Shown piece by piece: positions 1 to 64,000 of a DNA stretch of 64,000 nucleotides. Origin of the DNA: JAWCQZ01 sp038869515 [NCBI: Halobacteria archaeon] (GTDB lineage: Archaea > Halobacteriota > Syntropharchaeia > JACQPP01); NCBI GenBank assembly GCA_038869515.1, contig JAWCQZ010000001.1, forward strand, positions 215,079 through 279,078. Reading direction: 5' to 3'. Position 1 is the stretch's first letter. Every line of letters starts with the position of its first letter. The notes under the pieces are model-generated. The model saw only the letters and a program-made list of their open reading frames with translations. It did not search any database and had not been told where the DNA came from. A program made the position numbers and the translations under genes.

Positions 1-127
1 CCCGGGGGTCTATACTCGCAGAACCCGCCCCGAGCGAAGCGAGGGGCGGGTTCTGCGCCCCGCGCCCGTCGTCATATCGCGAGCGGGCGCGGAGGGCAGG
101 GTTCCGCGCCATCATTTCCTTGCGCAA
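1..127. repeat. 127-bp exact direct repeat, copy 1 (family A, 3' part)
   Basis: Bases 1-127 recur without mismatch at 1804-1930. The unit contains a hairpin at 21-53 (arms GAACCCGCCCC and GGGGCGGGTTC), a second inverted repeat around 61-92 (arms CGCCCG and CGGGCG), and ends in TTCCTTGCGCAA. The copy begins at the window edge, so its 5' extent is unknown. It lies downstream of the 3' end of the minus-strand zinc-ribbon gene. No protein is credible inside it. Confidence 0.9.
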
Positions 128-153
128 CAAGCGCGAGTGGAGCTGCGACAAGG

Positions 154-495
154 TCAGGTTCGTTTTCGGTTGTAGGTCAGGCTCCCTTTCCCCAGATGGG
201 TCGCGTAGACGCACTGCCGGAAGCACCTGTCGCAGGTCCACCCTTTGTCGATGGGGAACTTCAGCCCCAGGTTGTTGTAGTTGCACCGGAAGAGCCCCCG
301 CTCCTCGTCCACGTGCCAGGGGACGTCCCACCCCACGGTCATCCCCCGCATCTGCTTCTCGGTGATGGCCCCCCGGACCAGGAAGGACTTGCACTTCTGG
401 CACTGGTAGACCGCCGCGTCGGTCCCCTCCTCCTTGATGCGGCGCAGGAACGAGAGGTCGGTCGCCTCGTTGCAGACGTAGCACATCTCCGCCAT
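154..495 (-). CDS. Zinc-ribbon protein of unknown function
   Basis: The 113-residue protein has four cysteine pairs or clusters: CYVC near residue 5, CQKC near residue 36, a single CNYN near 75 and CDRCFRQC near 93. This suggests two zinc ribbons or treble clefs. I do not recognise the family. The ATG at 495 was chosen because translation upstream of it reads low-complexity Gly/Arg, while the cysteine-rich domain starts directly at MAEMCYVC. It is transcribed divergently from the mvaD-like gene. There is no signal peptide or membrane segment, so a cytoplasmic, possibly nucleic-acid-binding role is inference only. Confidence 0.7.
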   Translation of the reverse strand: MAEMCYVCNEATDLSFLRRIKEEGTDAAVYQCQKCKSFLVRGAITEKQMRGMTVGWDVPWHVDEERGLFRCNYNNLGLKFPIDKGWTCDRCFRQCVYATHLGKGSLTYNRKRT

Positions 496-632
496 CGGGG
501 GACCGTGGGGGGGATCCCCCCTTTTGCTTTCCCCCAAAAGATGGACATGGCCGTCCCCCCTCCCGGTCCCCTCGACCTCCTCACCCCCTCCCCGCCCCAT
601 ACGCTTTTCAGGCCGGGGGCAGATCTCAGGCC

Positions 633-1601
633 ATGAGAAAGGCCACCGCCGTCGCCGGTTCCAACATCGCCCTGATCAAATACTGGGGAAACCGCGACCA
701 CCGGAAGCGTCTCCCGGCGAACCATTCCATCTCGCTGACCCTCCGGGAGCTCACCACCACGACCACCGTCTCCTTCCCGCCCGGGGCGGCCCGCGACGAG
801 GCGACCGTGGACGGAAAACCGCTATCCGGAACCTCCATGGAGCGGGTCCGGCATGTCCTCGACCCCCTCCGGAAGAGGGCGAAGGTCCGCGCCCGCGCCC
901 GGGTGGCGTCGCGGAACTCCTTCCCCGCCGGGGCGGGGCTCGCCTCCTCCGCCTCCGCCTTCGCGGCCCTCGCGGCGGCGGCGGCCGCGGCCCTCGGCCT
1001 CCACCTCCCGCCCCGGGAGCTCTCGGCCGCGGCCAGGCTCGGCTCCGGCTCGGCGGCCCGCTCGGTGTTCGGGGGGTTCGCGGAGCTGGGGACCGACGGG
1101 ACCGCGTGGCCCCTCGCCCCCCCGGGCCACTGGGACCTGCGGGACGTGGCGGTCGTCCTGTCGCGGGAGCACAAGGAGGTGGGCTCCACCGAGGGGCACC
1201 TCCGCGCCCGCTCCTCGCCACTCTACGCGGCGCGTTTGCGGTTCGTCGAGCACGCGCTCCCGGAGGCGAGGGCGGCCGTCCTGGCCCGCGACTTCCCCGC
1301 CGTCGCCCGCCTCGCGGAGGCGGACGCCCTCGCGATGCACTCGGTCATGGCGACCTCCGAGCCGCCGGTGGTCTACTGGAGCCGCGACACCCTGCGGCTC
1401 CTCGAAGCGGTCGAGGAGTGGAGACGGAACGGGCTCCCCTGCGCCTACACCCTCGACGCGGGGCCCAACGTCCACATCCTCGCACCGGGCGGCAGCGCGG
1501 CGCGGGTGGCGGCGCGGGTGCGGAGCGCGGTCCCGGGGGCCGACGTCCGGGTCTGCCGGCCGGGGCCCGGGGTCCGGCTCTCCCGGAGCCACCTCTTTTG
1601 A
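633..1601 (+). CDS. mvaD: Diphosphomevalonate decarboxylase family enzyme (GHMP kinase fold)
   Basis: This GHMP-superfamily enzyme of the mevalonate route phosphorylates and decarboxylates mevalonate (di)phosphate on the way to isopentenyl (di)phosphate, the precursor of archaeal lipids. The 322 residues match the usual family length. Visible motifs are SNIALIKYWG (residues 10-19, substrate-binding lysine), the GHMP phosphate loop FPAGAGLASSASAF (97-110), GSGSAARSVFGGF (137-149) and DAGPNVHIL with the catalytic-type Asp at 275. Archaeal relatives include diphosphomevalonate decarboxylase, phosphomevalonate decarboxylase and mevalonate 3-kinase. The retained Asp and Lys favour a decarboxylase, but which phosphorylated mevalonate it uses cannot be told from sequence. 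A family A repeat follows 10 bp after the stop. Confidence 0.9.
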   Translation: MRKATAVAGSNIALIKYWGNRDHRKRLPANHSISLTLRELTTTTTVSFPPGAARDEATVDGKPLSGTSMERVRHVLDPLRKRAKVRARARVASRNSFPAGAGLASSASAFAALAAAAAAALGLHLPPRELSAAARLGSGSAARSVFGGFAELGTDGTAWPLAPPGHWDLRDVAVVLSREHKEVGSTEGHLRARSSPLYAARLRFVEHALPEARAAVLARDFPAVARLAEADALAMHSVMATSEPPVVYWSRDTLRLLEAVEEWRRNGLPCAYTLDAGPNVHILAPGGSAARVAARVRSAVPGADVRVCRPGPGVRLSRSHLF

Positions 1602-1610
1602 AGCAATGAG

Positions 1611-1930
1611 AACATAGGCCGCTTTCCGCGCGGGCGGAGCCCGCGCGGAAAGCGGCAGGTCCACCCCCGGGGCCCCCCTCCCGGCGACAGTATCGGAGGC
1701 CCGCGCCGGTCCCCTCGGGAACTCTCCCGTCCCGCCGGGACAACAGTGTCGTTACCGACGAATCGCAAACAAAGACCCCCGGGCCCCCCCGCCCGACGGG
1801 GTTCCCGGGGGTCTATACTCGCAGAACCCGCCCCGAGCGAAGCGAGGGGCGGGTTCTGCGCCCCGCGCCCGTCGTCATATCGCGAGCGGGCGCGGAGGGC
1901 AGGGTTCCGCGCCATCATTTCCTTGCGCAA
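1611..1930. repeat. Composite family A palindromic element between mvaD and the DUF835 gene
   Basis: The element starts AACATAGGC and carries a perfect 18-bp stem with a GGA loop at 1618-1656. It next holds, in inverse orientation, a family-B-like end (CTCCCGGCGACAG, 1679-1690). A unique stretch of about 105 bp follows, and the last part (1804-1930) is the exact 127-bp repeat also present at 1-127. A related copy lies at 30804-30975, where the 18-bp stem has two compensatory base-pair changes. This intergenic stretch of more than 300 bp holds no convincing gene. Confidence 0.85.
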
Positions 1931-1973
1931 AAAGTATATCGTGATGCGCGGGCCCACATCCCCCCTTCCGGGG

Positions 1974-2786
1974 ATGGAGACGATTCCAGAGACGGCGGGA
2001 GCGCATCGCCCCCCCTGGGGGCGGGGGGAGCCCGCCGCCCGCGGGGGGGCCGTCATCTGGGCGGGGGGGCTCTCCCCCGAGGAGAGGCGGGCCCACCAGG
2101 TCCTGACCGAGGCCCGGGAGGGGCTCGACACCGCCCGCCTCGCGGAGGCGACCGGGCTCCCCCGCCTGGACCTCTACCGCGTCCTGGAGAGGCTCCGGCT
2201 CCGGGGGCTGGTGGAGGCCTACCCGGGCTCGCCGGTCCTCTTCTACGCGGCCGAGGGGCGGCACCGGAGGCACCGGGCCGCCGAGGTGTGGAGCTCGCCG
2301 CCCCCCGCCCGGCCCCCGACCCCGGAGGTGCCGCAGCCAGCCCCCCCGGGTCCTCCCCGGGAGGCCTGCGGGACGGAGCCGGGCTCCCTCTACCTCGTCT
2401 GGGAGGCCCGCCCCCAGAGGAGCCTCGCCGCCTACCGGAGCCTGGTCCGGCGGGGGGCCCCCGGCCTCCTCGCTTCGCGGGCGCCGCCCCCCTCCGAGCC
2501 GGGGAGCCGCCTCTCCCTGGGCGAGACCGGCCCGCCCCCCCGGGTCGAGAGGCTCGACGAGGTCGTGAGGGCGGTCCGGCAGGCGGGCCCGGGGGCCGCG
2601 GTCCTCCTCGACGGCCTCGAGTACCTGGTCGCGAGGCACGGCTTCGAATCGGTCCTCCGCATGCTCTTCCGCCTGCGGGAGGTGGCGGCGGCCCAGGGCG
2701 CGACCCTGCTGGTCCCCGCGGACCCCCGGGCGCTGGAGCCCCGACAGAGGGCGCTGCTGGAGAGGGAGTCGAGAGTCCTCGGCTGA
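1974..2786 (+). CDS. Winged-helix regulator with C-terminal DUF835 domain
   Basis: The N-terminal third (about residues 28-80) reads as a winged helix-turn-helix: a LSPEERRAHQVL helix, then LDTARLAEATGLPRLDLYRVL and a wing. After a Pro-rich linker, the C-terminal half from about residue 130 has the DUF835 pattern: SLYLVWEA, a GAPGLLASR turn, VLLDGLEYLVARHGF and LLVPADP. DUF835 is common in Thermoplasmata and methanogens, often fused to sensor or DNA-binding domains; its ligand is unknown. The ATG at 1974 is preferred over ATG 1944 because the A/T stretch AAAAAGTATATC (1929-1940) would be its TATA box. The gene directly follows a family A repeat. Confidence 0.75.
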   Translation: METIPETAGAHRPPWGRGEPAARGGAVIWAGGLSPEERRAHQVLTEAREGLDTARLAEATGLPRLDLYRVLERLRLRGLVEAYPGSPVLFYAAEGRHRRHRAAEVWSSPPPARPPTPEVPQPAPPGPPREACGTEPGSLYLVWEARPQRSLAAYRSLVRRGAPGLLASRAPPPSEPGSRLSLGETGPPPRVERLDEVVRAVRQAGPGAAVLLDGLEYLVARHGFESVLRMLFRLREVAAAQGATLLVPADPRALEPRQRALLERESRVLG

Positions 2787-2814
2787 TTTAAGGGCGGGCC
2801 GCCTCCTGTCTCCC

Positions 2815-3600
2815 ATGGCCCCGGCCCCCCGGCGCCGCCCGACCCTTCCGCGCTCCCCCGTCCTCCGCCGGACCCTCTTCCTGGGAGTCGCCTTCCTCGC
2901 CCTCGAGGCGGCGGCCTTCCCCCTGAAGGGGCGGGTCGTGGGCCCGGGCCTCGAGGCCGCCGACCTGGTCTCACTCGGGGCGGGCCTCCCCCTCCTCGCC
3001 CTCCTCTACTACCGGCTCTACAGGGCCCTCAAGCCCGCGTTCCCCCTCCCCCCCGCCCTGAAGTGGCTCGCCCTCCTCTCCTTCGCCCTCTTCTTCACCG
3101 GCTTCGGCATCCACGCCGCGGCCAACGACGTCCACAACGCGATGGACCGGCTCCTCGGCTTCGCGAAGGGCCACGGCCACGAGCTGCCCGAGCCGGTCGC
3201 GGGCTACTCCACGGCCCACTTCTACGACGAGGTCCTCGGCCACAAGATGGCCTACGCGGGCCTGGCGGGGCTCTTCGCCGCGGGCCTCTGGCTCCAGTTC
3301 CTGCGCCCCCAGAAACTCGACCCCGACGAGGCGCGCGGAGTGTGGCTACTGGCGCCGGTTTTCGGCTTCGGGTTCGCCTTCATCCTCCTGGAGGGACAGA
3401 CCGCCCTGGAGGGGCTCGTTGTCGCGCTCTTCGGCCCCCCCGCCCTCTGGGAGGCGCAGCGGAGGTCCCGCGAGCCCTGGTCGCGGCTCCCCCTGGCCGC
3501 CCTCTCCTTCGGGGCCCTCCTCTGGATGGCGCTCTTCCTCCTGGCGTGGCGCCTCTGGTTCGGGGGGTTCGCGGAGCCGAGCGTTGTGTGGGGGATTTAG
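2815..3600 (+). CDS. Polytopic membrane protein with conserved-looking His/Asp motifs
   Basis: The 261-residue protein has about six hydrophobic segments (near residues 20-36, 50-68, 82-100, 146-162, 178-206 and 228-248). Between them lie GIHAAANDVHNAMD (98-111) and HFYDEVLGHKMAY (135-147). Clustered His, Asp and Glu residues at membrane borders resemble the arrangement in membrane metal-dependent hydrolases, but I cannot assign a family. Its stop codon overlaps the stop of the convergent pelA gene (3597-3600). It starts 28 bp after the DUF835 regulator and may be co-transcribed with it. Confidence 0.7.
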   Translation: MAPAPRRRPTLPRSPVLRRTLFLGVAFLALEAAAFPLKGRVVGPGLEAADLVSLGAGLPLLALLYYRLYRALKPAFPLPPALKWLALLSFALFFTGFGIHAAANDVHNAMDRLLGFAKGHGHELPEPVAGYSTAHFYDEVLGHKMAYAGLAGLFAAGLWLQFLRPQKLDPDEARGVWLLAPVFGFGFAFILLEGQTALEGLVVALFGPPALWEAQRRSREPWSRLPLAALSFGALLWMALFLLAWRLWFGGFAEPSVVWGI

Positions 3601-4628
3601 ACCGAGAACCGCAGCAGGGCCGCGATTCCTCCGAGGCCCTTCAGTCGCTTCCCGGGCTCCGCCTCGCCGCTGAAGACCGTCACCCTCCCCCCCGCCTTCT
3701 CGACCGCCTCCATCAGCCCCTCCCTTCCCCGGACCGCGTCGTCGGCCACGAGCAGGCTCTCCACCGCCCCCCGGGCCGCGGCGGCCTCCACCGGGGCCGC
3801 GCCGTAGACCGCGCGCCGCGACTCGCGGGCGATGTCGGTGAGGAGGGCGTCGATGAGTTTCGCCTCCTCCGCGAGGCGGTGGACCTTCACCACCCGCTCC
3901 ACCGCCCCGGTCCGGAGAAGCTCGTTGAATCCGGTGGGGCCCGCGGAGCGGCAGGTGGCGGCCACCGCCCTGGCGGCCACCGCGGGGTGGCGCTCTCTCA
4001 GGCGGGCCAGGAGGTCCTCCTTGGCGAAGCCGGGACCGGCGAGCACGATGGTCTCCGCCCTCTCCCGCCCGAGGAACTCCGCGACCTGCCGGAAGAACTC
4101 GCCGCGCAGGGAGTCGCGGCCCGGCCCCTTCCCGTAGCCCATCTCCACCGTGAACTTCTCCTCGACCCCCCACGCCCGCAACTCCCCGGCCACCGCGAGC
4201 CCCTCCTCGAGGGTGACGAGGAGGACCGAGGCCCGCGGGCCCTCCAGGGCTGAGGCGAGCCGGTCGAGGTGGTGACTCCGCCACTCCTTCTCGATTTCCA
4301 CCTCGTCGAAGGGGGCGACCGTCAGGGTGTGGTGGCCCCCCGAGACCCCCTCGGGCCGCGGCTCGACGATTTTTCCCGGAATCCGGAGGAGGGTCGCCGA
4401 GGGGTGGAACTCCGTCCCTTCCGCCTCCAGCGAGATGCGGACCGGCAAGCGGTCGGCCGTGGCGCGCGCCCGGTCGGCCCCGGGGGCGGGAGAGCGGCGG
4501 GTGGTCCACCCCGAGACCCGGTCTCCCGGCTCCACCAGGTGGCGCAGGTGGTAGAGGTCGTCGCCGCTCTCCGGCACGAGGCGGAGGGGGCCCCGCCCCC
4601 TGCGGAGGCGGCGGAAGACGAGGCGCAT
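3597..4628 (-). CDS. pelA: aPelota, mRNA surveillance and ribosome rescue factor
   Basis: This is the archaeal Pelota/Dom34 homologue, which binds stalled ribosomes with aEF1A/ABCE1 and promotes subunit splitting. The 343 residues match the family length. Seen are the Sm-like N-terminal domain (GDDLYHLRHLVEPGD, ...RISLEAEGTEFHPSATLLRIPG), the central domain with ASVLLVTLEEGLAVAGEL and VEMGYGKG, and the L7Ae-like C-terminal domain with VESLLVADDAVRGRE. The start at 4628 gives the standard N-terminus MRLVFRRL. It is divergent from the HD hydrolase, with 50 bp between the two starts. Confidence 0.95.
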   Translation of the reverse strand: MRLVFRRLRRGRGPLRLVPESGDDLYHLRHLVEPGDRVSGWTTRRSPAPGADRARATADRLPVRISLEAEGTEFHPSATLLRIPGKIVEPRPEGVSGGHHTLTVAPFDEVEIEKEWRSHHLDRLASALEGPRASVLLVTLEEGLAVAGELRAWGVEEKFTVEMGYGKGPGRDSLRGEFFRQVAEFLGRERAETIVLAGPGFAKEDLLARLRERHPAVAARAVAATCRSAGPTGFNELLRTGAVERVVKVHRLAEEAKLIDALLTDIARESRRAVYGAAPVEAAAARGAVESLLVADDAVRGREGLMEAVEKAGGRVTVFSGEAEPGKRLKGLGGIAALLRFSV

Positions 4629-4678
4629 GTCGAGGGTTCTCCGTCAAGAAGAAGAACCGGGCGGCCCAGGGGGAGGTC

Positions 4679-5818
4679 ATGAAGGACGAGGCCGCCTCGA
4701 TTCGCGACCCCCTCTACGGCTACATCCGGGTGGACCCCCTGCTCCGGGAGCTGCTCGACACCCCCGCCCTCCAGCGGCTCCGGCGCATCCGGCAACTCGG
4801 CTTCGCCCACCTCGTCTACCCGGGCGCCAACCACACGCGGTTCGAGCACGCCCTCGGGGCGAGCCACCTCGCCTCCCTCTTCCCCCTCGGGCGGAGGGAG
4901 CACCTCCGGGAGGAGTTCCGGGTCGCGGCCCTCCTCCACGACGCCGGCCACGGGCCCTACTCCCACGCGAGCGAGGGGGTCTTCCTCCGGTGGACCGGCC
5001 GGAGCCACGAGGAGGTTCCCCCCGGGCCCGGGGTGGAGGAGGCCCTGGAGGCCCGCGGCCTCTCACCCGGGGCGGTGCGGAGCCACCTCCGGGGCCGGAC
5101 CCCCCTCGGCCGCGCCCTCTCGAGCGAACTGGACGTGGACCGGATGGACTACCTGGTGCGGGACGCCTACTACACCGGCGTCTCCTTCGGCCGCGCCGAC
5201 GTCGCCCGCCTCCTCGGGGAGATGGGGTGGGAGGGGCCCCGCCTCTACGTCCGGGAGTCGGGCCTCCGCGCCGCCGAATCGCTGCTGGTCGCCCGCCTCC
5301 TGATGTATCCGACGGTCTATCTGCACCACGTCTGCCGCATCGCCGAGGCGATGTTCTGCGCGGGGCTGGAGGCGCTCCTCGAGGCGGGGGCCGACCCGGA
5401 GGCCCTCCGCCGGATGGACGACGGCGAGGCCCGGGCGGCGCTGCGCCGGGCGGGCGGGGTCGCCGCCGAAATGGCCGAGCGGCTCGACGGGCGCCGCCTC
5501 TACAAGCGCGCCCTCTGGCTTCCCCGGGCCGGCCTGCCCGCCCGCCTGCCGGCCCCGGCCCGGCTCAGGCGCGAGGTGGCGGAGGAGGCGGGCGTGGAGG
5601 AGTCGCGGGTCCTGGTGGACCTCCCCGCCCCGGAGCCCCCCCTCGGGGCCTTTCTCGTAAAGGTCGGCACCTCGCTGCGGAGCCTGCGGCGCGCCTCCCC
5701 CGTCGCCGCCGCCCTCGACCGCGCCCACCGGGAGGCGGCCCGGGCGGGGGTCTACGCGCCCCCCGAGGCGCGGGAGCGGGTCGCGCGGGCGGCGCGGCGG
5801 GTCCTGGCGGCCCGGTAG
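4679..5818 (+). CDS. HD-domain phosphohydrolase (SAMHD1/dGTPase-like)
   Basis: This metal-dependent phosphohydrolase shows the HD signature of the dNTPase/SAMHD1 group: H57 in FEHALGASH, H87-D88 in LLHDAGHGPYSH, and the downstream Asp in SELDVDRMDYLVRD near residue 152. The opening IRDPLYGYIRVDPLLREL and LQRLRRIRQLGFAHLVYPGA (residues 31-50) are typical of archaeal and bacterial members. Related enzymes remove triphosphate from dNTPs, though many archaeal members have no tested substrate. At 379 residues the length is normal. A GGAGGTC ribosome-binding site precedes the ATG. The gene converges on the surface-protein gene. Confidence 0.88.
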   Translation: MKDEAASIRDPLYGYIRVDPLLRELLDTPALQRLRRIRQLGFAHLVYPGANHTRFEHALGASHLASLFPLGRREHLREEFRVAALLHDAGHGPYSHASEGVFLRWTGRSHEEVPPGPGVEEALEARGLSPGAVRSHLRGRTPLGRALSSELDVDRMDYLVRDAYYTGVSFGRADVARLLGEMGWEGPRLYVRESGLRAAESLLVARLLMYPTVYLHHVCRIAEAMFCAGLEALLEAGADPEALRRMDDGEARAALRRAGGVAAEMAERLDGRRLYKRALWLPRAGLPARLPAPARLRREVAEEAGVEESRVLVDLPAPEPPLGAFLVKVGTSLRSLRRASPVAAALDRAHREAARAGVYAPPEARERVARAARRVLAAR

Positions 5819-5837
5819 CTCCCGCTCGGGGGCGTGA

Positions 5838-5880
5838 ATATAAAAAAAGGAGAAAAAAACCGGGGGTCGTCCCCCGGCTC
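5838..5880 (-). terminator. Hairpin plus T-tract terminator of the surface-protein gene
   Basis: On the minus strand, just after the surface-protein stop, a stem CCGGGGG/CCCCCGG is followed by two runs of seven T separated by CTCC. This is a strong candidate for transcription termination of a highly expressed gene. The HD gene converges on it from the other side. Confidence 0.75.
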
Positions 5881-5883
5881 CCT

Positions 5884-8727
5884 TTACCGGTTGCGCCGGC
5901 TGACCAGGTAGGCCACGGCGAGCAATCCAGCAACGGCAAACACCGCTTCGAAGCCCGGCGAGGGCTTGGGCGTGGCCGGGGCGGGCGTCGCCGCTCCGGT
6001 CGGGGCGGGCGTCGCCGCTCCGGTCGGGGCGGGGGTGGCCGCGGGGGCCTGTCCCACACCGATGGTCACGCTTCCGTTCGCCTTGGCCGCGCCGCGAGCC
6101 GCCTCAACGGTCACCGTGTAGGAACCGTCGGCCGAGGCCGAGAAGTTCCCCATGACGTCCCACATGCCCTTGGCGGGCACGTCGCCGGACGTCTTCTCCC
6201 AGGTGACGGTCGCTCCCGCCGACGGGTTCACCGTCGAGGAGAGGGTCGTGCCTGTGCACGCCTCGTCGCCCGAGTTGCTGACGGTGGCCGTGAGGGTCGC
6301 CTTCTCGTCCTTCTCGACTTGCGCCTTGGAGGACTTGACGGCGACGCTCAGCGCGCAGGGGCTGCCCGCGATGACGCTGCAGGTGACGGTGTCCGTCTGG
6401 CCCTTCAGGTCGTCCGCGGTCACGGTGTAGGTGCCGATGTCCGCTCCGATGGTCCCCGCCGTGAAGGTGGCAGTGAATGTGCCGTTCTTCACGGAGGTCG
6501 TCACGGGCGCGAGTTCCTTGGGCCCGACGGCCTTCACGATGACCGTGGTGCCGTCCTGCCGGTTGCTCGTCCCCGTCACGTTGAGGTCGGCGCCGCTGAC
6601 GGTGCTCGCGCAGGCGTTCAGTTTGATGGTCGGGTTGACCACCTTGAACTGGACCTGCCTGAAGACCTTCTGGTCGTCCGAGCCCGCCTTGGTTCGGGCG
6701 TTGTCGTCCAGGATGGACCGGATCTGGCTGCCCACCTTGTTGGACAGCGCGCTGTTCGCCACTGGAGTGTCGTCGGTGCAGGCCAGGTTCGGGTTCTCCG
6801 TCGTCTTGATCGGGTCCCGGTCCTGGTCGCCGTCGTCAACCGCCGACTGCTTGTTGTCCGAGTAGTGCCCGTCCCGGCCCAGAGACTGAACCACGAGGGT
6901 GAAGTCTCCGGCCCGGTCGGTGACCTCCTTGCCGAACTCCTTGTCGAAGGCGAACCCCGTCTCCTCGGAGGAGACGGAGATTTTCTCCGAGCGGCAGCGG
7001 CCGTCGGAGGTGGTCGCCTTCTCGTTGAAGATCCAGGCAAAGACCACGTTGCCTCGGGCGCCGGGGGCCGTTCCGGTCACCCTGAACTTGTCGTTCAGGG
7101 CGACGGACTGGCCCGCCTTGGGCGAGGTCACGTCGACGGTCTGGTCCTTCATGGAGATGGACCAGGAGGCGTCGGGGGCCTTCTTGAAGGACTTGTCGCA
7201 GTTGGCGTTGATTTGCGCGGCCTGCTTGTTGCAGATGCCGTCCTTGGTGTCCACCTTGTTCGCCTTCGCCATGCCGTTGGTGCAGGTGTCGGTCGTGTCC
7301 GAAATCGTCTGGGGGCAGACCCAGACGTCGACGTTGACGCTTCCCTCCGAGAAGGTCGAGGTCGAAGTCTCGTCCCACGTGTAGGTGAAGGTCCCGTCGG
7401 TCTTGCGGTCGCTCACAGCCTCGAACCTGTTGTTGATGGCGATGAAGATGCTGACGCCCGCGCTGGCGGTCCCGGTGATCTCGACCTTCTGGCCGAGCCA
7501 GGCCTGGGTCTTCGAGGTCTTGACGGTCGCGGAGACCGGCTGGACCTGGATGGACACAGACTTCTCCTGGGGGTTGCCGGCGGCGATGTCGCGCTGCCGC
7601 GCGGCCGCCAGTTCGTAGGTGCCGTCGGTGGTGAAGTTCACGTTCACACCGAAGTCCCCCGTGCTGGAGGCGTTCAAGCAGATGACGGCGCGTGCGAGGG
7701 CCTGCTGCGCACCGATTGTGGTCGCAGGCAGGCCGGTGTTGGTCGGGTTGTAGGCGTTGAGGCAGGTCGAGTTGTTGTTGTTGCTCAGGGCGGTCGTCTG
7801 GCTCAGCATGCCGCCGAACACGTCGCTGCCCGTCTCGAAGGAACTCGCCGACAGGTTGGTGAAGGACGACTGGTTCCCGGACGAGAGCCGGATGCGCACG
7901 GTCTCGAAGGGCGAGGTCTTGCCGCTCACCGTGATCGCCTCGTTGATGGCCCCCGTTGTCTTGGAGGCGGTGAACGAGGAGATGCCCGGGTTGAGGACGG
8001 TCAAGGTGACCTCCGGGCCGGTCGCGTCAAGCAGGTTGCACGACGCGTTGGCGATGGTCGAGACGCTCGCCTTGTAGGTGCCTGCGGGGAAGTTGTTGAT
8101 GTTCAGGACGATGTTGGCTTGCCCGGTGCCCGTGGTGGCCCCGTCGTGGGCGCGGGTCACGTTGAGGACCCGGGGGAAGCCCGGAGCCTGGACCCCGTCC
8201 TTCTTCAGGTTCAGGTTGACCTCGCACATCGGACCAATCAGGCCGCTGGGGGTTCCGGTAGAGTTGTTCAAGAGGTGCATGTTGGTGGTGGCCTTGAAGT
8301 TGATCGAGTCGCCCGAGGCGATGGACGTGATTGACCTGCCCGGGTAGGCCACATTGGTCGTCTCGATGGACGCGGTCAGCACGGGGTTGACCGCGGTGAC
8401 GGTGTTGGCTTGGCCGTGGCCGGCGGGGGTCGTGCACTGGTAGTTGTACTGACCAGCGACGAGCCCCTTCCCGGCGGTGTCGAAGTTCTGTCCCACGGTG
8501 ATGGAACCGACCCCCTGGGTCGCCGAGTTGGCGATGCCGGTGATGGAACCTGCCGTGCACTGAACGTTCGCGTTGTTGTCAACCCGGAAGAAGGCAAAGT
8601 CGATGTCCGACTCACCAATGACGAAAGTGCCGTTAGTGGTTGTGTTGTCAACATAACGCGCCTCCGCAGCACCCGTGAGGGCGACCGCCAGAAGCGCGAG
8701 GATTGCTCCCTTCACTATTGTTTTCAT
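5884..8727 (-). CDS. Secreted PGF-CTERM surface protein (S-layer-like)
   Basis: The 947-residue protein starts with a signal peptide (MKTIVKGAILALLAVALTGA, cleavage near AEA). It then runs as a Thr/Asn/Ser-rich chain of what look like repeated beta-sandwich modules with paired cysteines. It ends in a Thr-Pro-Ala spacer built on a short tandem repeat (TPAPTGAA), then SPGFEAVFAVAGLLAVAYL and an Arg-rich tail. That ending is the PGF-CTERM tripartite signal, which archaeosortase A processes and which is replaced by a lipid anchor in haloarchaea. Codon and base use is visibly less GC-biased than in its neighbours, as is common for very highly expressed proteins. It has an AGGAGGG ribosome-binding site, a structured leader and a strong terminator. 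An S-layer or major surface glycoprotein role is inference; no archaeosortase lies in the window. Confidence 0.85.
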   Translation of the reverse strand: MKTIVKGAILALLAVALTGAAEARYVDNTTTNGTFVIGESDIDFAFFRVDNNANVQCTAGSITGIANSATQGVGSITVGQNFDTAGKGLVAGQYNYQCTTPAGHGQANTVTAVNPVLTASIETTNVAYPGRSITSIASGDSINFKATTNMHLLNNSTGTPSGLIGPMCEVNLNLKKDGVQAPGFPRVLNVTRAHDGATTGTGQANIVLNINNFPAGTYKASVSTIANASCNLLDATGPEVTLTVLNPGISSFTASKTTGAINEAITVSGKTSPFETVRIRLSSGNQSSFTNLSASSFETGSDVFGGMLSQTTALSNNNNSTCLNAYNPTNTGLPATTIGAQQALARAVICLNASSTGDFGVNVNFTTDGTYELAAARQRDIAAGNPQEKSVSIQVQPVSATVKTSKTQAWLGQKVEITGTASAGVSIFIAINNRFEAVSDRKTDGTFTYTWDETSTSTFSEGSVNVDVWVCPQTISDTTDTCTNGMAKANKVDTKDGICNKQAAQINANCDKSFKKAPDASWSISMKDQTVDVTSPKAGQSVALNDKFRVTGTAPGARGNVVFAWIFNEKATTSDGRCRSEKISVSSEETGFAFDKEFGKEVTDRAGDFTLVVQSLGRDGHYSDNKQSAVDDGDQDRDPIKTTENPNLACTDDTPVANSALSNKVGSQIRSILDDNARTKAGSDDQKVFRQVQFKVVNPTIKLNACASTVSGADLNVTGTSNRQDGTTVIVKAVGPKELAPVTTSVKNGTFTATFTAGTIGADIGTYTVTADDLKGQTDTVTCSVIAGSPCALSVAVKSSKAQVEKDEKATLTATVSNSGDEACTGTTLSSTVNPSAGATVTWEKTSGDVPAKGMWDVMGNFSASADGSYTVTVEAARGAAKANGSVTIGVGQAPAATPAPTGAATPAPTGAATPAPATPKPSPGFEAVFAVAGLLAVAYLVSRRNR

Positions 8728-8845
8728 TTTCCCTCCTATTTTGTGTTTATCGGCTTTCGCCGAACTTTGGTTTCGCTTTTCGCGAATCCCAGCCTCCGAA
8801 GAGGCTGGCCCCCATACTATGGGGCCGACTTAAATCCTTTGTGGA
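8728..8845 (-). promoter_or_regulatory. Promoter and structured 5' leader of the surface-protein gene
   Basis: Read on the minus strand, GGATTTAAGTC (near 8826-8836) looks like a BRE/TATA element about 100 bp from the start codon, implying a leader of about 75 nt. Near the predicted RNA 5' end lies the hairpin CCAGCCTC-TTCG-GAGGCTGG (8789-8808, stable UUCG-type tetraloop). Two smaller stems follow (ATTCGCGAAAAGCGAA and CGGCGAAAGCCG), then AGGAGGG 4 nt before the ATG. Such leaders are typical of stable, abundant mRNAs. Confidence 0.6.
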
Positions 8846-9069
8846 CTTTTAATGAGTATGAACCGCTATCGGCAGGCAGTGCGTCGCGTGATTTATCACG
8901 ATTTTTTTAAATGGAGGTGGCCCCGATGGCTGCGGCCATGTTTCGCTATGCGGAGACCCCACCGGGATTTGCCGAACTTCGCAAGGGATGGGGGTCGCGG
9001 CAGGACCGGGCGCAATGGCAGAACGAGCAGGGACCTGAAAGCATGCACGGGCCCCTCGGGCGCGGACGT
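8846..9069. other. Intergenic region with no supported gene
   Basis: The stretch between the surface-protein promoter and the hisG stop contains an AT-rich TATA-like site (GATTTTTTTAAATGG, about 8899-8913) facing right. It is followed by an ATG-initiated frame that would have to run antisense through all of hisG. That frame has no recognisable domain, so I see a possible orphan promoter or short RNA but no protein gene. Confidence 0.4.
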
Positions 9070-10155
9070 TCACCGCACAATCTTTTCAATCCTGAGTTCC
9101 AGGATGTCCTCCGCCCCGGCCCCCTTCAGGCGGGGAAGGAGCCGGTTCACCTCGTCCCTGGAGACCACCGTCTCGACCGCGTAGTAGTCGGCCGCTCCGG
9201 CCTTGCCCCCCGGGGCGTAGAGCGGCGACACCGTCGGCCGCTTCATCGCAGGCAGGGTCCGGATGACCCGCTCCAGCCGGTCGGCCGGGACGTTCATCAC
9301 GAGGAGCACCTTGCCCCGCGCCTCGACGACGCCGAGGAGGAGGGTCCTCAGTTCGAGGATGGCCCTCCGCTTCTTGCGCCACGCCTCCGGGTTGGCGAGC
9401 AGGAGGGCGGTGGACTCGACCAGGGTCTCCACGATGCGGAGCCCCGCCTTGCGCAGGGTGGTTCCGGTCTCGGTGACATCCACGACGCCGTCGGCGAGGT
9501 CGGGGACCTTCCCCTCGGTGGCGCCGTAGGAGAAGACCACCTCGGCGGGGACCCCCAGCCGCTCGAAGTAGGCGCGGGTGAGGGCGGGGTATTCCGTCGA
9601 AATCCGGGCGCGGCGCCTCAGTTTCCGGAGGCTCTTCACGCCCCAGGCCTGCGGGACCGCGAGAACCACCCGGACCGGACCGGGGCCCCCCTTCGAGTAT
9701 CCGAGGTCGGCCACCTCGACCAGCCCCTTCCCGGGCGGGGGGAGGCGGCGCGCCTCGCCGGGCTTCACGAGGTCGAGGCCCGACTCCTTCACCCAGTCGA
9801 GGCCGCTGATGCCGAGGTCGAAGTGGCCCTGGGCGACGAAGTTCGGAATCTCCTGGGGGCGGAGCACCTTCACCCGGGCGATGCGGGGGTCGCGGATGGT
9901 CCCGTCGTAGGAGCGGTCGGCCCCCCGGACCTCCAGCCCCGCCTGCCTGAAGAGGAGGAGGGTCTGCTCCTCGAGGCTCCCCTTCGGCAGGACGAGGGAG
10001 AGGCCTCCGCCGCCGGGGGGGCGGAGCCCCCTCCCCCCGGCCCCCCGCTCGGCCCGCGACCCCCGCGTCTCGGTGGGTGAACGGGGCCGCGTCGGGGGCC
10101 TCGCCCCGTCCCGCAGGCCCGCCCCCCCTCCCCCCGGTGTTTCGGATTTCGACAT
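9070..10155 (-). CDS. hisG: ATP phosphoribosyltransferase, long form, with a repeat-derived N-terminal extension
   Basis: HisG condenses ATP and PRPP in the first step of histidine synthesis. The enzyme core begins at LSLVLPKGSLEEQTLLL (about residue 52), followed by the PRPP-binding region near GVVDVTETGTTLRKAG and a C-terminal domain with long-form features (YYAVETVVSRDEVNRLLPRL). Normal HisG proteins start within a few residues of LALPKGSL. Here about 50 extra Gly/Pro/Arg-rich residues precede the core, and they are the translation of family B element 10008-10135. The only in-frame start candidates lie upstream of the element, so the extension is probably made. hisG is divergent from hisS. 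The other his gene seen, hisC, is 39 kb away. Confidence 0.9.
   Translation of the reverse strand: MSKSETPGGGGAGLRDGARPPTRPRSPTETRGSRAERGAGGRGLRPPGGGGLSLVLPKGSLEEQTLLLFRQAGLEVRGADRSYDGTIRDPRIARVKVLRPQEIPNFVAQGHFDLGISGLDWVKESGLDLVKPGEARRLPPPGKGLVEVADLGYSKGGPGPVRVVLAVPQAWGVKSLRKLRRRARISTEYPALTRAYFERLGVPAEVVFSYGATEGKVPDLADGVVDVTETGTTLRKAGLRIVETLVESTALLLANPEAWRKKRRAILELRTLLLGVVEARGKVLLVMNVPADRLERVIRTLPAMKRPTVSPLYAPGGKAGAADYYAVETVVSRDEVNRLLPRLKGAGAEDILELRIEKIVR
10008..10135. repeat. Family B palindromic element, copy B1 (inside the 5' end of hisG)
   Basis: It begins GCCGCCGGGGGGGCGGAGCC, with hairpin arms of G-run and C-run, and ends CCGTCCCGCAGGCCCGCCCC. It is nearly identical over its last 100 bp to copy B2 (52953-53083), including the shared middle GGCTCGGCCCGCGAC and GGGGCCGCGTCGGGG. 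It is read in frame as part of HisG on the opposite strand. Confidence 0.85.
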
Positions 10156-10212
10156 GGGGGCCCATGGCCCCGGGGGATATTATTACGTTCCCCGGGAGGG
10201 CTTCCGGGGGAT
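10156..10212. promoter_or_regulatory. Divergent hisG/hisS promoter region
   Basis: The 57-bp gap between the two start codons contains the only AT-rich stretch nearby (GATATTATTACG, about 10177-10188) flanked by CCCGGGGG and CCCCGGGA. It could serve as TATA box for hisS about 25-30 bp downstream. A shared regulatory region is inferred from position. Confidence 0.45.
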
Positions 10213-11409
10213 ATGGCCCAGAGACCGAGGGGCACCCGCGACTTCGGCCCCGAGGAGATGGAGCCCCGCCGGCGGCTGGAGGGGCTCCTGCGCCGGGTGG
10301 CGGCCCGCTGGGGCTACCGCGAAATCCAGACCCCCGCCTTCGAGGAGCTGGCCCTCTTCACCGCCCGGTCGGGGGCCGAAATCGTCCGCTCCCTCTACGC
10401 GTTCCGGGACAGGGACGGCCGCGACCTCACCCTCCGGCCCGAACTCACCGCGCCGGCCATCCGCTTCTGCCTCTCGGAGCGGAGCCGCGACCCGAAGCCC
10501 CTCCGGTGGTTCTACTTCGGCCCCTGCTACCGCTACGAGGAGCCCCAGAAGAACCGCTACCGGGAGTTCTGGCAGTTCGGGGTCGAAGTGATTGGAGCCC
10601 CGCTCCGGGAGGCGGAGGCGGAAATCCTCGGGCTGGCGTGGGCGATGCTCGGAGAAGCGGGCGTGGAGGGGGCGGAGGTCCGGCTCGGCCACGTCGGGTT
10701 CCTCAAGCACTGCCTGAAGGACCTCGGCGCCGACGCCCGGGGGCGGGCCCTGCGCGCGCTCGACAAGGGCGATTTCGCCGCCGCCCGCAAGGAGTGGGAG
10801 GGGGCCTCCGCGCTCGAGGGGTCCCCCTCCTTCGCGGAGGTCGAGAAGAGGCTGGGGCCGAACCCGTTCCGCAAGGAGGTGGAGGACCTGAAGGGCGCCC
10901 TGGAGCCCCACGGAGTCCGCTACCGGGAGGTCCCCTCCATCGTCCGCGGGCTCGACTACTACACCGGGCCGGTCTTCGAAATCCACGTCTCGCGCCTCGG
11001 GGCGCAGAGCCAGGTGTGCGGCGGCGGCTCCTACCGGCTGGAGGTGGGGGGGCAGGAGGCGGAGTCCACCGGCTTCGCCTTCGGCTTCGACCGACTCCTC
11101 GCCGCCTCGTCGCTGCCGGAGGTCCGCGAAATCCGGGTGGCGGTCTGCTCCACGCCGGGGGCGCGGGCCGAGGCGCTCCGCGTCGCCCGGGAGCTGCGCG
11201 CGCATGTGGCGGCCGAGACCGACCTCCTCGGCCGGAACCTCGGCAAGCAGCTGGAGCACGCCGCCGCCTCGGGGGCGACCCACGCCGCCATCGTCGGGGA
11301 GAGGGAGGCGAAGGAGGGCAAGGTGACCCTGAAGAATCTGAAGGCGGGGACCCAGCAGACCCTGACGCTGGAGGAGGCGGCGCGGAGCCTCCGGGAGGCG
11401 GCGCCGTGA
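10213..11409 (+). CDS. hisS: Histidyl-tRNA synthetase
   Basis: This class II synthetase charges tRNA-His. Class II motif 2 is seen as FYFGPCYRYEEPQKNRYREF, followed by QFGVEVIG. The histidine-specific signature RGLDYYTGPVFEI and motif 3 (STGFAFGFDRLL) are also present, and the C-terminal anticodon-binding domain contains AVCSTPGARAEALRVARELR. The 398 residues match archaeal and bacterial HisRS. The start MAQRPRGTRDFGPEEM gives the standard N-terminal RGTRDF motif. The stop overlaps the GTG start of the next membrane-protein gene. Confidence 0.96.
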   Translation: MAQRPRGTRDFGPEEMEPRRRLEGLLRRVAARWGYREIQTPAFEELALFTARSGAEIVRSLYAFRDRDGRDLTLRPELTAPAIRFCLSERSRDPKPLRWFYFGPCYRYEEPQKNRYREFWQFGVEVIGAPLREAEAEILGLAWAMLGEAGVEGAEVRLGHVGFLKHCLKDLGADARGRALRALDKGDFAAARKEWEGASALEGSPSFAEVEKRLGPNPFRKEVEDLKGALEPHGVRYREVPSIVRGLDYYTGPVFEIHVSRLGAQSQVCGGGSYRLEVGGQEAESTGFAFGFDRLLAASSLPEVREIRVAVCSTPGARAEALRVARELRAHVAAETDLLGRNLGKQLEHAAASGATHAAIVGEREAKEGKVTLKNLKAGTQQTLTLEEAARSLREAAP

Positions 11410-11822
11410 AACTCTTCGGAAGGCCCAGGGTCATCCACGAGAAGCCGAGGCCCGCCGGGGTGACCGCGGCGGGGGGCGTGGCGCTCCTCCTCGGGGCGCT
11501 CCTCCTCCTCTTCGCCCTCCCCCCGCTCCCCCCGCGGCTCCAGGCCGGGGGGCTCCCGCCGCCCGGCGAGCTGCTCCCCCCGGCCTTCGCGGCCCTCCTG
11601 CTCGCGGCGGGTGCGGGCCTCCTCCGGCGGGGGAGGTGGGCCCTCCTCCTCGCCGTCGGCCTCGCCCTCGCGGGCGCCGCGGGAAGCGGCGCGGGCCTCG
11701 CCCTGGGGGCGCCGCTCCCCCTCCTCGACGGGGGCTCCCCCTGGGGCTGGCTCCTCGGCCTCTGGTACTGCCTCCTCGCCTTCTTCTACCTCCGGCAGAA
11801 GCGGGTGGTGGAAACGTTTTGA
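11406..11822 (+). CDS. Small four-helix membrane protein of unknown function
   Basis: The frame opens with GTG at 11406, overlapping the hisS stop by 4 nt, so it is translationally coupled. The 138-residue product has four hydrophobic stretches (about residues 22-40, 52-70, 78-98 and 108-128) and a basic C-terminus (LRQKRVVETF). I recognise no family. It ends just ahead of the tRNA-Lys gene. Confidence 0.6.
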   Translation: MKLFGRPRVIHEKPRPAGVTAAGGVALLLGALLLLFALPPLPPRLQAGGLPPPGELLPPAFAALLLAAGAGLLRRGRWALLLAVGLALAGAAGSGAGLALGAPLPLLDGGSPWGWLLGLWYCLLAFFYLRQKRVVETF

Positions 11823-11844
11823 GGCGCGCCGGGGAGGGACTGAA

Positions 11845-11919
11845 GGGCCCGTAGCTCAGTCAGGTCAGAGCAATCGGCTCTTAACCGATCGGTCGGGGGT
11901 TCGAATCCCCCCGGGCCCG
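11845..11919 (+). tRNA. tRNA-Lys (anticodon CTT)
   Basis: A complete cloverleaf is visible: acceptor GGGCCCG pairing with CGGGCCC, anticodon stem ATCGG/CCGAT around loop CTCTTAA (anticodon CTT), T-arm GGGGG-TTCGAAT-CCCCC, and discriminator G. CCA is not encoded and no intron is seen. The class I LysRS that would charge it is at 16914-18419. Confidence 0.95.
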
Positions 11920-11938
11920 CTCCCTCTCCCTTCAGAGT

Positions 11939-12823
11939 TCATGCCAAGTCGTTCAGCAGCGCTTTCCACTCCGCGTCGGTCAACCGCAGGTCCTGCTTCG
12001 CCGGCGGCCCCCGGGCGAGGGCGGGCTCCCCCTCCTCGTAGGTGGGCCTCCCGGCCCGGTAGAGAACCCCGAGGGGGATCTTGTCGCCCCACTCCATCGC
12101 CTTGGCCCAGGCGGCGCCGGGGTCGGAGGGGTCGTGCTCCGGTCCCAGTTTGTAGACCCGCTGCCGGAACCAGGGGTAGGTGTTCACCTTGTTGAAGGTG
12201 ACGCAAGGGCTGAAGACGTCCACCAGCGCGAAGCCCCGGTGCTCCAGCGCTGCCTGGATGACCTCGGCCATGTGTCTCGGGTCCCCCGAGAATGCGCGGG
12301 AGACGAAGGAGGCCCCGGCGGCCAGAGCGAGCGCCATCGGGTTCACCGGCTCCTCGGGGCTCCCTCCCGGAGTGGATTTGGTCCTGACTCCCTTGGCGGT
12401 GGTCGGCGACGCCTGGCCGGTGGTGAGGCCGTAGACCTGGTTGTTCATCACGATGTAGGTGAGGTCGAGGTTCCTCCGGCAGGCGTGGATGAAGTGCCCC
12501 ATGCCGATGCCGTAGCCGTCGCCGTCCCCGCCCGTGTAGACCACGGTGAGGTCGGGGTTGGCGAGGCGGACGCCCGAAGCGACCGGGAGCCCCCGGCCGT
12601 GGATGGTGTGGAAGCCGTAGGGGCGGGCGAAGTGGGGGAGGTTGGAGGAGCAGCCGATGCCCGAGACGATGACGGTCTCCTCCAATCTCTTTCCGAGGGA
12701 GGCGAGGGCGGTGAGGAGGCCGCGCAGGACCCCGAAGTCGCCGCACCCGGGGCACCAGGTGATGTCGGTCTCGCTCTGGTAGTGGGTGATTTCGATTTTG
12801 GACTTGGACGCGTCCGTGGCCAT
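11939..12823 (-). CDS. korB: 2-oxoacid:ferredoxin oxidoreductase, beta subunit
   Basis: This is the thiamine-diphosphate-binding half of a CoA-dependent 2-oxoacid:ferredoxin oxidoreductase. It shows the cluster-ligand-like WCPGCGDFG near residue 24, GIGCSSNLPHF, the TPP-binding GGDGDGYGIGMGHFIHA segment and NNQVYGLTTGQASPTT. At 294 residues it has the usual length. The start ATG at 12823 shares its A with the TGA of the alpha-subunit gene (TGATG), indicating coupling. The substrate (2-oxoglutarate, pyruvate or branched-chain 2-oxoacid) cannot be fixed from sequence; the two-subunit layout resembles the broad-range enzymes of Sulfolobus and haloarchaea. Confidence 0.93.
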   Translation of the reverse strand: MATDASKSKIEITHYQSETDITWCPGCGDFGVLRGLLTALASLGKRLEETVIVSGIGCSSNLPHFARPYGFHTIHGRGLPVASGVRLANPDLTVVYTGGDGDGYGIGMGHFIHACRRNLDLTYIVMNNQVYGLTTGQASPTTAKGVRTKSTPGGSPEEPVNPMALALAAGASFVSRAFSGDPRHMAEVIQAALEHRGFALVDVFSPCVTFNKVNTYPWFRQRVYKLGPEHDPSDPGAAWAKAMEWGDKIPLGVLYRAGRPTYEEGEPALARGPPAKQDLRLTDAEWKALLNDLA

Positions 12824-14568
12824 CAGCCCACCTCCTCCAGCACGGCCCCGACCCGGGCCGCGACCTCTTCGGCGATGAAGGGTTCGCCGTCCCACTTGCG
12901 GACGCGCCCGTCCACCGCGACGCCGGTCTCGGCCCGGAGGTGGCGCTCCATCTGCCCCGAGTAGTTGTTCTCCACCATGACCGTCGTCTTGGCCTTCCCG
13001 AGGATGGCCGCGACCTCCTTCCCGTGGAAGGGGACCACGTAGCGGAGGTGGAGGAGGTTGGCCGGGATGCCCGCCTCCCGCAGCAGCCCGAGGGCCTCGC
13101 GGAGGGTCCCGAGGGTGGAGCCCCAGCAGACCAGGGTCGCGTCGGCCCGGGAGGGCCCCTCCAGTTTCGGCGGCGGCAACTCCCGGAGGAGGGTCTCCAC
13201 CTTCCGCATCCGCTTCTCCATCATTTTGGCCCGGGTCTCCACGTGCCCCGGGAGGCCGGAGAGGACGTCGCTCAGGAGGTTTCCCGACTCGTCGTGCTCG
13301 TCGGTCCCGGCGACGAACATCTTCTCAGGGGTCCCGGGCAGGACCCGGGGGGAGACGCCGGAGTCGGTGAAGCGGTAGCGCTTGAAATCGCCCCCGCCCT
13401 CCCGCGCGAACTCTCCGCGCTCCACCGGGACCGGGAAGTCGAGGCCGTCCAGGGTCCGGTAGTGCTCGGAGAGGTAGAAGTCCGACATCACGATAACCGG
13501 CATCTGGTACCTGTCGGCGATGTTGAGCGCCTCCACGGTGGCCCGGTAGGCGTCCGCCACGTCCCCGGGGGCGATGACGCAGCGCGGGTAGTCCCCCTGG
13601 GAGGCGCCGAGAACCTGGTTCAGGTCCCCCTGCTCGGTCTTGCACGGGAGCCCCGTGGAGGGCCCGCCGCGCTGGGACTCGAAAATCACCACCGGCACCT
13701 CGGCCATCCCCGCCATGCCGACGGCCTCGGTCATCAGGGCGAAGCCGCCCCCGCTGGTCCCGCAGAGGGCGCGCGCCCCCGCGAAGCCCGCCCCGATGGC
13801 CATGTTGACGACCGCCAGCTCGTCCTCGGCCTGCTTGACCACCATGCCGTGGGGGGGCCCCTTCACCGAGAGGTAGTGGAGGACGGTCGAGGCGGGGGTC
13901 ATCGGGTAGGCGGCGTAGAACTTGCAGCCGCCGGCGAGCGCCCCGAGGCCGACCGCCTGGTTGCCGGTGAGGAGGGGGCGCCTCTTGCCGGGGTCGAGGC
14001 GGGGGCGGGCGAGGGGCTCCGGGAAGTTCTGCCGGGCGAACCCGTGCCCCTCCCGGATCGCTCCGGTGTTCGAGCCGATGACCTCCCTCCCCTTGTGGTG
14101 GAAGGTCTGCTCGACCATCTCCTCCAGGGTCTGGAGGCGGAGGCCGAGGAGGTGGACCGTCGCGCCGAGGGCGACCGTGTTGCGGAGAATCGTGTCCTCG
14201 GAGAATTTCCGGGCGGTCTCCGCCAGGTCCATCCCCAGGTCGCGGACCCGGGGGGGTAGCTCGGGCTTGAACGCCCCGCGGTCGTAGAGGAGGCCGCCGC
14301 CGGGGCGGATGAGGGGCAGCCAGTAGGCCGCGGTCTCCTCGTTCAGGGCCACCAGGAGGTCGAGCTTCTCGCCGAGGCTCTCGACCGGCCCGGCGTCGGA
14401 GGCGCGGACCTGGAACCAGACGTGTCCGCCCCGGATGACCGACTGGTAGGAGTTGTAGGCGAAAAGGTGGAGGCCGCTCCGGCTGCAGACCCGGGCGAGA
14501 GACTCCCCCGCGCTCGCGATGCCGTCGCCGGCGGCGCCCCCGATGCGGACCGTGAATCCCGAGCCCAT
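12823..14568 (-). CDS. korA: 2-oxoacid:ferredoxin oxidoreductase, fused gamma-alpha subunit
   Basis: The 581-residue chain starts with a gamma-type domain (FTVRIGGAAGDGIASAGE, residues 4-21, and SYQSVIRGGHVWFQVR). It continues as the pyrimidine-binding alpha domain with AAYPMTPASTVLHYL and ends in a transketolase C-terminal-like domain (LVCWGSTLGTLREAL). Gamma-alpha fusion is the known layout of archaeal two-subunit 2-oxoacid:ferredoxin oxidoreductases. The ATG at 14568 lies about 30 bp downstream of a clear TATATA box, supporting a leaderless transcript. It is the first gene of a korAB operon used for ferredoxin-linked oxidation of 2-oxoacids. Confidence 0.94.
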   Translation of the reverse strand: MGSGFTVRIGGAAGDGIASAGESLARVCSRSGLHLFAYNSYQSVIRGGHVWFQVRASDAGPVESLGEKLDLLVALNEETAAYWLPLIRPGGGLLYDRGAFKPELPPRVRDLGMDLAETARKFSEDTILRNTVALGATVHLLGLRLQTLEEMVEQTFHHKGREVIGSNTGAIREGHGFARQNFPEPLARPRLDPGKRRPLLTGNQAVGLGALAGGCKFYAAYPMTPASTVLHYLSVKGPPHGMVVKQAEDELAVVNMAIGAGFAGARALCGTSGGGFALMTEAVGMAGMAEVPVVIFESQRGGPSTGLPCKTEQGDLNQVLGASQGDYPRCVIAPGDVADAYRATVEALNIADRYQMPVIVMSDFYLSEHYRTLDGLDFPVPVERGEFAREGGGDFKRYRFTDSGVSPRVLPGTPEKMFVAGTDEHDESGNLLSDVLSGLPGHVETRAKMMEKRMRKVETLLRELPPPKLEGPSRADATLVCWGSTLGTLREALGLLREAGIPANLLHLRYVVPFHGKEVAAILGKAKTTVMVENNYSGQMERHLRAETGVAVDGRVRKWDGEPFIAEEVAARVGAVLEEVG

Positions 14569-14594
14569 GTTCGTCGTTTGTCCTGTGGGGGGCG

Positions 14595-14612
14595 GCCCTA
14601 TATACTCCTTCC
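14595..14612 (-). promoter_or_regulatory. TATA box of the korAB operon
   Basis: GAGTATATAGGG on the minus strand (TATATA at 14599-14604) stands about 30 bp ahead of the korA ATG, the correct distance for a leaderless archaeal promoter. Purine-rich bases before it could act as BRE. Confidence 0.7.
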
Positions 14613-14740
14613 TTGGGGAAGGACCTCCCTCAAAAAACTGCCTGTAGATGCCGGTTTTTAATTCCAAACGATTGCGGGTTCGAAAGCGCTCCGGATTCGT
14701 CGGGCGCCGATGCTCCGGGGCTCCCCGTGCTCTTCCGGTC

Positions 14741-15688
14741 TCACCGGAGGGTTCGGCAAGAGGGGTGGACCGGAACCCCGAGGATGCTCCGGCGCCCGGA
14801 AGCCACGTCCCGCGCGAGGAGGGCGAGCCCGCGGGCGGGGGCGAGCCCTCCGGCGGAGCGCACCTCCCGGCCGAGGAGCCGCGCGACGCCGGGCCGGATG
14901 AGCTCGCCCGCCTCCCCGGCGGCGTAGAGGGGGCCCCCGAAGAGGGAGTGGAGCGCCCCGAGCCCGAGCGCGGTGTGGAGGGCGAGGGTGCGGCGGGCCT
15001 CCCGGGCGCGGGCCGAGCGCCCGGCGAGCGCCGCTTCGGGGCCCCGGAGCCCCAGCCGGGGGACGACGCCTCCCCGCGAGAAAGAGTCCATGGGCCGGCG
15101 ACGGGAGCGGAGGGCCTCGACGTCGAGAGGGCCGAGGAGCATCCCGGGGGCCAGGAGGGTGGAGTCGAGCGCCCCTGCGAAGCGGCCCCGGGAGACCGCC
15201 ACGAAGGCGGCGGCGGCGCCCACGTCGGCGAGGAGGAAGTCGCGCCCCGCCGCCTCCGCGACGGCCCGGGCCGTCCCCACCTTGTCGGCGGCCGCGCCGT
15301 GGGAGTAGAAGCGGAACGGGGCGGGGAGGGTCCCCCGGTGGAGCCCCGGGACGGCCACCGACGGCGCGCCGGAGAGGCGGAGTGCGTCCCAGGCCCGCGC
15401 CCCGCCCCCGGTCCGGGGGCCGGCGGGGCCGCGGACGCCCCGGCTCCCGAGGGAGTGGAGCGGGCGGACCTCGGAGAAGCCGTCCCCCATGCCGTAGGCG
15501 ATGGCGGCGAATCGGACGCCGCCCAACGGATGGCCCAGCCCCGCCTCGATGCGGCGGAGCAGTTCGCGGGTCCGGAGCCTCGCGGCCCTCTCCCGTGAAA
15601 CTTCCCAGAATCGCCAATCTCCCCTCTCGCCGAGGAGGAGGGCGAAGCGGACCGCCCGGGTCCCGTGCTCGACGCCGAGGAAGGCCAT
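14741..15688 (-). CDS. DUF1464-like predicted ASKHA-fold protein
   Basis: The 315-residue protein opens with MAFLGVEHGTRAVRFALL, resembling the phosphate-1 loop of actin/sugar-kinase folds. It later has DKVGTARAV, FLLADVGAAAAFVAVSRGRFAGALDST and GPLDVEALR. These match my recollection of the archaeal DUF1464 family of putative kinase-like proteins; the function is unknown. The ATG at 15688 was chosen because this motif follows it directly and because frames upstream are shadows of the KaiC-like gene. It lies 45 bp downstream of that gene, probably in one transcript. Confidence 0.65.
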   Translation of the reverse strand: MAFLGVEHGTRAVRFALLLGERGDWRFWEVSRERAARLRTRELLRRIEAGLGHPLGGVRFAAIAYGMGDGFSEVRPLHSLGSRGVRGPAGPRTGGGARAWDALRLSGAPSVAVPGLHRGTLPAPFRFYSHGAAADKVGTARAVAEAAGRDFLLADVGAAAAFVAVSRGRFAGALDSTLLAPGMLLGPLDVEALRSRRRPMDSFSRGGVVPRLGLRGPEAALAGRSARAREARRTLALHTALGLGALHSLFGGPLYAAGEAGELIRPGVARLLGREVRSAGGLAPARGLALLARDVASGRRSILGVPVHPSCRTLR

Positions 15689-15732
15689 CTCCCCCCCCGG
15701 GAGGGTGGGAAGAAAACCCCCTCGCCGGGACC

Positions 15733-16497
15733 TCAATACAGCTTCTCGCGCGGGTGGACGATGATGCCCTTCCCGGTGATCTCGAAGGGGTAGAGGTCGT
15801 GGCTGTGGGCGGTCCCCCTCATTTTGTAGATCTCCAGGCTCCGGGTCCGGGGGCCGGGGGGGCCGTCCCGCTGGGGGCGCTTGCGGGTGTTGTAGAGGGC
15901 GAGGGTCCCCTCGGTGATGAACGACTCCATGCCGAAGCCCCGGTTCTGGCTCCCGTGGACGACCTCCGCGGTCATGAGGCTCGTGAGCTCCAGGACCTCC
16001 AGGGTGGTGGAGAGTTTCAGCAGCTCGACGCGGGCCTTGGCGGCGTCCGAGATGTTGTAGGCGATGCTGGTGGAGGAGTCCACCACGGCCCGGACCGCCC
16101 CCACCTCCTCCTGGATGGAGATGATCTGGTCGATGATCTGGTCGATGTCGAAGGGGCGGATGTCGATGAACCGCTCCAGGCTCGGGACGCCGATCTTGGT
16201 GCTGGAGGCGTCGATGATGGCGAGCTTGTTCTCCTCCTCGAGGCGCTTCAGGTCCCAGCCGAAGGTGAGGGCGTTCTCCCGGAGGGTGGCGGGCCGCTCC
16301 TCGGTGGCGAGGAGGATGCCGGGCTGCCCGTACTTCGTGATCCCGTTGTAGAGGTACTGGAGGGCGAAGATGGTCTTCCCCGCCCCGGAGGTTCCCGCCA
16401 CCAGGTAGGTCCGGTTCTTGATGAGGCCGCCGCCGCAGAGCTCGTCGAACCCCTCGATGCCCGTCGGGATGCGGGCCAGCTTCATCGGCTCGGTCAT
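15733..16497 (-). CDS. KaiC-like RecA-superfamily ATPase (single domain)
   Basis: The 254-residue protein has RIPTGIEGFDELCGGG, Walker A GTSGAGKT (about residues 35-42), a KaiC-type EERPATLREN segment and the Walker-B-like AVVDSSTSI. A long C-terminal extension contains RSLEIYKMRGTAHSHDLYPFEI. Single-domain KaiC-like ATPases are abundant in archaea and are proposed to act in signalling; partners are unknown. The ATG at 16497 gives the usual short N-terminus before PTGIEGFDEL. Downstream lies the DUF1464-like gene. Confidence 0.88.
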   Translation of the reverse strand: MTEPMKLARIPTGIEGFDELCGGGLIKNRTYLVAGTSGAGKTIFALQYLYNGITKYGQPGILLATEERPATLRENALTFGWDLKRLEEENKLAIIDASSTKIGVPSLERFIDIRPFDIDQIIDQIISIQEEVGAVRAVVDSSTSIAYNISDAAKARVELLKLSTTLEVLELTSLMTAEVVHGSQNRGFGMESFITEGTLALYNTRKRPQRDGPPGPRTRSLEIYKMRGTAHSHDLYPFEITGKGIIVHPREKLY

Positions 16498-16559
16498 CCC
16501 ACCCCCTGGGACGGGACCCACAAAAAGGTTGCCCGGGGGCCACTGCTGCCGCTTTTTGC

Positions 16560-16853
16560 TCAGAAGTTCTCCAGAACCGCTTTCACCATTTCCCGGTGGC
16601 CCTCCTTGATGAAATAGACCCCCTTCCGGCCCCGCGTCTTCACCCCCAGGACGCCCATGCGGGAGCGGAGGAGCCCCAGGGAGGCGCACACCTCCCGGTG
16701 GCCCGCCTTGAACTTCCGCTTCTGGAGGTGGCCGGTGACCTCGTCCGTGGTGTGGGTGCCGCCGTCGAGGAACAGGGCGAGCAGCTCCTTGCGCATGCCG
16801 TCCTCGTCCCGGCGGAGGTAGTCCCTCAACCGCTCCCTCCGCGCGTCCACCAT
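16560..16853 (-). CDS. Small winged-helix protein (DUF2551-like)
   Basis: The 97-residue protein has LRDYLRRDEDGMRKELLALFL, TTDEVTGHLQKRKF, a GLLRSRMGVLGVKTRG recognition-like segment and VYFIKEGHREMVKAVLENF. This is a compact winged-helix layout resembling the archaeal DUF2551 family from memory. It likely binds nucleic acid, but its target is unknown. It sits between lysS and the KaiC-like gene on the same strand, with 62 bp to the latter. Confidence 0.65.
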   Translation of the reverse strand: MVDARRERLRDYLRRDEDGMRKELLALFLDGGTHTTDEVTGHLQKRKFKAGHREVCASLGLLRSRMGVLGVKTRGRKGVYFIKEGHREMVKAVLENF

Positions 16854-16913
16854 GGGGAGAGACCGGCGGGCCCGCCGGAAAAATCTAGCGGAGCGCCGGA
16901 CCGGGTCTCCGGC

Positions 16914-18419
16914 TCAGCGGGACGCCTCCTCGAGCCGCTTCCGGACGAAGGCAGGGTCGAGGGAGGAGAGGAACCAGCCGGCCCGGGGGCCCGACTCCTT
17001 CCCCAGGAAGGCCCGGTAGACCGCCCGGAACACCGCCTGGGGGGGGACTCCCGCCTCTCCGGCGACGGTGTAAACCCCGTTGTGGAGGGCTTCCGGGCCG
17101 GAGAGGGCTCCGAGCCGGCCCGCCAGCAGGGCGAGCGCCCTGCGCTCCCCGGGGCCCAGGCCCTGAGCCGCCGCGGGCAGGGCCGGCTGGAGGCTGAATT
17201 TGACCTCCGCGGGGGCCCACCGCTCCAGCCAGTTCCGGGCGCGGCGCGCCTGCGCCTCGGCCGCCTGCGGATCCACCGACCCGAAGCCGCTCCGGGCCAG
17301 CGCCCGGCGGAGGGCGGCGGAATCGGGGGCCAACTGGACCAGGGTCGCCATGTGGCCGAAGGGGACCCGGGCCGGGTCGGGCCCCAGGAGGGCGAGGAAG
17401 GAGGGGTCGTCGAGGTCCCGCATCAACTCGATGCCGGGGTCGAACCGGATGGACTTCCGCGGGGCGGTCCGGGTCAGGAGGGCTCGGAGGGCCGCCGGGG
17501 ACATCAAGTCGAGGAGCTCGCGGGCGGTCAGGGTCCGCCCGGCCGACTTCGAGAGCTTGCCCCCGGAGTCCCCCTTCAGGAGGATGTGCTCGAAGTAGAT
17601 GGGGAAGGGGGGCTCGGAGCCGAAAATCTCGCGGGCGATGCGCACCCCGGTGTCGTGGGAGCCCCCCGCCGCCCCGATGTCCTTCCCGAAGGGCTCCACC
17701 GAGACGCCGAGGAGCTTCCAGCGGGCGGGCCAGTCCACCCGCCACCCCAGTTTCCCCCCGCCCGCGTAGGGGGCGCGCCCGGAGTGGCCGCAGCCGCACC
17801 GGTAGTCGGCGTGGGTGGCGTCGTGGCCGGTGACCGTCGTGCGGTCGAGCCGGCCGCACCCTCCGCAGATGGGCATGAAAGGGCTCCACCCCTCCGGGAC
17901 CTCCCGCGTCGAGACCTCCCGGATGATGCGGGCGAGGTCCCCCCTCCGGTCGAGGGCGGTGCGGACGGCGCTGCTGTAGCGCCCCTCCTTGTAGAGCCGG
18001 TCCGACCTCAGGGGGAGGACGGTCCGAGCGGAGGGGCGCCCCTGTTCGTCGAACCCCTCCCGGACCTCCAGGTCCTCCAGGACGTCGAGGCCGCGGAGAA
18101 AGTGCTCGGCGTAGGAGGGGCAGCACCCTTCCGGGTCCGGGATCTCCGAGAGGGGCTTCCCGATGTGGGCTTCGAAGGAGGGGGGGAGGAAGGGGTAGAC
18201 CTTCCGGAGCGGGTCGTAGGAGTCGGCGATGTAGATGAGCCGGGCGCGCTCCCCCCTCTCCCGGAGCCCGCGGGCCACCGAGTCGGCGATGAGGACCTCG
18301 CGCAGGTTCCCGATGTGGATGGGGCCGCTCGGGGAGACGCCGGTGGCGAGGGTGTAGGGGCCCGGGCGGCTCCTGCGGACCTCCTCGACGACGGGTCCCA
18401 CCCAGTCGGGCAGGGGCAT
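16914..18419 (-). CDS. lysS: Lysyl-tRNA synthetase, class I
   Basis: Archaeal class I LysRS charges tRNA-Lys. Visible are the HIGH-type motif HIGN (residues 35-38), the KMSKS-type motif KLSKS (288-292), two zinc-binding cysteine pairs (CGGC near 185 and CGCG near 208) and the C-terminal anticodon-binding alpha bundle. At 501 residues it is normal in length. ATG 18419 (MPLPDWVGPVV) is preferred over the upstream ATG at 18446, which adds only a Pro/Arg-rich tail. The cognate tRNA-Lys is 5 kb away. Confidence 0.95.
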   Translation of the reverse strand: MPLPDWVGPVVEEVRRSRPGPYTLATGVSPSGPIHIGNLREVLIADSVARGLRERGERARLIYIADSYDPLRKVYPFLPPSFEAHIGKPLSEIPDPEGCCPSYAEHFLRGLDVLEDLEVREGFDEQGRPSARTVLPLRSDRLYKEGRYSSAVRTALDRRGDLARIIREVSTREVPEGWSPFMPICGGCGRLDRTTVTGHDATHADYRCGCGHSGRAPYAGGGKLGWRVDWPARWKLLGVSVEPFGKDIGAAGGSHDTGVRIAREIFGSEPPFPIYFEHILLKGDSGGKLSKSAGRTLTARELLDLMSPAALRALLTRTAPRKSIRFDPGIELMRDLDDPSFLALLGPDPARVPFGHMATLVQLAPDSAALRRALARSGFGSVDPQAAEAQARRARNWLERWAPAEVKFSLQPALPAAAQGLGPGERRALALLAGRLGALSGPEALHNGVYTVAGEAGVPPQAVFRAVYRAFLGKESGPRAGWFLSSLDPAFVRKRLEEASR

Positions 18420-18455
18420 GGGCCCCGGTGGGTGGCGGGGCCTCAAAAGAGTGCG

Positions 18456-18752
18456 CTACCGATCCAGGGAGGCCCCGCACGACCCGCAGAAGCGGCCCCC
18501 GAAGGGCGGAGCGAGGGCGCGGCACTTGGGGCACCTCCGGGCCAGGGCGGGGAGGGCGCTCCCGGCGAAGAGGCCCGCGAGGAACGCGAGGAGGAGGCGG
18601 AGGGGGAGAACGGCGGGGTAGAGGGCGGCCAATGCCCCGAGGAGCGTGGCGAGGAGGAGGGGCGCCGCCGGGGGGCGCGGAGAGGGGGCGCGGGCCGGGT
18701 CCCCCCCCGACCTCCAGAGGAGTTCGGCCCGGTTCCGGCGGGGGAGCCGCAT
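18456..18752 (-). CDS. Small membrane protein with C-terminal zinc ribbon
   Basis: The 98-residue protein has two adjoining hydrophobic segments (about residues 32-48 and 50-66). They are followed by a cytosolic zinc ribbon formed by CPKC and CGSC near the C-terminus. The ATG at 18752 removes a poor N-terminal extension. It is encoded just upstream of lysS. The family is common but functionally undefined. Confidence 0.65.
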   Translation of the reverse strand: MRLPRRNRAELLWRSGGDPARAPSPRPPAAPLLLATLLGALAALYPAVLPLRLLLAFLAGLFAGSALPALARRCPKCRALAPPFGGRFCGSCGASLDR

Positions 18753-18836
18753 CGTTGGAGAGGGGCCACCGCCCACATATCACTTCTTTCGCGGACAGAA
18801 GCGGATTTATCTCCCCCTCCTCGTTGGAAAACCCCG

Positions 18837-19523
18837 ATGAAACGGAGCGGCTCGGGAAAGAGGACCCGGAGGCGGTCCCGTTCCTCCCCCGCCCGCGTCC
18901 GGGACGGGGTGGCCGGGGAGGTGCGGGAGATGGTCTTCCAGAAGTTCGTCGAGGAGGTGGACGTCCTCCAGGACCACCTCGACCGCTACATCGGGCGGAA
19001 ACACTTCGGCTCCCTCTACGTCCTCTTCCGGGCCCTCTTCACCACCATCCGCAAGCACACCCGCAAGGTCTTCGTGGACCAGTTGCGGGCCTTCGTGGAG
19101 TCGGTGGACGAGCCCGTCGGCCCCGCCCTCCTGAGGAGGCTGATGGCCCACGACATCGTGACCCTCTACCTGCGGGACTCCCACCCCGACTACCCGAAGG
19201 TGCGCAGGGCGGCCGAGGAGCTCGCCCTCTCCAACCGGGAGTTCCTCGCGGCCCTCGTGGAGGCGGGGGTGAGGATGGGCGCGGAGAGGTGGCCCGTGAC
19301 CTACGAGGAGTTCCACCGGGCCGCATTCCCCCTCCGCAGCGAGTCGAAGGCCATCCTCATGGACCAGTTCCGGAAGGCCCAGCAGATCATCGACATCGTC
19401 AAGAGGGATCCGAAAATCGTCAACCTCCCCCTCGGGAGGGGGCTCATCCTCGACGTCCTGGAGGAGGGGGTGCGCTACTCCCGCCACCGCATCGACATCC
19501 GCCTGGACGAGATCTACGGCTGA
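18837..19523 (+). CDS. Conserved-looking alpha-helical protein of unknown function
   Basis: The 228-residue protein starts with a basic Ser/Arg tail (MKRSGSGKRTRRRSRSS) and continues as a helix-rich chain (EMVFQKFVEEVDVLQDHLDRY, ...KHTRKVFVDQLRAFVESV..., ...QFRKAQQIIDIVKRDPKIVNL). No cysteine cluster, membrane segment or P-loop is present and I recognise no family. A TATA-like GGATTTAT (18803-18810) lies about 27 bp ahead of the ATG, supporting this start. A family B element follows directly after the stop. Confidence 0.7.
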   Translation: MKRSGSGKRTRRRSRSSPARVRDGVAGEVREMVFQKFVEEVDVLQDHLDRYIGRKHFGSLYVLFRALFTTIRKHTRKVFVDQLRAFVESVDEPVGPALLRRLMAHDIVTLYLRDSHPDYPKVRRAAEELALSNREFLAALVEAGVRMGAERWPVTYEEFHRAAFPLRSESKAILMDQFRKAQQIIDIVKRDPKIVNLPLGRGLILDVLEEGVRYSRHRIDIRLDEIYG

Positions 19524-19525
19524 CG

Positions 19526-19585
19526 GTCTGCAGGGGGAGGGGACAGGGCCCCTCTCCTCCCGTCCACCGGCCCGCCCCCCTCCTC
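19526..19585. repeat. Family B element, copy B7
   Basis: Immediately after the stop of the preceding gene, TCTGCAGGGGGAGGGGACAG with a C-rich complement arm and the end CGTCCACCGGCCCGCCCCCC match the start and end of family B. It is shorter than B1 and B2 and divergent in the loop. Confidence 0.6.
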
Positions 19586-19622
19586 CGAATCTTCATGAGA
19601 GGGCCCGCAGAACCCGATATGG

Positions 19623-21260
19623 ATGGCCGCCGGCCGGCCCGCCCCCCGAGCGCCTCCGCCCGACGGGGGGGCCCACGAAACCCTCTCCGGAATCCCGGTG
19701 AAGGAGCTCTACGGCCCCGCGCCGGGCTTCGACCCGGGGCGCGACCTGGGGGCCCCGGGGGAGTTCCCCTTCACCCGCTCCATCCACCCCGACGGCTACC
19801 GGGGACGGTTCTGGACCATGCGCCAGTATGCGGGCTACGAGGACTCGGCCGAGACCAACCGCCGCTTCCGCTACCTCCTCTCCCAGGGGCAGACCGGCCT
19901 CAGCGTCGCCTTCGACCTGCCGACCCAGATGGGGCTCGACCCGGGGGACCCCCGGGCCGCCGCCGAGGTGGGGCGGGTCGGGGTCTCCGTCGCCTCGCTC
20001 AAGGACATGGAGGGGGTCTTCGACGGGATTCCCCTCGACAGGGTCTCGGCGAGCATGACCATCAACGCCACGGCCCCGCTGCTCCTCGCCCTCTACGTGG
20101 CGGTCGCGGACGGACGGGGCGTTCCGCGCTCCGCCCTGTCGGGGACCACCCAGAACGACATTTTCAAGGAGTACGTGGCCCGCGGGACCTACGTTTTCCC
20201 CCCGGCCGCGTCGCTGCGGCTCACCGCCGACCTGGTGAAGTTCGCGGTCCGGCAGGTCCCCAAGTGGAACCCCATCTCCATCTGCGGCTACCACTACCGG
20301 GAGGCGGGGGCCACCGCGGTCCAGGAGGCGGCCTTCGGCATCGCCTCGGGCATGGCCTACACCGAGGCGTGCCTCGACCGGGGACTGGGCGTGGACGAAT
20401 TCGCGCCCCGGTTCTCCTTCTTCCACTGCGTCCAGAACGATTTCTTCGAGGAGATCGCGAAGTTCCGCGCGCTCCGCCGGATGTGGGCCCGAATCATGAA
20501 GGAGCGCTACGGCGCCCGGAACCCGCGCTCGATGCAGTTCCGCTTCGCGGTCCAGACGAGCGGCGCCGCCCTGACCGCGCAGCAGCCCGAGGTGAACATC
20601 ATCCGGACCACCCTCCACACCCTCGCCGTGGTCCTCGGGGGCGCCCAGTCCATCCAGCTCGCCTGCTTCGACGAGGCGATGGCGCTCCCCACCGAGAGGG
20701 CGCAGCGCATCGCGCTCCGGACCCAGCAGATCGTGGCCCACGAGTCGGGCGTGACGAGCACGGTGGACCCCGTGGGGGGCTCCTACTTCGTGGAGGCCCT
20801 CACCGACGAACTCGAAGCCCGCGCCATGGACTACATCCGGCGCATCGAATCGATGGGAGGCGGCTCGATGCTGAAGGGCTTCCTCAGGGGGGTGGAGGAG
20901 GGGTTCTTCCAGCGGGAGACCGCCGACGCCTCCTGGAGGTTCCAGCGGGAGGTGGACTCCGGGAAGCGGGTGGTGGTCGGGCTCAACAAGTTCCAACTCG
21001 ACGAGAAAATCGCGGTCCCCCTCCACACCACTCGGCCCGAAGTCGCGAAACGGCGGGCCCGCGAAGTGGAGGAGTTGAAGAGATCGCGGGACGGGGCTAT
21101 GGCGGAGCGCGGCCTGGAGGCCCTCCGGAGGGCCGCGGAGGGGGATGGGGACCTGATGGAGCCCATCCTGGAGGCGGTGAAGGCCCGCGCCACCGTCGGG
21201 GAGATTTGCGGGGTCCTGCGGGAGGTCTTCGGGGAGTACCGGCCGAAGGCGGTCTTCTGA
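19623..21260 (+). CDS. mcmA1: Methylmalonyl-CoA mutase, large-subunit catalytic domain (no B12-binding domain)
   Basis: The 545-residue TIM-barrel subunit interconverts methylmalonyl-CoA and succinyl-CoA. Motifs seen are TMRQYAGYEDSAETNRRF, VAFDLPTQMGLD, SGTTQNDIFKEY, SICGYHYREAGATAVQE and FFHCVQNDFFEEIAKF. The Arg in PPAASLRLTAD and Tyr in RQYAGY are the positions that favour methylmalonyl- over isobutyryl-CoA mutase. The separate B12-binding small subunit and meaB-type GTPase, usually nearby in archaea, are not in this window, so the enzyme must be completed elsewhere. It is likely used for propionate or odd-chain/branched amino-acid carbon. Confidence 0.94.
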   Translation: MAAGRPAPRAPPPDGGAHETLSGIPVKELYGPAPGFDPGRDLGAPGEFPFTRSIHPDGYRGRFWTMRQYAGYEDSAETNRRFRYLLSQGQTGLSVAFDLPTQMGLDPGDPRAAAEVGRVGVSVASLKDMEGVFDGIPLDRVSASMTINATAPLLLALYVAVADGRGVPRSALSGTTQNDIFKEYVARGTYVFPPAASLRLTADLVKFAVRQVPKWNPISICGYHYREAGATAVQEAAFGIASGMAYTEACLDRGLGVDEFAPRFSFFHCVQNDFFEEIAKFRALRRMWARIMKERYGARNPRSMQFRFAVQTSGAALTAQQPEVNIIRTTLHTLAVVLGGAQSIQLACFDEAMALPTERAQRIALRTQQIVAHESGVTSTVDPVGGSYFVEALTDELEARAMDYIRRIESMGGGSMLKGFLRGVEEGFFQRETADASWRFQREVDSGKRVVVGLNKFQLDEKIAVPLHTTRPEVAKRRAREVEELKRSRDGAMAERGLEALRRAAEGDGDLMEPILEAVKARATVGEICGVLREVFGEYRPKAVF

Positions 21261-21270
21261 CCGAGGCCGC

Positions 21271-21321
21271 CGTCGGCGCAACGGGCCCCGTTGTCGCAAC
21301 GAACCCCCCGTTGTCGCAACG
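21271..21321. promoter_or_regulatory. Array of three CGTTG-TCG-CAACG palindromes ahead of the PC4-like gene
   Basis: The inverted repeat CGTTGTCGCAACG occurs exactly at 21289-21301 and 21309-21321, with a degenerate copy CGTCGGCGCAACG at 21271-21283. Spacing is 18 and 20 bp, close to two helical turns, and the array ends about 9 bp before the TATA box at 21330-21338. This has the layout of an activator or repressor binding array. Confidence 0.65.
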
Positions 21322-21329
21322 AACCGGTA

Positions 21330-21338
21330 GATATATAA
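21330..21338 (+). promoter_or_regulatory. TATA box of the PC4-like gene
   Basis: GATATATAA stands about 26 bp ahead of the ATG at 21362, giving a leaderless or near-leaderless transcript. Confidence 0.75.
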
Positions 21339-21361
21339 CGAAACGGCGCGAACCTGCGGCC

Positions 21362-21601
21362 ATGGCCGCCCCCACCGAGAAGGAGATCGGCCGCATCGAG
21401 GTGGACCCCAAGTCCGCCATCGTCATCCGCCTCACGGAGTGGCGCGGCAAGCAGGGACTCGACATTCGGATCTACATGGCGAGCGACATCTACACGGGGT
21501 TCACGAAGCAGGGCATCCGCATCCCGCTGGAGCGCATCGACGATTTGAGGTCGATGCTGATGAAAGCGAAGGACGAAATCAAGTCGAAGCCGGGGCTGTA
21601 G
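21362..21601 (+). CDS. PC4/p15-like transcriptional coactivator
   Basis: The 79-residue protein matches the ssDNA-binding PC4 fold: IEVDPKSAIVIRLTEWRGKQG, LDIRIYMASDIYTGFTKQG and IRIPLERIDDLRSML. These follow the family pattern of a curved four-strand sheet plus C-terminal helix, which dimerises to bind melted DNA. Archaeal and bacterial PC4-like proteins are linked to transcription or nucleoid functions. The gene has its own TATA box and an upstream palindrome array. A strong promoter suggests an abundant protein. Confidence 0.88.
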   Translation: MAAPTEKEIGRIEVDPKSAIVIRLTEWRGKQGLDIRIYMASDIYTGFTKQGIRIPLERIDDLRSMLMKAKDEIKSKPGL

Positions 21602-21675
21602 GGCCGCGAGCCGCGTGGGCGCAAGGGCAACAAGCTGGTTTTATAAGTGGGTTCCCGTAAACATGCGAAAATATC

Positions 21676-21834
21676 ATGGTGCTATGCAACTATTGCGGCA
21701 GGAGTAAGCCGGGCGAGGATACGAGGCAACTGACGTTCACCCACGTTCCAGGTCGGCGGGTGCCGATCGTCCTCGTCATGTGCGTGGATTGCCCGCTCGA
21801 CAAGGCCGAGTGGCTCAATCCTTCAACCCGATAA
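21676..21834 (+). CDS. 52-residue zinc-finger microprotein
   Basis: A small frame starting MVLCNYCGRSK contains two cysteine pairs, CNYC (residues 4-7) and CVDC (36-39), spaced as in a zinc ribbon or treble clef. A TATA-like TTTTATAAG (21639-21647) lies about 30 bp ahead of the ATG, which supports expression. The gene begins the lower-GC patch. The function is unknown; the size fits a DNA-binding or adaptor protein. Confidence 0.6.
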   Translation: MVLCNYCGRSKPGEDTRQLTFTHVPGRRVPIVLVMCVDCPLDKAEWLNPSTR

Positions 21835-21895
21835 TCCAGAGAGGAGTGTAGATGAGGTTTGAGTATGCGGTCAAGCACCAGACTGCCGAGCCGAG

Positions 21896-22555
21896 TCATC
21901 GCGTCGGAAAAAGGAGTCCGACCAGACGTGGAATCCACTCCCTGACCTCCCAGCCATAGACTCTGCCGTTTTTATGGACAGGATGCACAAGATCGAGGAA
22001 CTCCCCCTCTGCACACGATCCCAGAATGACACCCGACTTCTCGGCGATGAACTCAAAGAACTCAATCAGTGACGCCATTCTGATTTTTGCCTTCTCGTGC
22101 TCGTAGCCAAATACAATGATGGCCTTGCTCTCCAGAAATCCAGACATCGCAAGTTTAATCGAATCGCTGATTGCGCTCCCGCTGCTGATATAAATCGCCG
22201 GATAGGGATAGAGGAGATCGGTGATCCATTCTTCGGCTTCTTGACCATTGTCTCGGAAGGGACGCACCAGCTTGAACTCGATTGCCCAGCGATTGGGAAT
22301 GACAAGGTCGCATCGCCTTCTCGTCCCGGGATATTGTTTTGGGCCAGAATTTGCATACAACTCTGGTTTCCGCTTGCGAAGTTTATCCAGAGCCCTTCGT
22401 AACGCTTCATCTTCGCCCAGGGGCCCGATGCCAGGCCTGTATTGCGGCTTCGGTTGAGGTCTTTCATCATCCACCCTCTTAAATGCCCATGCGAAGTCGC
22501 TTACGATCTGCCCGAGTGGGTAATCGGATGACATTGAGTAGTTCACACCCTCCAT
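21896..22555 (-). CDS. Predicted PD-(D/E)XK-type nuclease, accessory
   Basis: The 219-residue protein contains CDLVIPNRWAIEFKLVRPF (Asp near residue 82, Glu-Phe-Lys about ten residues later). This is the D-x(n)-(D/E)-x-K core of restriction-endonuclease-like folds. Flanking strands and a C-terminal helical region follow, with no partner methylase or helicase nearby. Its GC content is clearly below that of its neighbours and codon use is mixed, suggesting recent acquisition. The substrate and whether it is active are unknown; a defence or mobile-element remnant is plausible. Confidence 0.6.
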   Translation of the reverse strand: MEGVNYSMSSDYPLGQIVSDFAWAFKRVDDERPQPKPQYRPGIGPLGEDEALRRALDKLRKRKPELYANSGPKQYPGTRRRCDLVIPNRWAIEFKLVRPFRDNGQEAEEWITDLLYPYPAIYISSGSAISDSIKLAMSGFLESKAIIVFGYEHEKAKIRMASLIEFFEFIAEKSGVILGSCAEGEFLDLVHPVHKNGRVYGWEVREWIPRLVGLLFPTR

Positions 22556-22646
22556 AGAGGGGCCAGCTTAGCTCTTGCGGCATCGGGGGCCCGGGCCGAG
22601 GAAGCGATGACGGGAGAATGGGCTGACCGGCCGATGGCTTATTTTC

Positions 22647-22751
22647 TCAGCGGAAGAGTTCCAAGGCTTCCCGGACGCGCTTCCGCGTTTTCGGGTCCAG
22701 CCCGTTCAAGACCCCGACAGCATCGGAGTGGAGCCGGACCTCGAACTCCAT
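22647..22751 (-). pseudogene. Truncated RelE/ParE-type toxin
   Basis: Starting at an ATG that shares a base with the antitoxin stop (TGATG), the frame reads MEFEVRLHSDAVGVLNGL then DPKTRKRVREALELF. It stops after 34 residues, where RelE-like toxins run to about 85-90. The visible part fits the RelE N-terminal strand and helices. The rest, including the catalytic sheet, is missing and I could not find it in another frame downstream, so it is probably inactive. Confidence 0.55.
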
Positions 22752-22939
22752 CAAATCTCGTCGAGAGGGACGAACTTCTCCTTCTCCCCCAGCCGCCGGT
22801 GCTGGCGCTCCATGAACTCCTCGCAGCCGGCGCGCCCCATGAGGCGGTTGAGGATGGCATCGTAGGTCTCCCCTTTGGCCCCGAGGGCCCGGAGCCGGTC
22901 CCGGGTGGCCTTGGAGAGGGGGATGGTGGTTTCGGCCAT
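22751..22939 (-). CDS. RHH-like antitoxin
   Basis: The 62-residue protein MAETTIPLSKATRDRLRALG, followed by a helix with TYDAILNRLM, fits the short ribbon-helix-helix antitoxins paired with RelE or VapC toxins in archaea. It overlaps the truncated toxin by one base. A TATA-like ACTTATAAC (minus strand, about 22950-22960) is close upstream, in line with an autoregulated leaderless cassette. Confidence 0.65.
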   Translation of the reverse strand: MAETTIPLSKATRDRLRALGAKGETYDAILNRLMGRAGCEEFMERQHRRLGEKEKFVPLDEI

Positions 22940-22961
22940 GGGCGGCGCTGGTTATAAGTAA

Positions 22962-23654
22962 TTATAAGCGATTAAATGTTGCGGCCTTTGCCCCGCGTTT
23001 CGAAACGGGGATGGGGCGGGTCGCTGGCCCCGCCACCACCCTTCTCCCCAGCCCCCCGCACGCCCGCCGCACCTCTTCATCGAACTCCCCGCTCCTGCGG
23101 AGCCATGCCCGGACCTCGGCGACCGCCTCCCCCTCCCGTTTCCTCCTGTGCTCCCCGTCGAGCGGCACGTTCCCCTGCAGCTTCTGCTCCCCCTCCAGCC
23201 ACCCCTCCGAGAAATACCAGTCCTTGAACCAGCGGCACCCCGCGCTCCAGAGCAGGAATCCGAGGGGGGTCGCGGGCGGGGGGACGCCGGCCGCCAGCGC
23301 GCGCGCTGTGGTCCGGTGCTCCGCGCTCTCATACTTCACCGAGAGGTGGCCCCCGGGGCCGACGGCCGCCCCGAGGAGGCGGAAGAGCCCCTCGGGCTCG
23401 CCCCCCGAGAGCGGGGCGGGGTCGTAGCGGAACTCCATCCAGCGGCGGATGGGGGGGCGCCCCTCGAAGGCGATGCCGCTCAACACAGGATTCCGCCCGC
23501 CGCCGAGGAGCATCTCGAACCTCTTCTCCTCCGGGAAGCGGCCCGGGCGGACCGAGAGCAGCCGGAGGGCCCGGGTGCCCACCTTGCGACCCTCCAATTC
23601 CCCGAGGGGAGGGGGGAGGGGCGCCGTGCCCGATGCCGATGCGCGGGGGGCCAT
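22962..23654 (-). CDS. DUF1122-like protein (possible GNAT fold)
   Basis: The 230-residue protein has EFRYDPAPLSGGEPEGLFRLL, GGHLSVKYESAEHRTTARAL and FKDWYFSEGWLEGEQKLQG. These recall the archaeal DUF1122 family, which is thought to be acetyltransferase-like. No biochemical function is known to me. The N-terminal 25 residues are low complexity, so the true start could lie further in. The 3' end reaches the antitoxin promoter. It is divergent from the phosphatase gene. Confidence 0.6.
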   Translation of the reverse strand: MAPRASASGTAPLPPPLGELEGRKVGTRALRLLSVRPGRFPEEKRFEMLLGGGRNPVLSGIAFEGRPPIRRWMEFRYDPAPLSGGEPEGLFRLLGAAVGPGGHLSVKYESAEHRTTARALAAGVPPPATPLGFLLWSAGCRWFKDWYFSEGWLEGEQKLQGNVPLDGEHRRKREGEAVAEVRAWLRRSGEFDEEVRRACGGLGRRVVAGPATRPIPVSKRGAKAATFNRL

Positions 23655-23728
23655 CCCTCCACCCCCTCCCCGGGTTTCATGAAATCTGCGATGGGCGATT
23701 TATCCCGGGAGGGGTGCAACGCCTCGGG

Positions 23729-24367
23729 ATGGAGGGCCTCCTCCGCCGCCCCGAACCCTCAAAGACCCGGTATTCCGACCTGTCGGGTTCAGGGCGGCGT
23801 CTCTTCCTCGCCCGCCACGGGGTCACCGAGGAGAACCTCCGGGGCGAAATCCAGGGCCACCGGCCCGGGACCCTCGCCCGGGAGGGACGGCGGTGGGCCG
23901 AGGAGACCGGCCGGAGGCTGCGGGGCGAGGGGGTCGCGCGCATCTACGCGAGCGACCTCGCCCGGGCCCTCGAAACGGCGCGCCTGATGGCGCGGGCGAT
24001 GGGGGGGACCGAGGTGCTCCCGGAGCCCCTCCTGCGGGAGCGGGGCTACGGCGACCTCGAAGGGAGGACGAAAGCGCAGGTGAAACTCGACTACCCCGAC
24101 TTCTACTCCATCGACATGGCCGAGTGCGGGGTCGAACCCCTCGCCTCGGTCTTCGAGCGATTGGAAAAGTTTCTGGCCAAAATCCGCAACGACGGCTCTT
24201 CGACCCTTCTGGTCGTGGCTCACGGCGGGACCAACTCCTACTTGACCAATCTTCTGTTGAGAGAAGGGCGGGTGATGCACCCGGCCCACAACGAGGTCTC
24301 CTGCTTCCGGCTCGACGGCGGGGGGAGGGTGGTGGAGCACATTCCGGCATGGGACGGGCGGCGATGA
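23729..24367 (+). CDS. Histidine phosphatase superfamily protein (phosphoglycerate-mutase-like)
   Basis: The catalytic RHG motif is seen in LFLARHGVTEENLRGEIQGH (His near residue 30), followed by YASDLARALETARLMA, an acid residue in LRERGYGDLEGR and the second His in VVAHGGTNS. This is the full active-site set of the branch 1 histidine phosphatases. ATG 23729 lies about 28 bp after a TATA-like GATTTATC (23697-23704), supporting this start. The stop overlaps thiL by 4 nt, so a metabolite phosphatase linked to cofactor metabolism is possible. The specific substrate is unknown. Confidence 0.85.
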   Translation: MEGLLRRPEPSKTRYSDLSGSGRRLFLARHGVTEENLRGEIQGHRPGTLAREGRRWAEETGRRLRGEGVARIYASDLARALETARLMARAMGGTEVLPEPLLRERGYGDLEGRTKAQVKLDYPDFYSIDMAECGVEPLASVFERLEKFLAKIRNDGSSTLLVVAHGGTNSYLTNLLLREGRVMHPAHNEVSCFRLDGGGRVVEHIPAWDGRR

Positions 24368-25296
24368 CCACCCCCGACCGCCTCCTCCTTCCCCACCTCC
24401 TCCGCGCGCTGACCCCGGCGGGCCGCGAGGTCCTCGCGGGCGCCGGCGAGGATGACTGCGCCGTCGTCCAGTGGCCCGGGAGCCGCGACCTCCTCGTTCT
24501 CAAGACCGACATGGTGCACGCCTCGGCCGACTTCCCCCCCGGGACGACCCCGCTCCAGATGGGGTGGATGGCATCGGCGGTCAACCTGAGCGACCTCGCC
24601 GCCAAGGGGGCGCGCCCCCTCTACCTCCTGATGGCGGTCGGGCTCCCGAAGTTAGACCGGAAGTTCGCCCGGCAACTGGCCCGCGGGATGGACCTCTGCG
24701 CCCGGAGATACGGGGCGCGCATCGTCGGCGGGGACCTCGACAGGACCGACGAGGTGGCCATCACGGGGTTCGCGGTGGGGCGCGCCCGCCGCTGGGTGGG
24801 GCGCTCCGGGGCGCGGCCCGGAGACCTCGTCGGGGCCACGGGGCCGCTCGGGGTCGCGGAGTCGGTGCTGCTCCACCTGAAGGGGCGCAGGCCCCTGCCC
24901 GGGCGGCTCGCCCGGAAGGGGCTCCTGGAGCCGACTCCGAGAGTGTGGGACGGGCTGCGACTGGCCCCGAGGGTGAGCGCGATGACCGACGTCAGCGACT
25001 CCCTCGCCCTGAGCCTCCACGACACCGCACGGGCGAGCGGCGTGGGGTTCCGGCTCGACCCGGGCGCCATCCCGGTGGACCCCGCCGTGAGGGCCGCGGC
25101 CCGGCTCGGGGCGGACCCGCTCGATTTGGCCCTCTACGGGGGCGGCGACTTCGGCCTCCTCTTCACCTATCCGCCGCGGGCGGAGAGGGCGCTGCGGAGG
25201 TCGGTCAGGTTCCACCGGCTCGGGGTGGCGACCCGGCGCAGGGGGGTCTTTCTGGGGAATGAGCCGATTCGGGAGAGGGGATACTCCCATTTCTAA
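24364..25296 (+). CDS. thiL: Thiamine-monophosphate kinase
   Basis: ThiL phosphorylates thiamine monophosphate to the active diphosphate. Motifs seen are AGEDDCAVV (metal-binding Asp pair), LLVLKTDMVHASADF, NLSDLAAKGARPLYLL, GGDLDRTDEVAITGFAVG and LYGGGDFGLLFT. These are the AIR-synthase-fold signatures of the family. The 310 residues are usual. It starts in an ATGA overlap with the phosphatase gene. TPP is the cofactor of the korAB enzyme in this window. Confidence 0.92.
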   Translation: MTTPDRLLLPHLLRALTPAGREVLAGAGEDDCAVVQWPGSRDLLVLKTDMVHASADFPPGTTPLQMGWMASAVNLSDLAAKGARPLYLLMAVGLPKLDRKFARQLARGMDLCARRYGARIVGGDLDRTDEVAITGFAVGRARRWVGRSGARPGDLVGATGPLGVAESVLLHLKGRRPLPGRLARKGLLEPTPRVWDGLRLAPRVSAMTDVSDSLALSLHDTARASGVGFRLDPGAIPVDPAVRAAARLGADPLDLALYGGGDFGLLFTYPPRAERALRRSVRFHRLGVATRRRGVFLGNEPIRERGYSHF

Positions 25297-25468
25297 CCGC
25301 TCGAACCTCGCAACAAATTGGCGCCGTCCGCCTCCGTCGCGCTGCGGCCCTTGCGCCTGCAAGACGCCTTTTCCGAAAAATCGAAGCGAGTCCGGGAGTC
25401 AGGAACGATGGCCGTGAGTCGAAGGAGGGACGACGGCGATTTATCCGCAGGGACCCAATGGTGAAGGG
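25297..25468. promoter_or_regulatory. Intergenic region with promoter for the radical SAM gene
   Basis: The gap holds no gene. A TATA-like CGATTTATCC (25436-25445) stands about 25-30 bp ahead of the ATG at 25469. The remaining bases show no repeat shared with the other intergenic elements. Confidence 0.5.
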
Positions 25469-26587
25469 ATGATTCGCGAAGCCGCCCTCTGGGAACCCCG
25501 TCCCGACGGCCGCATCCTCTGCAACGTCTGCGCCCAGTATTGCAAAATCGCGCCGGGCCAGCGCGGGGTGTGCAACACCCGGGAGCACCGGGGCGGGAGG
25601 TTGTGGACCCTCACCTACGGCACGGTCGCCTCGGTGGCGGTCGACCCCATCGAGAAGAAGCCCTTCCACCACTTCTACCCCGGGAGCCGGGTCTTCTCGA
25701 TGGCGTCGCTCTCCTGCTCCTACCGGTGCGCCCACTGCCACAACGCCTCCATCTCTTTCGCCCGGGTCGGGTTCGAGGGGGGCGAGGCGGTCGGCATCGT
25801 CCCGGAGGGGGTGGCGCGGGAGGAGGGGGCGCCGGTCGTCCACTCCCGCGAGATTCCGCCGGAGGAGGCGGTCGCCCTCTGCGGGCGCTACGGCGCGGAC
25901 GGCATGGCGTGGACCTACAACGAGCCGACCATCACCGTCGAGTACGCCCGGGACTGCGCCGCCCTCGCCAAGGAGCGGGGCCTCTACACCTGCTTCGTGA
26001 CCAACGGCACCTTCACCCCGGAGTCCCAGACCTACATCTCGCCGGTCCTCGACGCGGCCAACGTGGACACCAAGGCCTTCACCGAGGCGTTCTACCGCAA
26101 AATCTGCGGCGGCCGCCTGGAGCCGGTCCTCGAGACCTGCGAGCGCATCCGGAAGGAGGGGAGGGTCCACCTGGAGGTCACCTACCTCGTCATCCCGGGC
26201 CAGAACGACGACACCCGGGAGCTGCGGGACTACTGCGCCTGGGTCGCCCGGAGCCTCGGGACCGACACCCCGGTCCACTTCAGCCGCTTCATCCCCTACG
26301 GCTGGACCCCGATGGACTACCCGACCCCGGTCGCGACGCTGGAGCGCGCCTACGGGATCGCGAAGCGGGCGGGGCTGGAGTTCGTCTACGTCGGGAACCT
26401 CCCGGGGCACGACACCGAGTCGACCCGCTGTCCCGACTGCGGCGAGCTGCTCATCGAGCGGAGGGGCTACCGGACGAAGAAGCGGATGGCGGGAAGGAGT
26501 TGCCCGGCGTGCGGGAGGGGGATTCCGATGGTGGACTCCGGCGCCCCGCCCGAGGGCCGGGAGCCCCCGGCACCGGTCGCCCACTAA
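25469..26587 (+). CDS. amrS: AmmeMemoRadiSam-system radical SAM enzyme (PflA/AmrS-like)
   Basis: The 372-residue protein has an N-terminal cysteine set (ILCNVCAQYCKIAPGQRGVC, residues 17-36), the radical-SAM CxxxCxxC motif in LSCSYRCAHCHN, and a C-terminal zinc ribbon (CPDCGELL ... CPACGRGIP). This three-part layout is that of the AmmeMemoRadiSam radical SAM proteins found across archaea with AMMECR1 and MEMO partners, which are not in this window. The reaction in vivo is not settled. It is followed 29 bp later by an MBL-fold gene. Confidence 0.88.
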   Translation: MIREAALWEPRPDGRILCNVCAQYCKIAPGQRGVCNTREHRGGRLWTLTYGTVASVAVDPIEKKPFHHFYPGSRVFSMASLSCSYRCAHCHNASISFARVGFEGGEAVGIVPEGVAREEGAPVVHSREIPPEEAVALCGRYGADGMAWTYNEPTITVEYARDCAALAKERGLYTCFVTNGTFTPESQTYISPVLDAANVDTKAFTEAFYRKICGGRLEPVLETCERIRKEGRVHLEVTYLVIPGQNDDTRELRDYCAWVARSLGTDTPVHFSRFIPYGWTPMDYPTPVATLERAYGIAKRAGLEFVYVGNLPGHDTESTRCPDCGELLIERRGYRTKKRMAGRSCPACGRGIPMVDSGAPPEGREPPAPVAH

Positions 26588-26616
26588 CCCCTTTTCCCTC
26601 CCGCGCGACTCCCGGG

Positions 26617-27552
26617 ATGGAGGTCACCCCCGTCCCGGTCCCGGGACCCCGAGGCCCCGTGAACTGTTATCTGGTGAAATCGGGGGACGAAGGGGCGCTG
26701 GTGGACGCGGGGCCCGACCCCGGGGCGAAGGCGATTCTCAAGGCGGTCGAGGCCTCGGGGCTCCGCCCCTCCGCCGTGAGAAAACTCCTCCTCACCCACA
26801 CCCACCTCAACCACCTCCGGGGCGCAGAGGCCATCCTGAAGGCTACCGGAGCGGAACTCTGCGTCTCCGCCACCGAGGGGTTTCTACTGGAGCACTGGGA
26901 ACTCCTCGCGAAGAAGCGGGCCGCGCCCCGGCGCCCCAGGGGCGGGCCCCCGGGCCGGGGCCCCCCCGGCCGCGCCCGGCCGCCGCACCCGACGGTCCTC
27001 GCCGGGGACCCCTCGGCCCTTCTCTCCGTCAAGCCCCCGGAGGCCTCGGTCCTCCTCCGGAACGGCGACGCGGTCGAGGTCGGTTCCGAGAGGCTCGCCA
27101 CCCTCTTCGCCCCCGGCCACACGGTGGGCCACCTCTGCTTCGGAGGGCCGGGACTCCTCTTCGGCGGCGACCTCCTGCCCGGGGAGGGGATGCCCTCCTT
27201 CGGTCCCCGGCCGACCGAACTGGGGGACGGGGTCGCCACCTCCTTCCTGCGCTCCCTCGCCTCCCTGGAGAACCTCGGGGAGAGGGTCCTCCACCCGGGC
27301 CACGGCCCCTCCGGCGTGAGCCTCCGGGAGAGGTTGGCCGCCGTCTCGGAGACCCTCGCCCGGTGGGAGGAGGCCCTGGCACGGGCGCTGAGGCGGGAGA
27401 GGAGGGGGAGGAGCCTCCCGGAACTCGCCGCCCTCCTGGGTTCCCCGGACGACGGGGTCCTGCTGGCGGACGCAGCGGCGCTCCTGGAGAAACTTGTTTT
27501 GGAGCGGAAGGCGCAGCGGAGGGGCGACCTCTTCGCGGGTCCGAAAGCCTGA
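26617..27552 (+). CDS. MBL-fold hydrolase-like protein with altered metal motif
   Basis: The 311-residue protein shows the metallo-beta-lactamase fold: VNCYLVKSGDEGALVDAGPD, HTHLNHLRGA, APGHTVGHLCF, LLFGGDLL and VLHPGHGPS, then a helical C-terminal domain as in glyoxalase-II/LACTB2-like members. The usual HxHxDH motif reads HTHLNH here, so the second-site Asp ligand is Asn. A Gly/Pro/Arg-rich insertion (about residues 107-126) interrupts the fold, possibly repeat-derived. Activity is therefore uncertain; a one-metal enzyme or loss of function are both possible. Confidence 0.8.
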   Translation: MEVTPVPVPGPRGPVNCYLVKSGDEGALVDAGPDPGAKAILKAVEASGLRPSAVRKLLLTHTHLNHLRGAEAILKATGAELCVSATEGFLLEHWELLAKKRAAPRRPRGGPPGRGPPGRARPPHPTVLAGDPSALLSVKPPEASVLLRNGDAVEVGSERLATLFAPGHTVGHLCFGGPGLLFGGDLLPGEGMPSFGPRPTELGDGVATSFLRSLASLENLGERVLHPGHGPSGVSLRERLAAVSETLARWEEALARALRRERRGRSLPELAALLGSPDDGVLLADAAALLEKLVLERKAQRRGDLFAGPKA

Positions 27553-27677
27553 GTTGCCGGCCCCCTCCGGCACCGCCCGCGTTCCGTCGGCGACGACGGA
27601 GCGCGGGAGGGCGGGCCTGTGGAACGGCCCTGCCCGGAGGGATGGGGGCCCCTCTCAGCGGAGCCGCGTCGCTCCTC
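27553..27677. other. Intergenic region with a weak family-B-like 3' motif
   Basis: On the minus strand CCACAGGCCCGCCCTCCC (27605-27622) resembles the 3' end of family B, downstream of the nop10 operon. The rest shows a GC-rich imperfect palindrome around 27582-27606. No gene is supported. Confidence 0.35.
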
Positions 27678-27875
27678 TCAGGAGTCCTCTCGCTCCGCCG
27701 GCAACGAAGCGGGTTCGGCGGCCTCCAGGGTCAATTTCCGGTACTTTCCGTAGGGATCCCTGGGGGAGAAGCGCGGCGGCATGGGGTTCCGGGTCGCCCC
27801 TCCGCACCGGGGGCACGCCTCCCTCAAGGTGTAGAGGTTGCAGGCGGGGCACTTCCAGAACTTGGTCCGGACCAT
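27678..27875 (-). CDS. nop10: rRNA pseudouridylation protein Nop10
   Basis: Nop10 is a structural subunit of the archaeal H/ACA RNP that guides pseudouridylation. The zinc ribbon is seen in KFWKCPACNLYTLREACPRC (residues 5-24), followed by the family hallmark PPRFSPRDPYGKYRKL. At 65 residues it is slightly longer than usual because of an acidic tail. It is the last gene of the conserved archaeal eL42-eS27-aIF2a-nop10 operon, with 1 bp between it and aIF2-alpha. Confidence 0.95.
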   Translation of the reverse strand: MVRTKFWKCPACNLYTLREACPRCGGATRNPMPPRFSPRDPYGKYRKLTLEAAEPASLPAEREDS

Positions 27876-27876
27876 C

Positions 27877-28671
27877 TCACTTGGCCCGGAGGAGCTGCCC
27901 CTTTCCCGAGGCCTTCTGGACCACCGCGAGGGCGGCGTCGGAGGACTTCCGGAGGGCCGCCTCCGCCTTCTTGAAGTCGGGGGCACGGGCCGCGACCCGG
28001 TAGCGGGGGGCCCCCAGGCAGGCCACCTCGACCCCCGGGGAGGCCCGGGCGGCCTCGGTGAGCGCCTTCCGGAGCACCTCCACCCCCCGGGGGCCCGGGA
28101 CCGTCAGCTCCAGCACGCCCGAAATCCGGGCCTCGGGGATGACGATGCTCTCCCGGGCGATGGCGTGGAGCGCCTCCGCGGTCTTGGGGTCGAGGCCGGC
28201 GCCGGTGAAGGTCTGGCTCCCCTTCGCGAGGGACTCCTCCAGGGCGGGGTGCAGGCCCCCCACGGCCGCCCGGAGTTTGGCCCGGATCGCCTCCGCCCTC
28301 TCCGCGGGGAACTTCTGGGTGAGCCACCGGACCGCCTTCTCCTCATTCTTCCACGCCTTCACCTTGTCCTTCCGCTGGTGCTCGTTCACGTCCTTCAGCG
28401 AGAGGTCGATGCGCCCCCGGCCGGGGTCGGCCGCGAGCACGCGGGCCACCACCTTCCCCCCCTTCCGGACGTGCTCCCGGATGTTCCGGATCCACCCCCG
28501 CGCGATGTGGGAGATGGGGATGAACCCCTTCCGCTCCCCGAACTCGTCGAGGGTGACGAAGGCGCCGAATTCCTGGACGTCCCGGACCGTGCAGAGCACC
28601 AGTTCGCCGGCGGTGGGCCACCCCTCGGCCGGACCGCGGGCGGCCCGGGCCCCGGGAGGTCTCCCGTTCAT
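27877..28671 (-). CDS. eif2a: Translation initiation factor aIF2, alpha subunit
   Basis: This is a subunit of the heterotrimeric factor that delivers initiator tRNA. The N-terminal S1 domain reads LVLCTVRDVQEFGAFVTLDE and KGFIPISHIARGWIRNI, followed by the helical domain and the C-terminal alpha-beta domain ending VVQKASGKGQLLRAK. The length of 264 residues is normal. The start ATG overlaps the eS27 stop (ATGA). The first 20 residues are richer in Gly/Ala/Arg than usual. Confidence 0.95.
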   Translation of the reverse strand: MNGRPPGARAARGPAEGWPTAGELVLCTVRDVQEFGAFVTLDEFGERKGFIPISHIARGWIRNIREHVRKGGKVVARVLAADPGRGRIDLSLKDVNEHQRKDKVKAWKNEEKAVRWLTQKFPAERAEAIRAKLRAAVGGLHPALEESLAKGSQTFTGAGLDPKTAEALHAIARESIVIPEARISGVLELTVPGPRGVEVLRKALTEAARASPGVEVACLGAPRYRVAARAPDFKKAEAALRKSSDAALAVVQKASGKGQLLRAK

Positions 28672-28850
28672 AGCTCGGCCAGAATCGTCACCCTGGGAGC
28701 GATCCGGGCCTTTCCCCCCGAGGGCTCGGCGAGGGTCGCCTCGCACTGCAGGCACGTCACCAGGCCCGAGGCGCGGTCGAAGAGCACCTGCTCCTGGCCG
28801 CAGCCGGGGCACCGGACCTTGAGGAAACGGGAGCGGACGGAGGGCTTCAT
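28668..28850 (-). CDS. rps27e: Ribosomal protein eS27
   Basis: This 60-residue zinc-ribbon ribosomal protein of the small subunit contains FLKVRCPGCGQEQVLFD and LVTCLQCEATLAEPSGGKA, the hallmark of eS27. It is coupled to the downstream aIF2-alpha gene by a 4-nt overlap, and lies in the standard archaeal gene order. Confidence 0.95.
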   Translation of the reverse strand: MKPSVRSRFLKVRCPGCGQEQVLFDRASGLVTCLQCEATLAEPSGGKARIAPRVTILAEL

Positions 28851-28926
28851 CGTTGACCGGCCGGGACGCGGCCGAATGCCGCGGCCGGCACGCCAGACGA
28901 CGCGCTTGTCGCTTCGAAAGTCATCC

Positions 28927-29211
28927 TCATTGCTCTTGGATCTCGAACTTCCCCGCCCGGGGCATGGGGCGGGTGTGGGCCTTCTTGCACTTCGAGCACC
29001 GGAACCGGACGGGGGTCCGCTTCGTGGGCTTCTCGCCGCCGGGGACCTTGGAGAACTTGCCCCGGTTGCCCACGTAGGACTGGCGCAGCTTCTGGCGGGT
29101 GATGCGGACCATGGAGCGCGCCTGCCCCTTCTTCACCTTCTCCACGTTGTGCGGGGTGTGGGTCTTGCAGTGGGGGCAGTGGGTCTTCACCGACTTCGGG
29201 ACGGTCGCCAT
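28927..29211 (-). CDS. rpl44e: Ribosomal protein eL42 (L44e)
   Basis: This is a large-subunit protein near the E site. Its 94 residues carry the two zinc pairs ([18 protein letters not shown] at 12-29 and CSKC near 72) and a [20 protein letters not shown] segment typical of the family. The start at 29211 gives [15 protein letters not shown]. It leads the operon with eS27, aIF2-alpha and nop10 and is divergent from the Mrp gene. Confidence 0.95.
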
Positions 29212-29293
29212 GGGCGGAGATGGGCCACCTCCCGCATAAGAACCTCTCGGGAAGCGGCGAACCCCATATAAGGCCGGGGGGCCCGGGAGAGGG

Positions 29294-30415
29294 ATGGCCG
29301 CCCAGCTCCCCGGACCCAACGAGGGTCCCCACCCCGTAGCGCCCGGCGAGGCCGACCGCATCATCCGGAACATGGCGGGAGTCAAGCACGTCCTGGTGGT
29401 GATGAGCGGGAAGGGGGGGGTCGGCAAGTCCACCGTGGCGGCACACCTCGCGCTCGGCCTCGCCCTCCGCGGCCTCCGGGTGGGGGTGGTGGACGCCGAC
29501 TTCCACGGCCCCAGCATCCCCAAGATGCTCGGGGCGGACCGGGAGAAGCTCGCCTACGTGGAGACGGCGTCGGGCCCGAAAATCAAGCCGGTGTTCGTCC
29601 CCCCGAACGTCGAGGTCATCTCCATCGCCTACATGCTCCAGACCTACGACACGCCGGTGGTGTGGCGGGGCCCCATCAAGATGAAGGCGATCCGCCAGTT
29701 CCTGGAGGACGTCGCGTGGGGCGAGCTGGACTGCCTCATTTTCGACCTCCCCCCGGGGACCGGCGACGAGCCCCTCTCCATCGCGCAGGTGCTCCCCAGG
29801 GCCGACGGGGCCGTGATCGTCACCACCCCGCAGGAGATCTCGACGCAGGCGGTCCGGAAGTCCGTCCGTTTCGCCGAACTCCTCCACCTTCCGGTCCTGG
29901 GAGTGGTGGAGAACATGAGCGGGTCCACCTGCCCCCACTGCGGCAAGCCGGTGGACCTCTTCGACCCCGGGGGCGGGGAGAGACTGGCGAAGGATTTCGG
30001 CCTCCCCCTCCTGGGCCGCATCCCGCTCCTCCGGGAGGTGGCGGACGGATGCGACCGGGGGCGTCCGGTGCTGCTGAGCGGAGGGCCCGCCTCGAAGGCC
30101 TTCGAGGAGATGGTGGAGTCGGTGCTCTCCCGGGTGCGCGCGAAGCCGCCTCCAGGCCCCGCCCCCGCGGAGCCCGAGCCCCGAACTCCGGGGGCCGCGG
30201 TCTCCCCGGAGGCGGTCGCGAAGTGCATCGAGGCCCTCAAGCCCGCCGTGAAGGCGGAGGGGGGCGGTCTCGACCTCCTCGGGGTCCAAGGGGACGTCGT
30301 GACGCTCCGCCTCGACTTCTCCGGGGCCCCGGCGGCCCGGGTCGCCCTCCTCTCCTCCCTGGAGAAGACCCTCAAGTCCAGGGTTCCGGGAGTCCGGGCC
30401 GTGGTGGCCGCTTAA
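29294..30415 (+). CDS. Mrp/ApbC/NBP35-type Fe-S carrier ATPase fused to a degenerate NifU domain
   Basis: This P-loop ATPase transfers Fe-S clusters to target proteins. It shows Walker [10 protein letters not shown] (residues 39-47), [30 protein letters not shown] and the cluster-binding CPHC in [16 protein letters not shown]. After a Pro-rich linker, residues from about 300 follow the NifU C-terminal pattern ([19 protein letters not shown] ... [16 protein letters not shown]). The CxxC that would bind a cluster is replaced by GAPAARV. The fused domain may therefore have become a docking or structural module. A complete NifU-type protein is encoded directly downstream. Confidence 0.9.
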
Positions 30416-30439
30416 AGCGCGCTCACCTCGCGCGCTTTA
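30413..30439. terminator. Perfect 10-bp hairpin after the Mrp gene
   Basis: TAAAGCGCGC, a 7-nt loop, and GCGCGCTTTA form a perfect stem that overlaps the stop codon of the Mrp-like gene and ends just before the TATA box of nifU. It may terminate or attenuate transcription between the two genes. Confidence 0.5.
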
Positions 30440-30443
30440 GCGT

Positions 30444-30458
30444 GGGTTATTTAAGGGG
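30444..30458 (+). promoter_or_regulatory. TATA box of the nifU-like gene
   Basis: GGGTTATTTAAGGGG lies about 25-30 bp ahead of the ATG at 30478, indicating that the NifU gene has its own promoter. Confidence 0.6.
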
Positions 30459-30477
30459 CCCGGCCCAAGGAGTGGAG

Positions 30478-30768
30478 ATGGCCAACGACGCGGTCTCGGA
30501 GTTCCAGAAGAACCTCCAGGAGGCGAAGGGGGCGGTCCCCGACCTCTACGCCAAGGTGGACCAGGCGCTCGACCGCATCCGCCCCGCGGTCCAGGCGGAC
30601 GGTGGCAACGTGGAGATTGCCAACATCGACGCCGAGAAGGGGGTCCTCTACCTCCAGATGCAGGGGGCGTGCGGCGGCTGCCCCTCCTCCCGGATGACCC
30701 TCCGGGCGGGGATCGAGAGAATCGTCCGGGAGATGGTCCCGGAGATTCAGCGGGTCGAAGCGGTCTGA
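30478..30768 (+). CDS. nifU: NifU-like Fe-S scaffold/carrier protein
   Basis: The 96-residue protein is a stand-alone NifU C-terminal domain: VDQALDRIRPAVQADGGNVE followed by GACGGCPSSRMTLRAGIE, with the cluster-binding CxxC intact. Such proteins assemble or carry Fe-S clusters. It pairs with the upstream Mrp-type carrier, which ends in a version of the same domain without the cysteines. An extra N-terminal helix of about 25 residues precedes the domain. Confidence 0.93.
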   Translation: MANDAVSEFQKNLQEAKGAVPDLYAKVDQALDRIRPAVQADGGNVEIANIDAEKGVLYLQMQGACGGCPSSRMTLRAGIERIVREMVPEIQRVEAV

Positions 30769-30803
30769 GGAGTTTTCCGGAACCCGCGCCCGGGAGTGGC
30801 TTG

Positions 30804-30975
30804 AACATAGGCCCCTTTACGCGCGGGCGGAGCCCGCGCGTAAAGGGGCGGCCCTACCCCCGGGGCCTCCCCCCGCGCGACGGGGTCCCCGGGGGTCGGC
30901 CCTCCCGGAACCCCGCCCTCCGCTCGCGCTTCGCGCTCGCTTCGGGCGGGGTTCCGCGCCATAATCTCCTTGCAT
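30804..30975. repeat. Family A palindromic element, copy A2
   Basis: It starts GAACATAGGC like the copy at 1611 and carries a perfect 18-bp stem with GGA loop at 30811-30849. It continues with CCCCCGGGGCC, a GGAACCCCGCCC ... GGGCGGGGTTCC inverted repeat containing GCGCTTCGCGC, and ends TTCCGCGCCATAATCTCCTT. Relative to A1 the stem has two paired substitutions that keep base pairing. Like A1 it lies between a plus-strand gene end and a plus-strand winged-helix gene start. Confidence 0.85.
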
Positions 30976-31052
30976 AATACACAACAAGTACTTAACGATT
31001 GTCCGTTCTGAATCTGTAAAATTTAAAACTGGGGGTGCGGCGGGATTTGGGG

Positions 31053-31391
31053 ATGGACGTGGTCGGCGGTCCCGGGAGGTCCCAGGCCCCCCCTCCCGCC
31101 TCCATCCGCCACCGCATCGCCCGCCACCTCGCCGACGAGCTCCTCCGGGGGCGCCGCTTCTTCAAGGCGAAGGAGATCGCCTCCCAGGTCGGCGCCACCA
31201 GCCAGCAGGTAGCGAGCCACCTCCGAACCCTGAGGGAGTCCTCGGTCTTCTCCATCTCGGAGCAGGCCCGCTCCAGCCACTCCACCACGTGGCGCATCGA
31301 GTTCAAGACCGACCCGTGGGAGGTTTTCCACCAGATGCGTGGGCTGCTCCTCCTCTTCGACTCCTGGGTCTCCCCGCGGGCGGCTACTTGA
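31053..31391 (+). CDS. Winged-helix protein (DUF7123-like)
   Basis: The 112-residue protein contains [39 protein letters not shown] and HSTTWRIE, a winged helix with a C-terminal strand pattern like haloarchaeal DUF7123 proteins. It is likely a transcription regulator with unknown targets. ATG 31053 is preferred over GTG 31035 because AAAATTTAAAAC (31017-31028) would then sit at TATA distance. Its 3' end overlaps the convergent peroxiredoxin gene by 8 nt. Confidence 0.75.
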
Positions 31392-31854
31392 GGCCTGCGA
31401 GGACCTTCTGAACCTCAGGGTAGTTGGGCTCGACCCCGGGGTTCGGGGCCACCCACTTGTAGCGGACAACCCCCGACCTGTCCACGATGAAGACGGCCCG
31501 GTTGGCCGCCACGTACCTCGGGAGCCCCGCCAGGTTCGGGAATGCGACTCCGTAGCGGTTCACCACGTTCCGCTCGTAGTCGCTGAGAAGGGTGAAGGGG
31601 AGTTTGTGCTGGTCGGCCCACGCCTTGTTGGCGAAGGGCGGGTCGACGCTGACGCCGACCACCTCGGCGCTCGCCCCTTTGAGCCTCTCCAGAGAGTCCC
31701 GGAAGGTACACATCTCCTTGGTGCAGACGCCGGTGAAAGCCCCGGGGTAGAAGGCGAGGAGGACGTTCTTCCCGAGGAACTCGCTCAGTTTCCGCGGCTT
31801 CCGGTCGGCGTCGAAGAGGGTGAAATCGGGGGCCGGGTCGCCGACGTTGACCAT
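31384..31854 (-). CDS. Peroxiredoxin (AhpC/TSA, BCP/AhpE-like)
   Basis: This thiol peroxidase of 156 residues shows [15 protein letters not shown], with the peroxidatic Cys in the PGAFTxxC context and a second Cys four residues later. The conserved Arg is in [21 protein letters not shown] sequence, and a [11 protein letters not shown]-terminus is present. It reduces peroxides using a thioredoxin-like donor; a TrxB gene is at 53370. Confidence 0.92.
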
Positions 31855-31937
31855 GGCCCTCTCGATTTTGAAACCGGGTAAAAAGCCTCGCTTTTCGGCG
31901 CGGAAAAAGATTTAAGGGGGGCGTCCGACCTCTGGCC

Positions 31938-32624
31938 ATGGCCGCCGAAACGAATCCCGCGAAGACCTTCGAGCAGAGGCACGTCCCGATGGTCCTGGGG
32001 CTCGCGGTCCTGGTTCTGGCGCTGGCCGCGGCGGCTCCGGCGCTCCCCGCGCTCGCCCCGGTAGTGCGCCTCTTCCACCTCTTCTTCGGCGTCCTCTGGA
32101 TCGGCCTCCTCTACTTCTTCAACATCGTCAACGTGCCCGCCGTCAAACTCTACGACGCGCCCACCCGCCAGCACCACGTCACGAAACTGATGCCTATGGC
32201 CCTCTTCTGGTTCCGCTACGCCGCCCTGATGACCGTGGTGGCGGGCTTCGGAATCTACTACACCAACTACATCGCCACCGGCGCCATGGCGAGCAACGCC
32301 GGCTACACCATCCTGGCCGGGATGGTCATGGGCCTCATCATGTTCGTCAACGTCTGGGCCATCATCTGGCCCATGCAGAAGAGGGTCATCGCCGCGACCA
32401 AGGAGACCGTGGAGAAGGGGACGCCCGCCCCGGCCGACCAGCCGAAGTGGGCGAGGAGGGCGCTCCTCGCCTCCCGCTTCAACTTCATCCTCTCCGTCCC
32501 GATGCTCTTCATGATGGGGGCGGCCTCCCACGGCTTCATGCCGCCCGTCTCCTCCATCAGCACCCTCGTCGCTTCCATCGCCGTCGCGGGCGCCATCGTC
32601 GCCTACCTGGCGAGGAAGAAGTAG
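31938..32624 (+). CDS. PuuD/urate-oxidase-N-terminal-like membrane protein
   Basis: The 228-residue protein has about six membrane segments and motifs of the PuuD membrane domain family: RLFHLFFGVLWIGLLYFFN, ALFWFRYAALMTVVAGFG and FVNVWAIIWPMQKRVI. In PuuD this domain precedes a cytochrome c part and is linked to urate hydroxylation; stand-alone archaeal members have no known substrate. His residues in the second and third segments could bind heme. A TATA-like GATTTAAGG is just upstream. Confidence 0.75.
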   Translation: MAAETNPAKTFEQRHVPMVLGLAVLVLALAAAAPALPALAPVVRLFHLFFGVLWIGLLYFFNIVNVPAVKLYDAPTRQHHVTKLMPMALFWFRYAALMTVVAGFGIYYTNYIATGAMASNAGYTILAGMVMGLIMFVNVWAIIWPMQKRVIAATKETVEKGTPAPADQPKWARRALLASRFNFILSVPMLFMMGAASHGFMPPVSSISTLVASIAVAGAIVAYLARKK

Positions 32625-32664
32625 CGGCAGAAGGTTTTTAATCGCCCTTTTCCCGTGGGGAGCC

Positions 32665-33366
32665 ATGGCCCTCAACTACCGCGCCTGGGTGGCCGAGTCC
32701 ATCGCCGTCTTCGCCCTCGTCTTCTTCGGGACCATGGCCGTCACCGGCGCCATTGACCTCCTCGGCAACAAGACCGCCCCCGACGCGGGGGGCCTCTGGG
32801 TCATCTCCATCGCCCACGGCCTCGCCATCATGCTGATGGCCTTCGCAACGGGCCACATCTCCGGGGGCCACATCAACCCCGCCGTGACAGTGGCGATGAT
32901 GGCGACGAAGAGGCTCGACGCGAAGAACGGCGCCGGATACATCCTGTTCCAATTGATCGGCGCCACGGTCGCCGCCGCGCTCCACGCCGCCATCCTCCCC
33001 GCCTCCCAGTTCCCGCACACGGGGGCCCACGGCCTCAACGCGGCCATCGGCGTCACTCCGGCGACGGGCTTCCTGGTGGAAGTCGCCCTCACCTTCTTCC
33101 TCCTCTTCGTCATCTTCGCCACCGCCGTGGATCCCCGGGCCCCGGCGGGCTTCGCGCCCCTCGCCATCGGCCTCACCATCTGCATGATCCACCTCGTCGG
33201 GGTTCCCCTCACGGGGGCCTCGGTGAACCCCGCCCGCACCTTCGGGCCGGCGCTGGTCTTCGGGGCGTGGGGCGACCACTGGCTCTACTGGGCGGGCCCC
33301 ATCCTCGGGGGGCTCATCGCAGCCCTCCTCTACGACCGGGTCTTCCTGAAGAAGACGGGCGCCTAG
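32665..33366 (+). CDS. Aquaporin (MIP family), water-channel type
   Basis: This 233-residue six-helix channel has both NPA boxes: HINPAVTVAM (N71) and SVNPARTFGPAL (N188) with the selectivity Arg after the second. The helix-5 position carries His176 (ICMIHLVG), as in water-specific AqpZ, so it is predicted to pass water rather than glycerol. It follows the PuuD-like gene by 40 bp and its stop overlaps that of the convergent antiporter gene. Confidence 0.92.
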   Translation: MALNYRAWVAESIAVFALVFFGTMAVTGAIDLLGNKTAPDAGGLWVISIAHGLAIMLMAFATGHISGGHINPAVTVAMMATKRLDAKNGAGYILFQLIGATVAAALHAAILPASQFPHTGAHGLNAAIGVTPATGFLVEVALTFFLLFVIFATAVDPRAPAGFAPLAIGLTICMIHLVGVPLTGASVNPARTFGPALVFGAWGDHWLYWAGPILGGLIAALLYDRVFLKKTGA

Positions 33367-34502
33367 GGCGCCCCCGCGCGCTCCGGGGACCCCTCACGGT
33401 CGGGGGTGTACCACCGCTGGGCGACGAGGGTCGGCACGATGGCGGTGAGGAGGACCGCGGTCACCAGCACGCTGAACTGCTCGCGGCTGACGATTCCCGC
33501 CTGGAGGCCGTAGGTGGAGGAGATGGTGCCGAAGGTCAGGCCGGTGCTCATGAGAAGTGTGGCGTAGATGGCGTCTTTCGGGAGGTAGCGCCGTGCGAGG
33601 GGGAGGACCCCGGCGAACTTGGCCCCGACCTTCACCCCGAAGAGGAGCCCGAGGAGGCCGAGGTTGGCCGCGACCGCGGCGAGGGAGACGTTGAGCCCCG
33701 CGTGCAAGAAGAAGAAGGGGGTGAGGAGGGCGAAGGTGAGCCCCCGGAGGCGCAGGAGGACGCCCCGGTGGCCCTGGAAGGTCCGGGCGGCGATGAGACC
33801 CACCACGTAGGCCGGGAGGACTCCGTGGGACCCCCCGACCTCGGCAGAGAGGCCGAGCAGCAGGACCATGAGGAGGAGCATCTTCAACTCCATCTGGCCG
33901 ACCCCCTCCCGGAACCGGGAGAGGAACCAGTCGAGGAGCCGGGGCACGGCGACCACCGAGACCCCCAGGCCCGCGAATGTCAGGAGGATGAGCCCGTTGG
34001 GCGGAATGAACAGGACGCTGAGCGCAACGGCGGTTCCCAGATCGGTCACGAAGCAGGAGGAGAGGATGAGCTTTCCCGCCGGGGTGGAGGTGAGCCCCGT
34101 CTCCACCAGGACCACGTAGACGACGGCGACTGAGGTCGTGGAGAGGGCCACCCCTGCCAGAAGGGACGCGGCGCGGGTCCATCCGAGAAATCCCTCAGAG
34201 AACCACCACGCTCCCAGAAAGGGGGCACCGAAGGAGGCGACGCCGATGAGGGTGCTTGCCTTCCAGCGGGCCCGGAAGGCGTCGGGGTCGATCTCGGCCC
34301 CGGCCAGGAAGGTGAGGAAGAGCGAACCGAGCCCGGCCAGGAAGGGGAGCCAGTCGTGGCCTGCGGGGGAGAGGCCCGGGACGCTCCCGAGGAGCATCCC
34401 CATGACGATTTCGGCGATGGCGACCGAGACCCCCAGCCGGAAAGAGACGAACGAGGCGGCCAGGGCCGCGGCCAGAAGGGCGATGAGGTAGGGGTCGATC
34501 AT
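33363..34502 (-). CDS. Cation/proton antiporter, CPA2 (KefB/NapA-like)
   Basis: The 379-residue protein has about twelve membrane segments and family features such as GVSVAIAEIVMGMLLG, FLTFLAGAEIDPDAFRA and ALSTTSVAVVY. It would exchange Na+ or K+ for H+. There is no C-terminal nucleotide-binding (TrkA-N) domain. It sits between two aquaporin genes, which suggests, but does not prove, a shared osmotic role. Confidence 0.88.
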   Translation of the reverse strand: MIDPYLIALLAAALAASFVSFRLGVSVAIAEIVMGMLLGSVPGLSPAGHDWLPFLAGLGSLFLTFLAGAEIDPDAFRARWKASTLIGVASFGAPFLGAWWFSEGFLGWTRAASLLAGVALSTTSVAVVYVVLVETGLTSTPAGKLILSSCFVTDLGTAVALSVLFIPPNGLILLTFAGLGVSVVAVPRLLDWFLSRFREGVGQMELKMLLLMVLLLGLSAEVGGSHGVLPAYVVGLIAARTFQGHRGVLLRLRGLTFALLTPFFFLHAGLNVSLAAVAANLGLLGLLFGVKVGAKFAGVLPLARRYLPKDAIYATLLMSTGLTFGTISSTYGLQAGIVSREQFSVLVTAVLLTAIVPTLVAQRWYTPDREGSPERAGAP

Positions 34503-34594
34503 GGGGTTCGCCTGGCGGGGGGGTAGGAGCTATCAGCCCCAGGCGGGGCGGTTGGCGGCGAGCCCCATCGCCTGGGCCCCCCGTGGGCCGCTGG

Positions 34595-34605
34595 AAATAT
34601 AAATT
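34595..34605 (+). promoter_or_regulatory. TATA box of the second aquaporin gene
   Basis: AAATATAAATT lies about 25-30 bp ahead of the ATG at 34628 and is the only AT-rich run in this intergenic region. Confidence 0.7.
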
Positions 34606-34627
34606 CTGCGCGCAGAAGCCCCGCGTC

Positions 34628-35332
34628 ATGGCCACCGCGCTGCGGGCCTGTGTCGCCGAAGCGTTCGGGACCGCGGTCCTGACTCTCTTCGGCTCCCTCT
34701 CGGTGGCGATGGCTGCCCTTCCGGGCTACGCCGCAGGGCCCATTGGCCCCGCTCTGGCCCACGGTCTCGTCATCGCGGTGATGGTCTACGCCATCGGCCC
34801 CGTGTCGGGGTGCTGCATCAACCCCGCCATCACCCTGGCCATGGCGGCCCACGGGAAAATCGGCGGAAAGACCGCCGCACTCTACATCCTGTTCCAACTC
34901 ATCGGGGCCGCGGGGGCGGGCCTCCTCCTCTACGGCTCTCTCCACGGGACTCCCATGGCGGCCCAGACCTACTACGGCGGGAACCGGCCCGACGGCGGGC
35001 TCGGCGTCGGGGAGTTCCAGACCGCCTTCATCGAGGCCTTCGGCACCGCCCTCCTCGCCTTCGCCGTCTTTGCCGTGCCGGGCCGCGCCCCCGCCGGCGT
35101 CGGCGGCTTCGCCATCGGGACGTCGGTCGCGGTCGCGGTCCTGGCGGTCGGGCCCCTCACCGGCGCCTCTCTCAACCCCGCGCGCACCTTCGGCCCCGCC
35201 CTGGTGAGCGCCCTCGCGGGGCTGCCGAACGCACTCCCCGCCCACTGGGCCTACTGGATGGGCCCCATCGCGGGGGCGCTCTTCGGCTCCTTCATCGCCA
35301 TGAGGGTCATCGGCGAGAAGGAGACTCAGTAA
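34628..35332 (+). CDS. Aquaporin (MIP family), AqpM/glycerol-facilitator-like
   Basis: This 234-residue channel has NPA boxes CINPAITLAM (N65) and SLNPARTFGPAL (N183). Compared with the aquaporin at 32665, the helix-5 selectivity His is replaced by Val (position 171) and the sequence around the second box (VGPLTGASLNPARTFGP) resembles AqpM and GlpF. A wider pore able to pass glycerol is therefore possible. Glycerol kinase is encoded at 46814-48259. ATG 34628 follows a TATA box at the right distance. Confidence 0.92.
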   Translation: MATALRACVAEAFGTAVLTLFGSLSVAMAALPGYAAGPIGPALAHGLVIAVMVYAIGPVSGCCINPAITLAMAAHGKIGGKTAALYILFQLIGAAGAGLLLYGSLHGTPMAAQTYYGGNRPDGGLGVGEFQTAFIEAFGTALLAFAVFAVPGRAPAGVGGFAIGTSVAVAVLAVGPLTGASLNPARTFGPALVSALAGLPNALPAHWAYWMGPIAGALFGSFIAMRVIGEKETQ

Positions 35333-35363
35333 GCCACATAAGTCCCGCGCGGTCATCCCTGGG

Positions 35364-37031
35364 ATGGCCTCGCAACCCCGTCGCGAGCCGTCCCCTGCTT
35401 CGCACGGGACTGCCCGGTCGGCTCCACCACCCGCCGCCTCCCCGCGCCGCGTCGAGCCGGCATTCGAAATCCTCGCCAAGGACATGGCGGGCCGCTTCGG
35501 CAGGCTCGAGACCCCTCACGGCGTTCTGGAGACCCCCGCCCTCTTCCCGGTGGTGAATCCCCACATCCCCCTCCTTCCTCTCTCTCGAATCCAGGAGTGC
35601 GGGGCCAAGGCCCTCATCACCAACGCATCCATCCTTTTCAAGGACCCGGAGTTGCGGGCCCGGGCCGAGACGGAGGGGGTCCACCGGCTTCTCGGGTTCG
35701 ACGGGCCCGTGATGACCGACTCGGGGGCCTTCCAACTCTCGCGCTACGGCGACGCCGGGGTGACCAACGCCGAGATTGTCGGGTTCCAGAGGCGCATCGG
35801 CGTGGACATCGCGGTTCCCCTCGACCTCCCCACGCCCCCGGACGCCCCCGCGGAAGAGGCGGCCCGCCAGTGGGACGGGACCCTCGCCCGCATTCGCGAG
35901 GCCAAGGAGCTCTGGGACGATGGGCCCGGCTTGCTGGCGATGCCGGTCCAGGGTGGGCTCCACCCCGCCCTGCGGCGCAAAGCCGGTGAAGCGGTGGCGG
36001 CCCTCGGCCCCGGGGTCGCGCCCGTCGGCGCCGTCGTCCCGCTGATGGAATCCCAGCGCTACGCCGACCTGGTGGACGTGGTGGTGGCCGCGAAGCAGGG
36101 CCTCGGCCCCGGAGTCCCGGTCCACCTCTTCGGCGCGGGCCACCCGGCCACCTTCCCGCTGGCCGCGGCCCTCGGGTGCGACCTCTTCGACTCCGCCTCC
36201 TACGCCCTCTACGCCAAGGAGAGGCGCTACATGACGCCGACCGGGACGCTCCGCCTCGACGAGGTGCGGGAGCTGCCGTGCGCCTGCCCGGTCTGCGCCT
36301 CCCGCGGGCCCGGGGACCTCGACGGGGCGCTGCTGGCGGAGCACAACCTGCGGGCGACCCTCGCGGCGGTCCGGGAGGTGCGGCAGGCGATCCGCTCCCA
36401 CGCCCTGCCCGACCTGGTGGAGATGCGCTGCCGGAGCCACCCCGCCCTCCTGGCGGGCTACCGGAGGCTCCTGGAGGAGCACGGCGACTGGCTGGAGCGG
36501 AACCACCCGAACGGTCCCGAGCCCTTCCACCACCGGGGCCCCGAGTCGGCCCTCCGGCCCGAGATCCGGCGACACCTCCGCTCGATGGCCCGGTGGCCCC
36601 TGAAGGGGCACATCCTGGTGACCTGCTTTCCAACCGAAGCGGGGGGAGGGGTCAAGCGGGCGCCACCTGCGGCTGCGCCCGGCAGCGAAGAGCAGAGCGA
36701 GACCCGCAACGCGACCCCGCTCCACAGCGGAAGACGAACGTCGCGGGCCGAGAGGGGGGCTTCGCCCCGCTCCCCGGGTCCTTCGTTCGACCGCGTCCTG
36801 ACTCTCAAGCCCCTCTTCGGCCCCGTTCCCCCGGAGCTGGAGGAGAGCGCCCCCGCGGGCCAGGCCCTTCTCCTGGAGGATCGGGAGTCGTGGCGGGCGG
36901 CCCTGGAGAGCCTCTGGGCCCTCATGGAGGCGCGGCCCGAGGTGCGGTGGACCATCCACGGGCCCGCCTCCTGGGAGCCGGCGTGGGTGGAGAGGCTCGA
37001 GGGGCGCGCGGAGGTGGTCCTGCGTGGCTAG
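35364..37031 (+). CDS. tgtA: tRNA-guanine(15) transglycosylase (archaeosine), TgtA
   Basis: TgtA exchanges G15 of tRNAs for preQ0. Visible are the catalytic Asp119 in VMTDSGAFQ, GAVVPLMES, the zinc site in ELPCACPVCAS and DLFDSASYALYA. A Pro/Ser/Arg-rich insertion at about residues 425-472 (DNA 36640-36780), between the catalytic part and the C-terminal domain, looks repeat-derived. The first 30 residues are also low complexity, so the start may be later. It overlaps arcS by 8 nt, forming a tgtA-arcS operon. Confidence 0.93.
   Translation: MASQPRREPSPASHGTARSAPPPAASPRRVEPAFEILAKDMAGRFGRLETPHGVLETPALFPVVNPHIPLLPLSRIQECGAKALITNASILFKDPELRARAETEGVHRLLGFDGPVMTDSGAFQLSRYGDAGVTNAEIVGFQRRIGVDIAVPLDLPTPPDAPAEEAARQWDGTLARIREAKELWDDGPGLLAMPVQGGLHPALRRKAGEAVAALGPGVAPVGAVVPLMESQRYADLVDVVVAAKQGLGPGVPVHLFGAGHPATFPLAAALGCDLFDSASYALYAKERRYMTPTGTLRLDEVRELPCACPVCASRGPGDLDGALLAEHNLRATLAAVREVRQAIRSHALPDLVEMRCRSHPALLAGYRRLLEEHGDWLERNHPNGPEPFHHRGPESALRPEIRRHLRSMARWPLKGHILVTCFPTEAGGGVKRAPPAAAPGSEEQSETRNATPLHSGRRTSRAERGASPRSPGPSFDRVLTLKPLFGPVPPELEESAPAGQALLLEDRESWRAALESLWALMEARPEVRWTIHGPASWEPAWVERLEGRAEVVLRG
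36640..36780. repeat. Repeat-like GC palindromic insertion within tgtA
   Basis: The segment contains GAAGCGGGGGGAGGGGTCAA, a Gly/Ala/Ser-coding spacer with the inverted pair CTGCGGCTGCGC, CTCCACAGCGG, and the hairpin GGGGGGCTTCGCCCC near its end. It encodes a low-complexity tract absent from normal TgtA architecture. It resembles families A and B in composition and hairpin style, but I cannot align it fully to either. Confidence 0.45.
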
Positions 37032-38751
37032 GCCGCCGCCGGCGTTCGAGGTGGTGCGGAGGGACGGCCCCGCCCGCCTCGGGAGGCTCCGCCTCGACGG
37101 GACCTCGCTCCCCACTCCGGGCATCCTCCCGGTCTCCCGGACCCCCTGGATGGGGGAGTTCCGGCGCCGCTGGCAGTTCCGCGGCGAGGAGGCCTTCGAA
37201 GCCGGAGGGCTCCGGGTCTCCACCTCCCCCCGGGCCGAGGCCGACCTCTACCTCCTCCCCAAGTCGCGGGCCCTGGAGGGGCGCCCGCGGAGGTTCATGG
37301 AGGGGGTGGCGGAGTTCCGGGAGGCGGTCGGCCCGGACGGGGCGCTCTACCTGCCGGCCCTCGCCACGCCCGCGAACGCCGCGCTCCTCGCCTACGCGGG
37401 CGTCGACCTGGTGGACGATGTCCAGCCGCTCCTCGCGGCCCGCCAGGGGCTCTACATGACGCCGGCCGGCAGCCGCCCCCTCGGCGGGATGGAGGAGATG
37501 CCCTGCCCCTGCGACGCCTGTCGCCGGGGGGAGGGGGTTCGCGTAGGCGACGGCCCCCTCCCCCCGCCCACAGGCCCGCCCCCCGCCCCCCCCTCAAGGA
37601 TGGACGCCGAGGCCCTGGCGCGCCACAATACGACCGCCCTGGAGATGGAGCTGCGGGCCGCGCGCGCCGAAATCCGCCGGGGGCGGATGCGGGAGCGCGC
37701 CGAGGAGCGGGTCCGGGCCGAGGCGTGGCAGGTGGCGGCCCTGAGGAACTTCGACGCCCAGGGGAGCTACCTGGAGCGGAGGAGCCCGGTGAGCCGGGAG
37801 GCGCGCCTCGACGCCAACTCCATGGAGTCGCTCTTCAGGCCCGAGGTCCGCCGGTTCGCCGCGCGGGTCCGGGAGCGGTTCACCCCCGCGCCGGGACCCT
37901 GGGTCCTCCTCCCCTGCTCCGCCCGGAAGCCCTACTCCAACTCCCAGAGCCACCGGAGGTTCCGGCGCGCCCTGGAGCCGTGGCGCGGCTCCCTGCAGGA
38001 GGTGGTCCTGACCTCGCCCCTCGGGGTCGTCCCGCGGGAGCTGGAGCGGACCTACCCGGCGGCCCACTACGAGACGCCGGTGACCGGAAGGTGGGACGGG
38101 GAGGAGCGCCTGTGGCTCCAGGAGTGCCTTCGGCCGCTCCTCGAGAAACACCGCCCCCCGCTCCTCTTCATCCACATCCCCGGGACGCCCGGGGAGGTGG
38201 CGCGGGAGGAGGGGCGGAGGCTCGGAATCGAGACCGTCGAGACCGCCGGGGCCGACCCGGCCGGCGACGCGGCCCTCCAGGCGCTCCACAACGCGGTCGC
38301 CTCGGCGGGCCTCCCGAGGGCGCCCCACCGCCTCGGGCGCCACCTCCGGGCCGTGGCCGATTTCCAACTCGGCCCGGGGGCGGGGGAGCTCCTGATGAAG
38401 CACGGGAAGCCCACGATGCGGGGCGCGCGGTCGGGGCCCCCGGTGGCTGCGATCCGGAGCGTGGCGACGCTGACCCCGTCGGGGCTCCTCGCCCTCACCC
38501 TGAAGGGGGCCCGCGCCCTCGCCGGCGCGAGGTGGCCCGGACTGCGGGTCGAGATCGACGACTTCCTCCCCACCGGCTCGGTCCTCGCCCCGGGGGTGAC
38601 CCGGGCCGACGAAGCCCTCCGGCCGGGCGACGAGGCGGTCTTCGAGGGGCCCCGCGCCTTCGGGGTCGGGAAGGCCGCCATGGCGGGGTGGGAGATGGAG
38701 CGCGCCCGCCGGGGGGTCGCGATCCGGGTCCGGGAAGTGGAGCCGAAATAG
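37024..38751 (+). CDS. arcS: Archaeosine synthase ArcS
   Basis: ArcS converts preQ0-15 in tRNA towards archaeosine. The N-terminal half is a TGT-like fold without catalytic Asp (EEMPCPCDACRRG zinc site). The core motif LLPCSARKPYSNSQSHRRF lies near residue 297, and the C-terminal PUA domain reads VEIDDFLPTGSVLAPGV and DEAVFEGPRAFGVGKAAM. It starts with GTG inside tgtA. Residues about 165-190 (GEGVRVGDGPLPPPTGPPPA) are the translation of family B copy B5, placed in a linker between the TGT-like part and the rest. Confidence 0.93.
   Translation: MARPPPAFEVVRRDGPARLGRLRLDGTSLPTPGILPVSRTPWMGEFRRRWQFRGEEAFEAGGLRVSTSPRAEADLYLLPKSRALEGRPRRFMEGVAEFREAVGPDGALYLPALATPANAALLAYAGVDLVDDVQPLLAARQGLYMTPAGSRPLGGMEEMPCPCDACRRGEGVRVGDGPLPPPTGPPPAPPSRMDAEALARHNTTALEMELRAARAEIRRGRMRERAEERVRAEAWQVAALRNFDAQGSYLERRSPVSREARLDANSMESLFRPEVRRFAARVRERFTPAPGPWVLLPCSARKPYSNSQSHRRFRRALEPWRGSLQEVVLTSPLGVVPRELERTYPAAHYETPVTGRWDGEERLWLQECLRPLLEKHRPPLLFIHIPGTPGEVAREEGRRLGIETVETAGADPAGDAALQALHNAVASAGLPRAPHRLGRHLRAVADFQLGPGAGELLMKHGKPTMRGARSGPPVAAIRSVATLTPSGLLALTLKGARALAGARWPGLRVEIDDFLPTGSVLAPGVTRADEALRPGDEAVFEGPRAFGVGKAAMAGWEMERARRGVAIRVREVEPK
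37518..37593. repeat. Family B element, copy B5 (inside arcS)
   Basis: It begins CTGTCGCCGGGGGGAGGGGG, identical to copies B3 and B4 over the first bases. It has a G-run/C-run hairpin and ends CCACAGGCCCGCCCCCCGCC. It is read in frame on the plus strand within the arcS linker. Confidence 0.8.
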
Positions 38752-38753
38752 GG

Positions 38754-38963
38754 TCAGGCCTTCGCGGCCTTCCCCTTCTTGGGTCCGCGGCCGGGGGCCT
38801 TCCGGACCCACGTCATGCGCCTCGCGATGCGCCCCAGGGCGAGGTTCTTCTCGCACTTCGAGGAGCAGAAGTAGAAGAGGGAGCCGTCGCGCCTCACCAG
38901 CATCTTCCCGGTCCCGGGCTCGAACGGCTGGGCGCAGAAGGAGCAGGTCTTCCAGTCTGGCAC
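38754..38963 (-). CDS. rpl24e: Ribosomal protein eL24
   Basis: The 69-residue protein has the zinc-binding CSFCAQPFEPGTGKMLVRRD and FYFCSSKCEKN motifs of eL24. A basic tail (RGPKKGKAAKA) follows. It ends the L7Ae-S28e-L24e operon, 10 bp downstream of eS28, and converges on arcS. Confidence 0.95.
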   Translation of the reverse strand: MPDWKTCSFCAQPFEPGTGKMLVRRDGSLFYFCSSKCEKNLALGRIARRMTWVRKAPGRGPKKGKAAKA

Positions 38964-38973
38964 GGGGGGACTC

Positions 38974-39189
38974 CTACCGGGAGAGGAGCTTCTTCGCCTC
39001 CCGGGCGGTCTCCATCAGGATGAGGACGTCGCCGACCTGAACCGGGCCGTAGCAGTTCCGGGTGATCACCATGCCGCGGCTCTGGCCTTCCAGGACCCTC
39101 ACCCGCACCTGGGTCACCTCGCCGTGCATGCCGGTCCGTCCCACCACCTCGACCACCTCGGCGGGGGAGGGGGCCTCCTCGGCCGGCAT
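38974..39189 (-). CDS. rps28e: Ribosomal protein eS28
   Basis: The 71-residue OB-fold protein shows [40 protein letters not shown] and [17 protein letters not shown]. This is the canonical eS28 pattern. It lies between L7Ae (6-bp gap) and eL24 in the usual archaeal order. Confidence 0.95.
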
Positions 39190-39195
39190 CGCCCC

Positions 39196-39597
39196 TCAGG
39201 ACTCCTTGGCCCCTTCGCCGCCCTTCTTCAACCTGGCCAGCCCCTTCAACGCGTCGTCGAAGGCGGCCTTCGCCTTGGCCCCCGAGTCGAGGATGGCCGC
39301 GCCGGCGCACGACTTGGCGGTGAGGCCGCACGCCTTGCCGAGGTCCTCCTGCTTCTTCACGTAGCCGTAGGGGACCTTCTTCTCCTCGCAGAGGGCGGGG
39401 AGGTGCATCGCCACCTCGGGGGGGTCCACATCCTCGCTCACGACGACCAGCTTCGCGAGGCCCCGCTCCACCGACTTGGTGGTCTCGTTGATGCCCTTCT
39501 TCAGCTTCCCGGTCTCCTTGACCTCGGCCAGGAGCTCCAGGAGCGAGTTCTCCAGGGCCGGAGGGACGTCGAACTTCACATGGGGCGACTTGGCCAT
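39196..39597 (-). CDS. rpl7ae: Ribosomal protein eL8 / L7Ae (kink-turn binding)
   Basis: L7Ae is a ribosomal protein and shared core of box C/D and H/ACA RNPs. Seen are KKGINETTKSVERGLAKLVV, the EDVDPPEVAMHLPALCEEK loop and VPYGYVKKQEDLGKACG. At 133 residues it has a slight C-terminal Lys/Gly-rich extension. ATG 39597 is preferred over 39606 because the TATA box (GGTATAAAG on the plus strand, 39621-39629) then lies at the right distance. It is divergent from the ubiquitin-like operon. Confidence 0.95.
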   Translation of the reverse strand: MAKSPHVKFDVPPALENSLLELLAEVKETGKLKKGINETTKSVERGLAKLVVVSEDVDPPEVAMHLPALCEEKKVPYGYVKKQEDLGKACGLTAKSCAGAAILDSGAKAKAAFDDALKGLARLKKGGEGAKES

Positions 39598-39691
39598 GGG
39601 ACCCATGAGACCCCCCGCCGGGTATAAAGTTTCAGAGGCGGGGGGACGGAAACGGTTAAAATTGGGGCGGCGACCTCCCCCGCGGCCACCC
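39598..39691. promoter_or_regulatory. Divergent promoters for the L7Ae operon and the ubiquitin-like operon
   Basis: Two TATA-like boxes face away from each other: ACTTTATACC on the minus strand (39621-39630) for rpl7ae, and GTTAAAATTGG on the plus strand (39655-39665), about 30 bp ahead of the ATG at 39692. Sharing a 94-bp region with a ribosomal operon suggests the ubiquitin-like module may be constitutively expressed. Confidence 0.65.
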
Positions 39692-40045
39692 ATGGAGGAG
39701 CCCCGTCTCGACGCCCTCGAACATCGAATCCGGGCCCTGGAGGCCCGCCTCCGCGCAGTGGAGGGGCGCCTCTCCTCCTCCCTCGGAGGGGCGATCGAGG
39801 GGGCCCCGCCGGGTCCCGGGGAGGCCCCGCAGGGCGCGGACGGGGAGGCGCTGCGGGAGCGGCTCCAGGGGCTGGGGGAGAGGGTCTACGCCCTGGAGGC
39901 CCACGCCCCCGCGCGGATGGCCGAAGCGCTCCTGCGGGTCGAGGCGCGCCTGGCGGAGCTGGAGCGCTCCCGGGCGGAGGCGGCCGCGGCCCCTGCTCCC
40001 CCGGCGGGGGGGCGCTCCCGGGGCCGGGGTCTCCGGCTCCTCTAG
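39692..40045 (+). CDS. Coiled-coil protein, first gene of the ubiquitin-like operon
   Basis: The 117-residue protein has heptad-like helices (LDALEHRIRALEARLRAVEG near the N-terminus, later LRERLQGLGERVYALEAHA and ALLRVEARLAELERSRAEA). A Gly/Pro linker separates them and the C-terminus is basic (GGRSRGRGLRLL). No cysteine or known domain is present. It lies 2 bp ahead of the E1 gene, so it is almost surely co-transcribed. It could be an adaptor, scaffold or substrate; this is inference from position. A TATA box precedes it. Confidence 0.7.
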   Translation: MEEPRLDALEHRIRALEARLRAVEGRLSSSLGGAIEGAPPGPGEAPQGADGEALRERLQGLGERVYALEAHAPARMAEALLRVEARLAELERSRAEAAAAPAPPAGGRSRGRGLRLL

Positions 40046-40047
40046 CC

Positions 40048-41124
40048 ATGGCCGGGAGGGGGGGACGCTACGACCGCCTCCGCGCCCTCGCGGGGTACGA
40101 CCGGGAGCGTCTCGCCTCCTCGACCTTCCTCGTGGCCGGGGTCGGCGCCCTCGGCAACGAGGTGGCGAAGGACCTCGCCCTCCTCGGCGCGGGGCGGCTC
40201 CTCCTGGTGGACTTCGACCGGGTCGAGCCCTCCAACCTCTCCCGCTCGCTCCTCTTCCGGGAGGCGGACGTCGGGCTCCCGAAGGTCCGGGCGGCCGCGC
40301 GCGCCCTGCGCAACATCAACCCCGGAGCCGAAGTGGAGGCGGTCGAGGGGGACCTCCGGTGGGACCTCGGCCTCGGGACCCTCCGCCGCTGCGCCGTGGC
40401 CTTCGGGTGCCTGGACAACCGGGAGGCGCGCCTCGCCCTCAACCGCATGTGCCGCTCTGCGGGGGTCCCGTGGGTGAACGGGGGGCTCGACGGCTGGGAC
40501 GGCGTGGTCGAGCTCTACCCGCCCCGGGGCGCCTGCTACGAGTGCTCCTTCACCGGGGCTGACTACGCGGCGGTCGCGGAGCGCTACTCCTGCCCGGCCC
40601 GTCCGCCGGCAGCGGGAGGCGTCCCCACCGCCCCCACTGCGGCCGCCATCGTGGGCGGGATGGCGGTCGAGGCGGGGCTCTTCGCCCTCCCGCGCGAGGC
40701 GGAGGCGCTCTACTACCGCGGCGGAGAGGTGGTCCGCTCCCGCCTCCAGCGGAGGCCCGGCTGCCCCGCCCACCATGCCCCGGGGCCGGTGAAGAGGTCG
40801 GGCCTGACGCCGGAGAGCCGGGTCCGGGAGTTGCTGGCGGCCCATCCGGGGACCCTCTTCCTCGACCGGGAGGTGGTCACCGCCCTCCGCTGCCTCTGCG
40901 GGCGGGGCCGGCGCCTCCGGGTCCCGCGCCTCCGGATGGACGGCGCCCTCCGCTGCCGGTGCGGCCGGGAGATGGCTTCCGAGACGGTGCGACGGGTCGG
41001 GACGGGGGACCCGCTGGCGGAGCGCTCCCTGAAGGAGTTGGGAATCCCGCCGGGCCATATCGTCGAGGTGGCCCGGGGGAACCGGTCCGTGTTCGTGGAG
41101 TTGAAGGAGGGCCGCCGTGGGTAA
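40048..41124 (+). CDS. Ubiquitin-activating-type E1 with UBA3-like catalytic Cys and C-terminal UFD-like domain
   Basis: The 358-residue ThiF/E1-fold protein should adenylate a ubiquitin-like C-terminus and take it as thioester. The nucleotide loop GVGALGNEVAKDLALLGAG is at residues 31-49, then LVDFDRVEPSNLSRSLLF (53-70), K79, and GCLDNREAR (120-128). A zinc pair C163/C166 (ACYEC) is followed by C182 in YSCPA, placed as the catalytic Cys of eukaryotic UBA3. PGCPAHH (237-243) replaces the second zinc pair. An additional CLCG...CRCG ribbon spans 282-306. The tail RSLKELGIPPGHIVEV (326-341) resembles the ubiquitin-fold, E2-recruiting tail of UBA3. MoeB/ThiF enzymes lack such a tail. It overlaps the Ubl-E2 gene by 8 nt. 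Confidence 0.88.
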   Translation: MAGRGGRYDRLRALAGYDRERLASSTFLVAGVGALGNEVAKDLALLGAGRLLLVDFDRVEPSNLSRSLLFREADVGLPKVRAAARALRNINPGAEVEAVEGDLRWDLGLGTLRRCAVAFGCLDNREARLALNRMCRSAGVPWVNGGLDGWDGVVELYPPRGACYECSFTGADYAAVAERYSCPARPPAAGGVPTAPTAAAIVGGMAVEAGLFALPREAEALYYRGGEVVRSRLQRRPGCPAHHAPGPVKRSGLTPESRVRELLAAHPGTLFLDREVVTALRCLCGRGRRLRVPRLRMDGALRCRCGREMASETVRRVGTGDPLAERSLKELGIPPGHIVEVARGNRSVFVELKEGRRG

Positions 41125-41899
41125 ACTGGTCGTCGAGGTCGTGGACCACACCGCCTCCCGGCGGCGGAAGGCGGAGATTCCCGACTCGATGACCGCGGAG
41201 CGCGTCCTCGCAACGCTCGTGGAGAAAATGGGACTCCCCGCGGCGGACCCGGCGGGCCAGCCCATCACCTACCACCTCGACCACAAGCAGTCGGGCAAGA
41301 GGCTGAGGCCGGACCAGACCCTCAAGCAGGCGGGGGTCCAGAACGGCGACGTGCTGCGGGTCTTCCCGCGCATCGAGGCTGGCGCACCCTCCGGCGGACC
41401 CTCACCGCGCCTGCGCCGCCTGAAGAACGAGAGGCTCCGGCTGGGACGGCTCCGCTCCCCCCTCGTCACTTTCCGGACCGGGGGGGACCCGCCCGACGAG
41501 TACCGGGTGGAGTTTCTCTGCACGGGGCTGGCGAAGTCGGACGGAAAGATGGAGAGGCGAGGGCGCCACGAGGCGCACATCCTCCTTCCCGCCGACTACC
41601 CCGTGCGGCCTCCGGAGGTCCGGTGGCTCACGCCGCTGTTCCATCCCAACATCCTCGGGAGCGACCACCCCTACCACCCGGGAAAGGTCTGCCTCGGCCC
41701 CTGGACGCCCGCCCAGTTTTTGGACGACGTCGTGGTCCGCCTCGCCGAGATGGTGCAGTTCAAGGACTACGGCCTCCAGAGCCCGCTGAACCCCGAGGCC
41801 GCCGTGTGGGCGAAGGAGCACGAGGCGGAACTGCCGGTGGACCCGAGGGAGGTCCGGGAGCCCCAGGCGCGGGGGGAGGACATCGCGATTCTGGAGTAG
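41117..41899 (+). CDS. Ubiquitin-like domain fused to an E2 ubiquitin-conjugating (UBC) domain
   Basis: The 260-residue protein starts with GTG inside the E1 gene. Residues 1-85 form a beta-grasp ubiquitin-like domain of YukD/EsaB style (KLVVEVVDHTASRRRKAEIP, ..TLKQAGVQNGDVLRVFP). After a Gly/Pro linker, residues 97-245 match a full E2 fold: helix RLRRLKNERLRL, PPEVRWLTPLFHPNI with the HPN triad at 176-178, catalytic Cys192 in GKVCLGPWTP, and PLNPEAAVWAKEH. All residues needed for E2 chemistry appear present. The Ubl is internal and has no terminal Gly-Gly, so it is probably a recruitment or regulatory domain. The conjugated modifier must be encoded elsewhere, or the system acts on another tail. 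Confidence 0.88.
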   Translation: MGKLVVEVVDHTASRRRKAEIPDSMTAERVLATLVEKMGLPAADPAGQPITYHLDHKQSGKRLRPDQTLKQAGVQNGDVLRVFPRIEAGAPSGGPSPRLRRLKNERLRLGRLRSPLVTFRTGGDPPDEYRVEFLCTGLAKSDGKMERRGRHEAHILLPADYPVRPPEVRWLTPLFHPNILGSDHPYHPGKVCLGPWTPAQFLDDVVVRLAEMVQFKDYGLQSPLNPEAAVWAKEHEAELPVDPREVREPQARGEDIAILE

Positions 41900-41921
41900 G
41901 CCTGTGCTCTGCGGCCCCTGC

Positions 41922-42782
41922 TCAGAAGATTGAAAATGATAATCCGTCCCCCATCCTTTCAAGGAACCCCTCCACCAACCTCGCCAGTTCCCCCGGCCTC
42001 TCCACCGACGGCAGGTGGCCGCACTCCTCGATGATTTCGAGCCGCGCCCCCGGGATGGTCCGCGCGAGCCGCTCCCCGAGTTTCAGCGACACCAGTCTGT
42101 CCTGCCGCCCCCACACCACCAGCGTCGGGGCGCGGATTTCGGCCGCCCGCTTCCGGTAACTGGTCGCGATGACGTGCATCATCGAGTTGAACCGGGTCCG
42201 TCGCCGCGCCCGCTCCTTCGGGTCCTCCCGCAACGCGGCGGCCCGCGCCTTCATCTCCTCGATGCCGGGGCGGTGGTCGTGGAAGGCGCGCTTCATCATG
42301 GAGCGCCCGATGACCGGCTCGAGCGCCTTGTAGATGGCGAAGGCGAAGTCGCTGCGGGCGCGCCTCCGGGCGAACCCCCGGGGGCGCCACATGCCCCCGG
42401 AATCGACCAGGACGAGCGCCTCGACCCGCTCGGGCCACCGGAGGGTGAACTCCATCGAGACCATCCCCCCCATCGAGGAGCCGACCGGGACCGCGCGTCG
42501 CACCCCGATGGAGTCGAGCAGTTGGAGCGCCGAGCGGGCGAAGAACTCCAGGGTGTAGTCGGTGACCGGCACCTCCGATTGCCCGTAGGAGGGCAGGTCC
42601 ACCGCGACGCAGCGCCACTTCTTCGACAATCGCTCCACCACCGCGCTCCACTGCTCGTGGGTCGAGGCCCAGCCGTGGAGGAAGAGGAGGGCGTCGGCGT
42701 CGCGCGGCCCTTCATCCACGTATGCGAGCCGGAAGGGGGGTGGGCCCGGGAGGTCGGCGAATTTGACCTGGAACCCGGCCAC
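41922..42782 (-). CDS. Alpha/beta hydrolase
   Basis: The 286-residue alpha/beta-hydrolase-fold protein has the oxyanion segment FLHGWASTHEQW, nucleophile elbow VGSSMGGMV, the acid Asp in LVVWGRQDRLVS and His in EECGHLPSVE. The substrate is unknown; esterase or C-C hydrolase families share this pattern. It converges on the ubiquitin-like operon with a 22-bp gap. The queE stop is immediately upstream, so it may be the last gene of the que operon. Confidence 0.85.
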   Translation of the reverse strand: MAGFQVKFADLPGPPPFRLAYVDEGPRDADALLFLHGWASTHEQWSAVVERLSKKWRCVAVDLPSYGQSEVPVTDYTLEFFARSALQLLDSIGVRRAVPVGSSMGGMVSMEFTLRWPERVEALVLVDSGGMWRPRGFARRRARSDFAFAIYKALEPVIGRSMMKRAFHDHRPGIEEMKARAAALREDPKERARRRTRFNSMMHVIATSYRKRAAEIRAPTLVVWGRQDRLVSLKLGERLARTIPGARLEIIEECGHLPSVERPGELARLVEGFLERMGDGLSFSIF

Positions 42783-43415
42783 TTACACGCCTCGCCGGTC
42801 GCCCCAAAGAATCTTGTGCAATTGCAGCCCGTAGCGCGCCCCGGGGAACTCCGTCTTCACCCGTTCCGCGAATTCGAACTTCGAGTAGCAGTCCTTCTGC
42901 AGAATCAGGTTCGGGAGGTGGGCCCACTCCTTGGCGAAGGCGAGGTCCTCCGGCCCGCTCACCACGATTTTGAACTGGACCTTGGACCCGTGCTCGCGGA
43001 GGATGCGGCCGACGGCTTCCCGGTTGGGCGCGACGCCGCTGCTCGGCCCCTTGACGTCGCAGGAGACGAAATCCACGGCCGTCATCACTTCGGGCTCGAA
43101 GTATTGTCCGCTCGTCTCGAGGCAGACCCAGTAGCCCCGCTCCTTCAGGAGCCGGACCAGCCTCCGGATGTCCTGCTCGAGAGGCTCGCCGCCGGTGATG
43201 GAGACCCGCCGGCAGGGGAAGGCGGCCACGCGCCCCAGGACCTCCTCCTCGGTGAGGGCCGCCGAGCCCTTCGCCCTCTCGGGCCAGGTGTACTTGGTGT
43301 CGCACCAGGAGCAGCCGACCCTGCACCCCTGGAGCCGGATGAAGACCTGGGGGAGGCCCATGTGAAGCCCTTCGCCCTCCAGGCTGTGGAAAATCTCCGA
43401 AATCCGCAGGGCCAT
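42783..43415 (-). CDS. queE: 7-carboxy-7-deazaguanine synthase QueE
   Basis: This radical SAM enzyme rearranges 6-carboxytetrahydropterin to CDG in preQ0 synthesis. The modified cluster motif CRVGCSWCDTKYTWPE, SLEGEGLHMG at the N-terminus, VSITGGEPLEQ and the ending YGLQLHKILWG match the family. At 210 residues it is normal. The start shares a base with the queC stop (TGATG). The product feeds TgtA/ArcS, encoded 6 kb away. Confidence 0.94.
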   Translation of the reverse strand: MALRISEIFHSLEGEGLHMGLPQVFIRLQGCRVGCSWCDTKYTWPERAKGSAALTEEEVLGRVAAFPCRRVSITGGEPLEQDIRRLVRLLKERGYWVCLETSGQYFEPEVMTAVDFVSCDVKGPSSGVAPNREAVGRILREHGSKVQFKIVVSGPEDLAFAKEWAHLPNLILQKDCYSKFEFAERVKTEFPGARYGLQLHKILWGDRRGV

Positions 43416-44104
43416 CAGCGGCCCCTCCCGCTGGCCAGGAGCGGGTCCTCGACGCCCGCCTCCTCGAACCCCTTCGCCCGCAAGAGGCAGGAGTCGCAGC
43501 GGCCGCAGGGGCGCGCCCCCCCGGCGTAGCAGGACCAAGTGAGATGGAAAGGGACGCCGAGGGCGAGCCCCCTCCGCACGATCTGGGCCTTCGTCATCCC
43601 GATGACCGGCGTCCAGATTCCGAGCGGCCTCCCCCCGGCGCCGCGCTTCGAGCCGAGGGCGATGGCCCGGGCCATGGCCCGGTAGTATTCGGGGCGGCAG
43701 TCGGGGTAGTGGGAGTAGTCCACCGCGTTCGCCCCCAGGACCAGCCGGTCGGCCGCCGCGACTTCGGCGCGGGCGGCGGCGAGCACCAGGAAGATGGTGT
43801 TCCGGAGGGGGACGTAGGTGCTCGGGATGCGCGGGTCGCGCAGGATCTCCCGCGCGCTCCGGCGGCGCTCCAGGGGGAGGCGGGCGGTGAGCGCGCTCCC
43901 GCCGATCTGCCGCAGGTCGACCCTCAGGACCCCGTGGCTCCGCGCCCCGAGGGCCCGCGCCACCGCCCGGGCCGACCGCAGCTCGCGCCGGTGGCGCTGG
44001 CCGTAGTCGAAGGAGAGGGCGTGGAGCTCGCCCCCCCGGGCGCGGGCGATGGCGGCCGCGACCGCCGAGTCCATGCCGCCCGAGAGGAGGCAGAGGGCCT
44101 TCAC
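43415..44104 (-). CDS. queC: 7-cyano-7-deazaguanine (preQ0) synthase QueC
   Basis: QueC converts CDG with ammonia and ATP to preQ0. It has the PP-loop LLSGGMDSAVAAA near the start, SFDYGQRHRREL, VPLRNTIFL and the zinc site SCYAGGARPCGRCDSCLLR (four Cys) near the C-terminus. It starts with GTG at 44104 within a GTGA overlap of the RHH/zinc-ribbon gene. QueD and the GTP cyclohydrolase are not in the window. Confidence 0.95.
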   Translation of the reverse strand: MKALCLLSGGMDSAVAAAIARARGGELHALSFDYGQRHRRELRSARAVARALGARSHGVLRVDLRQIGGSALTARLPLERRRSAREILRDPRIPSTYVPLRNTIFLVLAAARAEVAAADRLVLGANAVDYSHYPDCRPEYYRAMARAIALGSKRGAGGRPLGIWTPVIGMTKAQIVRRGLALGVPFHLTWSCYAGGARPCGRCDSCLLRAKGFEEAGVEDPLLASGRGR

Positions 44105-44418
44105 GGCGCGAGCCTTCCTCCCGCCAGCTCCTCGAGCGTCTTCCGGAGGGAGTGGAGCCCGGCGAGCGCCTCTTTCGGGAGCGCGCAGCCGCACCCGCCG
44201 CAGGAGGGGCAGGAGAGCCACCCGCACTTCGCGCAGGTCCGGCCCCGGGAGGCTCCGAAGGGGGCGGAGCAGGCGAAGCAGTGGAGGCGGGGATCGGAGG
44301 CCCAGTCGAGGAATCCCTCGACCAGGCGGGAGAGGGGAATCCGCCGCGCGCGGGAGGCCCGCTTGGCCCGGGCGAGGGCCTTCGGGTCCACGGTGAGGGT
44401 CAACTTGGCCTTGGCCAC
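44101..44418 (-). CDS. RHH-type DNA-binding domain fused to a zinc ribbon; candidate que-operon regulator
   Basis: The 105-residue protein begins with a ribbon-helix-helix-like unit: strand KLTLTVDPKALARAKRASR, then the helix IPLSRLVEGFLDWA. It continues with a cysteine-rich region (CFAC, CAKC, CPSC, CGC) that can form one or two zinc sites. It starts with GTG and overlaps queC by 4 nt, leading the queC-queE operon. A zinc-sensing or autoregulatory role is inferred from the domains and position. Direct repeats lie between its TATA box and start. Confidence 0.65.
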   Translation of the reverse strand: MAKAKLTLTVDPKALARAKRASRARRIPLSRLVEGFLDWASDPRLHCFACSAPFGASRGRTCAKCGWLSCPSCGGCGCALPKEALAGLHSLRKTLEELAGGRLAP

Positions 44419-44455
44419 GGCCGTGGATACGTGTGAATACGTATTTATGTTTGCC
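44419..44455 (-). promoter_or_regulatory. Promoter and candidate operator of the que operon
   Basis: On the minus strand a TATA-like AACATAAATACG is followed by CGTATTCACACGTATCC before the start codon. ACGTAT occurs twice, 10 bp apart, with TACGTA palindromic character. Short direct repeats one helical turn apart are the usual binding sites of RHH proteins, and the first gene encodes one. Confidence 0.5.
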
Positions 44456-44517
44456 CGGGGCCCGGGCGGGCCGAGGGCGGAGAAGCCTCAAGGCGGCCCG
44501 GCGACGCAGGGGTAGGA

Positions 44518-45831
44518 ATGGCCATCGAGTCCTCCTGGGTCCTCCTGCTGGGGGGCTTCATCCTCGCCTCGGGGTTCGTGGTCCACTCCCTCTTCCGGAG
44601 GCTGGGCGCCCCGGACATCCTCTTCCTGCTCTTCCTCGGGCTCCTCCTGGGCCCTGTCCTGGGGGTCCTCGACCGCGGCCTCCTCCTGGCGGTCTCGCCC
44701 CTCGTCTCTGCCATCGCCCTCGTCGTCCTCCTCTTCGAGGGCGGCCTGAGTGTGAGGTCCACCGACGTCGCGCAGGGGGGGGTCCGGGGCTCCCTCCTGG
44801 GCGTCGCCAGCGTCCTCCTCACGGCGGCGGCGATTGCGGCGGCGACCCATCTCCTCTTCGCCTGGGAGCCGCTGTTCGGGCTGCTCTTCGGGTTTGCCGT
44901 GGCGCCCTCGGGGACCGTCGTCCTGATGTCCCTCCTCCGCCACCTGCCCCTTCGCCGCGACGTCGCCGCGCTCCTCACCTTCGAGAACGCCGTCGACGAC
45001 GTGATTGGAATCCTGCTGTCCCTGGCCCTCCTCGACTTCTTTCTCCCGGGAGGCGCCTCCCCGTCCTGGGTCGCGGCGGCGGTCGTGGCCGGGTTCCTCG
45101 TCGGCGCCGCCCTGGGTCTGGCGGGGGGCCTCCTCTCCCTCCTCCTCCTTGAGCGGGTGAGGCGCCAGCCCTACTTCTACATGCTGGTCCTCGCCCTCGC
45201 GTTCATCCTCTACAGTGGAGCCGAAATCGCCCAGGGCAGCGGCCCCATGGCCGTCCTGACCTTCGGGCTCCTGCTTGGCAATCCGAACTCGGTGCTGCGC
45301 AGGTTCGGCCGCATGGTGCGGGTCGGGGAGTTCCAGCGGGCCGTCGGCGCCTACCACGCCGAAATCACCTTCCTGGTCCGCTCCTTCTTCTTCGTCTACA
45401 TGGGCGCCCTGGTCTCCGTCTCCCAACCCGGGAACTTCCTCTACGGCGGCCTGCTCCTCCTCCCCTTCTTCGGGACCCGCTACCTCGCCGTCCTCCTCTG
45501 CACGCTCCGGAGCTCCCTGGCGGGCCAGCGGGCGCTCATCACTCTCCTCTCTCCGAAGGGCCTCTCCACCGCGGCCGTGGTCACCGCGGTTCTGGGGTTC
45601 TCGGCCGGGAATCCCGCCGCCCTCCCCCCCGCAGCGGTCGGGAGGATGGTGGACCTCGCCTTCTCGATTCTGATTCTGTCCATCGTCGTCGCCACGGTCG
45701 GGGGGTACCTGCTGACCCGGAGGGGAGTCCCCGTGGCCGAGGAGTCCTCCCCCGAGGTCGCGGCTGCCGAAGAGGAGACGCGTCGCAAGATGCGGGAGGC
45801 TGCGTTCGACTGGTGGCGGTCGGGGAAGTAG
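44518..45831 (+). CDS. Sodium/proton antiporter, CPA1 (NhaP-like)
   Basis: The 437-residue protein has about twelve membrane segments, with GAPDILFLLFLGLLLGPVLG, FEGGLSVR, a LTFENAVDDVIGILLSLAL segment carrying the acidic ion-binding residues, and FFFVYMGALVSV. This is the CPA1 layout. The C-terminal tail is short and charged. It would extrude Na+ or another cation. It stands alone, divergent from the que operon. Confidence 0.88.
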   Translation: MAIESSWVLLLGGFILASGFVVHSLFRRLGAPDILFLLFLGLLLGPVLGVLDRGLLLAVSPLVSAIALVVLLFEGGLSVRSTDVAQGGVRGSLLGVASVLLTAAAIAAATHLLFAWEPLFGLLFGFAVAPSGTVVLMSLLRHLPLRRDVAALLTFENAVDDVIGILLSLALLDFFLPGGASPSWVAAAVVAGFLVGAALGLAGGLLSLLLLERVRRQPYFYMLVLALAFILYSGAEIAQGSGPMAVLTFGLLLGNPNSVLRRFGRMVRVGEFQRAVGAYHAEITFLVRSFFFVYMGALVSVSQPGNFLYGGLLLLPFFGTRYLAVLLCTLRSSLAGQRALITLLSPKGLSTAAVVTAVLGFSAGNPAALPPAAVGRMVDLAFSILILSIVVATVGGYLLTRRGVPVAEESSPEVAAAEEETRRKMREAAFDWWRSGK

Positions 45832-45894
45832 GCGAAAGTGCTACATCCGGGGAGATGCGGGGGAAGGAGTGAGGTCCCGCCCTCCCTCCGACCC

Positions 45895-45979
45895 GCGGGG
45901 GTGGCCGAGCCTGGTCAATGGCGCAGGGCTTAGGACCCTGTCTCGCAGGAGTTCGCAGGTTCAAATCCTGCCCCCCGCA
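45895..45979 (+). tRNA. tRNA-Leu (anticodon TAG)
   Basis: Acceptor GCGGGGG pairs with CCCCCGC, anticodon stem CAGGG/CCCTG encloses CTTAGGA (anticodon TAG), a long variable arm (TCTCGCAGGAGTTC region) marks a class II tRNA, and the T-arm reads GCAGG-TTCAAAT-CCTGC with discriminator A. CCA is not encoded and no intron is seen. A family B element begins 2 bp after it. Confidence 0.95.
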
Positions 45980-45980
45980 T

Positions 45981-46041
45981 CTGTCGCCGGGGGGAGGGGG
46001 CTTCGCCCCCTTCCCCTGTCCGCAGGCACGCCCCCGCCCCC
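45981..46041. repeat. Family B element, copy B4
   Basis: CTGTCGCCGGGGGGAGGGGG, then CTTCGCCCCC and the end CTGTCCGCAGGCACGCCCCC follow directly after tRNA-Leu. It is a compact copy whose hairpin could also act as a terminator for the tRNA. Confidence 0.8.
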
Positions 46042-46050
46042 GGACCCTCT

Positions 46051-46821
46051 CTACGAAGCGAGGAATCCTTCAATCGCCTTCGCGTCCTCGTCGGTGTGGT
46101 CGGCCATCAGCTCATGGCTCCCCCCCTCAACGGCGACGAACCGCGCCCCCGGAATCCGTTCCGCGAGCTTCCGCCCCATCCTCCACGGCAGCAGCCGGTC
46201 CCTCGTCCCCGACACCACGAGGGTCGGCGCCCGGATGCGCCCCAACTCCTCCAGGGCGTTGTGGCGGAGCAGGGCCCCGTAGGCCCCGCGGACGGTCCGC
46301 GGGCCGGTGGCAAGGTGCTTGGCGATGGTCTCGGGCGTGGCCTTGTGGTAGGCGAGCCGGATGTTGACCGCCATCGCCTTGATGGTGAGCCGGAGGAGGA
46401 GCCAGTTGATGGCGGTGAGGAGGATCATCTTGGGGCCGTCCACCACCTTTCCGCTGGTGGCCGAGAGGATGAGCCTCTCCACGCGGTCGGGGAACATCAG
46501 GGCGAACCTCTGGGCGACCATGCCCCCCATGGAGTGGCCGCCGAGGATGCACTTGGGAATCTTCAGCGCGTCGAGGAGGCCCGCCAAGTCCCGCGCCATC
46601 TCCTCGATGGCGAACCTCCCGTCGGGCGGCACCCCGCTCCGGCCGTGCCCCCGGTGCTCCGGCAGGACCACCCGCCGGCTGCGGGCGAGCCGCTGGGCCA
46701 CCGGGAGCCACTCGGTGGCGTCGGCGGTCCAGCCGTGGAGCAGCACCACGGGGGTCCCCGGGGCGCCCGGGTTCAACTCGTCGTAGCCGAGCCTCAAGCC
46801 GCGGACTTCGACCTCAGCCAT
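46051..46821 (-). CDS. Alpha/beta hydrolase
   Basis: The 256-residue hydrolase has VVLLHGWTADATEW, nucleophile elbow GGHSMGGMVAQ, acid Asp in LVVSGTRDRLLP and His in EGGSHELMAD. ATG 46821 overlaps the glpK stop by 8 nt, so it is translated from the same transcript. It resembles the hydrolase at 41922 in fold but not closely. It could be a glycerol-ester hydrolase, judging only from the link to glpK. Confidence 0.83.
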   Translation of the reverse strand: MAEVEVRGLRLGYDELNPGAPGTPVVLLHGWTADATEWLPVAQRLARSRRVVLPEHRGHGRSGVPPDGRFAIEEMARDLAGLLDALKIPKCILGGHSMGGMVAQRFALMFPDRVERLILSATSGKVVDGPKMILLTAINWLLLRLTIKAMAVNIRLAYHKATPETIAKHLATGPRTVRGAYGALLRHNALEELGRIRAPTLVVSGTRDRLLPWRMGRKLAERIPGARFVAVEGGSHELMADHTDEDAKAIEGFLAS

Positions 46822-48259
46822 CCCCTCTCCAGGCCCGGACAACCTCTAAAGCCCTCCGCCACCGGGCCCGCTCCCGGGCGCGCGGGAAGCCCCGCCGGGG
46901 TCGGAACCCCCGCTCCGCCCGGACCCGGTTCCGGGCCTCCCCGGCGTCCCACATCCCCGCCTCCAGCCCCGCCAGGAGCCCGACCCCCAGGGCGGTGGCC
47001 TCGGCCTCCGCGCTCCGGAGGACCGGAACTCCCAGAATGTCGGCCTGCATCTGCATCCAGAGGGCGTTCCGGGAGCCTCCGCCCCCGGCCCGGAGGGAGC
47101 GGAGGGGGACCGCGCGCCCCATCACTTCGGCCCCGTCGGCGACCCGGTGGGCCACTCCTTCGAGGACCGCCCGGACGATCTGCCCCCGCGCCGTCGCGCG
47201 GCTCAACCCGAGGAGTGCCCCGCGGGCCTCCGGGTCCCAGTGGGGCGCGCCGAGGCCCGAGAGGGCGGGCACGAAGAGCACCTCGCCGGAGTCGGGGACC
47301 TGGCGGGCCACCCGCTCCGACTGGCCGGCGGCCTCGAGGAGCCCGACGTTGTCCCGCAGCCACCGGAGCGCGTCGCCCGCGGTGAATATGGAGGCCTCGA
47401 GGCAGTAGGCGGGCCGGCCGGGCCGCTCCCACGCGACCGAGGCGGCCAGTCCAGGGACCGGTTTCGGCTTGGGCCCGGTGTTCGCCAGCAGGAACGCCCC
47501 GGTCCCGTAGGTGCACTCCGCCTCCCCGGGGCGCCAGCAGCCGTGGCCGAAGAGGGAGGCCTGCTGGTCCCCGAGGACCGCGGCGACCGGAACCCCCCCG
47601 ACCTCCCCGAAGGGGCCGGTGCTGGGGCGGACCTCCGGGAGCAGGTCCTCAGGGACCCCGAAGAGGTCGAGCAGGCCGTGGTCCCACCGACGAGTCCGGA
47701 GGTTGAGCAGGAGCGTCCGGGACCCGTTGCTCGGCTCGGTCGCGTGGAGCCCGGCAAGCCGGTCGAGGAGCCAGGCGTCCACCGTCCCGAACCGGAGGCG
47801 GCCCCTCCGGGCGTCGCGGCGGAGATCCGCGTCGCGCAGGAGAAGGGCGAGTTTGGTGGCGGAGAAGTAGGGGTCCACAGGGAGGCCGCTCCTCCGCCGG
47901 ACCCACTCCCGCCTCCGCGACGGCATCGCGGCGCAGAACCCCGCGCTCCTCCGGTCCTGCCACACCACCGCCCGGGTCCGGGGGCGGCCTCCGGGCTCCC
48001 AGAGGAGAAAGGTCTCCCGCTGGTTTGTGAGGCCGAGGGCCCGCACCCTGACCCCCCGGCGCCGGGCCTCCGCCAGGGCGCGCCGGAGGACCCGCCGGCT
48101 CTTCGCCTCGATCTCCCGAGGGTCCTGCTCCGCCCTCCCCGGGGTGGGGGTGCGGAGCGCCAGTTCGAGGGCGGCCCCGGCCGCCACCTTGCCCCGCGCG
48201 TCGAACACCAGCGCCCGGGTGGAGGTGGTGCCCGCGTCGAGGACGGCGACCCCCTCCAT
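46814..48259 (-). CDS. glpK: Glycerol kinase (FGGY family)
   Basis: GlpK phosphorylates glycerol to sn-glycerol-3-phosphate. The phosphate-1 motif LDAGTTSTRALVFD is at the N-terminus, followed by LTNQRETFLLWE, EPSNGSRTLLLNL (glycerol-kinase-specific region), GDQQASLFGHGC, YGTGAFLLANTG and APHWDPEARGALLGL. The 481 residues are close to the usual 490-500. ATG 48259 overlaps the stop of the upstream pilin-like gene. A possible glycerol channel is encoded at 34628. Confidence 0.92.
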   Translation of the reverse strand: MEGVAVLDAGTTSTRALVFDARGKVAAGAALELALRTPTPGRAEQDPREIEAKSRRVLRRALAEARRRGVRVRALGLTNQRETFLLWEPGGRPRTRAVVWQDRRSAGFCAAMPSRRREWVRRRSGLPVDPYFSATKLALLLRDADLRRDARRGRLRFGTVDAWLLDRLAGLHATEPSNGSRTLLLNLRTRRWDHGLLDLFGVPEDLLPEVRPSTGPFGEVGGVPVAAVLGDQQASLFGHGCWRPGEAECTYGTGAFLLANTGPKPKPVPGLAASVAWERPGRPAYCLEASIFTAGDALRWLRDNVGLLEAAGQSERVARQVPDSGEVLFVPALSGLGAPHWDPEARGALLGLSRATARGQIVRAVLEGVAHRVADGAEVMGRAVPLRSLRAGGGGSRNALWMQMQADILGVPVLRSAEAEATALGVGLLAGLEAGMWDAGEARNRVRAERGFRPRRGFPRARERARWRRALEVVRAWRGDG

Positions 48260-48741
48260 CAGCGGATGAGGAGCCGGAGGGCATAGAGGTTCTCGAACTC
48301 CCGGTAGCACCCAGGGGCGGAGGCGGTCAGTTTCAGGTGCCCCTCCTCCCGATCCTCGGCCACGAGGCGGGCCCAGACCGGGAGGGGGTCGATGAGGAGG
48401 GTGGCGTTCCCCTGTCCGTCGGTCCGGTTCGCGGCGGCGGTCCCGGGGCCGGCGGACCCCGCGCCCGTCAGGACCACCGTGGCGTCGCGGACCCCCTGCC
48501 CTTGGGCTGTGACCCGGACCCCGATTTGGGCGGGCCGGCTCCCCCGGAGGAGGTCGCCGGCTTTCCCGTCCACCGACACCACCTCGGCGGCCAGCGGGGC
48601 CGGGACTGCGCAGGAGGGGAGGGCGGAGAGGAGGGCGGCGAGGCCTGCGACGCCGACCACGGTGAGGACGGCGAGTTTCAACGGGAGGTCGAGGGCGGCG
48701 CCGTCATCCCTGCGGAGGGTGTCGACTCGCGTCGGAGGCAT
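48259..48741 (-). CDS. Pilin-like secreted beta protein A
   Basis: The 160-residue protein has an N-terminal charged stretch, then RRDDGAALDLPLKLAVLTV and a single hydrophobic helix (to about residue 44). After this comes a secreted beta-rich domain with APLAAEVVSVDGKAGDLLRG and VRDATVVLTGAG. The pattern D-D/E-x-x-x-(E/D)-LP-x-x-hydrophobic is shared with the proteins at 48801 and 59038. It resembles archaeal type IV pilin-like signal regions, but no canonical cleavage site is certain. ATG 48741 excludes the upstream family B element. Confidence 0.6.
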   Translation of the reverse strand: MPPTRVDTLRRDDGAALDLPLKLAVLTVVGVAGLAALLSALPSCAVPAPLAAEVVSVDGKAGDLLRGSRPAQIGVRVTAQGQGVRDATVVLTGAGSAGPGTAAANRTDGQGNATLLIDPLPVWARLVAEDREEGHLKLTASAPGCYREFENLYALRLLIR

Positions 48742-48742
48742 G

Positions 48743-48799
48743 AGGGGGAGGGGGCGGGCCTGTCGACGGGGGATGGGGACTCCGTCCCCCCCGGAGACA
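48743..48799. repeat. Family B element, copy B6 (minus orientation)
   Basis: Read on the minus strand it starts CTGTCTCCGGGGGGACGGAG directly after the stop of the upstream gene and ends GTCGACAGGCCCGCCCCC just before the start of the next. It fills the whole gap between the two pilin-like genes. Confidence 0.75.
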
Positions 48800-48800
48800 G

Positions 48801-49292
48801 TCACGCCACGACGACAGTGACGGTCCGGGTCTCGGGCTTCAGGTATCCAGACGGGACCTGGTCGCAGACGACGGAGAGGCTCCCCTCCGTGGCCCCGGCG
48901 ATGGACATCTTCGAGGCCCCCGGGGACATCCCGTCGAACTCATACTCCCCCGCGGCGGCTCCGGCCTTCGAGACCAGGACCGTCCCGAACCCCCGGAGGA
49001 GGCAGGTGGCGTCGCGCACCGGCTTCCCCTCCTTGTCCGCCAACTGGATTTTCACCTTGACCCACGACTCGCGCGCGCTGGAGGGCAGCTTCAGGATGAG
49101 GGCCGCCTGGCGCTCGTAGGTCCCCGGAGTCCCGTCGAACTCCGCGTCCACCCCGGTCACCGTGACGAAGGTCTGGAGGGCGGGCTTCGGGAGCATGAGG
49201 AGGAGAGCGGAGAGGGCGGCGAGCCCCACGACGACCATCACCACGATGTTGATGGGCAACTCCATTCCCGATTCGTCGGCCCTCAGCGCCAT
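48801..49292 (-). CDS. Pilin-like secreted beta protein B
   Basis: The 163-residue protein starts MALRADESGMELPINIVVMV with one hydrophobic helix (about residues 12-36), then a beta-rich domain with two Cys and VTVTGVDAEFDG and VRDATCLLRGFG. It is a likely paralogue of the protein encoded next to it: both have charged residue-LP-helix N-termini and the VRDAT motif. A TATA-like TTTTAAAGA lies about 25 bp upstream (minus strand). It heads a run leading to glpK. Confidence 0.6.
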   Translation of the reverse strand: MALRADESGMELPINIVVMVVVGLAALSALLLMLPKPALQTFVTVTGVDAEFDGTPGTYERQAALILKLPSSARESWVKVKIQLADKEGKPVRDATCLLRGFGTVLVSKAGAAAGEYEFDGMSPGASKMSIAGATEGSLSVVCDQVPSGYLKPETRTVTVVVA

Positions 49293-49442
49293 GGGCGATG
49301 GGAGGTCGGAGAGGTCATTTTAAAGATTACTGGGCACGCGCTCCGGGTTCCCCACGGCTCCCCGCCCCCTCCGCCGCGGGGCGCGCGGTTCGGGCCCGCG
49401 CATCAGAGGCCTTATGCCCTGCCGGACCCAAAGCCGCCCCCC

Positions 49443-50519
49443 ATGGTCCGCATCCGCCCCGTCGTGGAGGAGATGGAGGGCTACGCCGGGGGCCGCTCCA
49501 TCGAGGAGGCCGCCCGCGCCCTCGGCCTCGACCCCCGGAACGTGGTGAAACTCAACTCCAACGAGAGCCCCCTGGGGCCAAGCCCCCGTGCTCTCCGGGC
49601 TCTGAGAGTGTTGAGGGACCTCCAACGCTACCCTCCCCCCCGCCCCCGGGACTTGGTGGCGGCCATCGCCCGCCGCGAGCGCCTGCCGGAGGGGTGCGTG
49701 GCGGTCTGCGGCGGCTCCGACGCCGCCGTGGAGACCCTCCTCCGGCTGGTCGTCGAGCCCGGGGACCGGACCGTGGCCCCCGTCCCCACCTTCCCCTACT
49801 ACGCCATCGCCACCCGTCTCGCGAGCGGCGTCCCGGTGGCGGTCCCCCGCGACCGGAACCTCCGGATCTCGGCCCGCGTCCTCCTCGCCCGCGCGAACCG
49901 CCGGACCCGCATCGTCTGGCTCGCCTCCCCGAACAATCCGACCGGGGACACGGTGGACCGCAAGGACGTCCGCGCCCTCCTCGAAGGGCTCCCCGGCGCC
50001 CTCGTGGTGGTGGACGAGGCTTACGGGGAGTTCGCGGGGACGACCGTCGCTCCGTGGGTCCGGCGCTACGGCAACCTTGTGGTGCTCCGGACCTTCTCGA
50101 AGGCCTACGGCCTCGCCGGGTTGCGGCTCGGATATGCGCTCCTCCCGGAGTCCCTCCGCCCTCTGTTCGACAAGGTCGCGACCCCCTTCCCGGTGAGCGC
50201 GCCCGCGGTCGCGGCGGGGCTGGCGGCCCTCGCGGACCGGGCCCACCTCCGGCGCACCATAGAAACGGTCCGGCGGGGCCGGGCGCTCCTGCGGAAGAGG
50301 GTCCCCTTCACCACCTATCCATCGGAGGCGAACTTCGTCCTGGCGGACCTCTCGCCTCTCCGGGCCCCCGGGGTCGCGGAGGCCCTCTTCCGGAAGGGGA
50401 TTCTCGTCCGCGACTGCTCCCGGACGGAGGGGTGCGGGCCCGGCCACCTTCGCATCACGGTCGGGACCCCGGAGCAAAACCGGAAGCTGCTGGCGGCATT
50501 GAAGGAACTGCGGATTTGA
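49443..50519 (+). CDS. hisC: Histidinol-phosphate aminotransferase
   Basis: This fold-type I PLP enzyme transaminates imidazole-acetol phosphate in histidine synthesis. Seen are VVKLNSNESPLGPSP at residues 36-50, LQRYPPPRPRDLVAAIA, CGGSDAAVETLLRL, SPNNPTGDTV, VVVDEAYGEFAG and the PLP-lysine in VVLRTFSKAYGLAGLRLGY. The C-terminal Arg (GHLRITVGT) binds substrate phosphate. The 358 residues match the family. Confidence 0.94.
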   Translation: MVRIRPVVEEMEGYAGGRSIEEAARALGLDPRNVVKLNSNESPLGPSPRALRALRVLRDLQRYPPPRPRDLVAAIARRERLPEGCVAVCGGSDAAVETLLRLVVEPGDRTVAPVPTFPYYAIATRLASGVPVAVPRDRNLRISARVLLARANRRTRIVWLASPNNPTGDTVDRKDVRALLEGLPGALVVVDEAYGEFAGTTVAPWVRRYGNLVVLRTFSKAYGLAGLRLGYALLPESLRPLFDKVATPFPVSAPAVAAGLAALADRAHLRRTIETVRRGRALLRKRVPFTTYPSEANFVLADLSPLRAPGVAEALFRKGILVRDCSRTEGCGPGHLRITVGTPEQNRKLLAALKELRI

Positions 50520-50559
50520 CCGCCACGCGTGACGGGGCGCGGGGAGCGCGAGGGGAGCG

Positions 50560-50593
50560 GCAACGAGGGCGCAGCCCCCCCTCCCGGCGGCAG
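50560..50593. repeat. Family B element, partial copy B8 (minus orientation)
   Basis: On the minus strand, directly after the stop of the 50594-51109 gene, CTGCCGCCGGGAGGGGGGGC matches the 5' end of family B. The 3' end is not recognisable. Confidence 0.5.
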
Positions 50594-51109
50594 TCAGCCG
50601 TAGGCGGGCCCCAGCGACTCCCGCTCCTGCCGGAGCAGCGAGCGGACCAGTCCGAGGAGGTCAAACCCCTCTCCACCCTCCTTCTTCGGGGCCTCCGCCT
50701 CTCCGCCGCCTCCCGACTCTCCCGCTGCGGGGGCGAAGACGGGGCGAGCCGGGGAACTCGCCCGCCGGTGGACGTAGCCCGGGGCGAGGGCGACCGGGAG
50801 CCCGCGGCGGTCCGCCTCCCGCACCATCTCCTTGAACCGGAAGAGGTCCACCCACTCCCGGACCCCGCGCCCTCTCGACCCGGGACCCCCGTGCTCCGAT
50901 GTGCCGGCGGGGCGGGTCTCGGGCCTCGCATCCACCCAGGAGACCTCCACCTCCACCGCCGCGTAGGCGACGCCCCGGGGGTCGCCGGGCTCCCCGTCGG
51001 CGAGCCGCGTCTCGCGGGAGCTCTCCACCCGGAGGCCGTGGCCGGGGTCGGCGCGGGAGAGGTCCGCCATCTCCCTGGATGGAGGGCGTCCGCCCGGGCA
51101 AAACACCAT
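50594..51109 (-). CDS. Protein of unknown function downstream of PAC2
   Basis: The 171-residue protein has a hydrophilic N-terminal half, a strand-rich centre (GVAYAAVEVEVSWVDARPE), LFRFKEMVREADRRGLPVAL, and an acidic linker before a C-terminal helix (GFDLLGLVRSLLRQERE). No family is recognised. ATG 51109 is 10 bp after the PAC2 stop; ATG 51070 is an alternative. The tight spacing suggests co-expression with the PAC2 protein. Confidence 0.5.
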   Translation of the reverse strand: MVFCPGGRPPSREMADLSRADPGHGLRVESSRETRLADGEPGDPRGVAYAAVEVEVSWVDARPETRPAGTSEHGGPGSRGRGVREWVDLFRFKEMVREADRRGLPVALAPGYVHRRASSPARPVFAPAAGESGGGGEAEAPKKEGGEGFDLLGLVRSLLRQERESLGPAYG

Positions 51110-51118
51110 CGCACCGCC

Positions 51119-51931
51119 TCAGCGGATGTAGTCGGGGGAGGGGGGAGCGCCCCCGGGCCCCTCCGGCTGGGCGCGCTTCAGCAACTGCTCGATCATCTTC
51201 CGCTCCATCGCCTGCCGCTCCGCCGCGGCCTTCTCCTGGCTCTTGATGCGCTTCTCCAGCCCCTTCAGGTCGAGCGAGAGGCCGAGCCACTTCGCGGCCA
51301 CCTCCAGGACCGCCCGCGCGGCCCTGGGGTCCTCCGTCTGGGGGGTCGAGGACTCCCCGAGGAGGCAGGCCCCCGCGAGGGAGCGCTGCGCCGCGATGCC
51401 GAGGACGAGGCCGTTCAGGCCGGTGATGGAGCCCTCCCTCATGACTTGGACCCCGATTTGCTTGAGTTCCCCGAGGGTCTTGGGATCGGTCGCCACCGCC
51501 CAGACCCGAGGGTCCTCCACGGGCCGCTCCAGGATGTAGGCCGCGGTGGCGACGAGCCGCGCCGCCCCCAGGCGCAGGGCCAGGCCGAGGACCGCCTCGG
51601 CAATCTCGTAGTGCGCCCGGACAGCCCCGGGGTTGGAGTTCTCCGGCTGGGTGTTGCCGGTGTAGATGATGAGGTCGGGGTCGCCCTTCCAGTAGTAGAG
51701 TTCGTTCTGGGTCGCCTCCACCATGCCGTCGTGGCAGACGATGTAGGGGGGGAAGGCGGGGGAGAGGAGGCGCAGGAAGGGCCTGGCCCCGAGCTGCTCG
51801 ACGAGGTATTCGGCCGAGAGTTTCGCCACGTGGCCCATCCCCGGCAGCCCCACCAGGAGGGTGGGCGCCTTCAACCTGGGTTCGGGGGCGAGGGCCTGGA
51901 AAAAGAGGTTGGGTCCCGCCCGCTCCAGCAT
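51119..51931 (-). CDS. PAC2-family proteasome assembly chaperone-like protein
   Basis: The 270-residue protein has APTLLVGLPGMGHVAKLSAE, YIVCHDGMVEATQNELYYW, LIIYTGNTQPENSNPGAVRA and ITGLNGLVLGIAAQRSLAG, the purine-nucleosidase-like core of the archaeal PAC2 family. Archaeal members have been linked to 20S proteasome assembly. A Lys/Glu-rich C-terminal coiled-coil tail follows. Often this gene follows nop10 in archaea; here it stands 23 kb away. Confidence 0.88.
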   Translation of the reverse strand: MLERAGPNLFFQALAPEPRLKAPTLLVGLPGMGHVAKLSAEYLVEQLGARPFLRLLSPAFPPYIVCHDGMVEATQNELYYWKGDPDLIIYTGNTQPENSNPGAVRAHYEIAEAVLGLALRLGAARLVATAAYILERPVEDPRVWAVATDPKTLGELKQIGVQVMREGSITGLNGLVLGIAAQRSLAGACLLGESSTPQTEDPRAARAVLEVAAKWLGLSLDLKGLEKRIKSQEKAAAERQAMERKMIEQLLKRAQPEGPGGAPPSPDYIR

Positions 51932-52009
51932 CCCGGTTCTCTCGGCCGGACGGGGAAGAAGTTTGCCCGAGCAGGACTCTGGAGATTTCGCCTCGATACC
52001 TTCGCCGGA

Positions 52010-52189
52010 CTACGCCTTGCAGGGCTTCCCGCAGTGCTGGGGGAGCGCCTGGCTCGCACCGCAGCCCATGGCGCACGCCAGCTTCTTGCTGAACAGGCCC
52101 TTGATTTTCATGGCCTTGCCGCAGTGCTGGGGCGTGTCCATGGTCGCGTTGCAGCCGGGGGCGGCGCAGTGGAGTTTTCCGCTGGCCAT
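52010..52189 (-). CDS. 59-residue tandem metal-knuckle microprotein
   Basis: The protein consists of two copies of a C-x(3-4)-C ... QHCGK-x-(M/C) unit: HCAAPGCNATMDTPQHCGKA at residues 7-26, then CAMGC ... LPQHCGKPC at 39-57. They are separated by MKIKGLFSKKL. The spacing of Cys and His suggests zinc or Fe-S binding. A TATA-like CTTTTAAACG (minus strand, about 52209-52218) precedes the ATG by about 25 bp, supporting expression. Single-unit relatives with PxHCGKxM endings occur in archaea from memory; the function is unknown. Confidence 0.7.
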   Translation of the reverse strand: MASGKLHCAAPGCNATMDTPQHCGKAMKIKGLFSKKLACAMGCGASQALPQHCGKPCKA

Positions 52190-52238
52190 GGGGAAGCCTG
52201 AGCGGCTCGTTTAAAAGCGTTTCGGGGTCACTCTTCCG

Positions 52239-53033
52239 ATGGAGCGACTCCTCGGGCGCCACGCGGTTCTCGAAGCCCTTCGCGCCGGCCGCACCCTGGG
52301 CAAGGTCTACCTTGTCGAGGGGATCCGCCCGGCTCCCGAGGTGGAGGAGATTCTCCGGAGGTGCCGCTTGCACTCGGTTCCGGTCGTCCGGGTCGGCCGG
52401 CGCGCCCTCGACCGGATGGCGGGCTCCCTGCCCCACCAGGGGCTCCTCGCCCTGGCGGCGGCGCGCCCCCCCCTCGACCTGACCGGCCTCCTGGAGAGAT
52501 CGGGCGCCGAGCCCTGCCTGGTCCTCCTCGACGGCCTGCAGAGCCCCCAGAACCTCGGAGCCATCCTCCGGAGCGCCGAGGCGGCGGGGGCCGCGGGGGT
52601 CGTCATCCCCGAGCGGCGGTCCGCGGGCCCCTCGGAGGGGGTCGCCCGCGCCTCAGCGGGGGCGGTGGAGCGGCTCCCGGTGGTCCGGGTGAGCAGCCTC
52701 CCCGCAGCCCTCCTCGCCCTCGACCGGAGGGGGTTCCGGGTGGTGGGCGCCGTCCCCACGGGCGGGACCCCCCACACCCGGGCTCGGCTGGCGGGCCCCC
52801 TCGCCCTGGTGATCGGCTCCGAGGCGCGCGGGCTCGGGGCCCTGGTGCGGGAGAGGTGCCATGAACTCGTCTCCATCCCGATGCGGGGGCGGGCCGCCAG
52901 CCTGAACGCGGCGGTTGCGGCCTCGGTTCTTCTCTTCGAACGGCTGCGCCAACTGTCGCCGCGGGGGGAGGGGGCGGAGCCCCCTCCCCCCGGCCCCCGG
53001 CTCGGCCCGCGACCTCCGCGTTTCGATGGGTGA
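52239..53033 (+). CDS. rlmB: SpoU/TrmH-family 2'-O-methyltransferase (RlmB-like)
   Basis: This SPOUT-class RNA ribose methyltransferase has the substrate-binding N-terminal domain (LLGRHAVLEALRAGR) and the knotted catalytic domain: LLDGLQSPQNLGAILRSAEA, VIGSEARGLG, and ELVSIPMRGRAASLNAAVAA. These match bacterial-type RlmB, which methylates 23S rRNA, and this may reflect transfer from bacteria. The last about 25 residues (after FERLRQLSP) are translated from family B copy B2, so the natural C-terminus has been replaced or extended. Confidence 0.9.
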   Translation: MERLLGRHAVLEALRAGRTLGKVYLVEGIRPAPEVEEILRRCRLHSVPVVRVGRRALDRMAGSLPHQGLLALAAARPPLDLTGLLERSGAEPCLVLLDGLQSPQNLGAILRSAEAAGAAGVVIPERRSAGPSEGVARASAGAVERLPVVRVSSLPAALLALDRRGFRVVGAVPTGGTPHTRARLAGPLALVIGSEARGLGALVRERCHELVSIPMRGRAASLNAAVAASVLLFERLRQLSPRGEGAEPPPPGPRLGPRPPRFDG

Positions 53034-53083
53034 GCGGGGCCGCGTCGGGGGGGTTCTCGCCCCGTCCCGCAGGCCCGCCCCCC
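52953..53083. repeat. Family B element, copy B2 (across the 3' end of rlmB)
   Basis: This full-length copy starts CTGTCGCCGCGGGGGGAGGG, with hairpin arms GGGGGCGGAGCCCCC, and ends CCCGTCCCGCAGGCCCGCCC. Its last 100 bp align with B1 (10008-10135) with few mismatches. The rlmB frame runs in and stops inside the element. Confidence 0.85.
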
Positions 53084-53166
53084 GTGGCCGATCGGGCCCA
53101 CCACTCTCTCCGAAAACTCTTCGTGGCGCTCCCCACTCCGGGCGCCAGGGCGATTTCGGCCGGCGC

Positions 53167-53265
53167 TCAATCGAGGTCCTCTTCGTCCTCGTCGTCCTCG
53201 TCCAGTTCGTCCTCGTCCAGTTCGTCCTCGTCCTCCTCGTCCTCGTCATATTTCCGGCCGTCCAT
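53167..53265 (-). CDS. 32-residue ultra-acidic microprotein
   Basis: The frame starts MDGRKYDEDEEDEDELDEDE and continues with Asp/Glu and two more Leu to a TGA. About 25 of 32 residues are Asp or Glu. A TATA-like CCTTTATCCC (minus strand, about 53287-53296) lies about 25 bp ahead of the ATG, as for a leaderless gene. Without that promoter I would call it a GAC/GAG simple repeat. An acidic decoy or chaperone-like peptide for basic proteins is speculation. Confidence 0.5.
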   Translation of the reverse strand: MDGRKYDEDEEDEDELDEDELDEDDEDEEDLD

Positions 53266-53369
53266 GGGGGAGCAAAAAACCCGGGAGGGATAAAGGTTTA
53301 GGGGGGGTCGTGTCGGCGGGCCCTTGCGCGGGTCCGAAGGATTTAGACCCGGGAACCGAACACGGTGGG

Positions 53370-54290
53370 ATGTCCGTGGAGAACCTCGTCGTCCTGGGCT
53401 CCGGCCCCGCCGGCCTCACCGCCGCCATCTACGCCTCCCGGGCGCGCCTCGCCCCCGTGGTCCTCGCGGGGACCCAGGCGGGGGGCCAGTTGATGCTCAC
53501 CAGCGACGTGGAGAACTACCCCGGGTTCCCCGAGTCCATCCTCGGCCCGGAGCTGATGGCGAGGATGCGGGCCCAGGCGGAGAGGTTCGGCTCGCGCATC
53601 CTCGACACCGAGGCCACCGCCGTGGACCTGCGCAAGAGCCCCTTCCGTGTCGAGACCGGGGACGGGAAGTTCGACACGAAGGCCCTCATCGTGGCGACCG
53701 GGGCGAGCGCGAAGTGGCTCGGCGTCCCCGGCGAGGAGAATCTGAGGGGCCGGGGGGTCTCGTCGTGCGCCACCTGCGACGGCCCCTTCTTCAAGGAGAG
53801 GGCGCTGGTGGTGGTGGGCGGCGGCGACTCCGCGATGGAGGAGGCGCTCTTCTTGACCAAGTTCGCGACCCGCGTCACCGTGGCCCATCGGCGCGAGGCG
53901 CTGCGGGCGAGCAAAATCATGCAGGAGAAGGCGGAGAGGAACCCGAAAATCACCTTCCGCTGGAACACCGTGGTGGAGGAGGTCCTCGGGGACGGGAAGG
54001 TGGAGGGGGTCCGCTTCAAGGAGCTGAAGAGCGGGAAAACGGAGACGTTCAAATGCGACGGCCTCTTCGTCGCCATCGGCCACCGGCCCAACACCGCGGT
54101 TTTCAAAGGAGCCATGGACCTGGACCCCCGGGGATACGTCGTGGTGAGGAACCACACCCGGACGAGCGTCGAGGGGGTCTTCGCGGCGGGGGACGTCCAC
54201 GACCACCACTACCGGCAGGCGGTCACCGCGGCCGGGTTCGGGTGCATGGCGGCCCTGGACGCCGAGCGATGGCTGGAGTCGCAGGAGTGA
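53370..54290 (+). CDS. trxB: Thioredoxin reductase (FAD-dependent)
   Basis: The 306-residue flavoprotein has the FAD motif LVVLGSGPAGLTAAIYASRA, the redox-active CATC in VSSCATCDGPFFK, the NAD(P)H motif VVVGGGDSAMEEALFL and the C-terminal FAD site GVFAAGDVHDHHYRQAVTAA. HRREALRAS suggests NADPH binding by its basic residues. The start at 53370 follows a TATA-like GGATTTAGA. It overlaps a DCC-family thiol protein gene by 4 nt. It could reduce the peroxiredoxin donor. Confidence 0.95.
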   Translation: MSVENLVVLGSGPAGLTAAIYASRARLAPVVLAGTQAGGQLMLTSDVENYPGFPESILGPELMARMRAQAERFGSRILDTEATAVDLRKSPFRVETGDGKFDTKALIVATGASAKWLGVPGEENLRGRGVSSCATCDGPFFKERALVVVGGGDSAMEEALFLTKFATRVTVAHRREALRASKIMQEKAERNPKITFRWNTVVEEVLGDGKVEGVRFKELKSGKTETFKCDGLFVAIGHRPNTAVFKGAMDLDPRGYVVVRNHTRTSVEGVFAAGDVHDHHYRQAVTAAGFGCMAALDAERWLESQE

Positions 54291-54661
54291 CGGCCACCTT
54301 GCTGTATGACGGCGCCTGCGGCCCCTGCTCGGCCTTTGCGAGATGGGTGAAGGCGGCCGACGTTCGGGGGCGCATCGAGGTGCGGCGGCTGGAGGAGCCG
54401 GAGATGGAGCGGCGCTACGGTAGGCGGCTCGGGGAGAGATACATGGAGTCTTTCCACCTCGACACCGGGCGGGGGGTGGCGTCGGGGGCCGAGGCCCTGC
54501 CCGACCTCCTCGCCCTCTTCCCGGGCGGCCTCCTCTGGGGGCCGGCGGCCCGCCTGCCCCCCGTCCGGGGCGCTCTCGCCGCGGGATACCGGGCGATGAG
54601 CCGGCTCCGGGACCGGGCCGCGTGCGGCCGCGCCGCGGCGGGCCGCCCGGGAGCATTTTAG
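54287..54661 (+). CDS. DCC-family thiol-disulfide oxidoreductase (DUF393)
   Basis: The 124-residue protein has the hallmark TLLYDGACGPCSAFARWV with the CxxC pair, followed by a VRRLEEPEMERRYG segment and FHLDTGRGVASGAEAL. This is the layout of the DCC family. The GTG at 54287 overlaps the trxB stop (GTGA). An ATG at 54269 is an alternative. Coupling to trxB suggests that TrxB may reduce it. Confidence 0.83.
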   Translation: MTATLLYDGACGPCSAFARWVKAADVRGRIEVRRLEEPEMERRYGRRLGERYMESFHLDTGRGVASGAEALPDLLALFPGGLLWGPAARLPPVRGALAAGYRAMSRLRDRAACGRAAAGRPGAF

Positions 54662-54683
54662 CCCCCTGCGGCCACAGCTCTCC

Positions 54684-55532
54684 ATGGGCGGCCGGAGAAC
54701 CCTGCTCTTCCTGCTCCTCTTCGCCGGAACCTTTCTCCCGGCGGCCGCGGCCCTCTTCGACCGCTACGAGGTGCGGTTCGACATCGGCGCCGACGGGCGG
54801 GTGGCGGAGACCCTCCGGCTCGGCCTCCCGAACGCGACCGCGGAGGACGCCCTCATCCCTCTCTCGGGCCTCCCGGCTCCCGACCTGGCGCTGACCAACA
54901 GCAGCGCCCAGCTGAAATCGGAGACCGGCCCCGGGGGCGTGCGGCGCGTCCTCCTCCCCCGCAACTCGACGGAGCTGGTCCTCTCCTTCACCGCCGCCGA
55001 CCTCGTCTTCTCCCGGGGGGAGGAGTCGGTCTTCACCACCGTCCTCCGCCCCCCCGCGGGGGTCGGGTCGGTCCGGGTCGAGGTCCTCCTCCCCGAGGGG
55101 TTCGTCCTCACCCGGGAGAGCCTCTCGCCCCCCGACCCCGCCCGGGGCTCCGACGGACGGCGCATCACGCTGAACTGGTCGCTGCCGGGCAGCGGGTCGC
55201 TCGCGGTGGTGGTCCCGTTCGGCCCCCCGCGCTCCTCCGCGCCTCCCTGGGCCCTCTTCGGGGGCTTCGGGGCCGCCGCGGCTGCAGTCGTGGCCGCCCT
55301 CCACTACCGGACCCGCGCCTCCTCCGCGCGCCTGGAAGGCTACACCGAGGACCAGCAGAAGGCGATTCTCCTCCTCCGGGAGAAGAGGACCCTCGACCAG
55401 GACGACCTGCGCGATGCGCTCGGCTTCTCCAAGGCGAAGGCGACCCGGGTGGTCCAGGCGCTGGAGTCGAGGGGCCTCGTCGGGAAGGAGAAATCGGGGA
55501 AGACCAACCGGCTCACCTGGAAGGGCGGGTGA
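54684..55532 (+). CDS. Membrane-anchored winged-helix protein with extracytoplasmic domain
   Basis: The 282-residue protein has a signal peptide (LLFLLLFAGTFLPAAAA), an external beta-rich domain of about 170 residues, one membrane helix (APPWALFGGFGAAAAAVVAAL, about 191-211), and a cytosolic winged helix (EDQQKAILLLREKRTLDQDD ... FSKAKATRVVQALESRGLV). This matches the archaeal DUF7345/DUF7343 type of one-component membrane regulators. It may pass a cell-surface signal to transcription. The HtpX-like protease follows 76 bp later. Confidence 0.8.
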   Translation: MGGRRTLLFLLLFAGTFLPAAAALFDRYEVRFDIGADGRVAETLRLGLPNATAEDALIPLSGLPAPDLALTNSSAQLKSETGPGGVRRVLLPRNSTELVLSFTAADLVFSRGEESVFTTVLRPPAGVGSVRVEVLLPEGFVLTRESLSPPDPARGSDGRRITLNWSLPGSGSLAVVVPFGPPRSSAPPWALFGGFGAAAAAVVAALHYRTRASSARLEGYTEDQQKAILLLREKRTLDQDDLRDALGFSKAKATRVVQALESRGLVGKEKSGKTNRLTWKGG

Positions 55533-55608
55533 GGCAACCCGCCTCCTCTTTCGCGAAGGTCGCCTTGGGATAACCTTTAAACGGCGCACTCACCTGAAGT
55601 GAGTCCCG

Positions 55609-56580
55609 ATGTCCCTCTGGAAACTCCGCGGCCGGATGTATCTCGCCGTATTCCTCCTCTTCTCCCTCCTTTTCGCGTTCTTCAGTGCCATCGGCTTCTT
55701 CGCCTTCCGGGGGACCTCCTTCGTCCTCTTCTCGTTTGTCCTCTCCGTCTCGATGATTTTCCTCCAGTTCCTCCTCGGACCCCGCATCGTGGGGTGGTCC
55801 ATGAAGGTGAAGTATGTCAACGAGTCCCAGGAGCCCCGCCTCCACGCCATGGTGGACGAGCTCTCCCGCCAGGCGAACATCCCGAAGCCCCGGGTCGGGG
55901 TCTCGGAATTGCCCATCCCGAACGCGTTCGCCTTCGGCCGGTGGAGGTCCGACGGGCGCGTCTGCGTGACGCGGGAGTTGATGGCCCGGGTGGACGAGGC
56001 CGAACTCAAAGGAGTCTTGGGGCACGAGCTGTCCCACCTGAAGCACCGGGACGTGGTCTTCATGATGGTGCTCCAAGTCATTCCCATGGTCCTCTACCAC
56101 ATCTACCTCTCCCTTTTCTGGTCGAGCATGTTCGGAGGTCGGGACCGGAACACGGGCGCGGCCATGGCCGTCGCCATGCTGGCCTTCGCGGTCTACTTCG
56201 TCTCCAACCTCTTCGTCCTCTACGCCAACCGGCTCCGGGAGCTCTACGCCGACCAGGGGGCCATCCAGCTGACCGGTGAACGGGCGCCCCTGGCCAGCGC
56301 CCTCTACAAGATCGCCTACGGCTCCGCCCGCCACAAGCCCCAGGAGATCAAGTCGGTCGAGGGGTGCCGGGCGCTCTTCCTCGCCGACCCCGCGACCGCG
56401 CGCCGGGACGTCCTCGACTTCCGCGCCGCCGACATCAACCGGGACGGCAAGATTGACGAGTTCGAGCTGGAGGCCTTCTCCCGGGAGCCCGGAAAGATGA
56501 GCCGCAGCGACCGCATGATGGAGCTCTTCACCACGCATCCGGCCCTGGTGCGGCGGATCCGGATTCTGGCCCAGTCCTAA
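55609..56580 (+). CDS. htpX: HtpX-like M48 membrane metalloprotease with an EF-hand insertion
   Basis: The 323-residue protease has two N-terminal membrane helices, zinc motif HELSH (139-143) in GVLGHELSHLKHRD, further membrane segments (about 149-171 and 184-207) and the third zinc ligand Glu211 in RELYADQGA. HtpX degrades or surveys membrane proteins. Between the protease core and the C-terminal THPALVRRIRIL lies DINRDGKIDEFE (275-286), a perfect EF-hand loop pattern DxNxDGxIxxxE with a following helix. Calcium dependence is thus predicted. ATG 55609 gives MSLWKLRGRMYL, usual for archaeal HtpX. Confidence 0.9.
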   Translation: MSLWKLRGRMYLAVFLLFSLLFAFFSAIGFFAFRGTSFVLFSFVLSVSMIFLQFLLGPRIVGWSMKVKYVNESQEPRLHAMVDELSRQANIPKPRVGVSELPIPNAFAFGRWRSDGRVCVTRELMARVDEAELKGVLGHELSHLKHRDVVFMMVLQVIPMVLYHIYLSLFWSSMFGGRDRNTGAAMAVAMLAFAVYFVSNLFVLYANRLRELYADQGAIQLTGERAPLASALYKIAYGSARHKPQEIKSVEGCRALFLADPATARRDVLDFRAADINRDGKIDEFELEAFSREPGKMSRSDRMMELFTTHPALVRRIRILAQS

Positions 56581-57335
56581 GCGCGGGGCCGCCCCAGCAT
56601 CCCGAACAGGGCGTCGTGGAGTTCCCGGCTCCGCGCCGCCACCAAATTGAACCCCTCCTCCCGCGCCCCGGGGTTGAACTCCTTTCCCTCCGAGTCGCTC
56701 ACCACGCACCCCGCCTCCCGGGCGATGAGGAGCCCCGCCGCCACATCGAAGGAGCGGAGCAGCCCCCGCAGGTCCACCACGGCGTCGAAGGCCCCCCGGG
56801 CGAGGAGGCAGAGGTCGAGGGAGATTGCGCCCGGAGTCCGGACCAGGCACCCCTCCAGGAGGGGCTGGAGGTCCGGCAGGGGCCCCTTGGCCCCGTAGGC
56901 GTAGAGGGCGATGAGAGGCTTGGGCAGGCGCGGCCCCGACGCCCCCGGCCCAAGGGCGCGGCCGTCCCACGCCGCCCCCTTCCCCTTCCGGGCCCAGTAG
57001 AGCTCGCCCCGGGGGATTTCGAGGACCACCCCCTCCTCGACGCCGCCCAGGGTCTCCGGGCTCCCGTTGGGGACCCAGGCGAGCGAGGTCGCGTAGTAGG
57101 GGATGGCGCGGAGGAGGTTGTTGCTCCCGTCCACCGGGTCGTAGAGGAGGAGCCCCGACGGCGTCCCGCTCCCCACGGTCCGGCCCCCCCGCTCCTCCGA
57201 GAAGACCCTGGCGCAGAACCCGCGCCCCTTCAGGGCCGCCTCGAGCGCGTCCTCGGCCGCCTCGTCGTGGCGGATCGCCGTGAGGCGGACCCCGTCGGCG
57301 ACCTCCCGGGCCACGGCGGTCCAGTCTATTGCCAT
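56577..57335 (-). CDS. Inositol monophosphatase / fructose-bisphosphatase family protein
   Basis: This Mg-dependent sugar phosphatase of 252 residues has the metal-binding Glu in FSEERGG, the signature DPVDGSNNLLRAIPYYATSL and the late Asp in RSFDVAAGLLIAREAG. Archaeal members act on inositol-1-phosphate and/or fructose-1,6-bisphosphate; which applies here is unclear. ATG 57335 overlaps the end of the APS-kinase-like gene by 10 nt. Its stop overlaps that of convergent htpX. Confidence 0.88.
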   Translation of the reverse strand: MAIDWTAVAREVADGVRLTAIRHDEAAEDALEAALKGRGFCARVFSEERGGRTVGSGTPSGLLLYDPVDGSNNLLRAIPYYATSLAWVPNGSPETLGGVEEGVVLEIPRGELYWARKGKGAAWDGRALGPGASGPRLPKPLIALYAYGAKGPLPDLQPLLEGCLVRTPGAISLDLCLLARGAFDAVVDLRGLLRSFDVAAGLLIAREAGCVVSDSEGKEFNPGAREEGFNLVAARSRELHDALFGMLGRPRA

Positions 57336-57943
57336 CTCCGCCCCTTCAGAAACTTCGCGACGAGTTCCGCCCCCTCCTCCGGCGTGAGCCCCTCGGTCTC
57401 GACCACCACCTCGGGCCTCCGGGGGGCCTCGTAGGCCGCGGTGAGCCCCGGGACCGGAGCCCGTCCCCGGCGGGCCTTCCGGTAGATGCCGGTCCCCCGC
57501 CTCCCCTCCCGGGCCATGGCGACCTCCGGGGGGCACTTCACGTAGACCTCCGCGAAGCGGGGGACGAGCGAGCGCGCCAGATCGCGGTAGCGGCGCCGGT
57601 TGGCGGTGCCGTCCACGATGACGTTGCGCCCCTCGGAAGCGAGGAGGTGGGCCATGGTGGCGAGGGCGGAGTAGGCGAGGTCGCGCTCCGCTTCGGAGTA
57701 GGTGGGTCGCGGCGTCACGACCCTCCGGATCTCGTCCATCGAGAGGACCCGGGCCCCGGTCCGGCGGGCGAGGGCGCGCGCCACGGAGGACTTGCCCGAG
57801 CCCGGGATGCCGGTGAGCCAGACGACCCAGCCCTGTCGCCGGGGGGGAGGGGCGGAGCCCCGGGGACGTCGCCCCCGAGACCCCCCCGTCCGCAGGCCCG
57901 CCCCCCCTCGCGGGGAGCGTGTTTTATTTCCAGGCACCGCCAT
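57326..57943 (-). CDS. Adenylylsulfate-kinase-like P-loop protein with repeat-derived N-terminus
   Basis: The kinase core starts at [20 protein letters not shown] (Walker A), followed by [38 protein letters not shown] and [18 protein letters not shown], the layout of APS kinases and relatives that phosphorylate adenylylsulfate or similar nucleotides. The first 37 residues are foreign: GGAGLRTGG and the following Arg/Pro-rich tract are the reverse-strand translation of family B copy B3. No other start codon lies between the element and the Walker A motif. The 5' end of the gene also overlaps the uL11 promoter. Confidence 0.82.
57833..57908. repeat. Family B element, copy B3 (inside the 5' end of the APS-kinase-like gene)
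   Basis: It starts CTGTCGCCGGGGGGGAGGGG, carries GCGGAGCCCC, and ends CGTCCGCAGGCCCGCCCCCC. It is read in frame on the opposite strand as the N-terminal extension of the kinase-like protein. Confidence 0.8.
57917..57932 (+). promoter_or_regulatory. TATA box of the uL11 gene
   Basis: GCGTGTTTTATTTCC lies about 25-30 bp ahead of the uL11 ATG and inside the first codons of the divergent APS-kinase-like gene. Confidence 0.6.
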
Positions 57944-57951
57944 CCCCCCCC

Positions 57952-58443
57952 ATGGCGCAGCAGGTCAAAGTCCTCGTCCCGGGCGGCAAGGCCTCCCCGG
58001 GTCCCCCCCTCGGGCCCACCCTGGGCCCCCTCGGGGTGAACATCAAGCAGGTGGTGGACACCATCAACAACAAGACCAAGGAGTTCGACGGCATGACGGT
58101 TCCGGTCATCCTCACCGTCAAGGACGACCGCTCCTTCACCATTGATGTGGGAACCCCCCCCGCCAGCGCCCTCATCCTGAAGGAGTTGGGCCTGGAGAAG
58201 GGCTCCAAGGAGGCGGGCAAGACGACGGTGGGGGACTTGAGCCTCGAGAAGGCGCTGGCGGTGGCGCGGAGGAAGGTGGACTCCATGCCGAGCCCCTCCC
58301 TCAAGGCAGCCGTGAGCCAGGTCGTCGGAACCTGCGTCTCCATGGGGGTCACGGTCGAGGGAAAGCCCCCCAGGGAGGTTCAGAAAGAGATTGCCGAGGG
58401 GAAACATGACGCGCTCTTTGCGAAAGGCGGGAAGGCGGGATAG
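57952..58443 (+). CDS. rpl11: Ribosomal protein uL11
   Basis: This large-subunit stalk-base protein has 163 residues. It has [20 protein letters not shown] near the start, [40 protein letters not shown] and [18 protein letters not shown] at the C-terminal RNA-binding domain. The C-terminal Lys-rich tail is usual in archaea. The common partners L1, L10 and NusG/Spt5 are not adjacent. Confidence 0.96.
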
Positions 58444-58468
58444 GGCTCCGCCTTTCGGGCGGCCAACG

Positions 58469-59041
58469 ATGATGGAGAGACCCTCGCGAAGGCGTCGCGC
58501 CCTTTCCTCGTCGAGGGGCAACTCCCGCCGGACGCCGGTCATCGCGGTCTGCGGTTCCGACGGGGACGACCGCGCCCTGACGCGGAGGACCCTCCGGTGG
58601 GCGGAGGAGGTCGGGAGCCTCCTGGCCCGGGAGGGGGCGGTCCTGGTGTGCGGCGGCAAAGGCGGCATCATGGAGGCGGCCTCCCGCGGGGCGCGGAACG
58701 GGGGCGGAATCGTGGTGGGGCTCCTGCCCCGCGGGCGGGAGGAGGCCAACCCCTACGTCTCGATCCCGCTGGCGACCCACATCGGCCACGTCCGGAACTT
58801 CATGGTCGCCTCGATGGCCGACGTCGTCATCGGCATCGGGGGGCGCTGGGGAACCCTGAACGAGGTCTCCTATGCGCTGAACATCCAGAAGCCCGCCGTG
58901 GTCCTCAAGGGGAGCGGCGGGTGGGCCGACCTCCTGGCGCGCCACGGCAGGAAATTCGACGGCCCGCCCCTCATCGCCCGCAACCCCGCCGAAGCGGTCT
59001 CCCTCGCCCTGAGGGCGGCCCGGGCCCGTCTCGGGGAGTGA
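58469..59041 (+). CDS. SLOG/LOG-like nucleotide-binding protein (TIGR00725 type)
   Basis: The 190-residue protein has VIAVCGSDGDD, VLVCGGKGGIMEAASRGARN (phosphate-binding loop), GLLPRGREEANPYV and GIGGRWGTLNEVSYALNI. These follow the Rossmann-like SLOG fold of lysine-decarboxylase-like/LOG proteins, close to the TIGR00725 group. LOG enzymes cleave nucleoside-monophosphate sugars; the archaeal function is unknown. ATG 58469 is one of two adjacent ATGs. The stop overlaps the next gene (GTGA). Confidence 0.83.
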   Translation: MMERPSRRRRALSSSRGNSRRTPVIAVCGSDGDDRALTRRTLRWAEEVGSLLAREGAVLVCGGKGGIMEAASRGARNGGGIVVGLLPRGREEANPYVSIPLATHIGHVRNFMVASMADVVIGIGGRWGTLNEVSYALNIQKPAVVLKGSGGWADLLARHGRKFDGPPLIARNPAEAVSLALRAARARLGE

Positions 59042-59622
59042 CTCCCTCCTTTTTTCCGGATGACCGCGCGGTCGCCGAACTTCCCCTCCGCCTGGTGGCC
59101 TACGGCCTCCTCGCCGCCGCCTTCACCGCCGTCGCCCTGGTCGGCCTCTCCCACACCGCGCCCGGGGCGGAGCGGGCCTCCCTGGAGCGCGGACTCAGCG
59201 GCCTCGCGGCGGCCCTCGAGGGGCTCCGCCACGGCGCCGCCCGGAACCCCCTCGACCCCTCCTCCGCGGGGGCGGTCCGGAGCGTCGTGCTCGAGGTTCC
59301 CGACGGGGCGTGGCTCGCGCTCGGGGGGGACCCCGACCCCGACGGGGACGGTAGGTTGGAGAACGGGACCCCCGTCGCCTCCGAAGCGGCCGCGCTCTAC
59401 CGCGTCGGCGGGGATGCCAAACGGCGCCTCCCCATCCCCCTCGGAATCCGGGAGGGCGTCCCGGGGCCGGGAGGATGGCTCCCCGCCTCCGAACCCCTCG
59501 TTCTGGGCCCGGGAAACCACCTCCTCGGACTTGAGGCCATCCTCGACCCGGCCTCCGGGGAGCGGGCGGCTCTCGTCCGGGCCGGCGACAACCTGACCCT
59601 GCCCTATCTGCGGCCGTCGTGA
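59038..59622 (+). CDS. Pilin-like secreted protein C
   Basis: The 194-residue protein starts with GTG overlapping the SLOG stop. Its N-terminus PDDRAVAELPLRLVAYGLLA leads into one hydrophobic helix (to about residue 37), followed by an external domain rich in Asp, Gly and Pro with DPDPDGDGRLENGTPVASE. Charged residues, then (E/D)LP and a helix are shared with the two proteins at 48259-49292. I take it for a type IV pilin-like or anchored surface protein; the cleavage site is uncertain. Confidence 0.55.
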   Translation: MTPSFFPDDRAVAELPLRLVAYGLLAAAFTAVALVGLSHTAPGAERASLERGLSGLAAALEGLRHGAARNPLDPSSAGAVRSVVLEVPDGAWLALGGDPDPDGDGRLENGTPVASEAAALYRVGGDAKRRLPIPLGIREGVPGPGGWLPASEPLVLGPGNHLLGLEAILDPASGERAALVRAGDNLTLPYLRPS

Positions 59623-59635
59623 AGGGGGACCCGGC

Positions 59636-60094
59636 TCAAATGAAGAGGAAGACCTCGGCCCCCTGGGCGCGGTCGAGGAAGGCGGCGGTCCCGAGGACCT
59701 CGTCCGCCACCTTTCGCGCCTCCGCCTCCGTGACCCCGAACAGTTTCATCGAGGTCGAGCAGGCGTAGACCGTGACCGGCCCGATCGACTTCGCGTCCTC
59801 CAGCATCTTCCGGAGGGGCGGGAGGCGCGCCTCCTTGCGCCCCCGCTCCAGCTCCTCGCGGCGGGCCGCCGCGTAGGCCGGGACATCCACCCGGTCGGCA
59901 TCTTCCTTGGCCAGCCGCCGGAGGGCCCAGAAGGAGAGGAAGATGTGGACCTCGAACCCCATCGCCGCCCCCGACGCGGCCAGCGCGACCGTCTGGTAGA
60001 GGTGGTCGTAGGTCCCGGAGTGGGCGAAGAGCGCCATCTTGCGCGCGGGGTGGTCCACCGCCTCGCGGCTCCGGGTCACCTGGGCCGTCGCCAT
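59636..60094 (-). CDS. DsrE-family protein
   Basis: The 152-residue protein has MALFAHSGTYDHLYQTVALA, GFEVHIFLSFWALRRLAK and VTVYACSTSMKLFGV, the DsrE/DsrF-like alpha/beta fold used in sulfur relay. The Cys in YACSTSM is the likely sulfur-carrying residue. ATG 60094 lies about 25-30 bp after a TATA-like CAAGTTAAAGAT. It lies downstream of tusA on the same strand, so a sulfur-transfer pair is likely. Confidence 0.85.
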   Translation of the reverse strand: MATAQVTRSREAVDHPARKMALFAHSGTYDHLYQTVALAASGAAMGFEVHIFLSFWALRRLAKEDADRVDVPAYAAARREELERGRKEARLPPLRKMLEDAKSIGPVTVYACSTSMKLFGVTEAEARKVADEVLGTAAFLDRAQGAEVFLFI

Positions 60095-60193
60095 CGAGGG
60101 ACTAGGGGGAGGAGGTCCCATCTTTAACTTGTTCCGAAGATGGAGCGAACGTCCGCTCCCGCTCTCCCTTCGAACCCTTCACCCCCGCCTCGG

Positions 60194-60433
60194 CTATGCC
60201 TTTTTGATCCAGAAGGTCAGGCGGTCCCCGTCGGCCCCCATCCCCAGGTAGTCGTTGCCCGTCCTGCGGCACCAGGCGGGCACATCCTCCTTCGCGGCGG
60301 GGTCGTCGGCCAGCAGTTCGACCACCTTCCCCCCCTCCACCTCGCGGACCCTCTCCGCCAGCATCACGATCGGCACAGGGCACATGTAGCCGAGCGCGTC
60401 CACGGTCTCGTCCGGTCTCGGGCGCGGCGCCAT
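60194..60433 (-). CDS. tusA: TusA/SirA-family sulfur carrier
   Basis: The 79-residue protein has the family motif ALGYMCPVPIVMLAERV with the persulfide-bearing Cys, and ends with DRLTFWIKKA. TusA-like proteins relay sulfur to tRNA thiolation, molybdenum cofactor or dissimilatory sulfur enzymes. It stands 99 bp upstream of the DsrE gene. The two families are commonly paired. Confidence 0.92.
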   Translation of the reverse strand: MAPRPRPDETVDALGYMCPVPIVMLAERVREVEGGKVVELLADDPAAKEDVPAWCRRTGNDYLGMGADGDRLTFWIKKA

Positions 60434-60465
60434 TCTTCATCCCTGGGAAGGGGCAGGGGAAAGGG

Positions 60466-61209
60466 ATGCCGCAGACCCTCCGGGCCGCCCTCCTCCAGAC
60501 CCGCGTCCGCCCCTCTCTTGAATCGAACTTGGAGGCGGCGGCGGAGATGGCGGCCGGGGCGGCGCGCTCCGGCGCGGAGATTCTCCTCCTCCCCGAATAC
60601 TTCTTCCGCCTCCCCTACGGCGAGCCCTGCGCCAAGTTCGCAACGGCGACGGAGGGTCCGGTGCGTCGTTTCTTCGAGCGGGTCTCGGCGGAGTCCGGGG
60701 CCCTCCTGGCGGGAAACGCCGTCTCCCGAGGCAGGAACCTCGGCCTCCTCTACCGGGACGGCGACCTCCTCGGCACCCAGCCCAAGGTCCACCCGACCCT
60801 CCTGGAGCGGAGGTGGGGCATCCGCCCAGGCCGCCGCCTCCGCCGCTGGAGGGCGGGAGGGGCCACCGCCGGGATGCTGGTCTGCGCCGACATCCTCCAC
60901 CCCCGGACCGCCATGGGCCTCGCCGGGGCCGACCTCGTCCTGAACCCGGTGGTTTCTCGACGCCGGCCGCGGGACGACACCGGGGAGGCGCGGCGGGCGA
61001 TGTATGTGGCCCGCGCCTTCGACCTCGGCTCCTTCGTCCTCAAGGCGGGCTCGGTCGCCCCCGGTTTCTGGGGGCGGAGCCTGGCTGCGGCGCCGTGGGG
61101 CACGGTCGCCTCCGCGGGGGACCAGGACCGGGAGGAGGCCCTCGTCGTGGAGCTCGACCTGGAGCGGCTCCGGAAGATTCGCAGGGAGTTGGAGAGGCTG
61201 CGCGGCTGA
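60466..61209 (+). CDS. Carbon-nitrogen hydrolase (nitrilase superfamily)
   Basis: The 247-residue enzyme shows the Glu-Lys-Cys triad: Glu in EILLLPEYFF (near residue 44), Lys in LLGTQPKVHPT, and Cys in GMLVCADILHP. The substrate may be an amide, carbamoyl compound or omega-amidated acid; it cannot be told here. It is divergent from tusA with 32 bp between starts. Confidence 0.87.
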   Translation: MPQTLRAALLQTRVRPSLESNLEAAAEMAAGAARSGAEILLLPEYFFRLPYGEPCAKFATATEGPVRRFFERVSAESGALLAGNAVSRGRNLGLLYRDGDLLGTQPKVHPTLLERRWGIRPGRRLRRWRAGGATAGMLVCADILHPRTAMGLAGADLVLNPVVSRRRPRDDTGEARRAMYVARAFDLGSFVLKAGSVAPGFWGRSLAAAPWGTVASAGDQDREEALVVELDLERLRKIRRELERLRG

Positions 61210-61211
61210 GG

Positions 61212-61652
61212 CTATCCCGGGAGGAGGGAGCGGAGCCCGGCCCAGGCGAGCTGCGCCCCGGCGGTGAGCGCGGCCGAGGCGACAGCGACGCCGAGCCCGG
61301 TCCAGAGGAGGAGAGGGCCGCGCGGGGCCCCGAGGGCGACCCCGAGGGCCGCCCCGAGGGGGGCGGTCGCGAGCAGGGGTGAGAGGAGGCCGACGCCCGC
61401 CACCCCGTACCTCTCCCAGATGCTCCGGAGCCGCCCGCGCCGCCCCTCGCCCTTGGAGGTCCGCCGCGCCTCCCACCGCCGGCGGACCCACCCCCCGGCC
61501 ACCACGACCGCCGCGCTCCCCGCGAACGCCCCGGAGCCCGAGGCCGCCCCGACGACCTGGGGCGGGAGTCCGAGGCCGAGCCCCGCCGGGACCGCCAGCC
61601 AGAGATCGAGAGCTCCGAGGGCGGCAATCAGGAGGAGGGTCCAGAGCTCCAT
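61212..61652 (-). CDS. Small multidrug-export-like membrane protein
   Basis: The 146-residue protein has four hydrophobic segments and the pattern of the PF06695 family: IAALGALDLWLAVPAGLGLG, WERYGVAGVGLLSPLLATAP and LGAALGVALGAPRG. A basic cytosolic loop (VRRRWEARRTSKGEGRRGRL) divides the halves. The function is uncertain despite the family name. It ends 2 bp from the nitrilase stop. Confidence 0.7.
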   Translation of the reverse strand: MELWTLLLIAALGALDLWLAVPAGLGLGLPPQVVGAASGSGAFAGSAAVVVAGGWVRRRWEARRTSKGEGRRGRLRSIWERYGVAGVGLLSPLLATAPLGAALGVALGAPRGPLLLWTGLGVAVASAALTAGAQLAWAGLRSLLPG

Positions 61653-61658
61653 GGGCCC

Positions 61659-62351
61659 CTAGAGGAGCCCCGCCGCCTTGAGGAAGTTGGCCGCCATCCG
61701 CTCCCCGCACCTCCCGATGGCCCGGGCTCGCCTCCGGTAGGCCGCGACCATCCTCCCCGGCTCCACCCCCGCCCTCCTCAACTCTGCCGCCCCTGCCCCC
61801 GCCCACCGCTCCACCATCGGCGGAGTCGCCTCGTTGTGGAACTGGACGCCCCACGCCCTCCCGACCCTGAACGCCTGGCGGGGGCACGCGGTCCCCTTCG
61901 CCAGGAGGACGCCCCTCGGGGGGACTCCGAAGGTCTCCCCGTGCCACTGGAGGACCGGCAGCCGCGCCGGCACCCCCCGGAAGAGCGGGTCGCGCCTCCC
62001 CGCGGAGGTCAAGCGGACCACACCGCCCCCATATTCGGGCGCCGGCGCCCGGGCCACCGGGGCGCCCAGGGCCCGGGCCAGCATCTGGGCGCCGAGGCAG
62101 ATGCCGAGGAAGGGGGTCCCGGCCCGGGCGACTCGGCGGATGGCGCGCAGGGCCTGGCGCGTGGGGGCGTCGCGGTCGTTGGCGCTCTGGGGCCCCCCCA
62201 GCACCACCACCGCGCCGAAGCCGCGCGGGTCGAGGGGCTGGCCCCGCCCCCGTTCCGCCACGGTGTAGGGGACCCCCCGCCGGTCCATCACATCCGCCAG
62301 GATTCCAGGCCCCTCGGTGGGGAAGTTCTTGTAGAGCAGGACGGGGCGCAC
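61659..62351 (-). CDS. Class I glutamine amidotransferase domain protein
   Basis: The 230-residue protein has the catalytic Cys in FLGICLGAQMLARALG and the His-x-Glu in VQFHNEATPPM, plus VVVLGGPQSANDRD. This resembles the GMP-synthase-type stand-alone amidotransferases, some of which hydrolyse gamma-glutamyl compounds. It starts with GTG at 62351 directly at the stop of the lipoprotein gene. The synthetase partner is not seen. Confidence 0.85.
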   Translation of the reverse strand: MRPVLLYKNFPTEGPGILADVMDRRGVPYTVAERGRGQPLDPRGFGAVVVLGGPQSANDRDAPTRQALRAIRRVARAGTPFLGICLGAQMLARALGAPVARAPAPEYGGGVVRLTSAGRRDPLFRGVPARLPVLQWHGETFGVPPRGVLLAKGTACPRQAFRVGRAWGVQFHNEATPPMVERWAGAGAAELRRAGVEPGRMVAAYRRRARAIGRCGERMAANFLKAAGLL

Positions 62352-62909
62352 TCAGGCCGCCCCCTCGGGAACGCAGAAGCCTCCCGCGTCGGGAAGGGTT
62401 CCCGCGGGGACGCACCGGTGCCCCGCGAGGCAGGGGAGGCGTGCGCTCCCGCCGCACGCGGGGGCGCGCTCGTCGGGCCCCGGGACGTAGAGGGTGGCGT
62501 TCGCGAGTTCACTCCCGTTGACCACGACCCGGACCGCTGTGACCCCGCGCTCCAGACTCCCGACGCTGGCCGCGAAGGGGATGGCGCCGACGCACTGGAC
62601 GCAGGCGGAGGGAGAGGGGTGCCGGGTGATGTCGAGAACCACCTCTCCCGGGGCAGTGCGGGGCCAGGCGGCGAGTTTGTGGCAGGGGTTCGGGACCCAG
62701 ACCTCCCCGGCGACCCGAACCTCTCCCGGATTCGCCTTCAGGACAACGGGCGCCGCGCCCGCGGAGCAGTTGCCGAAGTCGTGGGCGAAGGAGAAGTTGG
62801 GGAGCGGCGTCCCGGCGGGCGTCGGAGGCGCGGGCGGGGAGGGGACCGAGGCGCAGGCGGCCGCGAGGAGGGGCAGGAGGACGAGGGCGGCGGCCCGCGG
62901 CGCGTCCAT
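62352..62909 (-). CDS. Secreted lipoprotein-like protein A
   Basis: The 185-residue protein has a signal sequence with lipobox LLPLLAAAC, a Pro-rich spacer and a beta-rich domain with several Cys pairs (VQCVGAIPFAASVGSLERG, ..ANATLYVPGPDERAPAC). It is a paralogue of the protein encoded just upstream (GxIPFAA/GAVGFAA and VxVLVxG motifs). It is probably anchored outside the cell. The function is unknown; co-location with a glycoside hydrolase suggests a surface role. Confidence 0.65.
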   Translation of the reverse strand: MDAPRAAALVLLPLLAAACASVPSPPAPPTPAGTPLPNFSFAHDFGNCSAGAAPVVLKANPGEVRVAGEVWVPNPCHKLAAWPRTAPGEVVLDITRHPSPSACVQCVGAIPFAASVGSLERGVTAVRVVVNGSELANATLYVPGPDERAPACGGSARLPCLAGHRCVPAGTLPDAGGFCVPEGAA

Positions 62910-62946
62910 CCGGGGGGAGGACCGTCGCGGGATGAAGCCTTTCCGA

Positions 62947-63375
62947 CTACCGGACATAGACCCCCTGCCGGTCCACCTCCAGGCCGTCCACCAGGACGCG
63001 GACCGTGTAGAGGTCGGGGGCGACCCCCTTGAGCCGCGCCGCGAATCCCACCGCTCCCGGGCAGGGCCCGCAGGGGGCGCGGGGCTCCCGCGTCTCGATC
63101 TCGAGGCGGATGTGCCCCTGTGCGAAGCCGGCCCGCGCCGAGAGCAGGGGGCAGGAGTCGCCGGTCGCGACGCTGCCGGTCAGGGTCACCTCCCCCGCTC
63201 CCGCGACGAGCCGGACGGAGGGCGGCCCGGGGACGCACCCCGGGGAGGCGTCGAAGGAGAGGTCGAAGGCCGGAACCGCGGGGGAGAGCGGGGGCCCGGA
63301 GGGGGCGGAGGCGCAGGCGGTGAGGAGCGCCAGGAGGGCAGCGGGCCAGACCCGGAGGGGCGGGGCGACGCTCAT
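62947..63375 (-). CDS. Secreted lipoprotein-like protein B
   Basis: The 142-residue protein has a signal sequence with lipobox LLALLTACAS, followed by a domain with FDLSFDASPGCVPGPPSVRL, CGPCPGAVGFAARLKGVAPD and YTVRVLVDGLEVDRQGVY. It resembles the protein at 62352 over its length. ATG 63375 overlaps the stop of the arabinofuranosidase gene (ATGA). It is likely expressed with it. Confidence 0.65.
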   Translation of the reverse strand: MSVAPPLRVWPAALLALLTACASAPSGPPLSPAVPAFDLSFDASPGCVPGPPSVRLVAGAGEVTLTGSVATGDSCPLLSARAGFAQGHIRLEIETREPRAPCGPCPGAVGFAARLKGVAPDLYTVRVLVDGLEVDRQGVYVR

Positions 63376-64000
63376 GGCGCGAAGTCGAACCTGGTCGCCG
63401 ACGCGGCGGGGAAGGAGAACGTGAACCGGGACCTCCCGGGGGCCTCCACAGCCTTCACCGCGACCCGGTCGGACTCCCCGGCGGTGTTGCCCGCCCACGC
63501 CCCCGGGGCCACTTGGCGCGCCTCCACCCGCCCGAACTCCCACGCCACGAGGTCCACCTCCGCCGCAACGGGCGCTGCGGGGTGGCGGTTGATGACGAAG
63601 AGCCGCAGCGTCCCCCCCTCCCGGACGGCCGAAGCGTCCAGCAGCGGGACCCCCTTCCGGGCGGGAAGCCCCTCGAGGCGGGATACGTTGCAGGTCGGCC
63701 CGCGGACCTCGGCGGCCACCCCCTCGCCGAAGCCATCCCGGTAGAGCTGGAACGCCGAGTAGACCGGCGAGGTGAAGACCCCGGAGTCCGAGGCCCGGAT
63801 GAGCCCCAGGAGGTTCACCAGTTGGGCGTAGTTTCCGAGGGAGACCGCCGGCCCGAGCCGGTGGAGGGCGTGGAACATCCCGGCGGCCCAGAGCCCCTCC
63901 TGCCAGGTCCAGTCCCACCTCCAGTGGTCCCAGAGCGACCAGAGGACGTTCCACTCGTCGAGGGCGAGTTTGGCCCGCGCGCCCGACGCCTCCACGGTCC
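63372..64000 (-). CDS. C-terminal part of an alpha-L-arabinofuranosidase-like glycoside hydrolase (GH51-like), cut by the window end
   Basis: About 208 residues are visible. They include KLALDEWNVLW, whose Glu fits the GH51 nucleophile, GMFHALHRLGPAVSLGNYAQ and YSAFQLYRDGFGE, then a C-terminal beta domain (GTLRLFVINRHP ... FTFSFPAASATRFDFAP). This is the pattern of the C-terminal catalytic and jelly-roll parts. The N-terminal part lies beyond base 64000. It would remove arabinose from plant or microbial polysaccharides. It heads the lipoprotein run. Confidence 0.75.
   Translation of the reverse strand, partial: TVEASGARAKLALDEWNVLWSLWDHWRWDWTWQEGLWAAGMFHALHRLGPAVSLGNYAQLVNLLGLIRASDSGVFTSPVYSAFQLYRDGFGEGVAAEVRGPTCNVSRLEGLPARKGVPLLDASAVREGGTLRLFVINRHPAAPVAAEVDLVAWEFGRVEARQVAPGAWAGNTAGESDRVAVKAVEAPGRSRFTFSFPAASATRFDFAP

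What the first reader, a model, noticed from the sequence alone, without database searches (positions are those of the whole stretch)
39692..41899. Compact archaeal ubiquitin-like conjugation operon: coiled-coil protein, UBA3-like E1, Ubl-E2 fusion
Three genes lie with a 2-bp gap and an 8-nt overlap. The E1 has adenylation motifs (GVGALG at 31-36, D54, CLDN), a UBA3-positioned Cys182, and a tail (RSLKELGIPPGHIVEV) resembling the eukaryotic UBA3 E2-binding fold. The next gene encodes a complete E2 with HPN at 176-178 and Cys192. Known prokaryotic E1/E2 systems (Caldiarchaeum, bacterial Bil/CBASS-type) have other gene orders. I know of no described system with an internal Ubl-E2 fusion and a small coiled-coil partner in a Thermoplasmatota-like genome. 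That absence is from memory, not a search.
Basis: partly seen in the sequence, partly recalled or inferred. Interest (0 to 1): 0.93.

Follow-up and report, generated by a model that had tools for sequence, protein, structure and literature searches.

The report
Archaeal ubiquitin-like protein-tagging operon
A small operon in an uncultured archaeon appears to encode a stripped-down version of the ubiquitin protein-tagging system, with the tag and the enzyme that attaches it made as one fused protein.

Summary
Window 39692-41899 (+) carries three tightly packed intact ORFs: a 117-aa coiled-coil protein, a 358-aa E1-type ThiF adenylyltransferase, and a 260-aa fusion of a YukD-type ubiquitin-like (Ubl) domain to a ubiquitin-conjugating (E2) domain. 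E1 and E2 keep the expected key residues. The host is archaeal, nearest to genome G001. G156, a genome in G001's class, has E1, Ubl and E2 orthologues unfused on three contigs. Four of 44 genomes of a Caldarchaeia-type class carry a distant Ubl-E2 fusion beside a JAMM peptidase gene. In small unrooted trees, window and G156 enzymes lie with those, apart from canonical archaeal ones. Most likely this is a minimal E1-E2 conjugation cascade. Whether the linker (GG at residues 93-94) is cut to free the modifier or the fusion stays whole is open: no JAMM motif was found in the window, and G156's separate Ubl lacks GG. 'UBA3-like' is too specific; the E1 has a compact MoeB/ThiF/UBA5 layout plus an uncharacterised cysteine-containing tail. 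New variant of a known kind.

The parts
39656..39663 (+). TTAAAATT, BRE/TATA-like element about 30 nt before the first ATG
   Evidence: sequence; one of two A/T runs of 6 or more in 39000-43000. Promoter reading is inference
39692..40045 (+). 117-aa coiled-coil protein (P0001), first ORF of the operon; role unknown
   Evidence: only sub-threshold coiled-coil matches; codon score 18, weak; heptad-like Leu/Ile spacing read from the sequence
40048..41124 (+). 358-aa E1-like ThiF adenylyltransferase (P0002). GVGALG at 31-36, SNLSR at 62-66, K79, D123, CYEC 163-166, candidate catalytic C182 (RYSC), C239/H242; C-terminal tail about 252-358 with CLCG and CRCG motifs
   Evidence: orthologue in G156 44% over 4-353. 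Roles of residues are by family knowledge
41117..41899 (+). 260-aa Ubl-E2 fusion (P0003), GTG start, overlapping the E1 gene by 8 nt
41117..41374 (+). Ubl domain, YukD type, beta-grasp (residues 1-86)
   Evidence: Pfam YukD 1.7e-13; model elements E3-10, E15-22, H27-38, E49-56, E79-86; 55% identical to a separate Ubl gene in G156
41375..41404 (+). linker, residues 87-96, with GG at 93-94 (bases 41393-41398)
   Evidence: residues 88-94 have pLDDT under 50; positions
41405..41899 (+). E2 (UBC) domain, residues 97-260; HPN at 176-178, candidate catalytic C192 (KVCLGPW)
   Evidence: Pfam UQ_con 4.4e-10; PDB E2s; 49% identical to G156 E2

Best explanation
The operon encodes a minimal ubiquitin-like conjugation cascade in which the modifier and its E2 are translated as one protein. 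Step 1: the compact E1 adenylates the C-terminus of the Ubl and takes it as a thioester on Cys182. Step 2: the Ubl is passed to Cys192 of the E2. Step 3: the E2 attaches it to targets, the coiled-coil protein possibly serving as adaptor or scaffold. For the Ubl to be activated its C-terminus must be free, so the most likely extra step is cutting in the disordered linker after GG93-94 by a JAMM-type peptidase encoded elsewhere. Shown here: gene structure, domains, residues, relatives, co-occurrence of E1, Ubl and E2 in G156. Inferred: every catalytic step, the cut, the role of the coiled-coil protein.
For: Domain matches above curated cut-offs for E1, Ubl and E2. Invariant E1 nucleotide-site, CxxC and C182 positions across eight aligned E1s, three of them from canonical archaeal Ub clusters. 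HPN and catalytic-type Cys kept in the E2 and shared with G156 and the distant fusions. Model: beta-grasp, low-confidence linker, UBC-type domain, with E2 structures dominating the PDB matches. G156 keeps orthologues of all three domains on three contigs, and the E1 tail profile finds only G156 among 392 genomes, so the parts travel together. In the class of G395, 4 of 44 genomes have an uninterrupted full-length Ubl-E2 fusion; each of the four fetched loci has a JAMM gene next to it and 3 of 4 have an E1 there; their Ubl ends ...VPRPVGG. Caldiarchaeum Rpn11 cuts a ubiquitin fused to the N-terminus of GFP (PMC5654768, passages seen).
Against: No JAMM motif in any of the six frames of the window, though the pattern found it in all 5 loci given as positive controls; none of 52 different window proteins scanned by Pfam is a JAB protein (8 of the 58 ORFs called were not scanned). 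GG93-94 lies 7-8 residues beyond the last Ubl strand and is followed by proline, and G156's separate Ubl ends ...ITAGAGRVGPAPIKPDYAATLH without GG. The only JAB match in G156 is on another contig, and such genes are common (7 of 14 control genomes over the cut-off). The fusion with these close relatives is known in this one contig; the G395-class fusions are only 25-26% identical.
Confidence: 0.5

Rival explanations
1. The fusion is permanent. The fused Ubl is not the tag but a docking domain that recruits E1, a partner or a substrate, and the real modifier is a different Ubl encoded elsewhere; the E2 domain still works as an E2.
For: No peptidase found in the window; no GG in the G156 Ubl and proline right after GG in the window. 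A partial precedent: Ubl domains fused to inactive E2-like domains are reported in bacterial polyUbl operons (PMC1779556, passages).
Against: In G156 the orthologous Ubl is a separate gene, so it does not need the E2 in cis; the E2 here keeps its HPN and Cys, unlike the inactive ones.
Confidence: 0.27
2. A sulfur-carrier or tRNA-modification system: the E1 makes a Ubl thiocarboxylate, and the genes serve tRNA modification like their neighbours.
For: The operon lies between TGT-family and DUF5591+PUA genes on one side and radical-SAM and QueC genes on the other, an archaeosine-type cluster; the best NCBIfam matches of the E1 are ThiF, MoeB and UbaA.
Against: Those scores are far under the cut-offs (ThiF 117 of 275, UbaA 89.5 of 450 bits). 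Sulfur carriers need no E2 (established knowledge). In G156 the ORFs around the same genes do not look like such a cluster (reading; neighbours not scanned by Pfam).
Confidence: 0.1
3. A defence module related to bacterial Bil or CBASS E1-E2 systems, acquired by transfer.
For: The ThiF domain matches PADLOC E1-E2 and BilD models (best 4.5e-16); Citrobacter BubCD structures are among the structural matches.
Against: Those matches cover only the shared ThiF domain and the Ubl-E2 protein matches no PADLOC model; no plasmid or phage record matches it; Pfam names of the neighbours are housekeeping-like (PADLOC was run on the three operon proteins only); composition is like the surroundings.
Confidence: 0.06
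4. A decaying or non-functional relic.
For: Rare: 1 of 58 held genomes of the class of G156 and G001 has the E2.
Against: All three frames are open, codon bias is strong for E1 and Ubl-E2, and key residues are kept.
Confidence: 0.04

Closest known systems
   Same: Orthologous E1 including the cysteine-containing tail (44%), Ubl (55%), E2 (49%)
   Different: Ubl and E2 are separate genes on different contigs; no coiled-coil ORF of 80 aa or more directly before its E1; no GG in the Ubl tail
Ubl-E2 / JAMM cluster of Caldarchaeia-type genomes (L098, L134, L135, L136; class name recalled, L049 of the same genome as L098 is titled Candidatus Calditenuaceae)
   Same: N-terminal Ubl fused to a catalytic-type E2; compact E1 (262-264 aa from the starts that I chose) in 3 of 4 loci, 39-43% identical over about 206-218 residues
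   Different: 25-26% identity over the fusion, adjacent JAMM gene, pilin-like genes around (reading of sequence), E1 without the long tail, Ubl ends VGG, Ubl nearer to ubiquitin than to YukD in Pfam though under the cut-offs
Caldiarchaeum / Asgard ubiquitin operons (PMC5654768, passages; L099, L101, L102)
   Same: Ub/Ubl, E1 and E2 encoded together; E2 catalytic Cys
   Different: Separate Ub and E2 genes; E1s of L099 and L101 have a long insert after the Cys (L102 does not); published ones come with JAMM and small RING proteins; separate branches
UBA5, MoeB and ThiF
   Same: Compact adenylation enzyme with a short cysteine-containing crossover region; with MccB the best Foldseek matches
   Different: Extra C-terminal tail of about 107 residues; partner E2 is of the ordinary UBC type
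Bacterial operons 6a-6e, including polyUbl fused to inactive E2-like domains (PMC1779556, passages)
   Same: E1, E2-like and Ubl parts in compact operons, with fusions
   Different: Listed for bacteria, usually with JAB; their Ubl-E2 fusions carry an inactive E2-like domain

Membership tests
E1/ThiF superfamily | ThiF fold with nucleotide-site motifs | tested here: met
   Pfam 5e-45; invariant G31, G33, D55, D57, N63, R66, K79, D123; Z 25 to 21.5 with known E1-type structures in the 50 rows shown
E2 / UQ_con | UBC fold, HPN tripeptide, catalytic Cys | tested here: met
   Pfam 4.4e-10, above cut-off; HPN 176-178, C192; model and Foldseek
YukD-type Ubl | YukD profile match above cut-off | tested here: met
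   51.6 bits against 27; G156 Ubl 45.8 bits
YukD of WXG100 / type VII secretion | Secretion genes nearby | tested here: inconclusive
   None among the 52 different window proteins scanned by Pfam, but 8 of the 58 ORFs were not scanned
Canonical archaeal ubiquitin operon (Caldiarchaeum/Asgard) | E1 with long insert after the Cys | tested here: not met
   Alignment of six E1s: insert present in L099 and L101, absent in the window. L102, an Asgard E1, lacks it too, so the feature is not strict
Canonical archaeal ubiquitin operon (Caldiarchaeum/Asgard) | Rpn11/JAMM peptidase in or beside the cluster | tested here: not met
   No JAMM motif in six frames of the window; found in all 5 control loci given
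Canonical archaeal ubiquitin operon (Caldiarchaeum/Asgard) | Small RING protein | tested here: inconclusive
   Pattern found none in the window, but also none in the 5 control loci, so it proves nothing
Canonical archaeal ubiquitin operon (Caldiarchaeum/Asgard) | Groups with canonical E1s and E2s in a tree | tested here: not met
   Separate with 100/99 support for E1 (8 rows) and 93/95 for E2 (10 rows, below the program's star); unrooted, few rows
Canonical archaeal ubiquitin operon (Caldiarchaeum/Asgard) | Modifier with processable C-terminal GG | tested here: inconclusive
   GG93-94 in the linker, but G156 has none; cleavage not testable here
SAMP / UbaA system | E1 above the UbaA equivalog cut-off | tested here: not met
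   89.5 of 450 bits
Bil / CBASS E1-E2 defence | Full-length match to defence E1-E2 or Bil proteins | tested here: not met
   Partial ThiF-domain matches only; none for the Ubl-E2 protein at E up to 1
UBA3 (NEDD8 E1 catalytic subunit) | Closest to UBA3 among E1s | tested here: not met
   Sequence ranks UBA7, UBA1, MoeB, UBA5 and SAE2 above UBA3; structure leaves SAE2, ThiF, MoeB, UBA3 and UBA5 within 2 Z units

The most novel reading that the evidence does not exclude
A second archaeal ubiquitin-like conjugation family, separate from the Caldiarchaeum/Asgard ubiquitin system, in which the modifier and its own E2 are born as one polypeptide, shared by a euryarchaeal-type lineage and Caldarchaeia, and able to work with a compact E1 alone.
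Probability: 0.3. Interest if true: 0.78.

Novelty: new variant of a known kind. Interest (0 to 1): 0.6.

Why it matters
In the papers looked at here, E2-based ubiquitin-like systems in archaea are described from Caldiarchaeum-type and Asgard lineages. A 2010 paper says in its introduction that no archaeal E2-like protein had been detected (PMC2948915, passage), and a 2014 survey lists for Euryarchaeota one genome with a UCH DUB and RING-type proteins (PMC4327156, passage). A compact E1 plus Ubl-E2 fusion in a different lineage, with a relative that has the same parts unfused, gives a test case for how modifier and E2 became linked and how little is needed for conjugation.

Tried and rejected
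UBA3-like label: rejected as too specific. Conserved neighbourhood with L7Ae: rejected; in 80 L7Ae loci (flanks of varying length) tblastn at E up to 0.01 found no match to the Ubl-E2 or coiled-coil protein, and an E1 match only in L006 and L009, at 29-30%. G228 Ubl match (4.8e-4): its frame looks like a nucleotide-sugar dehydrogenase and was taken as chance. G026 and G324 E2 matches are below the cut-off and contain stops; left aside. Matches that span Ubl and E2 with stops between (G455, G454, G449; G528, G457) are read as neighbouring separate genes and were not used. The E1 tail: low-confidence model (most of 244-358 under pLDDT 50), weak FeoA match (0.023); fold not decided. Weak PADLOC match of the coiled-coil protein to LmuB (0.013) taken as coiled-coil cross-matching. 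The RING pattern found nothing in its own control loci. The first scan of genome contigs and both viral-contig scans found no relative. No mention of such a fusion in archaea was seen in the listings or in the passages and one section read; supplements and most subscription journals were not searched.
Full report
What is there. The window holds three intact, same-strand ORFs at exactly the reported place. P0001 (39692-40045, 117 aa) is a coiled-coil-type protein. P0002 (40048-41124, 358 aa) starts 2 nt later. P0003 (41117-41899, 260 aa) starts at a GTG that overlaps the end of P0002 by 8 nt, with a GGAGG stretch just before it (sequence). Upstream lies the divergent L7Ae/S28e/L24e group, downstream a convergent alpha/beta hydrolase. 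The only two A/T runs of 6 or more between 39000 and 43000 are TATAAA at 39623, placed for L7Ae, and TTAAAATT at 39656, placed for P0001; this supports P0001 as the first gene, by inference. G+C of 40001-42000 (0.731) is like that of the neighbouring stretches (0.732 and 0.709).

Are they real genes? Codon and GC3 signals are strong for P0002 and P0003 and weaker for P0001. Pfam gives ThiF for P0002 and YukD plus UQ_con for P0003, all above the curated cut-offs; P0001 has only sub-threshold coiled-coil matches. P0001 is the least certain member.

The E1. The nucleotide-site residues, the CxxC pair, C182 and C239 are invariant in eight aligned E1s: window, G156, three from Caldarchaeia-type fusion clusters, one canonical from such a genome, two Asgard. 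C182 is the candidate thioester cysteine by position. The protein lacks the long insert after that cysteine seen in L099 and L101; L102 lacks it too. PDB sequence searches rank UBA7/UBA1, MoeB, UBA5 and SAE2 above UBA3. Foldseek lists UBA5, ThiF, MccB and MoeB first, and VIA-align gives Z 25.1 for SAE2, 24.1 for ThiF, 24.0 for MoeB, 23.5 for UBA3, 23.4 for bacterial BubCD and 23.1 for UBA5, over model residues up to about 252. The tail (about 252-358) has four cysteines in CLCG and CRCG motifs, of which C282, C284 and C305 align with cysteines of G156. Its two sequences are 36% identical, and its profile finds only G156 among 392 genomes of the phylum-level group of G001. Its fold is not resolved.

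The Ubl-E2 protein. The AlphaFold2 model (mean pLDDT 74.9, pTM 0.55, seven-row alignment) shows a beta-grasp domain to residue 86, a stretch 88-94 under pLDDT 50, and a UBC-type domain from residue 97. The PDB matches shown are mostly E2s such as UBE2D, RAD6 and UBE2G2, with a few ubiquitin or SUMO chains matching the Ubl part. HPN (176-178) and C192 are kept.

Relatives. A search of 392 genomes of the phylum-level group of G001 found one credible relative, G156, with E2 49%, Ubl 55% and, E1 44% over residues 4-353. These are on contigs C29, C131 and C160; the Ubl and E2 are separate genes. The E2 family PF00179 is above cut-off in 1 of 392 of these genomes, and the E2 profile matches 1 of 58 of the class that holds both G156 and G001. 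Of 20 other archaeal genomes tried (20 of the 80 behind the L7Ae loci) PF00179 was above cut-off in 2, and in none of 14 controls: G394, an Asgard-type genome (Jordarchaeia in its title), and G395, titled Calditenuaceae. G395 has a canonical-type cluster (L099) and a second cluster (L098) with E1, a pilin-like gene, a Ubl-E2 fusion and a JAMM gene. In its class all 44 held genomes match the profile; 4 (G395, G423, G424, G422) have an uninterrupted full-length Ubl-E2 fusion, and 3 of these 4 also show a separate E2 match (all but G424). All four fetched loci have the JAMM gene next to the fusion; E1 is at the locus in L098, L134 and L135 but was not found in the 11 kb of L136. Among 227 genomes of the phylum of G394, at E up to 1e-12, 31 match and none shows an uninterrupted fusion. 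Plasmid and phage collections gave no match to P0003.

Trees. With 8 E1 rows, window and G156 pair (99/97) and lie with the three Caldarchaeia-type fusion-cluster E1s, against the canonical and Asgard E1s (100/99). With 10 E2 rows, window and G156 pair (99/98) and the same split has 93/95 support, below the program's star. Both trees are unrooted, small, without bacterial or eukaryotic rows, and one E2 row (L100) is a very long branch. They suggest, but do not prove, common descent of the two fusion systems; the fusion itself could have arisen twice, since G156 has none and the fusions share only 25-26% identity.

Host. The nearest L7Ae (73%) is in L001, a 'Euryarchaeota archaeon' MAG whose isolate name says groundwater, and the nearest LysRS is in the same genome, G001 (75% over residues 12-265; other matches shown at most 53%). 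G001 has no match to P0003, but its completeness is not known. No genome is held for the window itself, so its class is inferred.

How it probably works. Established knowledge of E1-E2 systems plus the kept residues point to adenylation, E1 thioester, E2 thioester, conjugation. The question peculiar to this protein is how the Ubl C-terminus gets free. The precursor model is supported by the low-confidence (probably flexible) linker with GG, by the neighbouring JAMM genes and VGG ends of the Caldarchaeia-type fusions, and by the published cutting of an N-terminal ubiquitin-GFP fusion by Caldiarchaeum Rpn11 (PMC5654768, passages). Against it stand the absence of a JAMM motif from the window, the proline after GG, and the lack of GG in the G156 Ubl. 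I put the whole precursor model at 0.5 and a permanent fusion at 0.27; that some E1-E2 Ubl chemistry takes place I would put near 0.8.

Neighbourhood. The operon sits inside an archaeosine-type gene group: TGT-family and DUF5591+PUA genes before it, radical-SAM and QueC genes after it (the names tgtA, arcS, queE and the pathway are recalled). This keeps a tRNA-modification rival alive, at low weight, because the ORFs around the G156 genes do not look alike.

Verdict. It is a new variant of known ubiquitin-like conjugation systems.

Noticed in passing
L098:4742-7521, L134:3095-5869, L135:3678-6544, L136:5232-6531: Caldarchaeia-type genomes carry a second Ubl-E2 fusion cluster with a JAMM gene, among pilin-like genes (reading of sequences); 3 of these 4 genomes also have a separate E2 match.
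   Followed up: partly
window 35364-44047: TGT-family, DUF5591+PUA, radical-SAM and QueC genes surround the Ubl operon: an archaeosine-type cluster interrupted by L24e/S28e/L7Ae, the operon and a hydrolase.
   Followed up: partly
L134:8076-8396: Small cysteine-rich, RING-like protein near the fusion cluster; the first cysteine pair of a RING looks incomplete (reading of sequence).
   Followed up: no
window 51119-51931: PAC2-family protein (3.2e-36), a family linked to proteasome assembly (passage calls PAC2 a proteasome assembly chaperone); about 9 kb from the operon.
   Followed up: no
window 48259-49292: Two adjacent short proteins with a pilin-like hydrophobic N-terminal segment (reading of sequence) and no Pfam match at the limits used.
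   Followed up: no
window 5884-8727: 947-aa protein with a C-terminal PGF-CTERM sorting signal, in a stretch of lower G+C than its surroundings.
   Followed up: no
window 32665-35332: Two aquaporin-type (MIP) genes within 2.7 kb, with a Na/H exchanger gene between them.
   Followed up: no
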